Shown piece by piece: positions 1 to 33,503 of a stretch of DNA of 33,503 nucleotides (positions within the stretch are counted from its first letter, which is position 1; each line of letters starts with the position of its first letter). The DNA lies in the IMG/VR virus record IMGVR_UViG_3300045747_000353, positions 1 through 33,503 of that record; one strand, given 5' to 3'. The stretch comes from a virus. Position numbers and translations under genes: made by a program. A model generated the notes under the pieces. It did no database searches, had not been told where the DNA came from, and was given only the letters and a program-made list of their open reading frames with translations.

Positions 1-179
1 CACTGCCCCTCTTAGGTCGTTCAAGTATTTTATCTCCACAACAATACAAGACACTTAGGCCGTTTGCAAGGCTCTCACACCATATGTAAGTACACTACCA
101 AGAGTCCGATTCTTGCTAGGACGCATCAACTTTGTGTTTGCAACCACTAGGTATAACCTCGTCATAATATACTTGCATA
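1..179. other. Unresolved structured region downstream of the tRNA array
   Basis: I see no convincing gene. On the minus strand the segment contains a 5-bp/7-nt hairpin (CAAGA...TCTTG, plus 100-116) and other short complementary arms, but no canonical T loop. It could be degraded tRNA sequence or a further non-standard RNA like those at 4618-5203. The left end is cut by the window. Confidence 0.3.
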
Positions 180-255
180 TGGTAGGACCACCGAGACTCG
201 AACTCGGAACTGGCGGATTAAAAGTCCGCTGTGATAACCATTTCACTATGATCCC
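180..255 (-). tRNA. tRNA-Lys(TTT)
   Basis: The cloverleaf is complete on the minus strand. The acceptor is GGGATCA with TGGTCCT, the anticodon arm is GCGGA/TCCGC with loop CTTTTAA (anticodon TTT), the T arm is CCGAG-TTCGAGT-CTCGG, the discriminator is A and CCA is encoded. It lies close to tRNA-Lys(CTT) and is the last recognisable tRNA of the array. Confidence 0.93.
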
Positions 256-260
256 ATATA

Positions 261-335
261 TGGTCCTCCGCCACAGACTCGAACTGTGTTCTTCCGGTTA
301 AGAGCCGGTTGCTTCACCACTAAAGCTTGCAGAAG
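261..335 (-). tRNA. tRNA-Lys(CTT)
   Basis: The acceptor CTTCTGC pairs with GCGGAGG through two G-U pairs. The D arm is GCTT...AAGC, the anticodon loop CTCTTAA gives CTT, the T arm is CACAG-TTCGAGT-CTGTG and CCA is encoded. The 27-43 pair is an A-A mismatch. Confidence 0.85.
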
Positions 336-454
336 GTGTTACGTATTTGTTTGTCTTTTACGTGCCACCTTAAACCATACATGGGGGTTTAAAGTGACAC
401 TATAGTTTAGCTGAACTTCGCTTCATATATAGTACCTCTTTTGTTTATGTGTTA

Positions 455-483
455 ATTATACAGCGTTTTTGGTACGCTGTCAA
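455..483 (-). promoter_or_regulatory. Sigma70-type promoter with palindromic spacer
   Basis: On the minus strand this has a perfect TTGACA, a 17-nt spacer and a perfect TATAAT. It lies just after the response-regulator gene and reads toward the two tRNA-Lys genes. A 7-bp inverted repeat (ACAGCGT...ACGCTGT) spans the -35/-10 interval, so it could be an operator; as RNA it would also form a hairpin. Confidence 0.8.
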
Positions 484-486
484 CCA

Positions 487-888
487 CTATTTTTTAGAAT
501 TTGCCTTGTAGCTCGAAATCGCTACTCGTGCTAAAGATTGATGAACCCAATTTATTACATCAGGAATATGTGCAGGCTTTGTAAAGTACCTATCGGCTTT
601 ATGCTCAAGGATCCCTTCTTCGATATCTCTTTTTTCACTGTTTCCTGTGATAAGAGCAACTTTGGTTCCTTCTAACGCAGGGTTTGATCTTATGTAATCT
701 AACACTGCATAACCACCTACATCTGGCATAACAACATCAAGTAAAACAACCATTGGTTTATTTTCTTTTAATATTGAAATAGCTTCTTCACCACCCGATG
801 CTACTACTATGTGACAAGAATCTTTTAAAACTGTTGTCCATAGTAGGCGCATTTCTTTTCGATCATCAACAATCAGCACTGCTGGCAT
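487..888 (-). CDS. Response-regulator receiver-domain protein (CheY-like)
   Basis: This 133-residue protein is a stand-alone receiver domain with no output domain. The acidic pair D8/D9, the phospho-acceptor D51 (VVLLDVVMPD), T81 (ALITGN) and K104 (FTKPA) match the family's phosphorylation site, so it is probably phosphorylatable. The start follows AGGAG at a 7-nt distance. It lies directly downstream of the phosphatase gene. A phage-borne receiver could intercept a host histidine-kinase relay, possibly in the general stress response or chemotaxis, but its partner cannot be seen. The family call is secure and the role is inference. Confidence 0.88.
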   Translation of the reverse strand: MPAVLIVDDRKEMRLLWTTVLKDSCHIVVASGGEEAISILKENKPMVVLLDVVMPDVGGYAVLDYIRSNPALEGTKVALITGNSEKRDIEEGILEHKADRYFTKPAHIPDVINWVHQSLARVAISSYKANSKK

Positions 889-917
889 AATTAACTCCTA
901 GTGATTGTATTTACTAG

Positions 918-1418
918 TTAACCGGAGTTTCCATCCTTGATGCGATACCCGGTAATCATGTCATAGTCTTGCCAATTACCTAAATCGAACTGTTCTTTCT
1001 CATCGTATGTCCAACCTAGCACCTTCATCATCTTGTGCTTCACGAGTACATTCGGACTACGAAAGCGATCAGTATCATCAAACCCCATCTTGATTCCGAT
1101 TTCAGCGACTGCACCGCTACGACATATACCTGCGTAGCAATGTACAATAACATTCATATCGTTGTCAAGTGCTCGTTGCAGTAATGCCACAAGCTGGCCT
1201 GCTTGAACATCACTTATGCGACATTCTTCGTCAAATATAGTATCCGTTTCTTCGATATCTAGGAACTCGAATCTATGAGATTCCATAAAGTCATGCTTTG
1301 CTTCTGGCCACCAGGAGGTAGCAGTATCCATAATTTGGATAAGCATTGAACGTGGCCCAGGATCTTTGTGAAACGCCTTATTCATATCGTCGGCTGCTGC
1401 GTTTTGAATGAATGGCAT
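918..1418 (-). CDS. Dual-specificity protein phosphatase-like protein
   Basis: This 166-residue protein carries the cysteine-phosphatase signature HCxxGxxRSG at residues 93-102 (H93, C94, R100, S101), with the expected hydrophobic strand before it. It should hydrolyse phosphate from Ser/Thr/Tyr through a cysteinyl-phosphate intermediate. An upstream aspartate (D68 or D70, in CRISDVQ) could be the general acid. Similar small phosphatases occur in T4-like phages. The start follows AGGAGA, and a strong sigma70 promoter lies at 1438-1466. The adjacent receiver gene suggests that the two interfere with host phospho-signalling. Confidence 0.85.
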   Translation of the reverse strand: MPFIQNAAADDMNKAFHKDPGPRSMLIQIMDTATSWWPEAKHDFMESHRFEFLDIEETDTIFDEECRISDVQAGQLVALLQRALDNDMNVIVHCYAGICRSGAVAEIGIKMGFDDTDRFRSPNVLVKHKMMKVLGWTYDEKEQFDLGNWQDYDMITGYRIKDGNSG

Positions 1419-1437
1419 ATCTTTCTCCTAAAATTTA

Positions 1438-1466
1438 ATTATAATATCAGTTTTACCTGATGTCAA
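1438..1466 (-). promoter_or_regulatory. Sigma70-type promoter with palindromic spacer
   Basis: TTGACA, 17 nt, TATAAT on the minus strand, 20 nt upstream of the phosphatase start codon and just after the 3' end of tRNA-Arg. The spacer contains ATCAG...CTGAT, a second example of an inverted repeat between promoter boxes. Confidence 0.8.
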
Positions 1467-1470
1467 CCGT

Positions 1471-1545
1471 TGGTCTCCCCGGATGGAATCGAACCACCAT
1501 TCCTAAGTTCGTAGCCTAGTGTATTATCCATTATACTACGGGGAG
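1471..1545 (-). tRNA. tRNA-Arg(ACG)
   Basis: The acceptor CTCCCCG/CGGGGAG is perfect, the anticodon loop CTACGAA gives ACG, the T loop is TTCGATT, the discriminator is A and CCA is encoded. It is the only Arg tRNA I recognise in the window. Confidence 0.93.
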
Positions 1546-1552
1546 AAAAATT

Positions 1553-1626
1553 TGGTGCGATGTAAAGGAATCGAACCTTTGTGTCTGTCGAGTCAGAACA
1601 GTGCTCTACCATTGAGCTAACAAAGC
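1553..1626 (-). tRNA. tRNA-Val(GAC), imperfect acceptor
   Basis: The D arm (GCTC...GAGC), the anticodon arm with loop CTGACTC (GAC) and the T arm AAAGG-TTCGATT-CCTTT are good. The acceptor GCTTTGT versus ACATCGC has two mismatches and position 37 is T, which is unusual. It may be decaying or edited. CCA is encoded. Confidence 0.65.
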
Positions 1627-1630
1627 AAAT

Positions 1631-1720
1631 TGGCGGAAGATAATGGAATCGAACCATCCGCAGCTCATCGCCACAGGAACAACTTTCCAAGTTGCTTAGT
1701 GCCCAGCACTTCTACCTTCC
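1631..1720 (-). tRNA. tRNA-Ser(GGA)
   Basis: This is a class II tRNA with a long variable arm. The acceptor is GGAAGGT/ATCTTCC, the anticodon loop TTGGAAA gives GGA, the T loop is TTCGATT, the discriminator is G and CCA is encoded. Its first base overlaps the TAG stop of the upstream gene (1720-2160). Confidence 0.9.
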
Positions 1721-2160
1721 TATTGTTGTTTTACTGCTTGAAGTGTTTGTTTTAACTTTTCGTCAGTTTGAATTGTGTTATTCTTGAGTGACTGTATTAC
1801 AACTTCTTTAGGCTTCTGCAAATCAATCGCTTTTTGTTGTGCTTCGGTAATCTTCGGAGCAGCAACAGGTGCCTGTGTAATTATGTTTACCGGTAATGCA
1901 GGTAGTTGTGCAACTTGCTTTGTTGGAATCATTACAGATAACAGTACTTGTAATTGACCATTAACTGTTTGCAGGTGCATCACTTGCTCTTCTAATCTCT
2001 TATTTGTCTCGGACATCTGCTCTTGCAGTGCCTTTTCCTTTGCGTACCGTGCATCTATTGTGATTGCTACCGGCACTGCTGATACAACAGCAATAATAAC
2101 TGCTGCGATACCAAATGTACCTAACTTAGATATTGTTTCGCTTAATTCTTTTATGCTCAT
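1720..2160 (-). CDS. Membrane-anchored coiled-coil protein, function unknown
   Basis: This 146-residue protein is not recognised. Residues 14-34 form one hydrophobic segment (likely transmembrane), and residues 40-75 are charged with heptad-like spacing suggesting a coiled coil (QEQMSETNKRLEEQV). A Pro/Ala-rich linker and a Lys/Gln-rich tail follow. The start has an AAGGA ribosome site 8 nt upstream. It lies between the small secreted protein and tRNA-Ser, and its stop codon overlaps the tRNA by one base. The plan resembles small spanin- or holin-accessory proteins, but nothing specific supports that. Confidence 0.7.
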   Translation of the reverse strand: MSIKELSETISKLGTFGIAAVIIAVVSAVPVAITIDARYAKEKALQEQMSETNKRLEEQVMHLQTVNGQLQVLLSVMIPTKQVAQLPALPVNIITQAPVAAPKITEAQQKAIDLQKPKEVVIQSLKNNTIQTDEKLKQTLQAVKQQ

Positions 2161-2169
2161 ATCAGTTCC

Positions 2170-2409
2170 TTAGTAATTTGCTATATAACCCCACGCATTA
2201 TACTGCGAGGCAAAGCAATTAGTACCAACTGGTTGCGGATTTACATGTGCTACAACTTGTTGAGGAATTTGTTGTCCGTACTGATTAACTGCAAAATATT
2301 GGATAACACAAATGTTTCCGAATATTTGTCCGTTTTGCGCTTGCCATAGCATCGATGATGCAGGTAACGCTAAACATAAAAGAAGTAATATAATAAGTTT
2401 CTTGAACAT
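2170..2409 (-). CDS. Small secreted protein
   Basis: This 79-residue protein starts MFKKLIILLLLCLALP, a clear signal peptide of about 20 residues. The mature part is Gln/Asn-rich with two cysteines (ICVIQ, NCFAS), which may pair in the periplasm. I start it at the ATG (2409) just after a TATAAATA box rather than further upstream, where the frame would run through a tRNA. No Shine-Dalgarno is visible. The next gene starts 10 bp downstream. Function unknown. Confidence 0.65.
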   Translation of the reverse strand: MFKKLIILLLLCLALPASSMLWQAQNGQIFGNICVIQYFAVNQYGQQIPQQVVAHVNPQPVGTNCFASQYNAWGYIANY

Positions 2410-2413
2410 ATTA

Positions 2414-2421
2414 TATTTATA
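2414..2421 (-). promoter_or_regulatory. T4-type late promoter box TATAAATA
   Basis: An exact T4 late-promoter -10 element on the minus strand, ending 4 nt before the ATG of the small secreted protein. A transcript from it would be leaderless or nearly so. Confidence 0.5.
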
Positions 2422-2427
2422 CTTAAT

Positions 2428-2552
2428 TGGTGGCGACCCAGGGATTCGAACCCCGACTCCGTCCTGATAATGGAAGTGTATTTGTAGTGCGGAAAACATC
2501 CTTGCCAGGATGCGCTTTTTTACTACGTGTGCTACCGTTACACTAAGTCGCC
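2428..2552 (-). tRNA. Interrupted tRNA, probably Ile(TAT), with ~49-nt insertion after the D arm
   Basis: The ends form a good tRNA: acceptor GGCGACT/GGTCGCC, D arm GTGT...GCAC, T arm CGGGG-TTCGAAT-CCCTG, discriminator A and encoded CCA. The gene is 125 nt long. If about 49 nt after position 26 are removed, an anticodon arm with loop ATTATCA (TAT) remains. The insertion folds as nested hairpins (GTAGT...ACTAC, CATCC...GGATG). Its AAAAAA..CATCCT and AGGATG..TTTTCCGC parts resemble the flanks of the permuted tRNAs at 4618-5022, in reverse order. It is an intron-like element or a damaged gene. Confidence 0.55.
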
Positions 2553-2562
2553 GAAAAATAAC

Positions 2563-2621
2563 AGGATCAACTTTTATTTTCATTTACAGTGAAATTTTAT
2601 TAAGTTTGCTGAACTGATCCT
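2563..2621 (-). ncRNA. 59-nt tRNA-like element 1 (anticodon-like GTA)
   Basis: The 7-bp outer stem AGGATCA/TGATCCT is followed by the conserved TTCAGCAA, then a perfect 5-bp/7-nt arm TTTCA-CTGTAAA-TGAAA whose loop is identical to a canonical tRNA-Tyr(GTA) anticodon loop. There is no T arm and no encoded CCA; GTTATTTTT follows the stem. It starts five nt after the CCA of tRNA-Val(TAC). Three related copies lie at 4748, 7619 and 7848. Confidence 0.55.
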
Positions 2622-2626
2622 AAAAC

Positions 2627-2700
2627 TGGTACCTCGTTGGAGAATTGAACTCCCATCAACGGTATGTAACACCGCTATTCTACCATTAAACTACCGAGGC
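2627..2700 (-). tRNA. tRNA-Val(TAC)
   Basis: The acceptor is GCCTCGG/ACGAGGT with one mismatch, the anticodon loop GTTACAT gives TAC, the T loop is TTCAATT, the discriminator is A and CCA is encoded. Confidence 0.85.
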
Positions 2701-2704
2701 ATAA

Positions 2705-2828
2705 AAAGGTTTTTGGGAGCATCTTTCGATGTTGTCTCGAGAAAGGGAGATCTTGTTTCTTTCACGTTAAACCCGCGGTGTATTGCTACAGCGCCGCTAC
2801 TTACGACTCAAACCTAACCGTCTATCCC
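2705..2828. other. Structured stretch, possible non-coding RNA
   Basis: No T loop or reading frame is visible. On the minus strand it opens with GGGAT and closes with GCTCCCA. It contains GAG-ACAA-CATC-GAAA-GATG-CTC, a nested stem capped by a GNRA loop, and a GCGG...CCGC stem. It could be a degenerate tRNA or a separate RNA; I cannot name it. Confidence 0.3.
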
Positions 2829-2871
2829 AAAATGAGAACATACTAGCGTAATATAAGTATGTTCTCATTTT
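2829..2871. terminator. Long hairpin, possible bidirectional terminator or processing site
   Basis: A perfect 15-bp inverted repeat (AAAATGAGAACATAC / GTATGTTCTCATTTT) encloses a 13-nt loop, and the outer bases give U-runs in both directions. It begins immediately after the CCA of tRNA-Thr(GGT) on the minus strand, so it may end or process tRNA transcripts. Confidence 0.55.
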
Positions 2872-2945
2872 TGGTGCTGAATGCGGGAATCGAACCCACG
2901 TAAGCTACGTACCAAGCAGCTAGGTTACCACTACATCAATTCAGC
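2872..2945 (-). tRNA. tRNA-Thr(GGT)
   Basis: The acceptor GCTGAAT/ATTCAGC is perfect, the anticodon arm GCTGC/GTAGC has loop TTGGTAC (GGT), the T loop is TTCGATT, the discriminator is A and CCA is encoded. The D arm is weak. Confidence 0.88.
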
Positions 2946-2951
2946 TATTAT

Positions 2952-3029
2952 TGGTGCCCAGGATGGGATTCGAACCCACACTGTACGGTTTCTAAAACCG
3001 TTGTCTCCTACCAATTGCACTACCTGGGC
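2952..3029 (-). tRNA. tRNA-Leu(TAG) with short variable region
   Basis: The acceptor GCCCAGG/CCTGGGC and the anticodon arm ACGGT/ACCGT with loop TTTAGAA (TAG) are perfect, the T loop is TTCGAAT and CCA is encoded. Leu tRNAs normally have a long variable arm, but here it is only about 5 nt. The last codons of the 67-residue gene overlap its 5' end. Confidence 0.85.
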
Positions 3030-3223
3030 TTAAATGGATCTTCTTCCGGACTAATTACAGGAGTATAATCAGGCGTAGTTGGCTTCACGTCTAACGGAGC
3101 CGGTATTGTATCTGCAAATTGATTCTCGAGCGCAATATTCGAGTCTAAGAACTCTTGCCAGAGCGAATCACTAAATGATTCATACACATCAGGTACTGGG
3201 ATTGCGTCTGTTGGGAGCTTCAT
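3020..3223 (-). CDS. Small acidic proline-rich protein, hypothetical
   Basis: This 67-residue protein is not recognised. It is acidic and proline-rich (PAPLDVKPTTPDYTPVISPE), probably disordered, without a signal peptide or membrane segment. The start ATG lies 5 nt after a CTAAATA late-promoter-like box, the pattern seen before other genes here. It fills the gap between the RNase P RNA and tRNA-Leu and runs 10 bases into the tRNA. It could be a chance frame. Confidence 0.45.
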   Translation of the reverse strand: MKLPTDAIPVPDVYESFSDSLWQEFLDSNIALENQFADTIPAPLDVKPTTPDYTPVISPEEDPFKPR

Positions 3224-3237
3224 AAAATTATTTAGTA

Positions 3238-3643
3238 TTCAACACTCCGTAGCCGGGATTCTGTTCTATGCTAACATTAATCTATACCAAGTTCAATCAC
3301 TACACTTACCTCCAGCACATTACATTAAGGTAGTTAATTCCGCCCGAATTTTTCAAGGTAATGCAACTAACAAGGAGAGTTGTTAGATCAAACTTAAATA
3401 TTCTCCCCGGGTTTCAATCCGGATCATTGATGCCACAACCCGCACCTATAAGCAAAAGGTTCCCAGGTGCTGTTTGTGTTGCACACTATATCACGGTAGT
3501 ATTAACGAGGATACTGCTACAACCAAAAAGGTCTTAGCCCAACTTTCATCGCAATATTGCTATTCCTTTGAAGTGCCTCTCCTACTCGCCCTTTGCGTGT
3601 GTCCCGAACTTCCTGACTTGCGCCCGTTAGCTCGAATGTTGAA
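3238..3643 (-). ncRNA. rnpB: RNase P RNA (catalytic subunit)
   Basis: This is about 406 nt on the minus strand. The two ends form an 11-bp P1 helix (TTCAACATTCG with CGGAGTGTTGAA, one G bulged). The 5' conserved block reads AGGAAGTTCGGGAC and the 3' block ACAGAATCCCGGCTA, close to bacterial AGGAAAGUCCGGGC and ACAGAAYCCGGCUUA. They pair as P4 with the expected single bulged U. An internal GCACC...GGTGC hairpin fits P12. The product should cleave 5' leaders from pre-tRNAs, using a host or undetected phage protein subunit. It sits among the tRNA genes, and the upstream endonuclease frame ends inside its P1. Confidence 0.87.
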
Positions 3644-4190
3644 ATCGTTTAGCATTAGCGATATTGTTTCCTAACATACGCTGATGCTTTTGTTCTTTAA
3701 GTATGTTAGCTTTTTCTTCGCCCAACATTTCTATATGTGTTCTACCTGCAAGTTTATCTCGGACATTGTCGCCCCATCCTGCTGGCATCGTGCGTCCCTT
3801 ATACCATCCGTGTGGTATAGCATCGCTCTTGTTTGTTTTAACATTTTCAGTACCGTTAGTGATCCACATCTTACCAAACTGTGAATTTTTATCACCCGGA
3901 CCACCGTAGCCTCCTTGCAGACCATCTTCGGGTTCTAAGTTAGCCCAATCTGCTGATTCTACTATGTTATTCTTTGCACTAAAATCTAATGCAGTGGCTA
4001 CACATTCGTCTTTGTCTGTATAGTAGCCTAATATTTCTGTTGTAACATTGTTACCGTGATAGTTAATGTGATTTAACCATCTTGTGCCCGACCCTTTATA
4101 CTTGGATGGATCTTTAGTGATCGTTTTTCCAAAGTATTTTAAGCCAGTGTCGTTGTGCGTTTTAATGTATAAGTAAGTGGGTTTGAACAT
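3627..4190 (-). CDS. GIY-YIG homing endonuclease
   Basis: About 187 residues. The N-terminal YLYIKT..(8)..YFGKT is a GIY-YIG motif variant; the C-terminal SQFGKMWITNG...IPHGWYKGRT is a DNA-binding repeat shared with the second GIY-YIG gene at 5288. It should nick or cut a homing site and drive its own spread. I use the ATG at 4190 because an upstream ATG overlaps the GATAAATA late box. The stop codon lies 17 bases inside the RNase P RNA, and a second copy of the RNase P RNA 5' end sits just upstream (4219-4257). Confidence 0.85.
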   Translation of the reverse strand: MFKPTYLYIKTHNDTGLKYFGKTITKDPSKYKGSGTRWLNHINYHGNNVTTEILGYYTDKDECVATALDFSAKNNIVESADWANLEPEDGLQGGYGGPGDKNSQFGKMWITNGTENVKTNKSDAIPHGWYKGRTMPAGWGDNVRDKLAGRTHIEMLGEEKANILKEQKHQRMLGNNIANAKRFQHSS

Positions 4191-4195
4191 ACACT

Positions 4196-4203
4196 TATTT
4201 ATC
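4196..4203 (-). promoter_or_regulatory. Late-promoter-like box GATAAATA
   Basis: On the minus strand, 5 nt before the chosen ATG of the GIY-YIG endonuclease. It fits the T4 scheme in which free-standing homing endonucleases are expressed from late promoters. Confidence 0.4.
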
Positions 4204-4218
4204 ATTTCTCAATAAAAA

Positions 4219-4257
4219 CGAACTTCCTCTGTTGCCAGCGTTAGCTCGAATGTTGAA
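4219..4257 (-). repeat. Partial duplicate of the RNase P RNA 5' end
   Basis: The P1 strand and following bases (TTTCAACATTCGAGCTAACG, then 12 divergent nt, then GGAAGTTCG) repeat those at 3605-3644. This copy has AGAGGAAGTTCG, slightly closer to the bacterial consensus than the copy joined to the rest of the RNA. It is probably the displaced original end, left when the endonuclease gene inserted. Confidence 0.75.
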
Positions 4258-4261
4258 AAAT

Positions 4262-4335
4262 TGGTGCCTTATGGCAGAATCAAACTGCCGCAATCTGATT
4301 ACGAAACAGATGTACTGTCACTATACGAAAAAGGC
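4262..4335 (-). tRNA. tRNA-Thr(CGT)
   Basis: The acceptor GCCTTTT/ATAAGGC has one mismatch, the D arm is GTAT...GTAC, the anticodon loop TTCGTAA gives CGT with a mismatched closing pair, the T arm is GGCAG-TTTGATT-CTGCC, and CCA is encoded. Confidence 0.78.
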
Positions 4336-4340
4336 AAATT

Positions 4341-4417
4341 TGGTACCCCTGGTCGGATTCGAACCGACATCCAAAAACTTTTAAGGCTGTCCGCACTACC
4401 AATTAGCGTACAAGGGC
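4341..4417 (-). tRNA. tRNA-Leu(TAA) with short variable region
   Basis: The acceptor GCCCTTG/CAGGGGT pairs with wobbles, the anticodon loop CTTAAAA gives TAA, the T arm is GTCGG-TTCGAAT-CCGAC, and CCA is encoded. As in the other Leu tRNA here, the variable region is class I length. Confidence 0.78.
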
Positions 4418-4425
4418 ATTAACTG

Positions 4426-4512
4426 TGGCTGAGGGAGTAGGACTTGAACCTACATACTCTTTATGAGCGCTGATTTCAAAGACCAGTGTGGCTACCATTT
4501 CACCATCCCCCA
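4426..4512 (-). tRNA. tRNA-Gln(TTG) with enlarged variable arm
   Basis: TGGGGGA/TCCCTCA with discriminator G matches Gln identity (U1-A72, G73). The anticodon arm CTGGT/ATCAG has loop CTTTGAA (TTG) and CCA is encoded. Unusually, the variable region is about 17 nt and can form a small hairpin (CTC...GAG). Confidence 0.8.
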
Positions 4513-4520
4513 ATAATATA

Positions 4521-4612
4521 TGGTACGAGCGGAGAGGATCGAACTCTCTCAAGAAGGCTAATCTGGCCCTAAAAGTCTTATAAGGACTCTCTGACTTCCA
4601 AGTCTCGCTCGC
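4521..4612 (-). tRNA. tRNA with TAT anticodon and long variable arm (Ile?)
   Basis: The acceptor GCGAGCG/CGCTCGT, the D arm GACT-TGGA-AGTC, the T arm GAGAG-TTCGATC-CTCTC and encoded CCA are clear. The anticodon loop CTTATAA gives TAT (Ile AUA). A variable arm AGGGC...GCCTT is present, which no ordinary Ile tRNA has, so the charged amino acid is uncertain. Confidence 0.75.
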
Positions 4613-4617
4613 ATAAC

Positions 4618-4731
4618 AGGTTCTGCTTTTAAGTGCTGCCACTACACTAACACAGTGACTAACTCTGTGTCCGGGATTCGAACCCGGCCTCTTCATTTTG
4701 GAGATGATTAATTAATTGCTGTAAAGAACCT
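4618..4731 (-). tRNA. Candidate circularly permuted tRNA-Trp(CCA)
   Basis: The 3' half comes first: anticodon arm with loop CTCCAAA (CCA) at 4692-4708, T arm CCGGG-TTCGAAT-CCCGG, acceptor ACACAGA and discriminator G at 4663. A 6-nt linker follows, then the 5' half at 4632-4656: ACTGTGT, TA and a D arm GTGT...GCAC. ACACAG pairs with CTGTGT across the linker. The outer ends AGGTTCT and AGAACCT are complementary and carry the flanks (ACAGCAA; TTAAAAGC...CCTGTTAT) seen in five other elements. The order D-anticodon is broken at positions 26/27. CCA is not encoded. A normal tRNA-Trp lies at 8075. Confidence 0.7.
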
Positions 4732-4747
4732 AATAGTCAAAAATAAC

Positions 4748-4807
4748 AGGATCAACTTTTTAGTTTGAGAATGAATCAAATTTTATTAAGTTTGCTGAAC
4801 TGATCCT
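4748..4807 (-). ncRNA. 60-nt tRNA-like element 2 (anticodon-like CAT)
   Basis: The outer stem is AGGATCA/TGATCCT and its first 30 nt are identical to element 1. The inner arm differs but still pairs: TTTGA-TTCATTC-TCAAA, with CAT at the anticodon position. No T arm is present. It ends CCTGTTATTTTT. Confidence 0.5.
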
Positions 4808-4812
4808 AAAAC

Positions 4813-4893
4813 TGGTGCTTGCTACGGTTCCCCGTACAGTAAGGCTAACTAGACTATGTCGTCCTTATATGCTACTCTTTACATTAAACAAGC
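4813..4893 (-). pseudogene. Degenerate tRNA or tRNA-like RNA
   Basis: The ends look like a tRNA (GCTTGTT with AGCAAGC, discriminator A, encoded CCA). The T arm is TACGG-GGAA-CCGTA, with a tetraloop in place of a T loop, and the anticodon region is an 18-nt loop closed by TAAGG/CCTTA. It is unlikely to be a working elongator tRNA as read. Confidence 0.45.
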
Positions 4894-4902
4894 GAATAAA
4901 AC

Positions 4903-5022
4903 AGGATGCCTTTTTATTGACGGCTTTCAAGGCCGGTGCTCTACCTTAGAGCGTACTACGCATGGAGCGTGGTGTCGGAATCGAACCAACTGATCATAAA
5001 TGATCGTTGCTGCAAGCATCCT
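4903..5022 (-). tRNA. Candidate circularly permuted tRNA-Ser(TGA)
   Basis: The 3' half comes first: a variable-arm hairpin GATCA-TTTA-TGATC, T arm GTTGG-TTCGATT-CCGAC, acceptor ACCACGC, discriminator T and encoded CCA (4963-4965). The 5' half follows directly: GCGTAGT, D arm GCTC...GAGC, anticodon arm with loop CTTGAAA (TGA). The acceptor strands pair at 6 of 7 positions. The junction falls at the base of the variable arm. The outer stem AGGATGC/GCATCCT and the flanks TTGCAGCAA and AATAAAAAG match the other elements of this family. No ordinary Ser(TGA) gene was found. Confidence 0.68.
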
Positions 5023-5029
5023 AAAATGA

Positions 5030-5203
5030 ATAAGCAGACTGAAATAAGAGTCAAGGGGAATCGAACCCATCATTTCCACCATCCAGGCGCTCTCATGCCC
5101 GTTTCAGTCAGGCTCTGCTTAACTTGGGGGCGTCTGCCGGGTTTGACCGGCGCCTTCGGTCATATACCGACCGATATACTTACTTTATACTAAGCTACCC
5201 ATA
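5030..5203. other. Non-canonical tRNA-like segments
   Basis: Two segments on the minus strand have tRNA parts that do not assemble. Near 5050-5066 is a T arm (ATGGG-TTCGATT-CCCCT), enclosed by an outer stem AGCAGA..CTGAAA / TTTCAGTCTGCT. Near 5126-5203 is a D-arm-like start, a 6-bp/7-nt arm TCGGTC...GACCGA lacking U33, and a T-like arm GCCGG-TCAAAC-CCGGC followed by CCCCCA. They may be further permuted, split or decayed tRNAs. Confidence 0.35.
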
Positions 5204-5207
5204 AACT

Positions 5208-5281
5208 TGGTCTCGGTAGAAAGAATCGAACTTTCGCTTCTACGTCCCAAACGTAGGGTGATACCATTTCACTACACCGAG
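5208..5281 (-). tRNA. tRNA-Pro(TGG), copy 1
   Basis: The acceptor is CTCGGTG/TACCGAG, the anticodon arm CTACG/CGTAG has loop TTTGGGA (TGG), the T loop is TTCGATT and CCA is encoded. It lies 6 nt downstream of the GIY-YIG gene stop. Confidence 0.9.
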
Positions 5282-5287
5282 ATAATA

Positions 5288-5950
5288 CTATATGACTCTA
5301 CCTTTCCGCCATCCTTCGGGAATGGCGGAAGTCTTGTTAACTGATAAACTTTCTTTTCCATCGGTTATCCACATTTTTCCAAATTGAGAATTAGCAGACC
5401 CTTGTTGATGGGCTATTTTTTTATATGTTTCTTTTTTCTTCTCTTGTGAAGCAGGTAATGCTGCTTGCTCACATCCTTTAGCTCTCGACTTGCGATACAA
5501 TTCTTCCATCGCTTGATCACCTTTCCAAACCGTTCGAAGTTGCTTAAATGCGGATCGCGAAGCGTCTTTCCACTTTTTGCAAATTTCTTCACTCCACAGA
5601 TGCTTATTTGCGTAAAAACCAGCTTTACCTACTTTTGTTCTCTGTGCAGGAGTTAATATTTTGTTTATATAGTCAAATCCGCCGGTACCGCCTCTTCGCA
5701 AATTGTAAACATCATCTCTTGCTAAGAATTCGTCAGTAACAACTTCTTTTTCTCGAGCAAACATGTCTTTTGAATTATCAAAAGTTTCTAAAATAGTTTT
5801 AGTAAAGTATTCGATACCATATTTGCGTATTGCGTTAGAAATAACTTTACCTGAGCCCATATATCCGTCATCTAGTGACTTCGTTTTATGGACTCCCACA
5901 TAAATCTTACCGTTAACGGTATTTTTAATTTCGTACAAATAGTAATGCAT
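5288..5950 (-). CDS. GIY-YIG homing endonuclease (Seg-like)
   Basis: 220 residues. The N-terminal YLYEIKNTVNGKIYVGVHKT is a classic phage GIY-YIG start, followed by DDGYMGSGK and an acidic helix with E68 in the catalytic region (REKEVV). The C-terminal SQFGKMWITDGKESL...IPEGWRKGR is a DNA-binding module shared with the gene at 3627. It should make site-specific breaks for homing. It lies between two tRNAs, one being a plausible target locus. The ATG follows CATAAATA at 4 nt, suggesting late expression. Confidence 0.92.
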   Translation of the reverse strand: MHYYLYEIKNTVNGKIYVGVHKTKSLDDGYMGSGKVISNAIRKYGIEYFTKTILETFDNSKDMFAREKEVVTDEFLARDDVYNLRRGGTGGFDYINKILTPAQRTKVGKAGFYANKHLWSEEICKKWKDASRSAFKQLRTVWKGDQAMEELYRKSRAKGCEQAALPASQEKKKETYKKIAHQQGSANSQFGKMWITDGKESLSVNKTSAIPEGWRKGRVI

Positions 5951-5954
5951 ACTT

Positions 5955-5962
5955 TATTTATG
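5955..5962 (-). promoter_or_regulatory. Late-promoter-like box CATAAATA
   Basis: Minus strand, 4 nt before the ATG of the GIY-YIG gene; same arrangement as at 2414, 4196 and 6700. Confidence 0.4.
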
Positions 5963-5971
5963 CGTAACCTG

Positions 5972-6054
5972 TGGGTAGCTGAGGAATCGAACCCCAACCA
6001 TTTCTAGTCCTGCTGTGTTCGAAACAGTGGTATGCCCAGCATACATAACTACCC
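5972..6054 (-). tRNA. tRNA-Ser(CGA)
   Basis: Class II. The acceptor is GGGTAGT/GCTACCC, the anticodon loop TTCGAAC gives CGA, a long variable region follows, the T arm is TGGGG-TTCGATT-CCTCA and the discriminator is A. The next bases are CAG, so CCA is not encoded here. Confidence 0.8.
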
Positions 6055-6062
6055 ATAAACTT

Positions 6063-6137
6063 TGGCATCCTGTGCGGGAATCGAACCCGCATTACCGACT
6101 TGAAAGGCCAGCGTTCTAACCATTAAACTAACAAGAT
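6063..6137 (-). tRNA. tRNA-Glu(TTC), copy 1
   Basis: The acceptor is ATCTTGT/ACAGGAT, the anticodon loop CTTTCAA gives TTC, the T arm is GCGGG-TTCGATT-CCCGC, the discriminator is G and CCA is encoded. Confidence 0.92.
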
Positions 6138-6169
6138 ATAAATTGGTCTGTGTACTTGCCACAATATTT

Positions 6170-6245
6170 TGGTCTCCCATGAAGGACTCGAACCTTCGAT
6201 TTCCTCGTTCCAAACAAGGAGGCATAGCCGCTAGCCCAATGAGAG
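6170..6245 (-). tRNA. tRNA-Pro(TGG), copy 2
   Basis: The acceptor is CTCTCAT/ATGGGAG, the anticodon arm CCTTG/CGAGG has loop TTTGGAA (TGG), the T arm is GAAGG-TTCGAGT-CCTTC and CCA is encoded. The HNH gene stop codon lies inside its D region. Confidence 0.9.
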
Positions 6246-6695
6246 TTTAATTTTCCATTGTTTGATATAATTTAACACTATATCTTCAATAATATGTTTG
6301 TACTTGCTGTGCCAGTAATGATGATGCGTTGGGCACAACGGAATAAGATTAGACGGATCATTGTTCTTTTTATTATGATCTAAGTGATGTACTACTACAA
6401 TCTTATCTTCTTCGCATACTACGCATTTCTTTTTATGATACGCAAAGCAAGTTGTTTGATATCGGTCTTGTTTCCAATTCCCGTGATTTTCGCCTGTCCT
6501 AAATAATTTATTAGAACAACTATGAGAACAAGTTCCTTTACTATTTTTGAAATCCTTTATAGGATTTCCACATACTAAACAATCCCTTTTATTAACGGGA
6601 TCAAGATAGCACGAGTTTGTGTGTCGCGTTACGCTATGCGGGAATATAAGTTTCTCACAATGAACGCATTTAATTTTAGTTGCGGTGTTTAACAT
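6231..6695 (-). CDS. HNH endonuclease with zinc fingers
   Basis: 154 residues. Cysteine pairs CVHC (about residue 10), CLVC and CSHSC suggest N-terminal zinc-binding knuckles. The C-terminal half has an HNH core: CVVC..., VVHHLDHNKKNNDPSNLIPLC, HHHYWH. It is likely a homing endonuclease. The start is the ATG at 6695, just after a TATAAATA box. The last 15 bases overlap the 5' end of tRNA-Pro, so insertion was tight against the tRNA. Confidence 0.9.
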   Translation of the reverse strand: MLNTATKIKCVHCEKLIFPHSVTRHTNSCYLDPVNKRDCLVCGNPIKDFKNSKGTCSHSCSNKLFRTGENHGNWKQDRYQTTCFAYHKKKCVVCEEDKIVVVHHLDHNKKNNDPSNLIPLCPTHHHYWHSKYKHIIEDIVLNYIKQWKIKLSLG

Positions 6696-6699
6696 TATG

Positions 6700-6707
6700 T
6701 ATTTATA
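6700..6707 (-). promoter_or_regulatory. T4-type late promoter box TATAAATA
   Basis: An exact TATAAATA on the minus strand, ending 4 nt before the HNH ATG and immediately after a 17-bp hairpin (6707-6750). Confidence 0.55.
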
Positions 6708-6750
6708 CAAACGGTTCAGTTTGTAGTATTTTTCAAACTGAACCGTTTGT
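6707..6750. terminator. 17-bp perfect hairpin upstream of the HNH gene
   Basis: ACAAACGGTTCAGTTTG pairs perfectly with its downstream complement around a 10-nt loop. On the minus strand it separates upstream tRNAs from the late promoter and HNH gene. It may stop early read-through or serve as an RNase III site. Confidence 0.6.
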
Positions 6751-6762
6751 CACAGATAAAAT

Positions 6763-6833
6763 TGGTGCACCTAAGGAGAATCAAACTCCTCTACTTCTGG
6801 CTTCAAATCCAGCTAGTAATATCAATCTAGCGC
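6763..6833 (-). tRNA. Poorly folded tRNA, anticodon ambiguous (TTG or TGA)
   Basis: A T arm AGGAG-TTTGATT-CTCCT, discriminator A and encoded CCA are present. The acceptor has one mismatch and several wobbles, the D loop lacks GG, and the anticodon arm is CTGG-ATTTGAAG-CCAG with an 8-nt loop. It is possibly a decaying tRNA. Confidence 0.45.
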
Positions 6834-6838
6834 ATAAA

Positions 6839-6914
6839 TGGAGCGGGTAGCCAGTATCGAACTGAGCTATTCAAGTTTGGAAGACTAGTGTGTATCCGTA
6901 AACACCTTACCCGC
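6839..6914 (-). tRNA. tRNA-Gly(TCC)
   Basis: The acceptor GCGGGTA/TACCCGC is perfect, the D arm is GTGT...ACAC, the anticodon loop CTTCCAA gives TCC, the discriminator T fits Gly, and CCA is encoded. The anticodon and T stems each have one mismatch. Confidence 0.85.
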
Positions 6915-6923
6915 ATTAAACTT

Positions 6924-6999
6924 TGGTGCAACCTACAGGGATCGAACCTGTTTCAATGGCTCTTCAGACCACCGCTATGACCACATCAGCTAAAGTTGC
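6924..6999 (-). tRNA. tRNA-Phe(GAA)
   Basis: The acceptor is GCAACTT/AGGTTGC, the anticodon loop CTGAAGA gives GAA, the T arm is ACAGG-TTCGATC-CCTGT, the discriminator is A and CCA is encoded. Confidence 0.93.
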
Positions 7000-7005
7000 A
7001 TATAT

Positions 7006-7079
7006 TGGGTTGAACTGGGGAATCGAACCCTCCCTAACTGTTTCACAGACAGTTGTGCATCCATTACACTAAGAACAAC
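7006..7079 (-). tRNA. tRNA-His(GTG)
   Basis: The anticodon arm ACTGT/ACAGT has loop CTGTGAA (GTG). Discriminator C and an extra 5' G (G-1) opposite it are His identity marks, and CCA is encoded. The acceptor TTGTTCT/AGTTCAA has two U-U mismatches. Confidence 0.85.
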
Positions 7080-7085
7080 ATTGAT

Positions 7086-7163
7086 TGGCTCCGCACTCAG
7101 GAATCGAACCTGATTAAACAGTGATTAACAGTCACGGCCTTGTCCATACTTGGCTTCTGCGGA
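7086..7163 (-). tRNA. tRNA-Asn(GTT), copy 1
   Basis: The acceptor is TCCGCAG/GTGCGGA with discriminator G, as usual for Asn. The anticodon loop CTGTTAA gives GTT, the T loop is TTCGATT and CCA is encoded. Confidence 0.88.
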
Positions 7164-7171
7164 ATAAAAAT

Positions 7172-7247
7172 TGGCTGGCAAACCTGGGCTCGAACCAGGG
7201 ACATTTTGATTAACAGTCAAACGCTCTACCAACTGAGCTATATGCCA
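7172..7247 (-). tRNA. tRNA-Asn(GTT), copy 2
   Basis: The acceptor is TGGCATA/TTTGCCA, the D arm GCTC...GAGC, the anticodon arm TTTGA/TCAAA has loop CTGTTAA, the discriminator is G and CCA is encoded. It differs from copy 1 in most stems, so it is not a recent tandem copy. Confidence 0.9.
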
Positions 7248-7254
7248 ATATTTG

Positions 7255-7328
7255 TGGTGCCCCATGACAGAATCGAACTGCCATTACCTGATTACAAAAC
7301 AGGTGGTCTACCATTAACCTAATGGGGC
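7255..7328 (-). tRNA. tRNA-Thr(TGT)
   Basis: The acceptor GCCCCAT/ATGGGGC is perfect, the anticodon loop TTTGTAA gives TGT, the T arm is GGCAG-TTCGATT-CTGTC, and CCA is encoded. It shares the mismatched 31-39 pair with tRNA-Thr(CGT). Confidence 0.88.
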
Positions 7329-7364
7329 GTAATTTTAACTTGTATAAGTAATTATACATTACTG

Positions 7365-7439
7365 TGGTAGCCTGTGCAAGATTTGAACTTGCGGCCAACG
7401 CCTTATCAAGACGCTGCTCTACCCCTGAGCTAACAGGCT
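7365..7439 (-). tRNA. tRNA-Ile(GAT), copy 1
   Basis: The acceptor AGCCTGT/ACAGGCT is perfect, the anticodon loop TTGATAA gives GAT, the T loop is TTCAAAT, and CCA is encoded. Confidence 0.92.
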
Positions 7440-7447
7440 ATACACTT

Positions 7448-7522
7448 TGGTACCCAGAACAAGAATCGAACTTGTAATTTCCGCTTATCAGGCGAATATT
7501 ATAACCATTTAATTACCCGGGC
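7448..7522 (-). tRNA. tRNA-Ile(GAT), copy 2
   Basis: The acceptor GCCCGGG/TCTGGGT uses wobble pairs, the anticodon arm TTCGC/GCGGA has loop CTGATAA (GAT), and CCA is encoded. Confidence 0.85.
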
Positions 7523-7533
7523 ATACTAAAACT

Positions 7534-7608
7534 TGGCGATGCGTGGGAGAATCGAACTCCCGTCTACGGATAGACAATCCGCGATAATAACCATTATATG
7601 AACGCACC
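7534..7608 (-). tRNA. tRNA-Asp(GTC), copy 1
   Basis: The acceptor is GGTGCGT/ACGCATC, the anticodon loop TTGTCTA gives GTC, the discriminator G fits Asp, and CCA is encoded. Confidence 0.88.
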
Positions 7609-7618
7609 TTAAAATAAC

Positions 7619-7676
7619 AGGATAGCTTTTGTCGCTAGACAACCATAGTTAGCTTTTTGTTTGCTGTAACTATCCT
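7619..7676 (-). ncRNA. 58-nt tRNA-like element 3
   Basis: The outer stem AGGATAG/CTATCCT and the flanks TTACAGCAA and AAAAG..CCTGTTATTTT match elements 1, 2 and 4. The centre forms a TTGTC-TAGC-GACAA hairpin instead of a 5-bp/7-nt arm, so an anticodon is not evident. It follows the CCA of tRNA-Gln by 5 nt. Confidence 0.45.
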
Positions 7677-7681
7677 AAGAC

Positions 7682-7755
7682 TGGTACGGGTAGAAGGAAT
7701 CGAACCTTCACTAACAGAGTCAAAGTCTGTTGTGCTACCACTACACAACACCCGA
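7682..7755 (-). tRNA. tRNA-Gln(TTG), copy 2
   Basis: The anticodon arm ACAGA/TCTGT has loop CTTTGAC (TTG), the T arm is GAAGG-TTCGATT-CCTTC and CCA is encoded. The first acceptor pair is U-U and the discriminator is A, unlike the Gln gene at 4426. Confidence 0.8.
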
Positions 7756-7763
7756 ATAAAAAT

Positions 7764-7838
7764 TGGCGCCGTAGACGAGAATCGAACTCGCCTAAATCAC
7801 ATCGACAGTGTGGTACTCTCCCAGAGAGTGACTACGGC
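7764..7838 (-). tRNA. tRNA-Asp(GTC), copy 2
   Basis: The acceptor GCCGTAG/CTACGGC is perfect, the D arm is ACTC...GAGT, the anticodon loop CTGTCGA gives GTC, the discriminator is G and CCA is encoded. Confidence 0.88.
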
Positions 7839-7847
7839 AAATATAAC

Positions 7848-7906
7848 AGGATAGTTTTTACGGTTTCAATTAAAAGTTGAATGTAATTGGTTGCTGAACC
7901 TATCCT
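7848..7906 (-). ncRNA. 59-nt tRNA-like element 4 (anticodon-like TTT)
   Basis: The outer stem is AGGATAG/CTATCCT, followed by GGTTCAGCAACC. The inner arm TTCAA-CTTTTAA-TTGAA is perfect, and its loop equals the canonical tRNA-Lys(TTT) anticodon loop, also found in the Lys tRNA at 180. There is no T arm; the tail is GTTATATTT. Confidence 0.55.
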
Positions 7907-7911
7907 AAAAC

Positions 7912-7986
7912 TGGTGGAGGCCGGGGGTATCGAACCCCACTAGACATGATCATTGCAAGTGAACACCGCAGCCCTCTGCTGCCCCC
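7912..7986 (-). tRNA. tRNA-Ala(TGC)
   Basis: The acceptor is GGGGGCA/GGCCTCC with one mismatch, the D arm GCAG...CTGC, the anticodon loop CTTGCAA gives TGC, the T arm is TGGGG-TTCGATA-CCCCC and CCA is encoded. Confidence 0.8.
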
Positions 7987-7991
7987 ATAAC

Positions 7992-8067
7992 TGGAATCAC
8001 GTACGGGAATCGAACCCGCCTGCACAGGATGAAAGCCTGCTGACCTAACCCAGAAGTCCAACGTGAT
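7992..8067 (-). tRNA. tRNA-Glu(TTC), copy 2
   Basis: The acceptor ATCACGT/ACGTGAT is perfect, the anticodon arm GCAGG/CCTGT has loop CTTTCAT (TTC), the T loop is TTCGATT and CCA is encoded. The discriminator is T, where copy 1 has G. Confidence 0.85.
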
Positions 8068-8074
8068 ATAAAAC

Positions 8075-8149
8075 TGGCATACCCCCTTGGATTCGAACCA
8101 AGCCTAACGGTTTTGGAGACCGACGTGCTGCCGCTGACACTAGGGATAC
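8075..8149 (-). tRNA. tRNA-Trp(CCA), normal order
   Basis: The acceptor is GTATCCC/GGGGTAT, the D arm GTGT...GCAC, the anticodon loop CTCCAAA gives CCA, the T arm is CTTGG-TTCGAAT-CCAAG, the discriminator is G and CCA is encoded. Its D arm resembles that of the permuted Trp gene at 4618. Confidence 0.9.
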
Positions 8150-8208
8150 ATAACTAATTGAAGTCCTGCTTGACATTGTAGTGCAGGTAACTGTGTCGTC
8201 TTCAAACT

Positions 8209-8298
8209 TGGTGGATGCGATAGGAGTTGAACCTATACAGTCTTATTTGTACGCGGGTGGGTTACAGCCACTTGAGCTCACCAATGCTCGGCACATCC
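8209..8298 (-). tRNA. tRNA-Tyr(GTA), copy 1
   Basis: Class II. The acceptor is GGATGTG/CGCATCC, the D arm GAGC...GCTC, the anticodon loop CTGTAAC gives GTA, a long variable region follows, the T loop is TTCAACT and CCA is encoded. Confidence 0.85.
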
Positions 8299-8303
8299 AT
8301 ATA

Positions 8304-8387
8304 TGGTGGACAGTGTTGGATTCGAACCAACGTGCAGTTACGAGCGGATTTACAGTCCGCCACCTTCGGCCTCTCGGTCAACTGTCC
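8304..8387 (-). tRNA. tRNA-Tyr(GTA), copy 2
   Basis: Class II. The acceptor GGACAGT/ACTGTCC and the anticodon arm GCGGA/TCCGC with loop CTGTAAA are perfect, the T arm is GTTGG-TTCGAAT-CCAAC and CCA is encoded. It is the first clear tRNA of the array in transcription order. Confidence 0.95.
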
Positions 8388-8418
8388 ATATAATTTAACA
8401 CACTCTGTTGAATGTGTA

Positions 8419-8492
8419 TGTTAAAGCAGACTAACTAAGCTATGCCCCGTCACTAGATTCAGAGTCTAGTCGTTCGTTAGTCTGCTTTAACA
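8419..8492 (-). ncRNA. Tall hairpin RNA with Gln(CTG)-type anticodon arm
   Basis: A 17-bp perfect inverted repeat (8419-8435 / 8476-8492) encloses CTAGA-CTCTGAA-TCTAG, whose loop equals a canonical Gln(CTG) anticodon loop. GGGGCATAGCTTAGTTAG, resembling the 5' part of a tRNA, precedes the closing strand. No T arm is present. It resembles the 59-nt elements but has a different outer stem. Confidence 0.45.
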
Positions 8493-8640
8493 TGTTTGAT
8501 TTTTCGCTCCACAAGAGGAGTTTCATCCCAAACACCGCCCTTTCGTCCCATGTTTTAAGTGCAGGACCCGGTCTACGTTACCGTACTATATTACACTAAA
8601 CTCACTTTACGCTTCACAGCGTTAAAACTATTGATTAATC
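8493..8640. other. Structured stretch without a recognised gene
   Basis: On the minus strand it has an ACGCT-GTGA-AGCGT hairpin, GAGTTT...AAACTC ends and a CTCC...GGAG hairpin, but no T loop and no CCA where a tRNA would need them. It may be another degenerate or non-standard RNA. Confidence 0.3.
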
Positions 8641-8648
8641 TTTATTAC

Positions 8649-9011
8649 TTAAATACTTAAATATCGAATTGCAGATAATAATGAGTTAACATTATCTTTT
8701 GCAAATCCTAACATTAAGTTACAATTATTGCACAATAATCCTCTAACTTTTCCTGTTGTATGACAATGATCAACTGCTAGTCCTTTTTCAAGTTCCGACT
8801 GATGAGTATTGCAAATTACACAACATCCATTTTGTTTCGCAAACATTGCATTATATTGTTCTAATGTTATTCCGTATTTTTTACGGTAATCAAGTTTTCT
8901 TTCATAAATTCGTTGTTTTCTCTTTTCCTCTACTATTTTACAAGTAGCGCAACGTATATGATTTTTACCTGTTTTAACGAACTCTATTCCGCAATCTTTG
9001 CATTCTTTCAT
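8649..9011 (-). CDS. Endonuclease VII-family (HNH/His-Me finger) nuclease
   Basis: 120 residues. Cysteines CKDCG and CATC near the N terminus and the pair CVIC / CNNC bind zinc. The core YGITLEQYNAMFAKQNGCC...VDHCHTTGKVRGLLCNNCN...LG is the recombination endonuclease VII signature, with DHCHTTG holding the catalytic His. T4 gp49 of this family resolves branched DNA; short stand-alone versions in tRNA clusters are often mobile nucleases. No good ribosome site is visible before the ATG. A terminator lies 20 nt upstream. Confidence 0.9.
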   Translation of the reverse strand: MKECKDCGIEFVKTGKNHIRCATCKIVEEKRKQRIYERKLDYRKKYGITLEQYNAMFAKQNGCCVICNTHQSELEKGLAVDHCHTTGKVRGLLCNNCNLMLGFAKDNVNSLLSAIRYLSI

Positions 9012-9030
9012 ATTAAACTCTGTTAAAAGA

Positions 9031-9058
9031 AAACCCGGAAGTTTTTAATTTCCGGGTT
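9031..9058 (-). terminator. Rho-independent terminator
   Basis: AACCCGGAA and TTCCGGGTT form a 9-bp stem around a 9-nt loop, followed on the minus strand by TTCTTTT. It would end or attenuate the leader transcript from the promoters at 9320-9534 before the endonuclease and tRNA genes. Confidence 0.75.
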
Positions 9059-9300
9059 CTTAAGTTTGTTGGATACTGCTTTGTTAAGCTATACCACTTC
9101 CCTCTCGAACCCCAATTCTAATCTCACCGCGTGTCCCAATAGTTTCTGTGCTCGCATTATACGAGCTAAAGCTATTAGAGGCGCAATCATGCCACATCGG
9201 AGCCACGGGTTTTTGTAAACCCTGGACTAATGTTTGCAATGATATGAGACTATAATACATTTTATGTTTTCCGTTTAACTTTCATTTACATACGCTACCT
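9059..9300 (-). other. Structured leader between promoters and tRNA array
   Basis: No reading frame is supported. On the minus strand it contains CCA-GGGTTT-ACAA-AAACCC-G-TGG and GCTCG-TATAATG-CGAGC hairpins and a TCTAAT...ATTAGA pairing. A TTCGAGA motif is present but no complete T arm. It may hold degenerate tRNAs or a regulatory leader. Confidence 0.35.
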
Positions 9301-9319
9301 TATTGCAGCGTATGTGTTT

Positions 9320-9348
9320 ATTATACATTTATTTAGCTTCGTTGTCAA
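9320..9348 (-). promoter_or_regulatory. Sigma70-type promoter (closest to the array)
   Basis: A perfect TTGACA and TATAAT 17 nt apart on the minus strand. It shares the -10 proximal sequence AAATAAATGTATAATAAACA with the promoter at 9506, indicating duplication. Confidence 0.85.
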
Positions 9349-9418
9349 CCCCTGTTTGCGTTATTTTGAATCTTTTTACAATTCTTTTACTGCTTACAGG
9401 AATCTCTAACTTGTATCT

Positions 9419-9447
9419 ATTGTAGCACCATGCTACTAAGTTGTCAA
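9419..9447 (-). promoter_or_regulatory. Sigma70-type promoter (middle)
   Basis: TTGACA, 17 nt, TACAAT on the minus strand. GTAGCA-TGG-TGCTAC, an inverted repeat, overlaps the spacer and -10 box. Confidence 0.75.
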
Positions 9448-9505
9448 CTCTTTTTGTGTTGTATTTTACCTACATCATCAAACAGTGCTATCAACTTATG
9501 TGTTT

Positions 9506-9534
9506 ATTATACATTTATTTATCCTCGGTGTCAA
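9506..9534 (-). promoter_or_regulatory. Sigma70-type promoter (distal)
   Basis: TTGACA, 17 nt, TATAAT on the minus strand, just after the UXS gene stop. It is the first of three tandem host-type promoters likely to drive the tRNA/rnpB array early in infection. Confidence 0.85.
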
Positions 9535-9552
9535 GCATATGTTGTAAAATGG

Positions 9553-10488
9553 CTACAAAATAGATCGAAAATAAGCAATTGTTTTTTCTAGCCCTTGATC
9601 TAGCGCAATTTTTGGCTCCCAATCAAGTAGTTGCTTTGCTTGTGTAATGTCCGGACGTCGTTGTTTCGGATCGTCTAGTGGTAACGGCATTTGCAGAATT
9701 TTACTATCGCTTCCGGTTAAGTTGATAACTTTTTGGGCTAGTTCGAACATTGTAAACTCACCCGGATTGCCTAAGTTGATCGGGCCCGGCATCCTATCTC
9801 CGTCTAATGACATATAACGTTGCATGCCATCTAGCAAGTCGTCAACATAGCAGAAGCTTCTTGTTTGCTGCCCATCTCCGTATATTGTAATGTCTTTACC
9901 TTGTAGTGCTTGAACAATAAAATTACTTACAACACGACCGTCCTGCTTTGCCATCCTTGGACCGTATGTATTAAAGATACGGATGATTCTAACATCAACA
10001 TCGTGTACACGATAATAATCCATAAACAATGTTTCGGCTGCGCGTTTCCCTTCATCATAGCAGCTACGGATGCCAATCGGATTCACATTACCCCAATATG
10101 TTTCGGGTTGTGGGTGTACTTGCGGGTCTCCGTAAACTTCGCTGGTGGACGCCTGCAAGATCTTTGCGCCAGTTCTCTTTGCAAGGCCTAACATGTTATA
10201 TGCACCGATTACACTTGTTTTCATTGTTTGAATTGGATCCCATTGATAGTAGAATGGGCTTGCTGGGCAGGCAAGATTATAAATTTCATCTACTTCGACA
10301 TACAACGGAATGCATATGTCTTGTCGGATAACTTCAAAATTTGGGTTACTTAGCAAATGAGCAACATTACTTTTACTGCCTGTAAAGTAGTTATCAACGC
10401 ATAAGACATGGTGGCCTTGTGCTACTAATCTATCGCATAAGTGACTTCCTAAGAAGCCTGCGCCACCTGTTACTAGAATCTTTTTCAT
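9553..10488 (-). CDS. UDP-glucuronate decarboxylase (UDP-xylose synthase), SDR family
   Basis: 311 residues, the usual length. The NAD-binding GGAGFLGSH is at residues 8-16, S116-E117-VYGDP follows, and the catalytic pair Y144/K148 (SCYDEGK) matches UXS. The line [22 protein letters not shown] is characteristic of UXS and distinguishes it from 4,6-dehydratases. It would convert UDP-glucuronate to UDP-xylose in the cytoplasm. It lies 3 bp after the GT17 gene (start codon overlapped by SD only), so the two are probably co-expressed and the product may feed a glycosyltransferase here. Confidence 0.9.
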
Positions 10489-10491
10489 ATG

Positions 10492-11334
10492 TTAGTTCCA
10501 AGGATAGATATCAGTTACAAAGGTAACTGCGTTTGGTACAATCTTGTCTTTGTACTTTTCTAGATTATTTTGAACAGTTTCTGGAAAGTAGTCATCAATC
10601 TGGACATACTCAAATTTTTCAGTTCCATCAAATCCCAGCAAGCCTACTTTGTTTTCAATCATCCAATCAACATTTAGTTTATCTAAAATTGCAGGAGTAT
10701 TTGTTTCTGCATGAGCAAAATTCTTAATCTTATTTGCAGCAAACTCAGTATTACCAAAGTAAGTAAAATGCCAACCTGCATGCGTAATTGCAATAATTTC
10801 AGATGTTGGTTTTTGAGTCCACGGAAATGTATATCCACGTTCAGTTTGTGGATCTGTAAATACTCGACCGCGTGTAACCATAATATTACAATGCAATTGA
10901 GAATTTACCATCAAGTAATTTAATTTAAAGTAGGACATCATAATTCCTAGCTTGTATCTATCGTAGTCGTTAGGGTCGACTTTAATCATATCAATTGCAT
11001 CTGGTCGAGGAATTTCATCGCAGTCTGCAACAATAACAATGTCGTCAGGTGCTAAATCAGTTAGTCCACGTTCAATCGCTTTTCTTTGGAACATTTCGTT
11101 TTCCCAAGAATTCGCAGAGTTAGGCATATCGTCTACTAATATGTGCCGAATCTTACTTTCGTATTTTTTAAACTTATCCCAATTGTCCTTGAGAAAATAA
11201 GGTTTGGGGTTATTTTGGTGTGTTCGATTTGCTTCCGCAATTACGAAAAAATCTACACTGTTCCAAAGCTCCTCAAGTCTGAGTTCCAAAATATCGAACT
11301 CGTTGTAAAATGTAAAACAATCAAAAACTCTCAT
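10492..11334 (-). CDS. Glycosyltransferase family 17-like
   Basis: 280 residues. The N-terminal MRVFDCFTFYNEFDILELRLEEL and later VIAEANRTHQNNPKP and DDIVIVADCDEIPRP match GT17 (the family of beta-1,4-mannosyl-glycoprotein GlcNAc transferase), with DxD at DCD. It transfers a sugar from a nucleotide donor; acceptor and donor cannot be read from sequence. The start has AGGGAA upstream, and a TTAAATA late-type box lies at 11359-11364. It is divergent from the plus-strand glycan operon. Confidence 0.85.
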   Translation of the reverse strand: MRVFDCFTFYNEFDILELRLEELWNSVDFFVIAEANRTHQNNPKPYFLKDNWDKFKKYESKIRHILVDDMPNSANSWENEMFQRKAIERGLTDLAPDDIVIVADCDEIPRPDAIDMIKVDPNDYDRYKLGIMMSYFKLNYLMVNSQLHCNIMVTRGRVFTDPQTERGYTFPWTQKPTSEIIAITHAGWHFTYFGNTEFAANKIKNFAHAETNTPAILDKLNVDWMIENKVGLLGFDGTEKFEYVQIDDYFPETVQNNLEKYKDKIVPNAVTFVTDIYPWN

Positions 11335-11358
11335 TCTAATTCCCTGTAATATTGTATC

Positions 11359-11364
11359 TATTTA
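11359..11364 (-). promoter_or_regulatory. Late-promoter-like box TAAATA (for GT17/UXS)
   Basis: TTAAATAG on the minus strand 25 nt before the GT17 start, with a proper Shine-Dalgarno between. Confidence 0.4.
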
Positions 11365-11412
11365 ATATAGCATCTCTTCGCTCAAGAGTAAATTGAGTTT
11401 GCTATATAGAAT

Positions 11413-11418
11413 TAAATA
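11413..11418 (+). promoter_or_regulatory. Late-promoter-like box TAAATA (for glycan operon)
   Basis: ATTAAATAG on the plus strand, 22 nt before the first operon gene and back-to-back with the box serving GT17. Confidence 0.4.
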
Positions 11419-11440
11419 GTGTAAACTATACACTTAATGG

Positions 11441-12241
11441 ATGCAACCGATGCGTAATTTTTCGACGATGGGAACTTTTGGGGATACAATTTACAGTTTG
11501 TGTCTAACCAAAATGTTAGGAGGCGGGAATCTTTATGTTAAGCTAAATGCACTTGATGATTTTTGCAGAAATGTAATAGGTTGGAAAGATGCAGGCCCTG
11601 CAAAGGGAAGATACACACAAAGAGATTTCGAAATGATTGAGCCGTTGCTCAATGCTCAAGACTATCTGCACACTGTTGCAGTTTGGAATGGCGAACCTGA
11701 TTGCGAAGATTACATCGATCATTGGAAAATGCATCTTATTAAAGGTTGGCAAGGCAATCAAACAGAATGCTACGCACTAACAAAAGGCATGGATATTCAT
11801 AATATTGATGTTAAAAAGAAAGTGCTTTGGGAACCGTGGCTAACTCCGGTTTCTCCAATTGTAGTTCCTGGCAAGCCAATTGTAGTAAACAGAACTGTTC
11901 GGTATCTCTATGGCGCGCCTAGCGACGAGTGGTACCAATGGATTGAAAACGGACTTGGCGAGTATGGCATGTTTGTTGGCTCTCCGCAAGAACACGCAGA
12001 TTTCGAAGAACTATTTAAGACCAAGATTCATTATCAAAAGACAAATGACTTACTTGAACTTGCGCAAGTTATTCAAGGATGCGAACAGTTTATAGGTAAT
12101 CAAAGTGTAGGGCTTAGTATTGCTATTGGATTAGGTAAATCCTATAGATGCGAAGTTCGCAAAGATTACGAATCAACACAAACACCACATGGTGGGTACG
12201 GCGACACATGGTTCCCACGCATTAACGGGTTTTACTTTTAA
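11441..12241 (+). CDS. GT-B glycosyltransferase, heptosyltransferase-like (GT9-type fold)
   Basis: 266 residues. GTFGDTIYSLCLTKML at the N terminus and FIGNQSVGLSIAIGLGK at the C terminus match the two nucleotide-sugar-binding edges of heptosyltransferase-like GT-B enzymes; the protein is shorter than typical members (~340). It is paralogous along its full length with the minus-strand gene at 20527 (GxxGDxxxSL, GxYTQRDFExIEPLL, FIGNQS..IAIGLGK). The start may be the second ATG (11450), which aligns better with the paralog. It opens the operon 8 bp before the next gene. Confidence 0.7.
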   Translation: MQPMRNFSTMGTFGDTIYSLCLTKMLGGGNLYVKLNALDDFCRNVIGWKDAGPAKGRYTQRDFEMIEPLLNAQDYLHTVAVWNGEPDCEDYIDHWKMHLIKGWQGNQTECYALTKGMDIHNIDVKKKVLWEPWLTPVSPIVVPGKPIVVNRTVRYLYGAPSDEWYQWIENGLGEYGMFVGSPQEHADFEELFKTKIHYQKTNDLLELAQVIQGCEQFIGNQSVGLSIAIGLGKSYRCEVRKDYESTQTPHGGYGDTWFPRINGFYF

Positions 12242-12249
12242 AGGATACT

Positions 12250-12948
12250 ATGCATGCACTAGTTGAGCTACACGATAGCAACTATCAACCGTTGGCAGAT
12301 TTAACGTGGGAACAAAATAAAGTTCCGTACGCTGAAAAACACGGATACAAAACATTTTGCCGTATTGGCGGAATGAAACAAGGGTCAACAATCGGATATC
12401 AAAAAATTCATTTTATTCGAGAACTAATGTATGACAATCCTGATATCGAGTGGTTTTGGTGGACAGGAACCGATGCAATGATTATGAATTTTAATACACG
12501 AATTGAGGATAAAGCACTTGATCCGTATCATTATTATGTATCTGCAGATGTAAACGGTATTAACGCAGATAGTTTACTGTTTAGAAATACCTCCGAAGGA
12601 CGATCGTTTATTGAAGAGGTAATTCGTATTGAGCCAGAAGCATCAAAATTCTGGGATTCGGAGCAACGCGCAATGGCAACAGTTATGGGACTGCCGCCCG
12701 CCACCGGAGACGACAAATGGCCGCCCGGCACAAGAATAAGCGATCAGTGGAAAGACATCTGCAAGATTATGCCGCAACGGTATATGAATGCGTTTAACTA
12801 TGAACTGTATCATTACACTGATCACAGAGATAGATTAGGTCAAGATGGCAATTGGCAAGTAGGCGACTGGTTAATCCATTGGCCTGCAACTTCTCTTGAA
12901 CACCGAATCCGGTTGGCAAGCTTTTACAAAGAACATATAATTAAATAA
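12250..12948 (+). CDS. Galactosyl/mannosyltransferase-like (GT34-type)
   Basis: 232 residues. The lines WEQNKVPYAEKHGY, GYQKIHFIRELM and IEWFWWTGTDAMIMN (DxD-like TDA) and GINADSLLFRNTSEG fit the GT34 galactosyl/mannosyltransferase fold. A full-length paralog is at 19158. Its stop overlaps the next gene start by one base. It probably adds a hexose in the glycan assembled by this operon. Confidence 0.7.
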   Translation: MHALVELHDSNYQPLADLTWEQNKVPYAEKHGYKTFCRIGGMKQGSTIGYQKIHFIRELMYDNPDIEWFWWTGTDAMIMNFNTRIEDKALDPYHYYVSADVNGINADSLLFRNTSEGRSFIEEVIRIEPEASKFWDSEQRAMATVMGLPPATGDDKWPPGTRISDQWKDICKIMPQRYMNAFNYELYHYTDHRDRLGQDGNWQVGDWLIHWPATSLEHRIRLASFYKEHIIK

Positions 12949-14267
12949 TGAAACATATACTAGACCAAATTAGAACATACATTGACGAGAAACATGCAGC
13001 CAAGATTTGGACTGCTGGAAAAGACTTTGTCAATTACGCGGGCCCGCATTTTAATGCAGACGAAATTGTTTCCGCTGCCGAGACACTACTAAACGAATGG
13101 TTAGTAATGGGAAATAAGAGCATTAGATTTGAAACACTATTTCCGAAGCAGTTCGGAAAGCAGTTCGGTGTATTAACCAACTCCGGGAGCTCTGCTAACT
13201 TGCTAATGATGGCTGCACTTACAAGTAAGCGCGGGCACAATCTACCTAAGGGCACTAAAGTATTAATGCCTATTGCAGGCTTCCCCACAACATTAAACCC
13301 TACACTGCAAGTTGGATTTACTCCTGTGTTTGTTGATATCGAAGTCGATACACTAAACATTGACTTAGCCCACGCAGAACGTATCCTTGCCGAAAATCCA
13401 GATATTGAAGTAATCACATTTGCGCACGTTCTCGGCAATCCTCCTAATATGGATAAGGTTATGGAACTAGTTAACAAGTATGATTTAATATTGCTTGAAG
13501 ACTGCTGCGATGGCCTTGGTACAACTTACGATAGCAAACCGTTAGGTTCGTTTGGTGAGTTTGCAAGTTGTAGTTTCTATCCTGCACACCACATGACAAT
13601 GGGCGAAGGCGGGTTTGTTGCAGTAAACAATAAAACACAAGAAGACATCGTTCGTGCATTTCGTGAATGGGGTCGTGGATGCTATTGCGTTGGACCAGAA
13701 GCTAATAAGCTAAAGTGTGGAACTTGCAAGTGCAGATTTAGTGAATGGATTCCTGAGATGCCGGGTGTCATATTTGATCACAAATATGTGTATGACGAAA
13801 TCGGTTACAATCTAAAACCTATTGAAATTCAAAGTGCAATGGGGCTTGAACAAATTAAGAAACTTCCAGAGATACATACTCTGCGTCAACGCAATTATAG
13901 TTTGCTATTTGCAATCTATGAGAAATACGAACAATTCTTCCACATCCCTCGGCCACAAGATAAGGCAGATGTTAGTTGGTTTGCATTTCCATTAACAATT
14001 CGTAAGGATGCTCCGTTTACACGAATGGAAATTGTAGATTTCTTAGAAGAAAACTTAATACAAACTCGCCCGTACTTTGCAGGTAACATCATGTTACAAC
14101 CTGCTTACAGTCACTTGATGAACCCAGCTGATGCCCGCGATAATTTTCCAGTTGCTACATTCACTATGAAGAATACTTTCTTCCACGGATGCAGCCCTGT
14201 TATTACTCCCGAGCAAATTGCATACATGGGTGAGAAGATTGATAAATTTATGAGTTCATATCTATGA
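12948..14267 (+). CDS. CDP-4-keto-6-deoxyglucose 3-dehydrase-like (RfbH/E1 family)
   Basis: 439 residues, the RfbH length. It has the DegT/DnrJ aminotransferase fold with D185 (LLEDCCDGLG) for PLP/PMP binding. The catalytic Lys is replaced by His: SFYPAHHMTMGEGG, H214, the hallmark of the PMP-dependent 3-dehydrases. The cysteine cluster C245, C247, C257, C260, C262 (GRGCYCVG...CGTCKC) fits the E1 [2Fe-2S] site. It would remove the C3 hydroxyl of a 4-keto-6-deoxy sugar. It overlaps the following TPP-enzyme gene by 4 bp, suggesting that pathway step comes next. No obvious E3 reductase is present. Confidence 0.88.
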   Translation: MKHILDQIRTYIDEKHAAKIWTAGKDFVNYAGPHFNADEIVSAAETLLNEWLVMGNKSIRFETLFPKQFGKQFGVLTNSGSSANLLMMAALTSKRGHNLPKGTKVLMPIAGFPTTLNPTLQVGFTPVFVDIEVDTLNIDLAHAERILAENPDIEVITFAHVLGNPPNMDKVMELVNKYDLILLEDCCDGLGTTYDSKPLGSFGEFASCSFYPAHHMTMGEGGFVAVNNKTQEDIVRAFREWGRGCYCVGPEANKLKCGTCKCRFSEWIPEMPGVIFDHKYVYDEIGYNLKPIEIQSAMGLEQIKKLPEIHTLRQRNYSLLFAIYEKYEQFFHIPRPQDKADVSWFAFPLTIRKDAPFTRMEIVDFLEENLIQTRPYFAGNIMLQPAYSHLMNPADARDNFPVATFTMKNTFFHGCSPVITPEQIAYMGEKIDKFMSSYL

Positions 14268-14887
14268 TTACTGCACAAGAACTAATTGATTTTGAAACCG
14301 AGATAGGTGATCTCTTTAATTCTGCAAAGATAAAAGCCCCTATCCATTTATATGCAAATAACGAAGAAAATGTTATGCGGGTATTTGAAAAAGTTAATTC
14401 TGAAAAAGATTGGGTCTGCTGCACTTGGCGTAATCACTATCAAGCACTTCTTAAGGGTATACCTAAGGAAGTGCTTAGAGAAAAGATTTTACAAGGTAAG
14501 AGCATGGTCATGAACTTACCAGAGTATAAATTTATTTGCTCAAGTATCGTCGGTGGTATTCCAAGTATTGCTACTGGAATTGCACTTGCTGCTAAGTTAA
14601 AAGGTGGTAGCGAACATGTATGGTGTTGGACAGGTGATATGTCTGCAGAGACCGGCGCATGGACAGAAGCATACAAGTATGCTGTTGCACAAAATTTACC
14701 AATCACATTTATAGTAGAAGATAACGAATTGAGTGTGTTGTCTCCTACTCACGAACTGTGGGGTAGTAACAAATGGTATCTTCCAGAGCAAGGAGTTAAT
14801 TGGTATGAAAGTCCCAATTTAATTTATTACAAATACAAAAACGGAAAGTATCCGCATGCGGGTGCAGGTTTACGGGTACAATTCTAA
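14264..14887 (+). CDS. Thiamine-diphosphate enzyme, alpha/N-terminal subunit (transketolase/E1-alpha-like)
   Basis: 207 residues. The TPP/Mg motif runs from GD (124-125, TGDMSAETG) to DN (153-154, VEDNELS), 30 residues apart as expected. WRNHYQALLKGI and IVGGIPSIATGIALAAKLKG match E1-alpha. It is shorter than PDH E1-alpha and paired with a beta-like gene, so the enzyme is a split two-subunit form. In this context it may add or move a two-carbon unit on a keto sugar rather than serve central metabolism. One-base stop/start overlap with the next gene. Confidence 0.8.
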   Translation: MITAQELIDFETEIGDLFNSAKIKAPIHLYANNEENVMRVFEKVNSEKDWVCCTWRNHYQALLKGIPKEVLREKILQGKSMVMNLPEYKFICSSIVGGIPSIATGIALAAKLKGGSEHVWCWTGDMSAETGAWTEAYKYAVAQNLPITFIVEDNELSVLSPTHELWGSNKWYLPEQGVNWYESPNLIYYKYKNGKYPHAGAGLRVQF

Positions 14888-15429
14888 TGGCAACTACAAA
14901 AGATTATAATGATGCACTAAAGGAAGCAATGAACTGGCTTGCTGCTCAAGAGAAGACGATCATTCTCGGGCAAGCAGTTTGTTATGCAGGTACCGGATGC
15001 TATGATAGCCTAACTGAAGTTCCTGCAAATAAGAAGATGGAATTCCCTGTCGCAGAAAACTTTCAAATTGGTGTTAGCACAGGGCTTGCATTAAATGGAT
15101 TTATTCCGGTGTCTGTTGTCCCAAGATGGAACTTTTTACTATGTGCTACCGATCAAATTGTTAATCACTTAGATAAAATGAAGGCTATGAGTAGTGGAGC
15201 ATGTACTCCTAATGTTATCATTCGAGTTGCTGTGGGATCAGAAAAGCCTGTTGATCCACAAGATCAACATAAAGGCAATTTCGCCCAAGCATTTAGATTA
15301 ATGTGTAAGAACATAGATATTGTAGAATTGCATTATGTTAATGATATCCTACCTGCATACAAAGCAGCGTACAATAGAACCGACGGTAAGAGCACCATCT
15401 TAGTAGAATTTCCGGACTACGGTAAATGA
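14887..15429 (+). CDS. Thiamine-diphosphate enzyme, beta/C-terminal subunit (transketolase/E1-beta-like)
   Basis: 180 residues. The line FPVAENFQIGVSTGLALNGFIPV corresponds to the E1-beta/transketolase pyrimidine-binding domain (E55 in VAEN is the likely TPP-activating glutamate). DQIVNHLDKMKAMSSG is also typical. The C-terminal transketolase domain is absent. It overlaps the SDR gene by 4 bp. Together with the preceding gene it should form the heterodimer; the donor substrate (pyruvate or ketose) is not evident. Confidence 0.8.
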   Translation: MATTKDYNDALKEAMNWLAAQEKTIILGQAVCYAGTGCYDSLTEVPANKKMEFPVAENFQIGVSTGLALNGFIPVSVVPRWNFLLCATDQIVNHLDKMKAMSSGACTPNVIIRVAVGSEKPVDPQDQHKGNFAQAFRLMCKNIDIVELHYVNDILPAYKAAYNRTDGKSTILVEFPDYGK

Positions 15430-16229
15430 AGGTTGTCATATTAGGTGCAGGCGGATTTTTAGGAAGTAACATTCTTAAAAATCTGCTGATTAAAGGATTT
15501 GATGTCGTTCCGGTATTAAGACAAGATCTTGATCTTACAAACTTTAACAACGTCTCACGATTTCTTCATGCAACTAAACCAGACATAGTGATAAACTGTG
15601 TCATCCCAGGCGGAAGAAACAAAATTGATAATCTCGATCAAAGTGATTTCGACGAACATTTAAAAATATTTTTAAATTTTTATAATCTATCACACTATTT
15701 TAAAAAATTCTTTAGTATCGGTTCGGGCGCAGAGTTTGATAGGTCCACTGAAATATTTGATGCACACGAAACAAATATTCTAACTTGTGATCCTATTGAT
15801 ATATACGGAAAACTCAAGAACACTACTGCACGTATTTCTATGCAGGATCCTAAATTTTATACATTAAGAATATTCGGGTGTTTTGATAAAACAGAATCAG
15901 CTAATAGGCTGTTTAGTAAAATTCAAAATTCTAACGAAATAACAATTGACGATCGATGTTTTGATTTTATTAGTGTTAAAGATTTTTGCACGGTGCTACG
16001 CCACTTCATAAATACTGATACGATTTACAGAGATGTTAACTGTGTATATAACGATAAGCGAAAACTTAGCGACATCGCTAATCTGTTTATAAAAACACAC
16101 GATTTACATACTCGAATAATAATCAACACAACACAAAATCTTAGCTATTCAGGTAATGGCGGTAGATTAGAAATAATGAACTTGCCCCTAGATGGGCTCG
16201 TTAAAAGTATCAAGGAATATAATGAGTAA
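15426..16229 (+). CDS. NAD-dependent epimerase/reductase (SDR, RmlD-like)
   Basis: 267 residues. GAGGFLGSN at residues 7-15 is the dinucleotide site; the N-terminal layout (VLRQDLDLTN) resembles RmlD-type reductases. YGKLK (about residue 125) supplies the YxxxK pair. It probably reduces or epimerises a keto-sugar nucleotide. It overlaps the next gene by 8 bp and is AT-richer than its neighbours. Confidence 0.75.
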   Translation: MKVVILGAGGFLGSNILKNLLIKGFDVVPVLRQDLDLTNFNNVSRFLHATKPDIVINCVIPGGRNKIDNLDQSDFDEHLKIFLNFYNLSHYFKKFFSIGSGAEFDRSTEIFDAHETNILTCDPIDIYGKLKNTTARISMQDPKFYTLRIFGCFDKTESANRLFSKIQNSNEITIDDRCFDFISVKDFCTVLRHFINTDTIYRDVNCVYNDKRKLSDIANLFIKTHDLHTRIIINTTQNLSYSGNGGRLEIMNLPLDGLVKSIKEYNE

Positions 16230-17169
16230 GAAAATTGTTTATGTAACTGGCTGTTTAGGGTTTATTGGATTTCATGTAACTCAAGCATGTTTAAATAGAG
16301 GTTGGTATGTTAAAGGTATCGATAAGATTACATATGCTGCAAATGTGAATTTATTACCAGAACTAGAAAAGTACGAAAACTTTTCGTTTGAACAAATCGA
16401 TATAAATGATATGGATACACTTTATGAATGTGACTACATCATTAATACTGCCGCAGAGACACATGTAGATAACTCTATTGCATCATCTGATGTATTTGTT
16501 AAGAGTAACATTGACGGTGTACATAATTTATTGAAACTTGTAAAACAAAAGTACAAGTTTAAAATGCCGACATTACTACACTTTAGCACAGACGAAGTCT
16601 ACGGAGATATTGTAGACGGCGCCCATACAGAAACTGACTTACTAAAACCAAGTAATCCGTATTCAGCAACTAAAGCAGCCGCAGATATGTTAGTGTTAGC
16701 ATGGGCACGAACATATGGACTTCCGTTTGTTATTGTACGTCCTACTAACAATTACGGCATTGGACAATATACTGAAAAGTTTATTCCACATACTGTTAAG
16801 CACCTTAATTTAGGTAAGGCGGCGCCGTTACATGATATGGGGCTACCTCGTCGTACTTGGTTACATGCAGGTGATACTGCTAATGCTGTACTTAAAATCA
16901 TCGATTCAGATGTTAAGAACGAGATTTTTAATATTGCAGGTAACTACGAAGAATCAAACATTATTGTTGCTAACAAGATTATTACACAAATGCAATTACC
17001 CGGCGACTCCATGCAATATTTAGATCTAAGTGTAAAACGCCCGGGGCAAGATGTTCGGTATGCTATTAATGATAATAAGTTGCAAGCATTGGGATGGAGA
17101 GCAGAAGCAGACTTTGACACAGTGCTTAAAGATGTTGTTAAGTATTACACCAAGAATTTCATTTGGTAA
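16222..17169 (+). CDS. dTDP-glucose 4,6-dehydratase-like (RmlB family)
   Basis: 315 residues from the ATG at 16222, chosen for its AAGGA site. TGCLGFIGFH binds NAD, HFSTDEVYGD carries the dehydratase T-D-E triad, and YSATKAAAD gives YxxxK; NNYGIGQYTEKFIPH is also RmlB-like. It converts a hexose nucleotide to the 4-keto-6-deoxy form, the substrate needed by the RfbH-like and RmlC-like enzymes here. No nucleotidyltransferase gene is seen, so the activated sugar must come from the host or elsewhere in the genome. Confidence 0.87.
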   Translation: MSKKIVYVTGCLGFIGFHVTQACLNRGWYVKGIDKITYAANVNLLPELEKYENFSFEQIDINDMDTLYECDYIINTAAETHVDNSIASSDVFVKSNIDGVHNLLKLVKQKYKFKMPTLLHFSTDEVYGDIVDGAHTETDLLKPSNPYSATKAAADMLVLAWARTYGLPFVIVRPTNNYGIGQYTEKFIPHTVKHLNLGKAAPLHDMGLPRRTWLHAGDTANAVLKIIDSDVKNEIFNIAGNYEESNIIVANKIITQMQLPGDSMQYLDLSVKRPGQDVRYAINDNKLQALGWRAEADFDTVLKDVVKYYTKNFIW

Positions 17170-17172
17170 CAT

Positions 17173-17700
17173 ATGATTGATGTAACTGAACTTAGTATTC
17201 CCGGACTTAAATTAATTAACTTAGCACGACATTCAGACACCCGAGGATGGCTAAATGAAATTTGGAGAGACTCTTGGAGCGACCAAATTGGACTAAAAGA
17301 TCCGTTTATCCAGGATATGCTTTCATGGAATGATCAATCTTATACATTAAGGGGCCTGCACGGCTTATCGGTTGATCAATATAAGCTAGTGTCTGTTGTT
17401 AACGGAAGCGTATTTGATGTGGTAGTTGATGCAAGACCTAATAGCCCTGCTTTCAAGTCACATATATCAGTTATGCTTTCTGTTAATACGCCGTCAGTAT
17501 TGTTAGTACCACCCGGATGTTTTCACGGTTACTTAACATTAGAACAAAACACAGCAGTTGCTTATAAAGTTAGTCACTACCACTCCGCTGGAATTGATAG
17601 GGGAATTAATTGGGCTGATCCCACTTTAAATATCAATTGGCCATTACACGGTAATACTCCTATTATTAGTGATAGAGACTTAAATCATCCAAACTTATGA
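17173..17700 (+). CDS. dTDP-4-keto-6-deoxyhexose 3,5-epimerase-like (RmlC family)
   Basis: 175 residues, standard length. DTRGWLNEIW, TLRGLHGLSVDQYKLV (catalytic His H63), VFDVVVDARPNSP and VPPGCFHGYL align with the RmlC cupin. Many RmlC proteins read RGLHYQ; this one reads RGLHGL, so specificity may differ. It would epimerise C3 and/or C5 of the 4-keto-6-deoxy sugar made by the preceding enzyme. It overlaps the next gene by 4 bp. Confidence 0.87.
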   Translation: MIDVTELSIPGLKLINLARHSDTRGWLNEIWRDSWSDQIGLKDPFIQDMLSWNDQSYTLRGLHGLSVDQYKLVSVVNGSVFDVVVDARPNSPAFKSHISVMLSVNTPSVLLVPPGCFHGYLTLEQNTAVAYKVSHYHSAGIDRGINWADPTLNINWPLHGNTPIISDRDLNHPNL

Positions 17701-18440
17701 ATATATTAATCACTGGTGGGAATGGCTATCTTGCCAGACACCTTGCATCTCATTTATCTAAAGCGCATAATGTATATGCGCCCGGTAGAGATCAGCTTGA
17801 TTGTATGGATGCAGTTGCCGTAGAAGAATGTTTCAATATCCATAATTTTGATACAGTAATACATACTGCATTAACTGGGAGAGAAGTTTTATTTTCTCAG
17901 GAAAGAAAATATTGGGACGATGCTATAACGATGTGGAACAATGTGCGAAATCATAAAACTAAGTTTAAACAACTTATACATTTTGGTAGTGCATATGATA
18001 TGTTTGATAATCCTTATGGTCAAGGAAAGAAAGCGATTGCAGAGAGTTGTGAAGTAACTGATAACTTTTATAATTTAAGGTTATATGGTAATTTTCACTA
18101 TACTGAAAAAGATACTCGATTTTTTAAAAAGATGTATAGTGAATCACATTTCGTAATTTCAGAAAATAAACAATTTGATTATTTTCATCTCGAAGATATA
18201 TTTCCTATTGTAGATTTTGTAATTAACGAACACCCGGCTATTCGTGCTTTTGATGTTGTTTATAAAGAGAAGCGTACACTAATATCGCAAGCAATGGAGT
18301 TTTGCGAGTTAAACGAAATTAAACCTATATTAGAGGTTCTAAAAGAAGGAACTGATATGATAGGCAACAGTACTATACTCGATTCGTTTAACTTAAATCT
18401 CCAAGGGCTCGCAACAGGATTTACAAAATATAAATTATGA
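17697..18440 (+). CDS. NAD-dependent epimerase/dehydratase (SDR family)
   Basis: 247 residues. GGNGYLARHL at residues 7-16 binds NAD(P); YGQGKKAIAE contains YxxxK. It resembles the SDR at 15426 in length and C-terminal layout. It is probably the final reductase or epimerase for the deoxy sugar. It overlaps both neighbours by 4 bp. Confidence 0.75.
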   Translation: MNILITGGNGYLARHLASHLSKAHNVYAPGRDQLDCMDAVAVEECFNIHNFDTVIHTALTGREVLFSQERKYWDDAITMWNNVRNHKTKFKQLIHFGSAYDMFDNPYGQGKKAIAESCEVTDNFYNLRLYGNFHYTEKDTRFFKKMYSESHFVISENKQFDYFHLEDIFPIVDFVINEHPAIRAFDVVYKEKRTLISQAMEFCELNEIKPILEVLKEGTDMIGNSTILDSFNLNLQGLATGFTKYKL

Positions 18441-19156
18441 AAATTAGAATTTCGTATCACATAGTTGCACAATACGGTTGGGAGGAGATTACAACTAACT
18501 GTATCAACAAAATGAAAAGATCTGGATTGTGGGATGCTGCAACAGAGATTCATATGATGTGTCATTACCAGCCATCATTATTTTCAGAATTCACAAAAAC
18601 TCTTAGTCCTAACGACGATCGTATTTACTGGCACTTGTTTACAAATAGTGTAGTAAAGAGAGGTGAAAGTTACACAAATAATAGACTAAAAGATATTTGC
18701 GATAACGATACTGAAGATTGGAATGTGTTAAGACTGCATAATAAAAGTTCTAACTATACACATCATCCTGATCAAGTGCTTGCTTATAAATGGCGAGACC
18801 TTATGGAGTATTGGAATATCGAACGATGGGACCTGTTGTGTTCAAAACTTAATCAAGGATTTGATGTAGCAGGTAACGAGTGGATGGACGAGCCGTGGCC
18901 ACATTTTAGCGGTAATGTTTGGTGGGCAAAGAGTAGCTATATTAGAAAGTTACCAGCATTACCATTGCCCCTAGATATTAATACTCCTGCAACAATAGAT
19001 TTAAAAGGACATCCTCCAAGACACGAAGCAGAAGCATGGATGGGAATTGCATCCCCAAAAGCGTGGTCAGCACTCCCTGAACTAACTACTTGGGGTCACC
19101 CAAAAATAGGCGATGGTTGGGATAATCCTAACATCCCGTTTAACGATAAAGAATAA
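18437..19156 (+). CDS. Glycosyltransferase-like protein
   Basis: 239 residues. I do not recognise a formal family with certainty. HFSGNVWWAKSSYIRKLP is a motif found in polysaccharide glycosyltransferases, and EAWMGIASPK follows it. LCSKLNQGFDVAGNEW precedes it. There is no signal peptide. It sits between sugar-synthesis and transferase genes, so a transferase role fits. Confidence 0.6.
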   Translation: MKIRISYHIVAQYGWEEITTNCINKMKRSGLWDAATEIHMMCHYQPSLFSEFTKTLSPNDDRIYWHLFTNSVVKRGESYTNNRLKDICDNDTEDWNVLRLHNKSSNYTHHPDQVLAYKWRDLMEYWNIERWDLLCSKLNQGFDVAGNEWMDEPWPHFSGNVWWAKSSYIRKLPALPLPLDINTPATIDLKGHPPRHEAEAWMGIASPKAWSALPELTTWGHPKIGDGWDNPNIPFNDKE

Positions 19157-19157
19157 T

Positions 19158-19814
19158 ATGAAAATTGGAATGGTACACCTATATACTGCAAACTACAAAT
19201 CTATGGCAGAAATTACGTTACCGGGAAAAGAACAGTATGCAAAAAGACACGGATACACGTTGTTTAACAAAGATGACAAGTTTATTCCGAATGTTCACAT
19301 CGGCACACAAAAATGTTACTATATACTCGAGTTAATGGAACAACATCCCGAAATAGAATGGTTCTGGCATGCCGGTACAGATTGCCTAATTACAAATCAT
19401 AATATACCATTAGAAAGTTTGATAGATCCCAATCCAACCATACATTTTATTGTATGTAAGGACGATCACGGTATTAATGCTGATGTGTTTTTTATTCGTA
19501 ATTCTCAAGAAGGTAAAGATTATCTTCAACATTTAACAACGCCACATCCTGCATCAGGTACTGAGCAAGGACATATGTGGGACGACGAACATAATCCAGT
19601 GTGGCGTGCAATTACAACATATCTGCCTCAAGTGTATATGAATGCATATGATTTAAAACACTATCCTCATAAACGAGGACTCGACGTATTTGGATCTAGG
19701 GGAAATTGGAATGTAGGGGATTTCCTTTTACATGCTGTTTCTGGTGCAGTTGCAGATGCATATCCCTGGAAACTGAACATTCTTAACGAACATATAAACG
19801 AAGTACAAAAATGA
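19158..19814 (+). CDS. Galactosyl/mannosyltransferase-like (GT34-type), paralog of 12250
   Basis: 218 residues from the ATG at 19158. YAKRHGYTLF, GTQKCYYILELM, IEWFWHAGTDCLITN and GINADVFFIRNSQEG match the gene at 12250 position by position, and both end with a similar NWNVGDFLLH line. The DxD-like site is TDC. The two copies have diverged strongly, so the duplication is old and they may add different sugars. It overlaps the methyltransferase gene by 4 bp. Confidence 0.7.
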   Translation: MKIGMVHLYTANYKSMAEITLPGKEQYAKRHGYTLFNKDDKFIPNVHIGTQKCYYILELMEQHPEIEWFWHAGTDCLITNHNIPLESLIDPNPTIHFIVCKDDHGINADVFFIRNSQEGKDYLQHLTTPHPASGTEQGHMWDDEHNPVWRAITTYLPQVYMNAYDLKHYPHKRGLDVFGSRGNWNVGDFLLHAVSGAVADAYPWKLNILNEHINEVQK

Positions 19815-20530
19815 TAAACGATAATTTAATTAAAACTTGCTCATGCAGCAACAACAGTTCATTCCTTGCGAGCCGAGAAAATGATATAGACTTGTTAGTC
19901 TGCACTCATTGCGGCACCCCACATCAATATCTACCAGGTTGGACTCAAGACAAAGTAATCGAGTATTATAAAAATCTGTATCATACAGATGCGCAGCAAG
20001 CAATTGGACATCAAGCATACAAGGATAGATATGAGCACGATCTTAAAATTGCAAATATTCGATTAAATTCATATACACATTTAACTCCAGGAATGATCGG
20101 GTTGGACATCGGTAGTTCTAATAGTGCGTTTGTACATGCTGCTCGCGCAAGAGGAATTACTTGTATAGGTATTGAACCTGGTAAAGATATCGGAGATGAT
20201 GCTACTACTATTAGACAGCCTATCCAAGAAGTATCATTACCTATTAGCAGTCAAGACTTTATTACCATGCACGACAGTTTAGAACATATGGTAGATATCC
20301 GTGCTATTGTTGGAAAGATTCAGTCACTACTAAAAATCGGCGGGAACTTAATTGTTGATATCCCAGACTACTTTGTACCTGAAGGGTTGCATCACTGGCG
20401 CCCTGTTCAACATTTATGGTATTGGAACGAGCAGCAAATGATCAACTTACTAAAAGAATTCGGCCTTACTACTAATAAAGTAATAAGACCGATTCCTGGA
20501 AAGATTGTGTTTTACGCTACGTTAGATTAA
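19811..20530 (+). CDS. SAM-dependent methyltransferase with N-terminal zinc-finger cysteines
   Basis: 239 residues. CSCS and CTHC near the N terminus could bind zinc, as in sugar C-methyltransferases. GLDIGSSNSAFVHAARARG is SAM motif I, and DSLEHMVDI with LKIGGNLIVDIPD are motif II/III lines of class I methyltransferases. A sugar C- or O-methyltransferase is the likeliest role given the operon. It ends the plus-strand operon and overlaps the convergent minus gene by 4 bp. Confidence 0.82.
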   Translation: MINDNLIKTCSCSNNSSFLASRENDIDLLVCTHCGTPHQYLPGWTQDKVIEYYKNLYHTDAQQAIGHQAYKDRYEHDLKIANIRLNSYTHLTPGMIGLDIGSSNSAFVHAARARGITCIGIEPGKDIGDDATTIRQPIQEVSLPISSQDFITMHDSLEHMVDIRAIVGKIQSLLKIGGNLIVDIPDYFVPEGLHHWRPVQHLWYWNEQQMINLLKEFGLTTNKVIRPIPGKIVFYATLD

Positions 20531-21312
20531 AAGTATTGAATGTTAATTCTAAAAGGATAGTAAATTTCATTATTATCCAGCGTTTCGTTTTTTCTAGTTT
20601 CAAACCAACTAGTTTTGCCTAACGCAATAGCAATACCGCAAGGGCTGCTTTGATTACCGATAAACAATTCTGATCCTGCTATTACGCGAGTCATTTGCAA
20701 CATATCTTCTGTTTTGTAGTGTGGCACTGTTACTTTGAACAAATCTTCAAACCACGCATGTTCGTGATCTAATCCGATATATACACAGCGATTTGCAAGT
20801 CCAGAATTAAACCAATTCTGCCAAGTTGGATTTAGCGTCGGAGCTCCATCTAAGTAATGCGTATTACGTGCAATTACTATAGGGCGATTCGGAACTTTAA
20901 TAGGATTTTCACACTCTAGCCACGATTGTTGCTGTAGTTGTTCCTTATATAAGTTTGCATCAATTCCTTGACTCGATGCATATTGATTTGCAAAGTTGCG
21001 TGGTTTAAGTCCACCTGCTTGATGATGTCTGCATACTTCTTCAAATTCGTTAGTTACTTGCTCACCGTTCCATTTTTGGAAACTATGAATGTAGCTTTGC
21101 GATTTGATTAATGGTTCTAGGACATTGTAGTCTTTCTCAGTCATTCTACCACTATGTATACCAGCGCCCGGCCATCCTAGTTTTTCTAGGACCATATTAT
21201 CCATATTATTCATTTTTAGGTAGAAGTCGCCGCCGCCTAAAATTTTTACAATTACTAGACTAGATACAACGTCACCTAATGTACCCGAATGTGTAAACGA
21301 TCTCTGTGTCAT
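20527..21312 (-). CDS. GT-B glycosyltransferase, heptosyltransferase-like, paralog of 11441
   Basis: 261 residues. SGTLGDVVSSLVIVKILGGGD and SELFIGNQSSPCGIAIALGK repeat the two conserved edges of the protein at 11441. Residues between (GRMTEKDYNVLEPLI, RNTHYLDGAPT) also align. It faces the operon from the opposite side, so the two paralogs bracket it. The start has AAGGAA upstream and a possible weak promoter (TTGATC, 17 nt, TAGTAT) that lies inside an 8-bp palindrome near 21348-21365. Confidence 0.7.
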   Translation of the reverse strand: MTQRSFTHSGTLGDVVSSLVIVKILGGGDFYLKMNNMDNMVLEKLGWPGAGIHSGRMTEKDYNVLEPLIKSQSYIHSFQKWNGEQVTNEFEEVCRHHQAGGLKPRNFANQYASSQGIDANLYKEQLQQQSWLECENPIKVPNRPIVIARNTHYLDGAPTLNPTWQNWFNSGLANRCVYIGLDHEHAWFEDLFKVTVPHYKTEDMLQMTRVIAGSELFIGNQSSPCGIAIALGKTSWFETRKNETLDNNEIYYPFRINIQYF

Positions 21313-21366
21313 AAATTATTCCTTTATGTATATACTAGCATAACGGAACATAAAGATCAATCTTTA

Positions 21367-22083
21367 TTATAGTTTTTCTGCTATAAACTCTGCTTCAGGG
21401 ATTCTAGAATGGGTATCTTTGCTACCTAATACTACTACAATACGGCGTCCTACATCAGTATCGAGCATCATTACAATACATCCTCCGCTTGCGGCAATGT
21501 AGCCAGTCTTGCTTACCATAAAAGTATGTCGCTTGCCAATAATGGGATTGGTGTTATTAAACACAAACCATTTTTTGCGTATATTAATTTTAATTTGTGG
21601 AGTTTTAGCTGCTTTCTGTATTTCAGAATACGATTGTGCTTCTACAACTAGTTTAACTAAATCTTCAGCAGTGCTTACATTAAACACACTTAATCCAGTT
21701 GCTTCGTGATAACGAGTGTTTAACATCCCTAACTTCAATGCTTTTTCGTTCATTGCCTTTACGCACTCGTATTCGCCTTTTGGGTAATTACTGCATAGTG
21801 CCCTTGCAGACTCGTTGTCCGACTTTACCAATGCAAGTTGTATTAATTCTGCTCGGGTAAACTTTGTTACACGTTCATCTAACTTTTGATGTGCATCTAA
21901 CACAACCATTACAGTCATTAGCTTAGTAATACTTGCGATTGCACGAACTTCTTCTATATTTTCACTTTGAATTATAGTGCCAGTCCCGTCTGCTACTAAC
22001 CAGCTTTTAGCTGTAATAGAAGACCAACCGGCATTTGCTGTTGAGTGTAGCAGCAATAATACTAGCAGAAATTTTCTGATCAT
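21367..22083 (-). CDS. D-alanyl-D-alanine carboxypeptidase-like (peptidase S11)
   Basis: 238 residues with a signal peptide (MIRKFLLVLLLLHSTANA). All three penicillin-binding motifs are present: S51-I-T-K54, S88-D-N90 and K192-T-G194. The C-terminal domain and membrane anchor of host DacA-type enzymes (~400 residues) are missing. It would trim peptidoglycan stem peptides in the periplasm, perhaps to aid lysis or block superinfection. Its start overlaps the stop of the secreted protein by 4 bp, suggesting they act together. Confidence 0.9.
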   Translation of the reverse strand: MIRKFLLVLLLLHSTANAGWSSITAKSWLVADGTGTIIQSENIEEVRAIASITKLMTVMVVLDAHQKLDERVTKFTRAELIQLALVKSDNESARALCSNYPKGEYECVKAMNEKALKLGMLNTRYHEATGLSVFNVSTAEDLVKLVVEAQSYSEIQKAAKTPQIKINIRKKWFVFNNTNPIIGKRHTFMVSKTGYIAASGGCIVMMLDTDVGRRIVVVLGSKDTHSRIPEAEFIAEKL

Positions 22084-22397
22084 AAATCTGATGCATTTGG
22101 AAATATTAGTTGAGCTTGTTCACCTGAGCCTAAAATACAAGCTAACCCTTTTTCGTTATACTGAATAATTGTCCAAGATTTATTAGTTCTGTTTACTGTA
22201 ATAATAAATTTTGTATCTAATTGGATGCCATTCCAGAACGGAACTTCTTGATATTTTTCACCAGTTACTTCTTCGATGATTTGTTTCAACCCCCCGCATA
22301 CCACAGGTACTTCTGATCGAAATAATTGAGACTGAGATTGGGCGTGGGCTATAAGGGTGGTTAGCCCGAATAGGACCGCCACTGCTAATTTACGCAT
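22080..22397 (-). CDS. Small exported protein
   Basis: 105 residues with a clear signal peptide (MRKLAVAVLFGLTTLIAHA). The mature protein has two cysteines (VVCGGL, LACILG) that could form a disulfide. Family not recognised. It has a strong AGGAG site, and an AATAAATA late-type box lies 20 nt upstream. It is translationally coupled to the DD-carboxypeptidase gene. Confidence 0.75.
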   Translation of the reverse strand: MRKLAVAVLFGLTTLIAHAQSQSQLFRSEVPVVCGGLKQIIEEVTGEKYQEVPFWNGIQLDTKFIITVNRTNKSWTIIQYNEKGLACILGSGEQAQLIFPNASDL

Positions 22398-22416
22398 AGT
22401 GGCTCTCCTTTTTTAG

Positions 22417-22424
22417 TATTTATT
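22417..22424 (-). promoter_or_regulatory. Late-promoter-like box AATAAATA
   Basis: Minus strand, 19 nt before the ATG of the exported protein with AGGAG between: the spacing expected for a T4-type late gene. Confidence 0.5.
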
Positions 22425-24090
22425 AACTTGACGAAGGCAATGTTCCGATTGTCGGCTGGCTAGTTTTAAAGGCAGGCTTAGGTGCAATCTTCGGAGGCAT
22501 TGTTTTTATGCCTGCATTCTTTTTAATAGTTGCTAATTCATCGGGCGGCTGAACCGCAGCCTGAGCAGGTTGTTGAACAGCAGGTTGTGCAGGAACCGAT
22601 GCTTGTTTTTGTTCAATTTTTTCCCAATCTGCTAATTCTTTAAGTAAACTTCCCATTTCGATAATATTACGAACAGCAGATGCTTGCATATAAGATCTAT
22701 ATTTTACTAATAGTTCTTTATGCGACCCCATTTCTTTCTTAACTTTTGTTGTAACAGGAAAGCCGTATATTTCAATAAAATGCATTTTTTCACTATTACC
22801 GCGTTTTACAACTAACTGATAATCGTTTAGTGCTTCTTTTAGAGGTGCTCCAAATGTTAATTCACTAAATGCTTTCTTCGATGACGGTGTAAGAATAACC
22901 ATTTCAACATTTTCTTCGTTGCGGGTTGCATGATGTAAAATACCGTCGTATACTTGTTTAACAAGCCCAATTTGATCAGTTTTTGCCATCCTAGCTAACG
23001 AACGTTCTATTTCATCATATGCTACTGTAAATCCGTTGAAATAATTTTCATCACGGACAGCTTCAACATCTGCTTTCTTCTCAGCTCGTGTCATTTTTTC
23101 TGTACTAGGAGCAGCGAACTTTTTCTGTACAGCAGGACTTAAACTCATGCCAACACTTTGTTGAAAGAATCCGTTTAGCGCATCAAATGCATATCCGCTA
23201 ACCTGTCCGAACTGGCCGACTCGCCCTGCTTTAATGCTCAGTAGGTTAAAACTTTGTTTACCCTGTTCATTTGCAACTGATATTTTTAAATCAACTTTTG
23301 TAATTTTTTGTTGTTCTGCGTTACCGCCGTCACTTAACACATCTACTAAATTTTCTGTTGGATCATCAGATGCTTTGCTCACAGCTAATTGAACACGTTT
23401 TGATGTGTTTACATAATCTACAGCACTAGCAATATGTTGTGTAATGCCTTTTATTGTGTCTGATGGAATTTTATAGTCTGCTACAGACTTCTTCCCCATT
23501 CCTAAGTAAGCAAAGAATGCTTTCTTATCGATAAATGGAACACTTGCACTAAATGTGATGTTGTCTTTGCCGGAGTGTGTTTGTACAGTGCCCTTACCTT
23601 CTGCTAACCTTTTAGCCATTCCAATTACATCATCTTTACTAACAGGCTGTCCTTGCTTTTCGAACTTTGTAGTAACTGCACATCCTAAAACTAATTCTGC
23701 AATGTTTCCTAAATTTGGTTTTAACTCGCCTTTTATCTTTTCATCTTTAAAAATTTGATTTAGCTTAACATTATTATAAATTTCGCCTTCAACTGGATTG
23801 CCATCGTCATCTAACCGTTGAACACTAAAAGTAATTGACTGCAACATTTTAGGATCTTTATGTGCAATAGCAGCTAGAAATTCGTTTGCAACTTTTTGTC
23901 CATTTTGTATAATACCATCGAAATTTTCACTATCAATACTAAACGAGTAAACATTATTTTCAGGCAACCCTTCAATAAACGGTTTCCAATAGTAATCTTT
24001 TACCCAGTCGTTTGATGATCCGCTGTACTTCATCAATCCTTCGACAATCGTGCTTTTAAATGGTGTTAGTAAAAATTCAGTTGCTCTCAT
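22423..24090 (-). CDS. Large conserved-looking phage protein, function unknown
   Basis: 555 residues and not recognised. The region KVDLKISVANEQGKQSFNLLSIKAG has a D...x(I)KA spacing like a PD-(D/E)xK nuclease core, followed by GQFGQVSGYAFDALNGFF. That hint is weak. The C-terminal 70 residues are Pro/Ala/Gln-rich and probably disordered. It has no signal peptide or membrane span. The ATG follows TAAATA by 5 nt. It lies between the bilin reductase and the exported protein. Confidence 0.75.
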   Translation of the reverse strand: MRATEFLLTPFKSTIVEGLMKYSGSSNDWVKDYYWKPFIEGLPENNVYSFSIDSENFDGIIQNGQKVANEFLAAIAHKDPKMLQSITFSVQRLDDDGNPVEGEIYNNVKLNQIFKDEKIKGELKPNLGNIAELVLGCAVTTKFEKQGQPVSKDDVIGMAKRLAEGKGTVQTHSGKDNITFSASVPFIDKKAFFAYLGMGKKSVADYKIPSDTIKGITQHIASAVDYVNTSKRVQLAVSKASDDPTENLVDVLSDGGNAEQQKITKVDLKISVANEQGKQSFNLLSIKAGRVGQFGQVSGYAFDALNGFFQQSVGMSLSPAVQKKFAAPSTEKMTRAEKKADVEAVRDENYFNGFTVAYDEIERSLARMAKTDQIGLVKQVYDGILHHATRNEENVEMVILTPSSKKAFSELTFGAPLKEALNDYQLVVKRGNSEKMHFIEIYGFPVTTKVKKEMGSHKELLVKYRSYMQASAVRNIIEMGSLLKELADWEKIEQKQASVPAQPAVQQPAQAAVQPPDELATIKKNAGIKTMPPKIAPKPAFKTSQPTIGTLPSSS

Positions 24091-24095
24091 AGTGT

Positions 24096-24101
24096 TATTT
24101 A
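24096..24101 (-). promoter_or_regulatory. Late-promoter-like box TAAATA
   Basis: GGTAAATA on the minus strand, overlapping the bilin reductase stop codon and 5 nt before the ATG of the 555-residue protein. Confidence 0.35.
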
Positions 24102-24770
24102 CCCTATTTCAGGAAACAGCACTTCTTCGATAAAATCCTTAACTAACGCTTTACTTAACCCTAAACTTTCCATTACACGAGGGCTATGTGGATTTTGCTT
24201 CTGATAGTGGCAATAGCGATTCTGTGCCATATGAAAATCAGCACCACTTTGTTGTGTTAACCCTACATTAGATAGGTAGTAATCTAAGTTATCGAGTCCT
24301 GCTTGAACAAACTGATTTAGCTCATCTACTTTATCTACCGCGCCCACTGCAATCATTGCAGGACTAAAGATTGCCGCCGCCCAGTCAGGCAATTCTCGTG
24401 GCTTTTTCCAGTTTAATTCTGTTACACGTTGATCAAACCATTGCATCATGTAATGATTTGGGTCACCTGCATTACTAAAATCGTGGAATCCGCCACTCAT
24501 CCTGTTTGGCCCACACACCATATCAAATCCGAATATAGGACTATTATCGTTCGTATGCGGGAAAATGCATACATGCATCATCCATAAGTTTTTAGTTTGT
24601 CGAGCATCTACAATATCAATGTGTGCTCTACGGTATGCCATACTATAGTACACATGATTAGCCCAAGGAAACTTGCTAGCCGCAGGCTCAGTTACATGCT
24701 CTCCAGTGGATTTGAATCGCTTGATAATTTCTTCAGAGCAAGCAATTGCTTTTTCAAATATAATGCTCAT
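24099..24770 (-). CDS. Ferredoxin-dependent bilin reductase (PcyA/PcyX/PebS family)
   Basis: 223 residues, near the size of viral bilin reductases. WMMHVCIFPHT...PIFGFDMVCGPNRMSGGFHDF matches the family core. H66 and D83 keep the 17-residue spacing of PcyA His88 and Asp105, the proton donors to biliverdin. The C-terminal YCHYQKQNPHSPRVMESLG also fits. It reduces biliverdin IX-alpha with electrons from ferredoxin, giving phycoerythrobilin or phycocyanobilin; the product cannot be told by eye. Related PcyX enzymes are known from marine viral sequences. It overlaps the heme oxygenase gene by 4 bp, so substrate supply is coupled. Confidence 0.88.
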   Translation of the reverse strand: MSIIFEKAIACSEEIIKRFKSTGEHVTEPAASKFPWANHVYYSMAYRRAHIDIVDARQTKNLWMMHVCIFPHTNDNSPIFGFDMVCGPNRMSGGFHDFSNAGDPNHYMMQWFDQRVTELNWKKPRELPDWAAAIFSPAMIAVGAVDKVDELNQFVQAGLDNLDYYLSNVGLTQQSGADFHMAQNRYCHYQKQNPHSPRVMESLGLSKALVKDFIEEVLFPEIG

Positions 24771-25315
24771 TCTTCAACTGGAAGTGGAAGAGCTGCATCG
24801 TATTCCTTCATAATACGGATACCCCAGTCAAACGCAATATTAGCTTCATCAGCCATGCTGTCATTTAACTTATTACGGATAGTTACTTTAAGTTTTTCAA
24901 CATCATCAAAATCAAGATTACGATGTGGGAACGGGAGAAGTTTGCGAATAATTTGGCCACCGTGCAAATCACCCATGTGCCACACATAAAGATGTGCCAT
25001 AATTTTATCCGGCTGTCCTACTAGATCTAGTATGTAGCGACAATAATCGATGGTAACTTTATTAATTTTCGGAAAGTTGCCATTGCACATTTCTTTTGCG
25101 TCGAGATAAAGATTTACAGCACGTTCAACTTCTAAGCAATCAAGTGTTAGCTTTTCGTATCGTGCGACATTTTCAATTGAATCATAAAACACTGATTTTT
25201 GATAAGTGTAATCTGCCCAGACTTCATGAGTCATACGACCCTTAATTGCAGCTCGCATAAAGTTAGTGCGTTCTGCTTCTGTGTGCTTATCTTTAGTTAA
25301 ATCTTTTAAACTCAT
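24767..25315 (-). CDS. Heme oxygenase
   Basis: 182 residues. LTKDKHTEAE places the proximal heme ligand at H11; HLYVWHMGDLHGGQII (residues 108-123) is the distal-helix signature, reading GDLHGG where many bacterial enzymes have GDLSGG. It opens heme to biliverdin, CO and iron using a reductant such as ferredoxin. It overlaps clpS upstream and the bilin reductase downstream by 4 bp each, so the three are translated as one unit. Confidence 0.9.
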   Translation of the reverse strand: MSLKDLTKDKHTEAERTNFMRAAIKGRMTHEVWADYTYQKSVFYDSIENVARYEKLTLDCLEVERAVNLYLDAKEMCNGNFPKINKVTIDYCRYILDLVGQPDKIMAHLYVWHMGDLHGGQIIRKLLPFPHRNLDFDDVEKLKVTIRNKLNDSMADEANIAFDWGIRIMKEYDAALPLPVEE

Positions 25316-25614
25316 TCTGTTTCTACTTTAATTAATAGTGGATGCCCATATTGACGAGCAAGGCCAGTAGCCTCGACACCCTTCTGCTCTGCGATTTCAA
25401 AAGGATAAATTCCTGCAACTGCATAACCATCATTATGAATTTTCATAGTTAAGTCCAGTGCAATACTTTCAGAATGTCGAAACACCTTAATTAACATTGC
25501 CACTACAAAATCAACTGGAGTCTTGTCATCGTTATACACAACAACTTTATATTTGCTAGGTTCCTGAATTTTAATTTTATTAGTAGCGCGGGTTTTAGTA
25601 ATCGTTTCTGACAT
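25312..25614 (-). CDS. clpS: ClpS-like adaptor protein
   Basis: 100 residues from the ATG preceded by AGGAATTAC. KYKVVVYNDDKTPVDFVVAML is the ClpS core with the N-degron pocket residues (NDD, DF), and a second half KIHNDGYAVAGIYPFEIAE completes the fold. It binds ClpA and hands over proteins with hydrophobic N termini for proteolysis. In a phage it may retarget host ClpAP. A TTAAATA late-type box lies at 25635-25640 and a hairpin just beyond, separating it from hsp20. Confidence 0.9.
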   Translation of the reverse strand: MSETITKTRATNKIKIQEPSKYKVVVYNDDKTPVDFVVAMLIKVFRHSESIALDLTMKIHNDGYAVAGIYPFEIAEQKGVEATGLARQYGHPLLIKVETE

Positions 25615-25634
25615 TGTAATTCCTATTATGTGTG

Positions 25635-25640
25635 TATTTA
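25635..25640 (-). promoter_or_regulatory. Late-promoter-like box TAAATA before clpS
   Basis: GTTAAATACA on the minus strand, 20 nt before the clpS start with AGGAA between. Confidence 0.4.
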
Positions 25641-25643
25641 ACA

Positions 25644-25665
25644 AAGTGGGGGTCTCCCCCCACTT
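25644..25665 (-). terminator. GC-rich hairpin between hsp20 and clpS
   Basis: AAGTGGGGG pairs with CCCCCACTT around a 4-nt loop. No long U-run follows on the minus strand, but it lies immediately after the hsp20 stop and before the clpS late box, so a terminator or mRNA-end stabiliser is likely. Confidence 0.6.
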
Positions 25666-25668
25666 ATT

Positions 25669-26100
25669 TTAAGTAGATTTAATTGAGATCTTTTTAGGTT
25701 TCTTTTCTTCGGGGATGTTGCGTATTAAGTTGATAAGCAGTAAGCCATCTCGTATTTCAGCATCCCCGACTTCCAGAAACCCTTCCAGTCTAAAGAATCT
25801 TTCAAAGTTCCGAGCACTTAACCCTCTATGCATGTATTCACCTGTAGGGTGCTCGGTTGCTTTTGTGCCAGTTACAATCAAATGATTGTTTTGTACAGTT
25901 AGCTCAATCTCATCTTTGCGGAAACCCGCGACTGCGATTTGAATCTCGTAATTATCCTCATCATGTTTAATGACATTATGTGGAGGGTAGTTATTTTGGA
26001 TTTGGTTAGCAAATCGTGATTCGAAATCGTTAATGATTTGATCAAAACCTACAAGGGCTCTGTTTAGAGAGGTGGTATCGAAACGTACTAATTGATTCAT
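25669..26100 (-). CDS. Small heat-shock protein Hsp20
   Basis: 143 residues from the ATG preceded by AAAGGAG; an in-frame ATG at 26169 lacks such a site. The alpha-crystallin domain spans about residues 35-125, with YEIQIAVAGFRKDEIELTVQNNHLIVTGTK, ARNFERFFRL and DGLLLINLIR (the family's usual A-x-x-x-n-G-v-L line is changed). It binds unfolding proteins without ATP. Hsp20 is common in T4-like marine phages. A GATAAATA box lies at 26180-26187. Confidence 0.92.
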   Translation of the reverse strand: MNQLVRFDTTSLNRALVGFDQIINDFESRFANQIQNNYPPHNVIKHDEDNYEIQIAVAGFRKDEIELTVQNNHLIVTGTKATEHPTGEYMHRGLSARNFERFFRLEGFLEVGDAEIRDGLLLINLIRNIPEEKKPKKISIKST

Positions 26101-26179
26101 AGTTTTCTCCTTTATTAAGCAAGAATCATATTGGGCACCATTGCCCGGTTTTTGTAGAACCCGAAGCATTCTACTATTT

Positions 26180-26187
26180 TATTTATC
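26180..26187 (-). promoter_or_regulatory. Late-promoter-like box GATAAATA before hsp20
   Basis: Minus strand, within the 3' end of the nucleotidase gene, about 80 nt before the hsp20 start. Confidence 0.45.
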
Positions 26188-26674
26188 CCTGAAAGATCTC
26201 ATCTAGCCAAATTTTGCATTCTGGCCATTGTTTGTAAATGTGCGATCTGCCGCCTGCATCACGCCATTCAATACAGTTACTTGTTCTATCGTCAATCAAA
26301 ATATCGCCGGGTTTACAGTGTCGATATTTGTCATGGCTAAAAGGCCCAAAAAATACAGGAATTCCTTCAAAGTGCTTGTGTGCCCACCAAACTTTGTCTT
26401 GTGCTGCAAACGGTACAGAATAGTCATGCGGTAGTGCTGATAGGAATGCTAAGTTGTCTGCTTTACCGTTTGCTACTTGATCCCGACAGTATTGCACAAG
26501 TTCTGTAGCACCGGGTTTTAGATCAAGTTTTGAATAGAATCGATGATCATTCTTTAGTCGAGCCCAATCGTAGTTAGGAATGCGTTCAACATTGCCCCAC
26601 TTCATACCTAAGTAATCTTGGGCATGCGTGATCCAATCTGCAACCACATCGTCCATATCTAAGTAAATATCCAT
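26183..26674 (-). CDS. HAD-type 5'(3')-deoxyribonucleotidase-like protein
   Basis: 163 residues. MDIYLDMDDVVADW has the DxD nucleophile pair of the haloacid-dehalogenase fold (D6, D8). LSALP contains the motif II Ser and KYRHCKPGDILIDDRTSN the motif III Lys and motif IV DD. The overall plan fits NT5C-type nucleotidases that dephosphorylate (deoxy)nucleotides. It may help redirect host nucleotide pools. AGGAAC precedes the start. It ends the small-gene cluster upstream by 8 bp. Confidence 0.85.
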   Translation of the reverse strand: MDIYLDMDDVVADWITHAQDYLGMKWGNVERIPNYDWARLKNDHRFYSKLDLKPGATELVQYCRDQVANGKADNLAFLSALPHDYSVPFAAQDKVWWAHKHFEGIPVFFGPFSHDKYRHCKPGDILIDDRTSNCIEWRDAGGRSHIYKQWPECKIWLDEIFQG

Positions 26675-26681
26675 TTTGTTC

Positions 26682-26939
26682 CTAAGTTGACCATTTCAAT
26701 ATAAACAGTATAACATCTTTTTCGTTACTTAGCAACCAGTTGCTACCCAACCCTTGTATTTTCCCCCCACAGTGCTTATCTGCCCATTCTTTAATATCAA
26801 CCCGCGAATAGTGATCTGCCGATTTACATTGTATCCACCCTTGTTCGCATAACATTCGAGTCATAATTTCAAAGTCGATTTCTTTTCGGATCTCGTCTGC
26901 TAACATATCGGAAAGTTCTTTAGATATTGACTTTGACAT
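26682..26939 (-). CDS. Small 'F..EKD..MF.LRW' family protein 1
   Basis: 85 residues from the ATG at 26939, with GGAG 8 nt upstream inside the previous gene's end. The C terminus NWLLSNEKDVILFILKWST carries the family signature and EWADKHCGG the upstream W block. The N terminus is helical and charged. It is the last member of the sixteen-gene minus-strand cluster. Function unknown. Confidence 0.75.
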   Translation of the reverse strand: MSKSISKELSDMLADEIRKEIDFEIMTRMLCEQGWIQCKSADHYSRVDIKEWADKHCGGKIQGLGSNWLLSNEKDVILFILKWST

Positions 26940-26941
26940 TA

Positions 26942-27166
26942 TTAGCTCCACAGCAATGCGAACATTGTTTTAGTTGCGTCATCGACATACGAATCGTGTA
27001 TCTCTGCCTGCCACTGTATCTTTTGATTATCTGGAGTAACTGATACCCACATAGACCAACCTTCGCCGCGATACATGCCACCTGATTGGCGCTGCGGCGG
27101 CCCTACATTTGATGCGAGCCAGTTTGCAATAGAATCTACTTTGCCGGAATTAATTTTTATCTTCAC
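26942..27166 (-). CDS. Small cluster protein 2
   Basis: 74 residues starting with GTG in a GTGA stop/start overlap with gene 3. NWLASNVGPPQRQSGG is the W block; the end DDATKTMFALLWS is a shortened version of the signature. Trp- and Gln-rich middle. Function unknown. Confidence 0.7.
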   Translation of the reverse strand: MKIKINSGKVDSIANWLASNVGPPQRQSGGMYRGEGWSMWVSVTPDNQKIQWQAEIHDSYVDDATKTMFALLWS

Positions 27167-27450
27167 GTTCTTGCCAATTCTAATAATATTTTGTATTGTT
27201 CGTATGCCTTCATTACTGTGGTGTTGTTCTTCCTAACAATAGTGTCTGCTTCTATTTCGTACAACGTAGTAGCAAGCTCTGTAAACTTTTGGCCATCCAT
27301 TGTCATTTCAACAGTTGAACCTCTAAACACCTTTGTCGGATAACTACCCATAACTTCAACATTAACAGTATCATACTTAACTTCAAGTCGTTGCGGATAG
27401 TAAGTTTGTTGAAAACTTCTATAAACTTCTTCGTTCACGGAGTACTCCAT
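27163..27450 (-). CDS. Small cluster protein 3 (lacks the C-terminal signature)
   Basis: 95 residues, starting 16 bp inside the previous gene. No W block or F..LRW tail is visible; it ends in a helical stretch (MKAYEQYKILLELART). It is the one clear outsider in the cluster. Function unknown. Confidence 0.65.
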   Translation of the reverse strand: MEYSVNEEVYRSFQQTYYPQRLEVKYDTVNVEVMGSYPTKVFRGSTVEMTMDGQKFTELATTLYEIEADTIVRKNNTTVMKAYEQYKILLELART

Positions 27451-27665
27451 CGCAACACGAACATTGTAGCATCTTTTGGATTTTTAAAAAAGAATGTTGG
27501 GTCCTTTTGAATCCAGCCGCATTTCCAACGGCCTTTGCTATTACTTTTGCCAAAAGTATCTTCGCACCATTGTCGTTGCTCCGGTACCTTTCCAACATGC
27601 AGCAGGCCACCGGTAATCGCTACTTTTATTTTATACTTGCTTCGACGTGTTGTGTGTTTTAGCAT
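27435..27665 (-). CDS. Small 'F..EKD..MF.LRW' family protein 4
   Basis: About 76 residues from the ATG at 27665, which has GGGAG at the right distance. A basic N terminus, then QWCEDTFGKSNSKGRWKCGW and FFFKNPKDATMFVLRWSTP. Both conserved blocks are present. Function unknown. Confidence 0.75.
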   Translation of the reverse strand: MLKHTTRRSKYKIKVAITGGLLHVGKVPEQRQWCEDTFGKSNSKGRWKCGWIQKDPTFFFKNPKDATMFVLRWSTP

Positions 27666-27667
27666 AA

Positions 27668-28027
27668 TCATACTCCCCACCTTAGTAAAAACATTAGATA
27701 ATCTTTCTCATCGCGGAAATGAATACTTGATTCGTATCTGTGCCACCAACGACTCCAAGCATCTGGACGTTTATCATGTTTTCCAAATTGTTTTGCACAC
27801 CATTCATCTACTTCATCATAGAAGGTTGCATCAAACTCTGCTATGTACCATTTAGCACGGCTGAATTTGTACTTCTTGTGGAACTTAACAATGTTAGGAT
27901 CCTGTGTTGTCATTTTTTGCGTGAATATTAATCCTGCAGAAAGCGGCATAGGCTGTACGCCTATAATTTGTTGTGCAATCAACGATGGCATCATTTTTGT
28001 TATCATCGGCAGTATTACGTTTTTCAT
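27668..28027 (-). CDS. Chimeric small protein: T4-type gp23 capsid segment plus family tail
   Basis: 119 residues from the ATG in an ATGA overlap. Residues 8-34 (ITKMMPSLIAQQIIGVQPM...AGLIF) match the gp23 segment of T4-like phages, where T4 reads VRRAIPNLIAFDICGVQPM...GQVF: P.LIA..I.GVQPM....G..F is shared. The rest, EWCAKQFGKH...W and HFRDEKDYLMFLLRWGV, is the ordinary cluster-family domain. The capsid piece is too short to fold as a capsomer. Its presence suggests recombination or a decoy/assembly-binding role. Confidence 0.8.
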   Translation of the reverse strand: MKNVILPMITKMMPSLIAQQIIGVQPMPLSAGLIFTQKMTTQDPNIVKFHKKYKFSRAKWYIAEFDATFYDEVDEWCAKQFGKHDKRPDAWSRWWHRYESSIHFRDEKDYLMFLLRWGV

Positions 28028-28218
28028 TTTTGTTTCAATATAAAAAATGTTAAGTATTTTTCGGGAATATCTAACTCCCATTTAATATTAGGAACCGGAA
28101 CAACTGACATTGCCTCTACTATCTCAAGACACTTTAGTTTATCAATATCGTATTCAACACACATCTTGATTAAATTTATTGCTGTCATACACGGCAACGG
28201 ATCTAAATCTACTATCAT
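28024..28218 (-). CDS. Small cluster protein 6 (degenerate signature)
   Basis: 64 residues, ATGA overlaps at both ends. It ends PEKYLTFFILKQK, a worn form of the EKDxxMFxLRW tail, and lacks the W block. Function unknown. Confidence 0.65.
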   Translation of the reverse strand: MIVDLDPLPCMTAINLIKMCVEYDIDKLKCLEIVEAMSVVPVPNIKWELDIPEKYLTFFILKQK

Positions 28219-28475
28219 TTCCCCCACCTTATTAAAAACATTGTCTTATCGCTTGCTTTAACAAAATACATCCATCCTGGATATCCATTTCCCCTATACC
28301 ATGTATCTGTTGCGAACGTTTGCTCACACCACTTGCTCATTGCTAAAATCTCTGCATCGTAATAATTGATTAGAGATGCACGATGTGGCATAACTACCCG
28401 ATTCACTCCGTAATCTACAACAAGCGAATCTTTTGGGATTACTTTTATCTTCCGTTTCTTCTTGGGCTTTTTCAT
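28215..28475 (-). CDS. Small 'F..EKD..MF.LRW' family protein 7
   Basis: 86 residues, ATGA overlaps. A very basic N terminus (KKPKKKRKIK) might bind nucleic acid. KWCEQTFATDTWYRG and MYFVKASDKTMFLIRWGK are the two conserved blocks. Function unknown. Confidence 0.78.
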   Translation of the reverse strand: MKKPKKKRKIKVIPKDSLVVDYGVNRVVMPHRASLINYYDAEILAMSKWCEQTFATDTWYRGNGYPGWMYFVKASDKTMFLIRWGK

Positions 28476-28669
28476 TTGCCGGCCCATCGTAGTAGAAACA
28501 TCAAATGATCCTTTTCGCTATAAAAATAAATTCTTCCGATCCTAACAAACCATCTTCCTGCACTTACTGGACCTAAATTGTCCGTTAGCCAAGTTACTAA
28601 CTCTTTTGGTACACCCACTGACTGGTTTAATTCTACAATATGGTATTCGTGATTTACTTTAATTTCCAT
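28472..28669 (-). CDS. Small 'F..EKD..MF.LRW' family protein 8
   Basis: 65 residues from the ATG at 28669, two bases after the previous stop. TWLTDNLGPVSAGRWFVR and IYFYSEKDHLMFLLRWAGK form nearly the whole protein, so it is close to the minimal family domain. Confidence 0.78.
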   Translation of the reverse strand: MEIKVNHEYHIVELNQSVGVPKELVTWLTDNLGPVSAGRWFVRIGRIYFYSEKDHLMFLLRWAGK

Positions 28670-28671
28670 TA

Positions 28672-28926
28672 TTATTTCCCCCACCTTAATAAAAAGAGTG
28701 TTAAATCTTGCTTGTCTCTAAATCGTATTTCACCCCACATTATATCATCTTTCCACCGTGGACGAGATGTATCAACTACTAATCCTGGAGCTCCGTATAT
28801 TTCCTTGCACCATGTCCGCATGTCGTCCCGTTTCGCGTTCTCTGCCCTTAGTGCAGCGCCCCAAGCATTAAAGGCAGCTACCCAATAACCGAATTCAGTA
28901 AATTCTTGATATACATGAAATTTCAC
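28672..28926 (-). CDS. Small 'F..EKD..MF.LRW' family protein 9
   Basis: 84 residues starting with GTG in a GTGA overlap. TWCKEIYGAPGLVVDTSRPRW and IRFRDKQDLTLFLLRWGK are the conserved blocks; the N terminus has an aromatic- and Ala-rich segment. Function unknown. Confidence 0.76.
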   Translation of the reverse strand: MKFHVYQEFTEFGYWVAAFNAWGAALRAENAKRDDMRTWCKEIYGAPGLVVDTSRPRWKDDIMWGEIRFRDKQDLTLFLLRWGK

Positions 28927-29150
28927 AAGTGTCCAAACTTTAAAGCAAACACAAGGGCGGGACGTTCGTTTTCAAACTGAAAGATTGTCCCGCCACCTTG
29001 CAGCCATTGCACATAGTATCTGTCAAAATCGCTTGCTTCGCTTATATTTGTACTGCACCAATTAAACATTGCATCAGTACTATCTTTAACTTTCACTTTA
29101 TGGCGGAAATTAGGATTAGACATGCCGCCCTCGCTATGATATCTTTTCAT
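28923..29150 (-). CDS. Small cluster protein 10 (variant signature)
   Basis: 75 residues, ATGA overlap with gene 11. NWCSTNISEASDFDRYYVQW is the W block; the tail is FQFENERPALVFALKFGHL, with LRW replaced by LKF. An alternative start lies at 29123. Function unknown. Confidence 0.72.
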   Translation of the reverse strand: MKRYHSEGGMSNPNFRHKVKVKDSTDAMFNWCSTNISEASDFDRYYVQWLQGGGTIFQFENERPALVFALKFGHL

Positions 29151-29392
29151 CGCTTTATAATATAATTGCTATACTGTAATATAAACATACTTGCATGCTT
29201 TTCAGTGTAAAATGAAAATACTGTGTGTCTTATTGTAAAGTCAAACGTATCGTTTTCATACCTCTCTGATATTCCCCCGGGGTTGAAACTAAAATCAAAG
29301 TCCACTCCTTGTACCATTCCTTGCTTTCGCAAAGACTGAACAATATCAGTTACTTCATTAGCTTTCTTCTTCCATAGCTTAACTTCGATCAT
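29147..29392 (-). CDS. Small cluster protein 11 (variant signature)
   Basis: 81 residues. The tail VFSFYTEKHASMFILQYSN keeps F..EKH..MF.L but ends QYSNYIIKR instead of RW. The W block is lost. It starts 14 bp inside gene 12. Confidence 0.72.
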   Translation of the reverse strand: MIEVKLWKKKANEVTDIVQSLRKQGMVQGVDFDFSFNPGGISERYENDTFDFTIRHTVFSFYTEKHASMFILQYSNYIIKR

Positions 29393-29594
29393 CTACATGT
29401 AATTCTCTTAAATTAGGATGACTGCCCCATCGTAGTAAAAACAGTGCTACATCTTTTTCTTCTGCAAAGTAGAACCCGTTATGACCTGCATCCCATCGTT
29501 TACCGATATTACCAAACTGGTCTCGTGCCCATTCGAAGTATTCGTTCTCCAACGGAGCAATACTCGTATCTCTAATAAAAAATTTAAAATCCAT
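29379..29594 (-). CDS. Small 'F..EKD..MF.LRW' family protein 12
   Basis: 71 residues from the ATG at 29594 with GGAG upstream. EWARDQFGNIGKRWDAGHNG and FYFAEEKDVALFLLRWGSH are present, followed by a unique 12-residue tail, so the signature need not be C-terminal. Confidence 0.76.
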   Translation of the reverse strand: MDFKFFIRDTSIAPLENEYFEWARDQFGNIGKRWDAGHNGFYFAEEKDVALFLLRWGSHPNLRELHVDDRS

Positions 29595-29832
29595 TAAACT
29601 CACTCCACCTTAATACAAACATCGACAAGTGCTTTGCTTCTTTAAACGCATAGGTTGTATTTCCAAACATACTATGCATAACCCAAATCTTGCCGTCCAT
29701 ACCTTCCCAAGTTTTTGGAGTTGCATAAGACCAACCGCCTAATCCAATATTTTCATGACACCATTTTTCCATTGCTGGATGCTGATGATAGCGTTCTTTG
29801 CCAAATGTAATCCAGCTTGCTGTATTGTTCAT
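29584..29832 (-). CDS. Small 'F..EKD..MF.LRW' family protein 13
   Basis: 82 residues, ATGA overlap with gene 14. KWCHENIGLGGWSY and YAFKEAKHLSMFVLRWSE carry the two blocks. Function unknown. Confidence 0.77.
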   Translation of the reverse strand: MNNTASWITFGKERYHQHPAMEKWCHENIGLGGWSYATPKTWEGMDGKIWVMHSMFGNTTYAFKEAKHLSMFVLRWSEFNGF

Positions 29833-30218
29833 GAATATTTCAATGCTATTAACACAGCATCCTTATCATTGTTAGTTCCTACAAACACCTGGTCACCTCC
29901 ACTAAACTCATTAAAGTGAAAGCATCCGTCCCAGCGATTCTTTTCGCCTCTTGCAAAGTGATACACTGTGCAATTATCTAAGTCTCGTCGAGGGTACATA
30001 TACTGTTGAAAGTCTTTATTAGGTACCCAACCATGCGGTTCGTTGTGATCAAATATTTTGGTAGACACAGGAAGTATATACTTAAAGTTCATAAACATAT
30101 TTTCAATTGTATTAGCACGGCGAACAATATTTTCTTCTTGCCACTTACGCCAATCTCGTTCTTGCTTTGATAAGCCAGTTCGCCATGTAAGCCACTTGTC
30201 TTTTATGTACGCTTTCAT
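29829..30218 (-). CDS. Larger cluster protein 14 (variant signature)
   Basis: 129 residues, ATGA overlaps at both ends. The N terminus WLTWRTGLSKQERDWRKWQEENIVRRANTIENMF is Trp/Arg-rich and helical; the tail VFVGTNNDKDAVLIALKYS is a distant form of the signature. Function unknown. Confidence 0.75.
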   Translation of the reverse strand: MKAYIKDKWLTWRTGLSKQERDWRKWQEENIVRRANTIENMFMNFKYILPVSTKIFDHNEPHGWVPNKDFQQYMYPRRDLDNCTVYHFARGEKNRWDGCFHFNEFSGGDQVFVGTNNDKDAVLIALKYS

Positions 30219-30493
30219 GCCCACCTCAATATAAACATAGTACGATCTGCTTCATTTCGAAACCAAAATCGTTGGTCATTCATATACCAACGTTGACATC
30301 CTTCGTCCCAACAGCTTGCAGGTTCTCCAAATATTTTAGTTGTCCACTTCTCCATCTCTTGCCAGTTCGCAAACACTGGCCTTACAACAAAATACTTTGC
30401 ACCGTGCAACCGCTTTTCTTCTATATACATTTTCGATTCCGGAATGTAAGGGCAATATATCGAAGCATGCAATGTTGTTAGTACCCTGACCAT
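30215..30493 (-). CDS. Small 'F..EKD..MF.LRW' family protein 15
   Basis: 92 residues; an internal ATG at 30430 is an alternative start. KWTTKIFGEPASCWDEGCQRW and FWFRNEADRTMFILRWA are the two conserved blocks. Function unknown. Confidence 0.75.
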   Translation of the reverse strand: MVRVLTTLHASIYCPYIPESKMYIEEKRLHGAKYFVVRPVFANWQEMEKWTTKIFGEPASCWDEGCQRWYMNDQRFWFRNEADRTMFILRWA

Positions 30494-30792
30494 GCTAGTG
30501 CCAACATAGAATAAAGTTTTTCATGAACATCAAACTTATTAGCATCCACTGGCCAATTGGTACTCGGATGTTCATACCAAAGTTCTTTAGATTGATTTCG
30601 AATCCAATAGCCTGCTTGCGACGATACTAATACAGTATACCACATTGAACCATCTACTACTGCTTTATCAATCATTGTAATCTTTCTAGTTAGTATATTC
30701 CGCGCATGTACATAGTACATGCTCTTTCCAGTATGCCGTGCGGAATATACTATAGGCATCTCGCTGTTTTCTATCGACACAACTTCTTTCAT
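30478..30792 (-). CDS. Cluster protein 16 (weak signature)
   Basis: 104 residues, first gene of the cluster, joined to the metallophosphoesterase gene by an ATGA overlap. The tail KFDVHEKLYSMLALAWSGY weakly recalls the signature; the middle (YTVLVSSQAGYWIRNQSKELWYE) is beta-rich. Function unknown. Confidence 0.7.
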   Translation of the reverse strand: MKEVVSIENSEMPIVYSARHTGKSMYYVHARNILTRKITMIDKAVVDGSMWYTVLVSSQAGYWIRNQSKELWYEHPSTNWPVDANKFDVHEKLYSMLALAWSGY

Positions 30793-31625
30793 ACTTCAAA
30801 GTAGAATGCAGGGTCGAAGATCGTTGCTTGAAACTCATGTCCTGCATAACCACGAGGGTTACTCATCACATGCGTATCGCCAATCATGTAATCAACTGGA
30901 TCATGCATGTGTCCGTGAACCCATGCTTGAATCTGCGGATGATCCATAATGAACTCGGTTAAATTACTATGATAACCAAAATTCATATGGAAGTCCCGAC
31001 CGTCTTGATAATGCGGAGCAATACTCAACGGGCTAGGTGCATGATGACTAATAACAACAACCTTATCGTTTTCGTGACAGTCCAAAAACAACTTTAACGA
31101 TTCTACAGTCTCTTTGAATACACCTGCAACATAAGCAGGAGTGAACTTGTTTGTATAGTATGAGTCACCGTAAGGCAACTGAATCTTAATACTATCGCCG
31201 TGCTTGATTGAAGAGAAATCGTACATACTTTGCTCAACAACTTGCATAGTCAGCGGATCACGCTTGTTCATATCAGTCCAGAACGTTCCCCCGAAGAAAT
31301 GCACATCCTCGATCTGCATACTTTCTGCTTCGAGGATACGGACGTTATCGGGCATTTCACGCTTTAAGCGTGCCGGAGTATCTTGGTAACTATTGCTGTA
31401 ATGTTCATGATTACCCAAAACGTAAATTACCTGTTCGTACTTAATGAATTCTTCGTTGATAAAACGACGATACCGATCTGCAAGGAACGTGTCCTTTTTA
31501 GTATTATCTGCAAGACGTAAGTGCCCTGCTTCCATAATATCACCCGCAGCGATAAGGACATCTCCGCCAGGAAGAATCAGATCTTCAAAATTCAAATGCA
31601 CATCGGAAATCAAATTAATTTTCAT
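30789..31625 (-). CDS. Calcineurin-like metallophosphoesterase
   Basis: 278 residues. The metal-binding motifs run in order: D8-x-H10 (ISDVH), G28-D29, G71-N72-H73-E, SHHAP and GHMH. This is the full two-metal site, so the enzyme should hydrolyse a phosphomonoester or diester (nucleotide, cyclic nucleotide or similar). The substrate is not apparent. AAGGAT precedes the start, and a strong sigma70 promoter (31659-31687) lies 34 nt upstream. It heads the operon containing the sixteen small genes. Confidence 0.92.
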   Translation of the reverse strand: MKINLISDVHLNFEDLILPGGDVLIAAGDIMEAGHLRLADNTKKDTFLADRYRRFINEEFIKYEQVIYVLGNHEHYSNSYQDTPARLKREMPDNVRILEAESMQIEDVHFFGGTFWTDMNKRDPLTMQVVEQSMYDFSSIKHGDSIKIQLPYGDSYYTNKFTPAYVAGVFKETVESLKLFLDCHENDKVVVISHHAPSPLSIAPHYQDGRDFHMNFGYHSNLTEFIMDHPQIQAWVHGHMHDPVDYMIGDTHVMSNPRGYAGHEFQATIFDPAFYFEV

Positions 31626-31658
31626 GGCTATCCTTAAAAATATTACTCTCTTAATACA

Positions 31659-31687
31659 ATTATAACAGGTATTACCTAATCTGTCAA
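31659..31687 (-). promoter_or_regulatory. Sigma70-type promoter with palindromic spacer
   Basis: TTGACA, 17 nt, TATAAT on the minus strand. The spacer contains the perfect palindrome AGGTATTACCT. It should drive the metallophosphoesterase and the sixteen small genes early in infection. Confidence 0.85.
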
Positions 31688-32181
31688 GTCTAATCTGTAG
31701 TTAGAAGCGAGCAAAGCTCACTTGAGATGTCGCTTATCGCTCATCTCTTTTATAGAGAGAAGATATATTATCCAGATTCTGGAGTCAGATTTTGCCCTTT
31801 TTACGGGCAAAAAAAATGAAATTATCCGAGTTCCTTTCATCGGTAGCATGTGGCGTGTATAGAGGCGGTCATCCGGTACCTCGAGCCATGATCTTATATA
31901 TGACGGCGGACTGTACATGCAAGCTACCACATATACAGCCGTGGGAGTACTACTCCCTCATTTAGCCTTTGGTGAAACATATTCAAACAGCAAAATCGGT
32001 TGTACGTAGGCGTATCCGATCATCATCCTTGCGGGTAGTTGCTAAGTACTTTTTTTGACCAAAAAGAATTTACTGTCCCCGTGACCCTAGGTCCGGTTAT
32101 CATAGGCACACGGAATAAGCCTGTGCAAGCATCATGTCATAGTTGTTTATTATATAACAAATCTTAAAGTACATGTTTGGT

Positions 32182-32187
32182 TAAATA
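32182..32187 (+). promoter_or_regulatory. Late-promoter-like box TAAATA before hemA
   Basis: GGTTAAATACA on the plus strand, 8 nt before the hemA ATG. No Shine-Dalgarno is visible between, so translation from such a transcript would be leaderless. Confidence 0.4.
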
Positions 32188-32195
32188 CATATATT

Positions 32196-33407
32196 ATGCT
32201 CAAACCAAAAACACAAGACGCAATTTCAGCCAGCTTAGAAAAACTTAAAACAGACGGAAACTATCGTGTGTTCACAGATATCCTAAGAGAACGTGGAAAG
32301 TTCCCTAACGCAATTTACTATGGACGTTACAATATTAAACACATTACTAATTGGTGTTCAAACGACTACTTAGGTATGGGACAACACAAAGTAGTGCTCG
32401 ATGCTATGCATACCGCTTTGGATCATGCCGGTGCCGGCGCCGGGGGGACACGCAACATTTCCGGAACAACTCACTATCATGTTGCACTAGAAAGCGAACT
32501 TGCGAAATTACACGATAAAACATGTGCTTTGACCTTTACAAGTGGCTATGTTGCTAACCAGTCAACTCTGTCGGTTTTAGGTCTTTTATTGCCTAATGTC
32601 CACTATATTTCAGACGAAAACAATCATAATTCGATGATTGTAGGCATTAGATCTAGTAAAGCACCTAGAACAGTGTGGCGTCACAATGATCTCAAACATT
32701 TAAAAGAAATCCTAGAAAGCTTAGACCCCGCTTGCCAACCCATAATTGCAATGGAGGGAGTGTATAGTATGGACGGAGACAAGGGAGTGATATCGGAGGT
32801 ATGTGAGATTGCCCGTATGCACGGAGCAATGGTCTATGTTGACGAAGTTCACGCAGTTGGGTTATATGGAAGTCGTGGCGCAGGCATTGCTGAAGAACAG
32901 AAATGTGTCGACGGAGTGGATGTTATCCAAGGTACCCTTGCTAAAGGATTTGGAGTGCAAGGTGGGTACGTTGCAGGCAGCAGAGATCTAATTGATATGA
33001 TCCGGTCCTATGCACAAGGGTTTATCTTTTCCACAAGTATGAGTCCAGTATTGTGCGCAGGTGCTCTTGCAAGTGTTAAGTATGTACAAGATCATCCAAG
33101 CTTAAGAGAAAAGATTTTTCAAGTTGCTCAATCGACAAGAGAGCATCTAACAGCAGCAGGATTGGAAGTAAATCCGTTAAGCATCGGCGGACACATCGTT
33201 CCTGTTATGGTGCGCGATGCTAAAAAGTGTAAATCAATAAGCGATTGGTTGTTAGAAGAAAAAGCAATATATGCCCAACCTATTAATTATCCAACAGTGG
33301 GTTGGGGTGACGAACGGCTTCGACTATGTCCTACGCCCAATCATTCAGAAGCAGATATAGATTATCTTACAAAAAGCCTTAAGGAGGCATTCAATGGACA
33401 AAATTAA
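32196..33407 (+). CDS. hemA: 5-aminolevulinate synthase (ALAS)
   Basis: 403 residues, the full bacterial length. YRVFTDILRERGKFPNA, GAGAGGTRNISGTTHYH and YVDEVHAVGLYGSRGAG (D216 for the PLP ring nitrogen) match ALAS. K250 in GTLAKGFG is the PLP lysine, and NYPTVGWGDERLRLCPTPNH is the ALAS C-terminal line that separates it from KBL and BioF. It condenses glycine with succinyl-CoA, the committed step of heme synthesis in alphaproteobacteria. LAKGFG differs from the usual LGKAFG. It probably supplies heme for the heme oxygenase and bilin reductase 7-8 kb away. The next gene starts 14 bp before its stop. Confidence 0.95.
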   Translation: MLKPKTQDAISASLEKLKTDGNYRVFTDILRERGKFPNAIYYGRYNIKHITNWCSNDYLGMGQHKVVLDAMHTALDHAGAGAGGTRNISGTTHYHVALESELAKLHDKTCALTFTSGYVANQSTLSVLGLLLPNVHYISDENNHNSMIVGIRSSKAPRTVWRHNDLKHLKEILESLDPACQPIIAMEGVYSMDGDKGVISEVCEIARMHGAMVYVDEVHAVGLYGSRGAGIAEEQKCVDGVDVIQGTLAKGFGVQGGYVAGSRDLIDMIRSYAQGFIFSTSMSPVLCAGALASVKYVQDHPSLREKIFQVAQSTREHLTAAGLEVNPLSIGGHIVPVMVRDAKKCKSISDWLLEEKAIYAQPINYPTVGWGDERLRLCPTPNHSEADIDYLTKSLKEAFNGQN

Positions 33408-33503
33408 AAAAGCAATTTGGTTTACATTTGGAATTATTTTTCTAGGTGTTGCATACTTAGGTACATTTGTTCCAGGACTTCCTTGGAGTACTCCTGCACT
33501 GTT
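33394..33503 (+). CDS. DUF454/YbaN-like inner-membrane protein (truncated by window)
   Basis: The first 36 residues are visible. An AAGGAGG site precedes the ATG inside hemA. The hydrophobic helix IWFTFGIIFLGVAYLGTFVPGLPWSTPAL matches the start of DUF454 (YbaN) proteins, which read GxxxxxLGxxGxxLPxLPTTPF. It is translationally coupled to hemA. Its role is unknown, and the rest of the gene lies beyond the window. Confidence 0.7.
   Translation, partial: MDKIKKAIWFTFGIIFLGVAYLGTFVPGLPWSTPAL

Follow-up and report, generated by a model that had tools for sequence, protein, structure and literature searches.

Does the minus-strand segment at coordinates 4618–4731 of this viral DNA encode a tRNA with its halves in circularly permuted order, and is a working tRNA what it gives rise to? 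The window, by which we mean the whole 33,503-nucleotide stretch that was analysed (IMG/VR record IMGVR_UViG_3300045747_000353), had been predicted to contain a permuted tRNA-Trp gene here, and the permuted order is confirmed: the 3′ half lies ahead of the 5′ half, the two jointly constitute a complete tRNA, and the rotated sequence is called by ARAGORN as tRNA-Trp(CCA), with the same call in 56 of 105 trimmings. The 26/27 joint (4632/4708) was correctly placed, the outer ends form a 7 bp closing stem (P1) that covaries in 26 relatives, and an ordinary tRNA-Trp gene is present at 8075 as noted. The acceptor halves also pair, through 6 bp that covary, but the loop between the strands is 9 nt rather than the 6 nt linker proposed. 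The supposed discriminator G73 belongs, as its first base, to a cap conserved in the family (GUUGGUC in relatives), and thus is probably not a discriminator. In the anticodon arm, positions 27–31 are opposed to 39–43 with A27–A43 unpaired, and a spacer separates this arm from the conserved motif UUACAGCAA (Table 1).

Table 1. Features of the permuted tRNA-Trp-like element, and other RNA elements and tRNA genes in the window.
Feature	Coordinates	Strand	Evidence or remarks
Element: P1 plus permuted tRNA-Trp(CCA)-like insert	4618..4731	minus	Rotation with ARAGORN, fold, covariation
P1 5′ strand AGGUUCU	4725..4731	minus	7 bp with 4618-4624; covaries, 26 relatives
Conserved motif UUACAGCAA, adjoining P1 5′ strand	4716..4724	minus	The Class I motif of Dictyostelium ends likewise
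Anticodon arm AUCAU-CUCCAAA-AUGAA, anticodon CCA	4692..4708	minus	ARAGORN after rotation; helix covaries
V loop	4691-4688	minus	
T arm CCGGG-UUCGAAU-CCCGG	4671..4687	minus	All cells paired in covariation alignment
Acceptor 3′ strand ACACAG	4665..4670	minus	Compensatory change at all six acceptor pairs
Acceptor cap loop AGUUAGUCA, without CCA	4656..4664	minus	Relatives: GUUGGUC
Acceptor 5′ strand CUGUGU	4650..4655	minus	Covariation
D arm	4633..4647	minus	Covariation
Nucleotide 26	4632	minus	
A-run, adjoining P1 3′ strand	4627..4630	minus	A 84-87% at the family's three core positions among the matches listed
P1 3′ strand AGAACCU, then conserved G of CCUG	4618..4624	minus	G 99% conserved among the matches listed
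Second permuted element, tRNA-Ser(UGA)-like	4903..5022	minus	ARAGORN tRNA-Ser(tga) in 105/105 rotated trimmings; fold z -3.9
Short element, anticodon-arm-like hairpin UUUGA-UUCAUUC-UCAAA (CAU)	4748..4807	minus	47.8 bits
Short element, anticodon-arm-like hairpin UUUCA-CUGUAAA-UGAAA (GUA)	2563..2621	minus	56.6 bits
Short element, Lys-type loop CUUUUAA (UUU)	7848..7906	minus	80.5 bits; window copy built into model R1
Short element, GUCUAGCGAC subtype, without standard anticodon arm	7619..7676	minus	40.6 bits; recurs in other phages
Normal-order tRNA-like gene with CCA	2428..2552	minus	Same core in anticodon region; P1 closed by GGCA
Ordinary tRNA-Trp(CCA) gene	8075..8149	minus	

The fold is maintained in related phages. 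All five helices covary in the 26 phage relatives of the element, with 104 compensated cells compared to 30 ± 5.6 in shuffles and at most 24 in slid controls, although such controls allow for phage relatedness only in part. Homologous phages thus do not show only random remnants, as compensatory changes keep the permuted fold. A tandem-tRNA artefact, in which the 3′ half of one gene simply abuts the 5′ half of its neighbour, is ruled out by the acceptor-stem covariation together with P1. The minimum-energy fold recovers P1 and the T, acceptor, and D arms with a z of only −1.6, and folding energy by itself is weak support for the structure.

The element belongs to a large RNA family with the scaffold consensus UAGGnnnn-UUnCAGCAA ... 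AAAA-nnnnCCUGUU. Scanning IMG/VR twice, for long and for short inserts (at least 119 stretches each), with a finder requiring nothing other than AGG-N7-CAGCA and a 7 bp P1, identified at least 591 scaffold occurrences, at least 479 of them distinct, from at least 217 viral loci and seven isolated phages; these counts vary with the pattern used and overstate the number of independent events, as many elements come from related phages. All seven P1 pairs are present in 119 of 120 short-pattern phage matches (among the matches listed), whereas 84,980 bacterial and archaeal genomes yielded only 16 short-pattern matches with 3–6 of the 7 pairs each, which we attribute to chance. A mobile or genomic bacterial element was rejected on these grounds, there being no match with a fully paired P1. 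The ends of the core are also conserved in the family, with UAGG and CCUG at the distal end of P1 (G 99%, among the matches listed), and the combination of conserved loop and conserved distal P1 end suggests that a protein binds there or that the RNA adopts a tertiary fold.

Among the matches listed, 485 elements are co-oriented with the nearest tRNA gene and none is in the opposite orientation, with a median gap of 7 nt, and a further 106 elements have no tRNA gene within 300 nt. In Aeromonas phage 4_4572 (locus L239, 75.4–79.9 kb) about eight short elements are clustered in gaps that contain few tRNA genes. Unannotated elements occur in isolated phages of Vibrio, Aeromonas, Pseudomonas, Stenotrophomonas, Synechococcus, and Enterococcus. 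A covariance model built from 55 short copies (R1) gives 78 matches, spread over 23 of the 24 phage records searched (E≤0.001); most of these records had supplied loci, and some had supplied sequences for the model. Model searches added phages KVP40 and Aeh1. T4 gives no R1 match, and its species 1 and 2 RNAs (rnaC, rnaD) were accordingly rejected as family members. No known Rfam family matches above threshold at the elements, and the family is present neither in Rfam 15 nor in the literature covered, outside of which lie many subscription papers and preprints. The same incomplete coverage contains nothing on permuted phage tRNAs, phage tRNA introns, or tRNA-mimic decoys, in agreement with the original prediction, which noted no established case of a permuted tRNA gene in phages. 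The family is apparently new to description.

The scaffold displays several classes of insert, of which lone anticodon stem-loops are the largest; the others include capped permuted tRNAs, cloverleaves lacking an acceptor stem, and tRNA bodies in which the anticodon arm is missing. A strict anticodon arm (5 bp stem, 7 nt loop, and U33) is present in 138 of 239 short elements among the matches listed, compared to 5.6 in shuffles. In 55 short elements P1, a 2 bp helix P2, and the anticodon arm covary, with 153 compensated cells compared to 43 ± 9.5 and a covariation score of 0.469 compared to 0.137 (slid controls ≤0.054). Among the long elements listed, ARAGORN finds a tRNA after rotation in 128 of 202, without rotation in four, and in none of 202 shuffled controls, and a permuted parse (T arm, acceptor, short cap, acceptor, D arm) is possible for 101 of the 202, with 64 distinct acceptor stems among these 101 parsed copies. 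Of normal-order cloverleaves with the scaffold in place of the acceptor stem, 20 among the matches listed pass a loose filter, a few of which are doubtful by eye. tRNA bodies without an anticodon arm are found at L129, L158, L162, and L242, some with CCA inside the cap. There are also rare normal-order copies with the core in the anticodon region and P1 closed by a short loop (window 2428–2552, L105, L129, and isolates).

Some structured inserts resemble no part of a tRNA (L065, L100, L213, L068, L137, L181, L012, and L139), and several of these contain GGUGAGUUU(C/G)GAUUUCUCAC-like hairpins and stretches of GAGAUAACUUC or GGAGnnUnnnnnCUUUGAAGGU. L147, L149, and L163 have near-identical inserts containing GUCGAGGGGCAAUGCUCGACUGUAAAAUAAACAACUAAACGCCC, presumably reminiscent of the first pseudoknot of tmRNA.

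Within the window the motif TTAGG-N4-9-CAGCAA occurs six times, compared to 0.10 expected, always on the minus strand and inside the tRNA array. The second permuted element has the order V arm, T arm, acceptor, UCCAU cap, acceptor, D arm, anticodon arm, and genes resembling the normal-order gene at 2428–2552 are present at L105:4974 and L129:3301. A second recurrent scaffold (AAGCAGAGCCUGACUGAAACGGGCAUGA ... UAUUUCAGUCUGCUU) is seen at 5040–5123 (minus) and in L220 with different inserts, and at 8423–8494 a long hairpin (UUAAAGCAGACUAAC ... GUUAGUCUGCUUUAA) has another closing stem and an anticodon arm with the loop CUCUGAA (CUG, Gln). The segments 4820–4898 and 5128–5205 (both minus) are tRNA-like but ARAGORN makes no call, and several stem pairs are mismatched by eye; they are candidates for mimics or for edited tRNAs. 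The roughly 400 nt at 3238–3640 lack a long ORF and look by eye like a structured RNA, with no Rfam match at E≤3, and a Polynucleobacter-1 RNA (RF01718; 87.5 bits) is located at 31985–32131 (minus). When isolated phages were searched for DNA closely related to the window, only tRNA-region and homing-endonuclease matches came back.

Processing of the 4618–4731 element into a tRNA is unlikely on this evidence. A permuted gene proper would have both junctions cut and positions 26 and 27 joined, with RNase P and 3′ processing opening the cap to give a working tRNA-Trp, and a complete rotated tRNA with conserved acceptor, T, and D arms is what such a gene would be expected to have. Moreover, in a sister permuted subfamily nucleotides 27–28 are supplied by the 5′ half (23 Watson–Crick cases, compared to a mean of 5.8 and a maximum of 12 in shuffles), as splicing would require, which implies stacking of the body on the anticodon arm; such an arrangement is compatible both with a splicing precursor and with a three-way junction that includes P1. 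However, in the family of the 4618–4731 element the anticodon differs in 19 of 29 pairs with bodies at least 90% identical, and GUA, GAA, GGA, GCA, ACG, UAG, GCG, and CCA are all represented. NCCA is present at the acceptor cap in only 10 of 101 permuted copies, whereas CCA is found in 2897 of 3004 nearby ordinary tRNAs, such that 90% of permuted copies but only 4% of their neighbours lack it, and most caps are just 4–7 nt (all among the matches listed). A tRNA-splicing endonuclease (PF01974) was found in none of 24 phage records, nearly all of which carry an element, with archaeal controls positive and the search confined to the phages, and RtcB is present in one and T4 RNA ligase 1 in three of the 24. 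We therefore rejected splicing by an archaeal-type endonuclease or by a consistent phage ligase, and the exchange of anticodons on near-identical bodies together with the missing endonuclease makes a role in decoding unlikely. An ordinary tRNA-Trp gene is already present, and the same stem and motif hold lone anticodon arms and other inserts unable to become tRNAs, so that the permuted order stands whereas the proposed duplicate under different processing is too narrow a description, given also the scarcity of CCA and the anticodon swaps. We regard a permuted gene proper as unlikely.

The core could alternatively be a small intron or self-circularising ribozyme, with permuted copies giving circular inserts and normal-order copies giving spliced tRNAs. 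The location of the core within the anticodon region of normal-order tRNA-like genes, the free exchange of inserts, and the highly conserved core nucleotides are all as such an activity would have it, but conserved splice-site bases are not evident in the inserts, several normal-order copies are left with no canonical anticodon loop when the core is taken out (and CCA is missing from two), the circle of about 35 nt that short elements would give serves no obvious purpose, and no known ribozyme family in Rfam matches; this is rather unlikely. Quite unlikely too is a ribonucleoprotein similar to those of Y RNAs, with a specific phage or host protein bound at P1 and the internal loop, and a partner recruited or blocked through the tRNA-like part. 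The bacterial Y RNA YrlA (RF02553) similarly has a closing stem that carries a permuted, tRNA-like domain whose acceptor stem is capped, and the conservation of both P1 ends is what a protein site might show, but a Ro60/Rsr (TROVE) gene is present in none of the 24 phage records, and RF02553 gives no match at the elements, only sub-threshold ones over tandem tRNAs. The presence of elements between tRNA genes and always on the same strand (among the matches listed) might also be accounted for if the stems were spacer or processing hairpins of tRNA operons and the inserts decaying tRNA relics. This is very improbable and already contradicted by the covariation, since every helix of two subfamilies has compensatory changes; anticodon loops are conserved too, and some copies occupy gaps where tRNA genes are few or absent (L239).

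Starting from the established fold and its conservation, the same-strand placement in tRNA arrays, the preference for certain anticodons, and the missing CCA, the reading we put forward, with about even confidence, is that these are stable tRNA mimics that serve as decoys for tRNA-cleaving host defences. That the RNAs mimic parts of tRNAs is probable from their sequences; that they act against a defence is a step that could hold or fail in equal measure. P1 joins the two ends of the RNA beside a conserved internal loop composed of UUnCAGCAA opposite the A-run, and the exchangeable insert would mimic one tRNA part, whether an anticodon arm, an entire tRNA that is opened within the anticodon stem and capped at the acceptor, a cloverleaf without acceptor, or a body lacking the arm. 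Such RNAs would presumably persist as they are, unspliced, and could occupy tRNA-binding host proteins, most likely anticodon nucleases and other tRNA-targeting effectors, with real tRNAs thereby being spared in infection; different inserts could answer different effectors.

The displayed anticodons provide a hint as to the target. Those most common on short elements are UUU (28) and UGU (25) among the matches listed, and UUU, UGU, and GUU together account for 60 of 137 displayed arms compared to 304 of 2998 ordinary tRNAs (among the matches listed and ignoring kinship). These correspond to the tRNAs cut by AriB of the PARIS system, which cleaves tRNA-Lys(UUU) and tRNA-Thr(UGU) best and tRNA-Asn(GUU) next (PMC12409363). 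Position 36 is A or U in 122 of 137 displayed arms compared to 55% of the 2998 ordinary tRNAs (among the matches listed); base composition may tilt the displayed set towards AU-rich anticodons. A decoy role alone leaves the strong conservation of the internal loop unexplained, and the normal-order genes bearing the core (2428–2552, L105, L129) look like intron-bearing tRNAs, which counts against it.

If the decoy reading is correct, a large class of unannotated RNAs (at least 591 occurrences, including in the reference phages KVP40 and Aeh1) lies beside phage tRNA arrays, offering a second answer to the purpose of phage tRNA regions and many decoys that could be tested against tRNA-cleaving defences, of the PARIS type and otherwise. 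Permuted "tRNA genes" in phages would be explained without splicing, and the Class I RNAs of amoebae would gain a non-eukaryotic comparison.

The phage elements share features with several known systems. As in the permuted tRNA genes of archaea and algae, the 3′ half precedes the 5′ half across a short linker and the flanks pair, but a splicing endonuclease is absent from the 24 records, CCA is mostly missing, anticodons vary, and the core is common to inserts that are not tRNAs. YrlA has no anticodon arm and in this resembles phage elements without one (e.g. L242), whereas most phage elements carry the arm. The tRNAs of phage T5 evade PARIS as functional, cleavage-resistant molecules (PMC12409363), whereas the phage elements do not appear from sequence to be functional tRNAs.

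The resemblance to the orphan Class I RNAs of Dictyostelium (Rfam RF01414), described as unique to dictyostelids (PMC7919456), is more precise. In both, a stem of variable sequence joins the 5′ and 3′ ends, (CC)UUACAGCAA adjoins the 5′ strand of the stem, and the RNAs begin with (A)AG, end with CUGU, have a variable middle, are about 60 nt long, and are present in many copies. By sequence, the element ends are AAG..CUGU in Vibrio phage BUCT194 and in KVP40, and UAG..CUGU in most others. The last nine positions of the 11-nt Class I motif CCUUACAGCAA match the phage elements (U at 45–78%, A/U, and CAGCAA, among the matches listed); CAGCA belonged to the search pattern, and the model matches in KVP40 and Aeh1 show it too. 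RF01414 itself matches on element sites in several phages, with a best E of 1.2e-5 per genome, but the gathering score of 41.5 is never reached (34.5 bits at best), and matches at E≤0.05 arise in 4 of 14 control genomes as well, so that we regard this as a precise resemblance rather than membership. The phage elements differ from Class I RNAs in adjoining tRNA genes and in carrying pieces of tRNA as inserts, the largest being entire permuted tRNAs. It is conceivable, if improbable, that a single scaffold of closing stem and UUACAGCAA loop is present in phages of many bacteria and in social amoebae, with the tRNA-part decoys of phages disarming tRNA-cleaving immunity and the Dictyostelium Class I RNAs being of the same class and perhaps acting similarly.

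Follow-up and report, generated by a model that had tools for sequence, protein, structure and literature searches.

Circularly permuted tRNA genes, in which the 3' half comes first and rotation restores a canonical tRNA, are described from algae and archaea (review PMC3978253). Two-piece tmRNAs likewise derive from a permuted gene of a tRNA-like RNA, occur in phages too, and consist of separate, charged halves. Among ordinary phage tRNAs, some counter the host defences PARIS, retron-Eco7 and PrrC (PMC12409363, PMC11555353), and anticodon-loop mutations are described among phage tRNAs that counter tRNA-targeting defences (PMC10264068). Finally, the Class I RNAs of Dictyostelium, termed unique to dictyostelids or social amoebae, combine a covarying closing stem, an A(A)G start, a CUGU end and a variable interior with an 11-nt motif, CCUUACAGCAA, whose U3, C6, C9, A10 and A11 are nearly invariant (PMC7919456).

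Permuted tRNA genes, anti-defence phage tRNAs and Class I RNAs are the known neighbours of the scaffolded tRNA-module RNAs described here, a family that we rate as new in kind; in the open-access literature, together with few subscription papers and preprints, we found no report of phage permuted tRNA genes or of scaffolded anticodon-arm RNAs. The customary view of a phage tRNA array is one of tRNA genes separated by spacers, and it is in the spacers that this sizeable family hides, displaying anticodon arms and permuted tRNAs and escaping both ARAGORN and the Rfam cut-offs. Its permuted members would extend permuted tRNA genes beyond eukaryotes and archaea.

The window, that is, the whole stretch of DNA analyzed, is a 33,503-base linear IMG/VR virus record with a tRNA array on the minus strand (positions 1-8,400) that comprises 28 genes according to ARAGORN. 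We confirmed the circularly permuted tRNA-Ser(TGA)-like gene of the original prediction exactly at 4903-5022 and placed it on the minus strand, which the prediction had left unspecified. The element is built as follows, with the evidence in brackets:

4903..5022, minus strand: Ser-type element, in which the scaffold surrounds a permuted tRNA-Ser(TGA)-like body (flank pattern, ARAGORN, fold, covariation)
5016..5022, minus strand: P1 5' strand AGGATGC (complementary to 4903-4909; family-wide P1 covariation)
5007..5012, minus strand: CAGCAA scaffold motif, preceded by TTG (constant distance, 7 nt after AGG)
4992..5005, minus strand: variable-arm hairpin GATCA-TTTA-TGATC (ARAGORN, fold)
4974..4990, minus strand: T arm GTTGG-TTCGATT-CCGAC (ARAGORN, covariation)
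4955..4973, minus strand: acceptor stem as a closed hairpin with one A.C mismatch, made up of 3' strand ACCACGC (4973-4967), loop TCCAT (4966-4962) and 5' strand GCGTAGT (4961-4955) (ARAGORN, relatives, covariation)
4938..4952, minus strand: D arm (ARAGORN)
4920..4936, minus strand: anticodon arm CCGGC-CTTGAAA-GCCGT, loop CTTGAAA (TGA) (ARAGORN)
between the anticodon arm and the P1 3' strand, minus strand: AATAAAAAG
4903..4909, minus strand: P1 3' strand GCATCCT, then conserved GTT (GTTTT here) (P1 covariation)

As had been claimed, the 3' half precedes the 5' half: ARAGORN calls the rotated sequence as a canonical tRNA-Ser(tga) of 87 nt with a single A.C mismatch in the acceptor, and the junction at the variable arm is likewise supported. 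The MFE fold of the unrotated strand contains P1 and the variable, T, acceptor, D and anticodon arms (-41.9 kcal/mol, z = -4.0, 0 of 200 shuffles as good), with the flanks folding as a continuous P1 that includes an internal loop. Across 15 Ser-type sequences, 90.7% of pairs are kept compared with 32-43% when slid, and two-sided changes are found at 14 of the 33 pairs, 5 of which belong to the acceptor stem.

The flanks were also said to be shared with a Trp case, and such an element does lie at 4731-4618 in the same scaffold. Altogether, the scaffold flanks occur in six copies in the window, two of them around permuted tRNAs and four with only ~35 nt inside; that the latter are 'empty' was rejected, as three of them enclose anticodon arms and the fourth a different hairpin. 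These elements, and the ordinary tRNA genes with which they can be compared, are:

4618..4731, minus strand: Trp-type element, in which the shared scaffold surrounds a tRNA-Trp(CCA)-like body, permuted and led by its anticodon arm (ARAGORN)
4734..4739, minus strand: TGACTA, upstream pseudoknot strand with the Trp-type acceptor loop (covariation)
4656..4661, minus strand: TAGTCA, acceptor-loop pseudoknot strand (covariation)
4748..4807, minus strand: mini element, anticodon arm TTTGA-TTCATTC-TCAAA (CAT) (flank pattern)
7848..7906, minus strand: mini element, anticodon arm TTCAA-CTTTTAA-TTGAA (Lys TTT), UAAU at 36-39 (flank pattern)
2563..2621, minus strand: mini element, anticodon arm TTTCA-CTGTAAA-TGAAA (Tyr GTA) (flank pattern)
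7619..7676, minus strand: mini element with a different hairpin, GCTAAC..GTCTAGC (flank pattern)
8075..8149, minus strand: ordinary tRNA-Trp(CCA) (ARAGORN)
180..255, minus strand: ordinary tRNA-Lys(TTT) (ARAGORN)
8304..8387, minus strand: ordinary tRNA-Tyr(GTA) (ARAGORN)

The Trp case is likewise borne out by ARAGORN, although its free-energy fold is no better than shuffles (z = -1.1). Window elements for Trp, Lys and Tyr coexist with ordinary genes of matching anticodons, and the Trp-type element is redundant for decoding because an ordinary tRNA-Trp(CCA) gene lies in the same array. The hairpin family of the mini element at 7619-7676 recurs in L079, L115, L156 and L207.

Across the family, the scaffold consensus reads TTT-AGG[A/T]TNN-NNN-CAGCAA ... 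AAAA-NN-NN[A/T]CCT-GTT[A/T], with 7 nt between AGG and CAGCAA in every case and with P1 positions 4, 6 and 7 co-varying pairwise through up to four pair types. Since CAGCAA, GG and GTT were built into the search patterns, their invariance carries no independent weight, unlike the spacing in the first scan. Permuted cargo comes in two orders: in the Trp type the tRNA body is attached on the 3' side of the anticodon arm, and in the Ser type on its 5' side. In one Trp-like family, the sequence just upstream of P1 forms a covarying pseudoknot with the acceptor loop, whose versions are GACCA/TGGTC (in most), TGACTA/TAGTCA (in the window) and TACCTA/TAGGTA (in Synechococcus phage BUCT-ZZ01); a pseudoknot common to all element types was rejected, as it is limited to this TTGGTC-type family. 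In a third class, the 5' half retains nucleotides 27-28 of the anticodon stem, and in most members these pair with positions 42-43 in the 3' half (CT/AG, TT/AA, CG/CG). No splice-site consensus was found at element junctions.

We also observed the same scaffold around other kinds of cargo, such as non-permuted tRNA bodies that lack an acceptor stem of their own, or T-arm and acceptor minihelices that lack an anticodon arm (L047 3510-3414 minus; L152 at about 2875; L038 7049-7139; L083 1093-1192; L090 3976-3891 minus). A further cargo consists of conserved RNAs of ~120-150 nt unrelated to tRNA, with the motifs GTTGAAGG, TATTGAAATAG and GAGTGATGGCC or, alternatively, CTGGAGCC..GGCTTTGAAGG (L036 2858-2696 minus; L098 6664-6825; L109 1848-2009; L034 8575-8738; L043 1166-1331; L058 9457-9626; L110 852-684 minus). 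The L036 copy has no Rfam match at E<=5, and an rRNA origin of this ~140-nt cargo was rejected, its matches to E. coli rrnH being short and due to chance.

Besides one cultured cyanophage, at least 100 contigs from IMG/VR bear elements of this type. The pattern with a T loop between the flanks gave at least 119 stretches in viral contigs, about two thirds of them true as judged by P1 complementarity, and the T-loop and short-form patterns with a complementarity filter gave at least 320 distinct elements in at least 157 loci, a few of these being chance matches; reversed-pattern controls on whole records gave zero. Using the short-form pattern on 84,980 prokaryote genomes, we obtained 11 matches with no element among them, judged to be chance because P1 was not extended and there was no anticodon arm. 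With the window element as query, blastn against 50,697 phage records returned no match, and relatives were therefore found by pattern. The sole cultured carrier found, BUCT-ZZ01 (Kyanoviridae), has two short elements and one of Trp type, located around 122.1-122.3 kb and 113.1-113.2 kb in ON615601.1; a Lak megaphage was rejected as a carrier, the pattern being absent from Lak-A2. An assembly artefact or one-off rearrangement was likewise rejected, as scores of independent contigs show the same arrangement, and so was an attC-like or other DNA recombination site, which leaves the U33/R37 loops and the tRNA covariation unexplained.

The short forms comprise at least 175 mini elements whose cargo is at most 48 nt. 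Of the minis listed, 59% have an arm of 5 bp and 7 nt that carries U33 and R37, vs. 1.6% of shuffles, and P1 and arm pairing reaches 96.1% vs. 34-44% when slid, with 71 cells of two-sided change vs. 0-10. Anticodon usage is strongly skewed: TTT occupies 45 of the 127 canonical-loop short elements listed (35%) vs. 2.6% of ordinary tRNAs, followed by TGA (14), TGT (10), GTA (9), TCT (8) and GTT (6). Among the U36-class minis listed, 67 of 69 have U39, and with it UAAU at 36-39, compared with U39 in 112 of 228 ordinary tRNAs of the same anticodons and contigs (p = 3e-15, though Fisher p-values are indicative only here, since sequences related by descent overstate independence). Mini loops retain the natural 37/38 nucleotides (AAA or UAA), pairs 29:41 and 30:40 vary freely, and positions 40-43 change with compensation, which leaves A31-CUNNUAA-U39 as the fixed block. 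Nucleotides 40-41, where AriB cleaves, are not conserved: the C and A that flank the E. coli Lys cut occur in only 6 of the 45 Lys minis listed.

We favor, as an even call, the reading that the locus is a tRNA mimic and not a tRNA for translation, one of a series of scaffolded decoys for tRNA-attacking host enzymes. This reading builds on the structure, conservation and covariation of the elements, their lack of CCA, their variable anticodons and the UAAU conservation of the minis; from these we infer that the elements would be expressed, bound and of anti-defence benefit. The tRNA array is presumably one transcription unit, in which the scaffold (the closing helix P1, a 5' CAGCAA and a 3' AAAA, and the fixed flanks TTTAGG/CCTGTT) would present tRNA modules—a bare anticodon arm, a permuted whole tRNA body or, more rarely, other tRNA parts—and permutation of the body would serve to put the scaffold next to the anticodon arm. 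Each element would fold unprocessed into a tRNA-shaped RNA with its ends in P1 and its acceptor end shut by a short loop, so that neither splicing nor charging would be required. The working part would be the anticodon arm, which would bind and tie up host enzymes that recognize such arms, most probably defence nucleases (AriB of PARIS, PrrC and similar), and the phage's real tRNAs would be spared. If this is true, phages bait tRNA nucleases with RNA, and the displayed anticodon predicts the nuclease of the host.

AriB of PARIS depletes tRNA-Lys(UUU), Thr(UGU) and Asn(GUU), targets that share U36AAU39, and a U39->A change abolishes cleavage (PMC12409363). A bait that is bound yet poorly cut fits the retention of UAAU alongside unconserved nucleotides 40-41. 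Cleavage of T5 tRNA-Lys was not regained when the AriB site was grafted onto it (PMC12409363), so AriB needs more than UAAU, and it also requires distal contacts. Because the loop CTTGAAA of the window Ser element is a normal Ser(UGA) loop without UAAU, the AriB argument covers the minis and not this copy; a Ser-type element would have to address another enzyme. AriB is only the best-documented example. Like the anti-defence phage tRNAs (T5/PARIS, SP15/retron-Eco7, tRNA-Lys/PrrC), the elements are encoded in phage tRNA arrays; unlike these tRNAs, which are ordinary, charged, and resistant or over-supplied, the elements are not chargeable in their unprocessed form, and the recognition motif UAAU is retained in the U36-class minis. 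Counting against the decoy reading, an anticodon change abolished the protection that phage tRNA-Tyr gives against retron-Eco7; the authors of that study presumed its function in translation to be important (PMC11555353). The failure of the AriB graft, the CCA plus spacer of three loci discussed below, and the 27-28/42-43 pairing across halves in one class, which also fits a splicing product, point the same way.

Comparison with known RNA families returned no known ribozyme or Rfam family above threshold for the elements with Rfam covariance models. The nearest was Dictyostelium Class I RNA (RF01414), which short elements match at E <= 1 in 16 of 16 element-bearing records tested, a level that 7 of 14 control genomes also reach; the best score is 36.9 bits (E 2e-7), and none of the 16 records exceeds the 41.5-bit cut-off. 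Five of the six RF01414 matches in the window are scaffold elements. The two have in common a covarying closing stem, the ends AGG...CCTGTT vs. AAG...CUGU, CAGCAA next to the stem's 5' strand, a variable interior, and a length of about 55-65 nt in the mini form. In the 11-nt motif, C6, C9, A10 and A11 are found in all elements by search design, and position 3 is unconserved. Unlike Class I RNAs, the elements score below the cut-off, do not conserve the upstream half of that motif, carry tRNA-derived cargo, and occur in phages and not in amoebae. The scaffold shares some defining features of Class I RNA and fails its curated score, a resemblance that makes it a possible relative for the Dictyostelium RNAs. 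A modular phage decoy array whose Class I-type scaffold has a common origin with the Dictyostelium RNAs of that class is a tentative and rather doubtful proposition.

The same resemblance allows a Class I-like regulatory or structural RNA, in which the scaffold would bind a protein and the arms would titrate modifying enzymes, synthetases or ribosomal sites. We consider this fairly unlikely: the RF01414 matches in all records tested speak for it, as do the natural 37/38 nucleotides (AAA/UAA), which modification enzymes also read, but the scores remain under the Rfam cut-off, and the bias toward Lys(UUU) and U39 fits the reported nuclease motif.

Translation itself is an unlikely role for the elements, since CCA is rare in permuted copies: it follows the acceptor in 8 of the 106 copies parsed among the matches listed (an automatic parse that includes some misparsed entries), vs. 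2221 of 2343 ordinary tRNAs (95%) of the same contigs. The CCA that the window copy had been said to encode is present as letters within the loop TCCAT, but this loop is one base off TTCAT, the commonest in relatives, and is therefore not a conserved CCA end. Fourteen Ser-type relatives keep the variable arm but differ in the anticodon loop, with examples including CTTGAAA, TTAAACA and CTCCATG as well as loops of 5-6 nt (TTACAC and TTCCAA, 6 nt each, and TTCAC); such loops on one conserved body indicate that the relatives preserve neither Ser identity nor a standard loop. Translation is made unlikely, too, by the engagement of the Trp-type acceptor loop in the pseudoknot and by the ordinary Trp, Lys(TTT) and Tyr genes in the same array, and scaffold copies with bare anticodon arms cannot be tRNAs. 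The original prediction had seen no ordinary Ser(TGA) gene and supposed that the permuted copy may be needed. The former is true of the 33.5-kb linear fragment by ARAGORN, but the closest relative among the matches listed (L071) has an ordinary Ser(TGA) gene at 1161-1250, and bare arms in the scaffold, varying loops and the mostly absent CCA argue further against a needed copy. The prediction is thus partly supported in its interpretation, as to a permuted tRNA-shaped gene and not as to a supplier of required tRNA-Ser(UGA).

For a true permuted tRNA, the outer ends would be cut and then joined, either through a scaffold that acts like a ribozyme or through a nuclease together with an RNA ligase, and RNase P and 3' processing would open the acceptor loop, yielding a charged tRNA-Ser(UGA) that decodes UCA. 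We regard this as unlikely, even though rotation gives a clean tRNA-Ser(tga), TCCAT can be read as N73-CCA, and the fragment has no ordinary Ser(TGA) gene. Some distant relatives (L013, L082 and L090) have CCA with a spacer of 8-17 nt and could be working permuted tRNAs, and the cross-junction pairing of nucleotides 27-28 seen in one class fits a stem that is continuous after splicing. Set against these points are the 98 of 106 listed copies without CCA, the non-Ser and 5-6 nt loops that relatives have on the same body, the bare anticodon arms within identical flanks, and the ordinary gene of L071. Splicing of the bulge-helix-bulge (BHB) type is not known from phages. Unlike the algal and archaeal permuted genes, the elements are found in phages, share a conserved scaffold, have their junctions at the base of the anticodon or variable arm, usually lack CCA, have acceptors mostly closed by 3-7 nt, and have sisters that consist of an anticodon arm only.

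Similarly unlikely, in our view, is a scaffold for circularization or RNA processing, from which the cargo is excised as small circular RNAs that are the stable, active form. The fixed AGG-N7-CAGCAA spacing and the near-invariant unpaired nucleotides beside P1 resemble a catalytic or recognition core, the permuted order and closed acceptor loops would complete a circle, and the cargo is highly varied; against it, no known ribozyme is matched and the junctions have no splice-site consensus.

We give little credence to a two-piece tRNA, in which only the acceptor loop is cut, P1 and the arms join the halves, and the nicked tRNA decodes unligated. All arms are present in the unspliced RNA fold, and permuted tmRNA genes are a precedent, two-piece tmRNA being functional unligated and BUCT-ZZ01 having an RF04321 match, but two-piece tmRNAs have no such scaffold, and this reading is opposed by the lack of CCA, acceptor loops of 3-6 nt, non-decoding loops and the mini elements. 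Functionless degenerate tRNA genes, recombined in an array rich in homing endonucleases, retain almost no probability: although the array contains HNH and endonuclease VII-type genes and some weak tRNAs, strong covariation and a scaffold conserved in well over 100 contigs, with zero matches in the reversed-pattern control, refute this for the whole element family.

Several further RNA features were observed alongside the family. In BUCT-ZZ01, a tmRNA region (L128 12947-13347) matches beta_tmRNA and tmRNA_permuted (RF04321) where the record has no annotated feature. A second scaffold type, AAGTTAAGCAGAGCCTGACTGAAACGGGCATGA ... ATTATTTCAGTCTGCTTATT, occurs in the window (5032-5120 minus) and in L071 (1067-1156 minus), conserved between the two around a ~45-nt cargo that differs (T-arm-like in the window). 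Also on the minus strand of the window, a long hairpin, AAGCAGACTAAC/GTTAGTCTGCTT, surrounds an anticodon-arm-like CTAGA-CTCTGAA-TCTAG (CTG) at 8424-8487, and a CCA-ended tRNA-like gene at 2430-2553, which receives no ARAGORN call, has a ~50-nt insertion with the hairpin GCATCCTGGCAAGGATG. At 3300-4260 (minus), AACATTCGAGCTAACG...GGAAGTTCG flanks ORF 3627-4205 on both sides, as if this ORF, possibly a homing endonuclease and with no Pfam match, had been inserted into a structured RNA or duplicated part of one. Finally, positions 31985-32131 (minus) match Polynucleobacter-1 RNA (RF01718) at 87.5 bits.

Follow-up and report, generated by a model that had tools for sequence, protein, structure and literature searches.

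Why a virus should encode an enzyme for making heme together with the enzymes that turn heme into a bilin, and whether these genes form one module, is the question raised by IMG/VR record IMGVR_UViG_3300045747_000353. The stretch analysed here (33,503 bases, referred to as the window) is probably part of a large phage genome, likely of freshwater origin, and the genes in question lie at its right end. The initial annotation of this DNA had placed an ALAS, a heme oxygenase (HO), and a bilin reductase (FDBR) there, and the coordinates of all three were correct. The features of the window were as follows.

180..8387: 28 tRNA genes
~9.5–20.5 kb: run of sugar- and glycan-type genes, from reading of the ORF list
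24099..24770, minus strand: FDBR, 223 aa (PF05996, 66.4 bits, cut-off 31, E 3.8e-18)
24767..25315, minus strand: HO, 182 aa (PF01126, 54.6 bits, cut-off 23, E 1.7e-14)
25312..25644, minus strand: ClpS adaptor, TTG-start ORF with an ATG 10 codons in (PF02617, 89 bits, cut-off 23)
25669..26169, minus strand: Hsp20 small heat-shock protein, first gene of a conserved unit (PF00011, 65.4 bits, cut-off 20.8)
30789..31625, minus strand: metallophosphoesterase, divergent from ALAS (PF00149, 38 bits, cut-off 21.5)
31659..31687, minus strand: match to the sigma-70 consensus, 12/12 (TTGACA-17-TATAAT), consensus match only
31985..32131, minus strand: Polynucleobacter-1 RNA (RF01718, 87.5 bits, cut-off 37)
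32196..33407, plus strand: ALAS, 403 aa (TIGR01821, 535.8 bits, cut-off 338.55, E 6e-161)

Enzyme identities and gene layout

The three enzyme identities were right, each protein scoring above its curated cut-off (PF05996, PF01126, and TIGR01821), and the family matches and residues far exceed chance. The active-site residues, previously judged intact by eye, were also in place in the FDBR, HO, and ALAS alignments. For HO, whose best match among the solved heme oxygenases had an E value of 1.3e-8, His11, Gly119, and Gly120 were kept in 93 of 93 rows and Asp116 in 92 of 93. We take His11 to be the proximal His and Asp116, Gly119, and Gly120 to belong to the distal-helix GDxxGG; with the PF01126 score, these residues mark the enzyme as HO-1-type.

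The window ALAS also matched solved ALAS proteins in sequence. The PLP lysine of ALAS (K250) was found in the window and in all of the 74 viral and 23 alphaproteobacterial rows. A branch with a support of 100 split 32 viral from 24 bacterial representatives in the ALAS tree, in agreement with the published vAlaS tree, and the window ALAS grouped with ten further viral representatives (support 100); its equivalog score, PLP lysine, and viral clade are those of a vAlaS. The loss of His342 of R. capsulatus ALAS has been used in print to argue for raised heme flux. This position is Lys344 in the window, and His was present in one of the 74 viral and one of the 23 alphaproteobacterial rows; the loss was rejected as a phage sign, as it affects 73 viral but also 22 alphaproteobacterial rows.

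ALAS was present in 17 of 42 related records; four of the 42 had come in through the ALAS scan, and incomplete records among them cannot show absence. FDBR was found in 8 of 48 searched ALAS records, which is not a fair rate because most records with a known FDBR and the short loci had been excluded (of 80 loci, eight whose contigs already had a known FDBR and 24 that were short). The tblastn matches of ALAS in the phage collection (19 records, 25.6–35.4% identity) were not counted as ALAS; the products named among them were of the Kbl or BioF type, and the others were unannotated.

The proposal of a single heme-to-bilin module held in part. All three genes are in the window; however, they are not one operon, because ALAS lies on the opposite strand, ~6.9 kb from the HO start, and the phosphoesterase gene and a small-ORF array lie in between. 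The metallophosphoesterase adjoins ALAS in many relatives too. The sigma-70 consensus at 31687–31659 is a possible candidate for the start of a leftward unit. Over the whole region, sigma-70 consensus sites were not in excess (34 found vs. 38.4 expected), and the T4-type late promoter motif with at most one mismatch gave no signal (67 matches vs. 85.3 expected). A conserved noncoding RNA between the phosphoesterase gene and ALAS was ruled out for six aligned relatives; the window aligns poorly there. A megablast search of positions 9000–33503 against the phage collection gave zero matches.

The Polynucleobacter-1 RNA, whose family was detected in 5 of 48 related records as well, is a hint of a freshwater habitat and possibly of a Burkholderiales host; it is listed for Burkholderiales and for fresh water and estuary (Weinberg 2010, in the part consulted). 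The idea of a methanotroph-phage host was examined through pmoC (PF04896), which was detected in none of the 42 related records; the control genomes were equally silent, so this absence carries no information about the host.

Active site and predicted product of the bilin reductase

The family score, the tree, and the closest solved relative, PcyX (5owg, E 6.3e-50; best PcyA entry, E 1.2e-13), confirmed that the reductase is a member of the FDBR family and belongs to its PcyA/PcyX side. H50, H66, and D83 align to His74, His88, and Asp105 of Synechocystis PcyA and were kept in 115 of 115 rows, so that, besides a PF05996 score above the cut-off, the equivalents of His88 and Asp105 are present. 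The roles of these two residues and of Glu76 in PcyA have been described (PMC10151467, cited in part). At the Glu76 position, the window FDBR has Asp52 instead, a PcyX-type residue that also occurs in 5owg; it was equated with Asp55 of PMC11480375 through the alignment, on the assumption that 5owg carries a tag of 8 residues.

Phylogeny was assessed with two trees, one of the 85 rows that clustering at 88% left from the 115 and one of 63 rows, from which Synechocystis PcyA and the alphaproteobacterial PcyA were left out. Although PcyX-like by residue, the window FDBR is placed by both trees in the S/N-type branch, clustering with the S/N-type rows (support 93 in the 85-row tree and 99/93 in the 63-row tree) and not with 5owg. 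We know of no assayed member of this branch. The predicted product is probably phycoerythrobilin (PEB), and the position of the enzyme apart from the assayed PcyX and with S/N-type enzymes makes this uncertain. It is conceivable, if rather doubtful, that the enzyme yields PCB or a two-electron product and that its Asp is an ancestral leftover; the clustering with the S/N rows at 99/93 and the report that pre-PcyA enzymes without Glu76 give other bilins and no PCB (PMC10151467, in part) argue for this, whereas the Asp is present and aligned to the residue named PcyX-specific, and a single clade and origin of all D rows is compatible with the 63-row tree (p-AU 0.305). A non-PEB product is likewise conceivable for the related enzymes of this branch that have Ser or Asn at position 52.

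Among the 115 distinct rows, which include two PDB references and five alphaproteobacterial rows and from which matches with <75% query coverage or <190 aa were dropped, the residue at the Glu76 position was D in 59, E in 46, S in 7, N in 2, and H in 1. The phage E rows and the single H row formed one clade (support 100, 85-row tree). Tandem FDBRs follow HO in four distinct lineages (L083, L096, L163, and L240), each time with the D-type first and the E-type second. The FDBR slot also differed between phages with an ALAS 80–85% identical to that of the window, being S in L002, L006, and L009, E in L003 and L025, and a D+E pair in L083, L096, and L163. HO, ClpS, and Hsp20 of these ALAS relatives are only ~50–67% identical to those of the window, and thus the divergence is not confined to FDBR. 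In the viral-contig scans, the confirmed relatives kept were 80 of 186 for FDBR, 80 of 494 for ALAS, and 34 of 34 for HO. Alphaproteobacterial FDBRs were ruled out as a source, as the single positive among 289 genomes was the one that had been chosen as the centre. Natural D, E, S, and N variants of a single catalytic residue, together with the D+E tandems, provide a panel for testing product choice in bilin reductases, and the same panel is suited to asking whether phages need a specific pigment or merely heme removal.

The Hsp20–ClpS neighbourhood

HO and FDBR belong with ClpS and Hsp20 (25312–26169), two genes that were unnamed in the initial annotation. Judged by gene order and spacing, the local unit is Hsp20–ClpS–HO–FDBR, in which 4-base overlaps join the last three genes (ClpS with the HO start and HO with the FDBR start) and the end of Hsp20 lies 24 bases from the start of the longest ClpS ORF. 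The ClpS protein matched a solved ClpS (3dnj, E 3.8e-16), and its N38, D39, and H70 were kept in 60 of 60 rows. We take these residues to be the N-degron pocket of ClpS; the pocket and the PF02617 score both mark the ORF as a ClpS adaptor.

In 51 of 65 phage-type FDBR representatives, the strand of the reductase gene also carries HO, ClpS, and Hsp20 upstream of it, an arrangement that the other 14 lack; three tandem loci are counted twice among the 65, and three rows are from MAG contigs or phage Mosig. These 65 have at least 2.6 kb of upstream sequence and come from 83 representatives (clustered at 88%), which also comprise 14 phage-type rows with less, including that of the window itself (locus L001, cut), and four alphaproteobacterial rows. 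A separate ClpS scan yielded 19 loci, with the complete unit in 15 and Hsp20–ClpS without HO and FDBR in four, two of which (L209 and L213) have a ClpX-like ORF upstream, as read by eye.

To explain the linkage, we lean towards inherited synteny or an insertion hot spot, in which case it would be functionally unconnected with heme. The four loci without HO and FDBR, two of them with the ClpX-like ORF, agree with this, as do Mosig and 13 further phage-type representatives in which the linked pair is missing in spite of enough upstream sequence. An argument against it is that the order persists in the D-, E-, and S/N-type FDBR clades alike, even where HO shares as little as 32%, or FDBR 43%, identity with its counterpart in the window. 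We consider it quite improbable that the unit is one device taking over heme supply and breakdown together. In such a device, the phage ClpS would deliver host hemoproteins or host GluTR of the C5 pathway to the host Clp protease, HO and FDBR would destroy heme, and the phage ALAS, where present, would replace host control of 5-ALA synthesis; the FDBR slot could be of the D-, E-, S/N-, or D+E type, possibly with an undescribed product specificity. Burkholderiales would use the C5 route. In plants, binding of GluTR to ClpS, ClpF, and ClpC leads to GluTR proteolysis, and bacterial GluTR is turned over by Clp and Lon (PMC6597238, cited in part); these data make the ClpS link worth testing, and nothing beyond.

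The word ClpS is absent from the main texts of Wegner et al. 2024 (PMC11480375) and, as far as consulted, of Chen 2020, a paper on pmoC-phages that does discuss Hsp20. A literature search of main article texts combining phage, ClpS, Hsp20, heme oxygenase, and auxiliary metabolic gene returned no matching paper, and in literature joining ClpS with heme oxygenase, bilin reductase, or phage, ClpS was mentioned only for plastid Clp and Corynebacterium. In the literature searched, the ClpS/Hsp20 proteostasis neighbourhood and the FDBR branch are what goes beyond the published gene set, and the conserved neighbourhood is a new testable lead toward proteolysis.

Published gene sets and the benefit to the phage

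The novelty implied initially for an ALAS beside HO and a PcyX-like reductase has been overtaken, as phage ALAS with HO and FDBR was published in 2024 for marine and freshwater phages (Wegner et al., PMC11480375, cited in part here and below). In that work, alaS was reported by itself, in cassettes of all three genes, or in broken cassettes, in which hemO and pcyA/X stay together and valaS lies close by. The window, with HO and FDBR adjacent and ALAS ~6.9 kb away, is a further variant in the broken arrangement, and its contig may itself be among their data. The ALAS of phage CB_2 complemented E. coli and synthesized 5-ALA, its HO was active, and its FDBR formed PCB, which was explained by the missing PcyX-specific Asp55 (PMC11480375). 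CB_2 resembles the window in its three enzyme types, in HO and FDBR lying together with ALAS nearby, and in K250; it differs, by its published description, in that its FDBR is a proven PcyA without the PcyX Asp that the window enzyme has. By analogy, the CB_2 work supports activity of the three enzyme types.

With moderate confidence, we regard the locus as the published valaS/hemO/pcy set in its broken form, with a benefit that would lie in heme turnover more than in one pigment. The family scores, the residues, the conservation of the unit, and PcyX as the closest solved FDBR were counted in its favor. The selected benefit would most likely be iron release and biliverdin removal; heme turnover is preferred over a particular pigment because the ALAS relatives at 80–85% identity hold differing FDBR active-site types in the same slot. 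The change of type argues that the exact pigment may not be a constant selected trait, and tuning to the host would explain it too. That the phage raises flux into heme, as initially suggested, is plausible and in line with the proposal of Wegner et al. that vAlaS sustains the tetrapyrrole supply in the infected cell (PMC11480375). The purpose of the heme-breakdown genes was called enigmatic by their discoverers.

It is unlikely that the bilin itself is the point, with PEB or PCB serving as a chromophore for a photoreceptor or bilin-binding protein of the host or phage and the FDBR types tuned to the host. CB_2 HO and FDBR are able to load phytochrome (PMC11480375), and FDBR types vary, D+E pairs included, yet the type differs between close ALAS relatives. 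The D+E pairs could point to a real need for particular pigments, which was counted against heme turnover as the main benefit, as were the separation of the window FDBR from the assayed PcyX and the Fer2-family ferredoxin gene, missing in 41 of the 42 related records (fragments), Mosig being the sole positive.

The locus was further compared with other known systems. PcyX (5owg, EBK42635) is the best solved match of the window FDBR and shares its Asp at the Glu76 position but was placed in another FDBR clade by the trees. The cassettes of Wegner et al. have no ClpS or Hsp20 neighbours in the main text (PMC11480375), whereas the window has both. Pelagiphage Mosig carries HO directly upstream of FDBR, as in the window; however, its FDBR is 40% identical and was placed in a different clade, no ClpS or Hsp20 is annotated beside its HO, and its genome gave no ALAS match. 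The hemO-pcyA-alaS island of Bradyrhizobium ORS278, known here by its description in PMC11480375, brings the same three enzyme types together, but it is bacterial and has a phytochrome gene adjacent.

Bilin genes and their neighbors in related phages

At four related loci (L083, L096, L163, and L240), the heme oxygenase (HO) gene was followed by two ferredoxin-dependent bilin reductase (FDBR) genes in tandem. Their order was the same in 4/4 of these distinct lineages, with a D-type FDBR (Asp at the position of PcyA Glu76, as in PcyX) preceding an E-type FDBR (Glu, as in PcyA). With both genes, a phage may be able to produce two different bilins, or to carry out the reduction of a single bilin in two steps.

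Hsp20, ClpS, HO, and FDBR were also observed on contigs named as Halobacteroidaceae, Pirellulales, Neomarinimicrobiota, and Rickettsiales MAGs (L216–L219), and HO and FDBR were separated by a gap in L218 and L219. These are probably phage contigs that were binned into MAGs.

The Hsp20–ClpS pair occurred without HO and FDBR at L209 and L213. By eye, a ClpX-like ORF was recognized upstream there, with a short, basic ORF resembling S21 in between. The set would represent a phage protein-quality-control cluster.

Small-ORF array between Hsp20 and ALAS

26682–30792, minus strand: array of approximately 15 small overlapping ORFs (60–130 aa), counted by eye

The array members share a C-terminal motif resembling F..E.D..MF.LRW, and a strict pattern of this motif gave seven matches in the window array versus none in 20 shuffles. 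No match better than E 0.004 was retrieved for the eight array ORFs searched against PHROG. Some relatives carry a few members each (seven in L017 and four in L002).

RNA genes

31985–32131, minus strand: Polynucleobacter-1 RNA (RF01718; E 1.2e-17), adjoining the 5-aminolevulinate synthase (ALAS) gene
180–8387: 28 tRNA genes, all on the same strand

Of 48 related phage records, five carry RF01718 as well; on the L084 contig, it lies approximately 300 bases past the 3' end of the ALAS gene, as reckoned from the coordinates. Scattered among the tRNA genes are small ORFs, and the products of some of these ORFs appeared GIY-YIG-like or HNH-like by eye.
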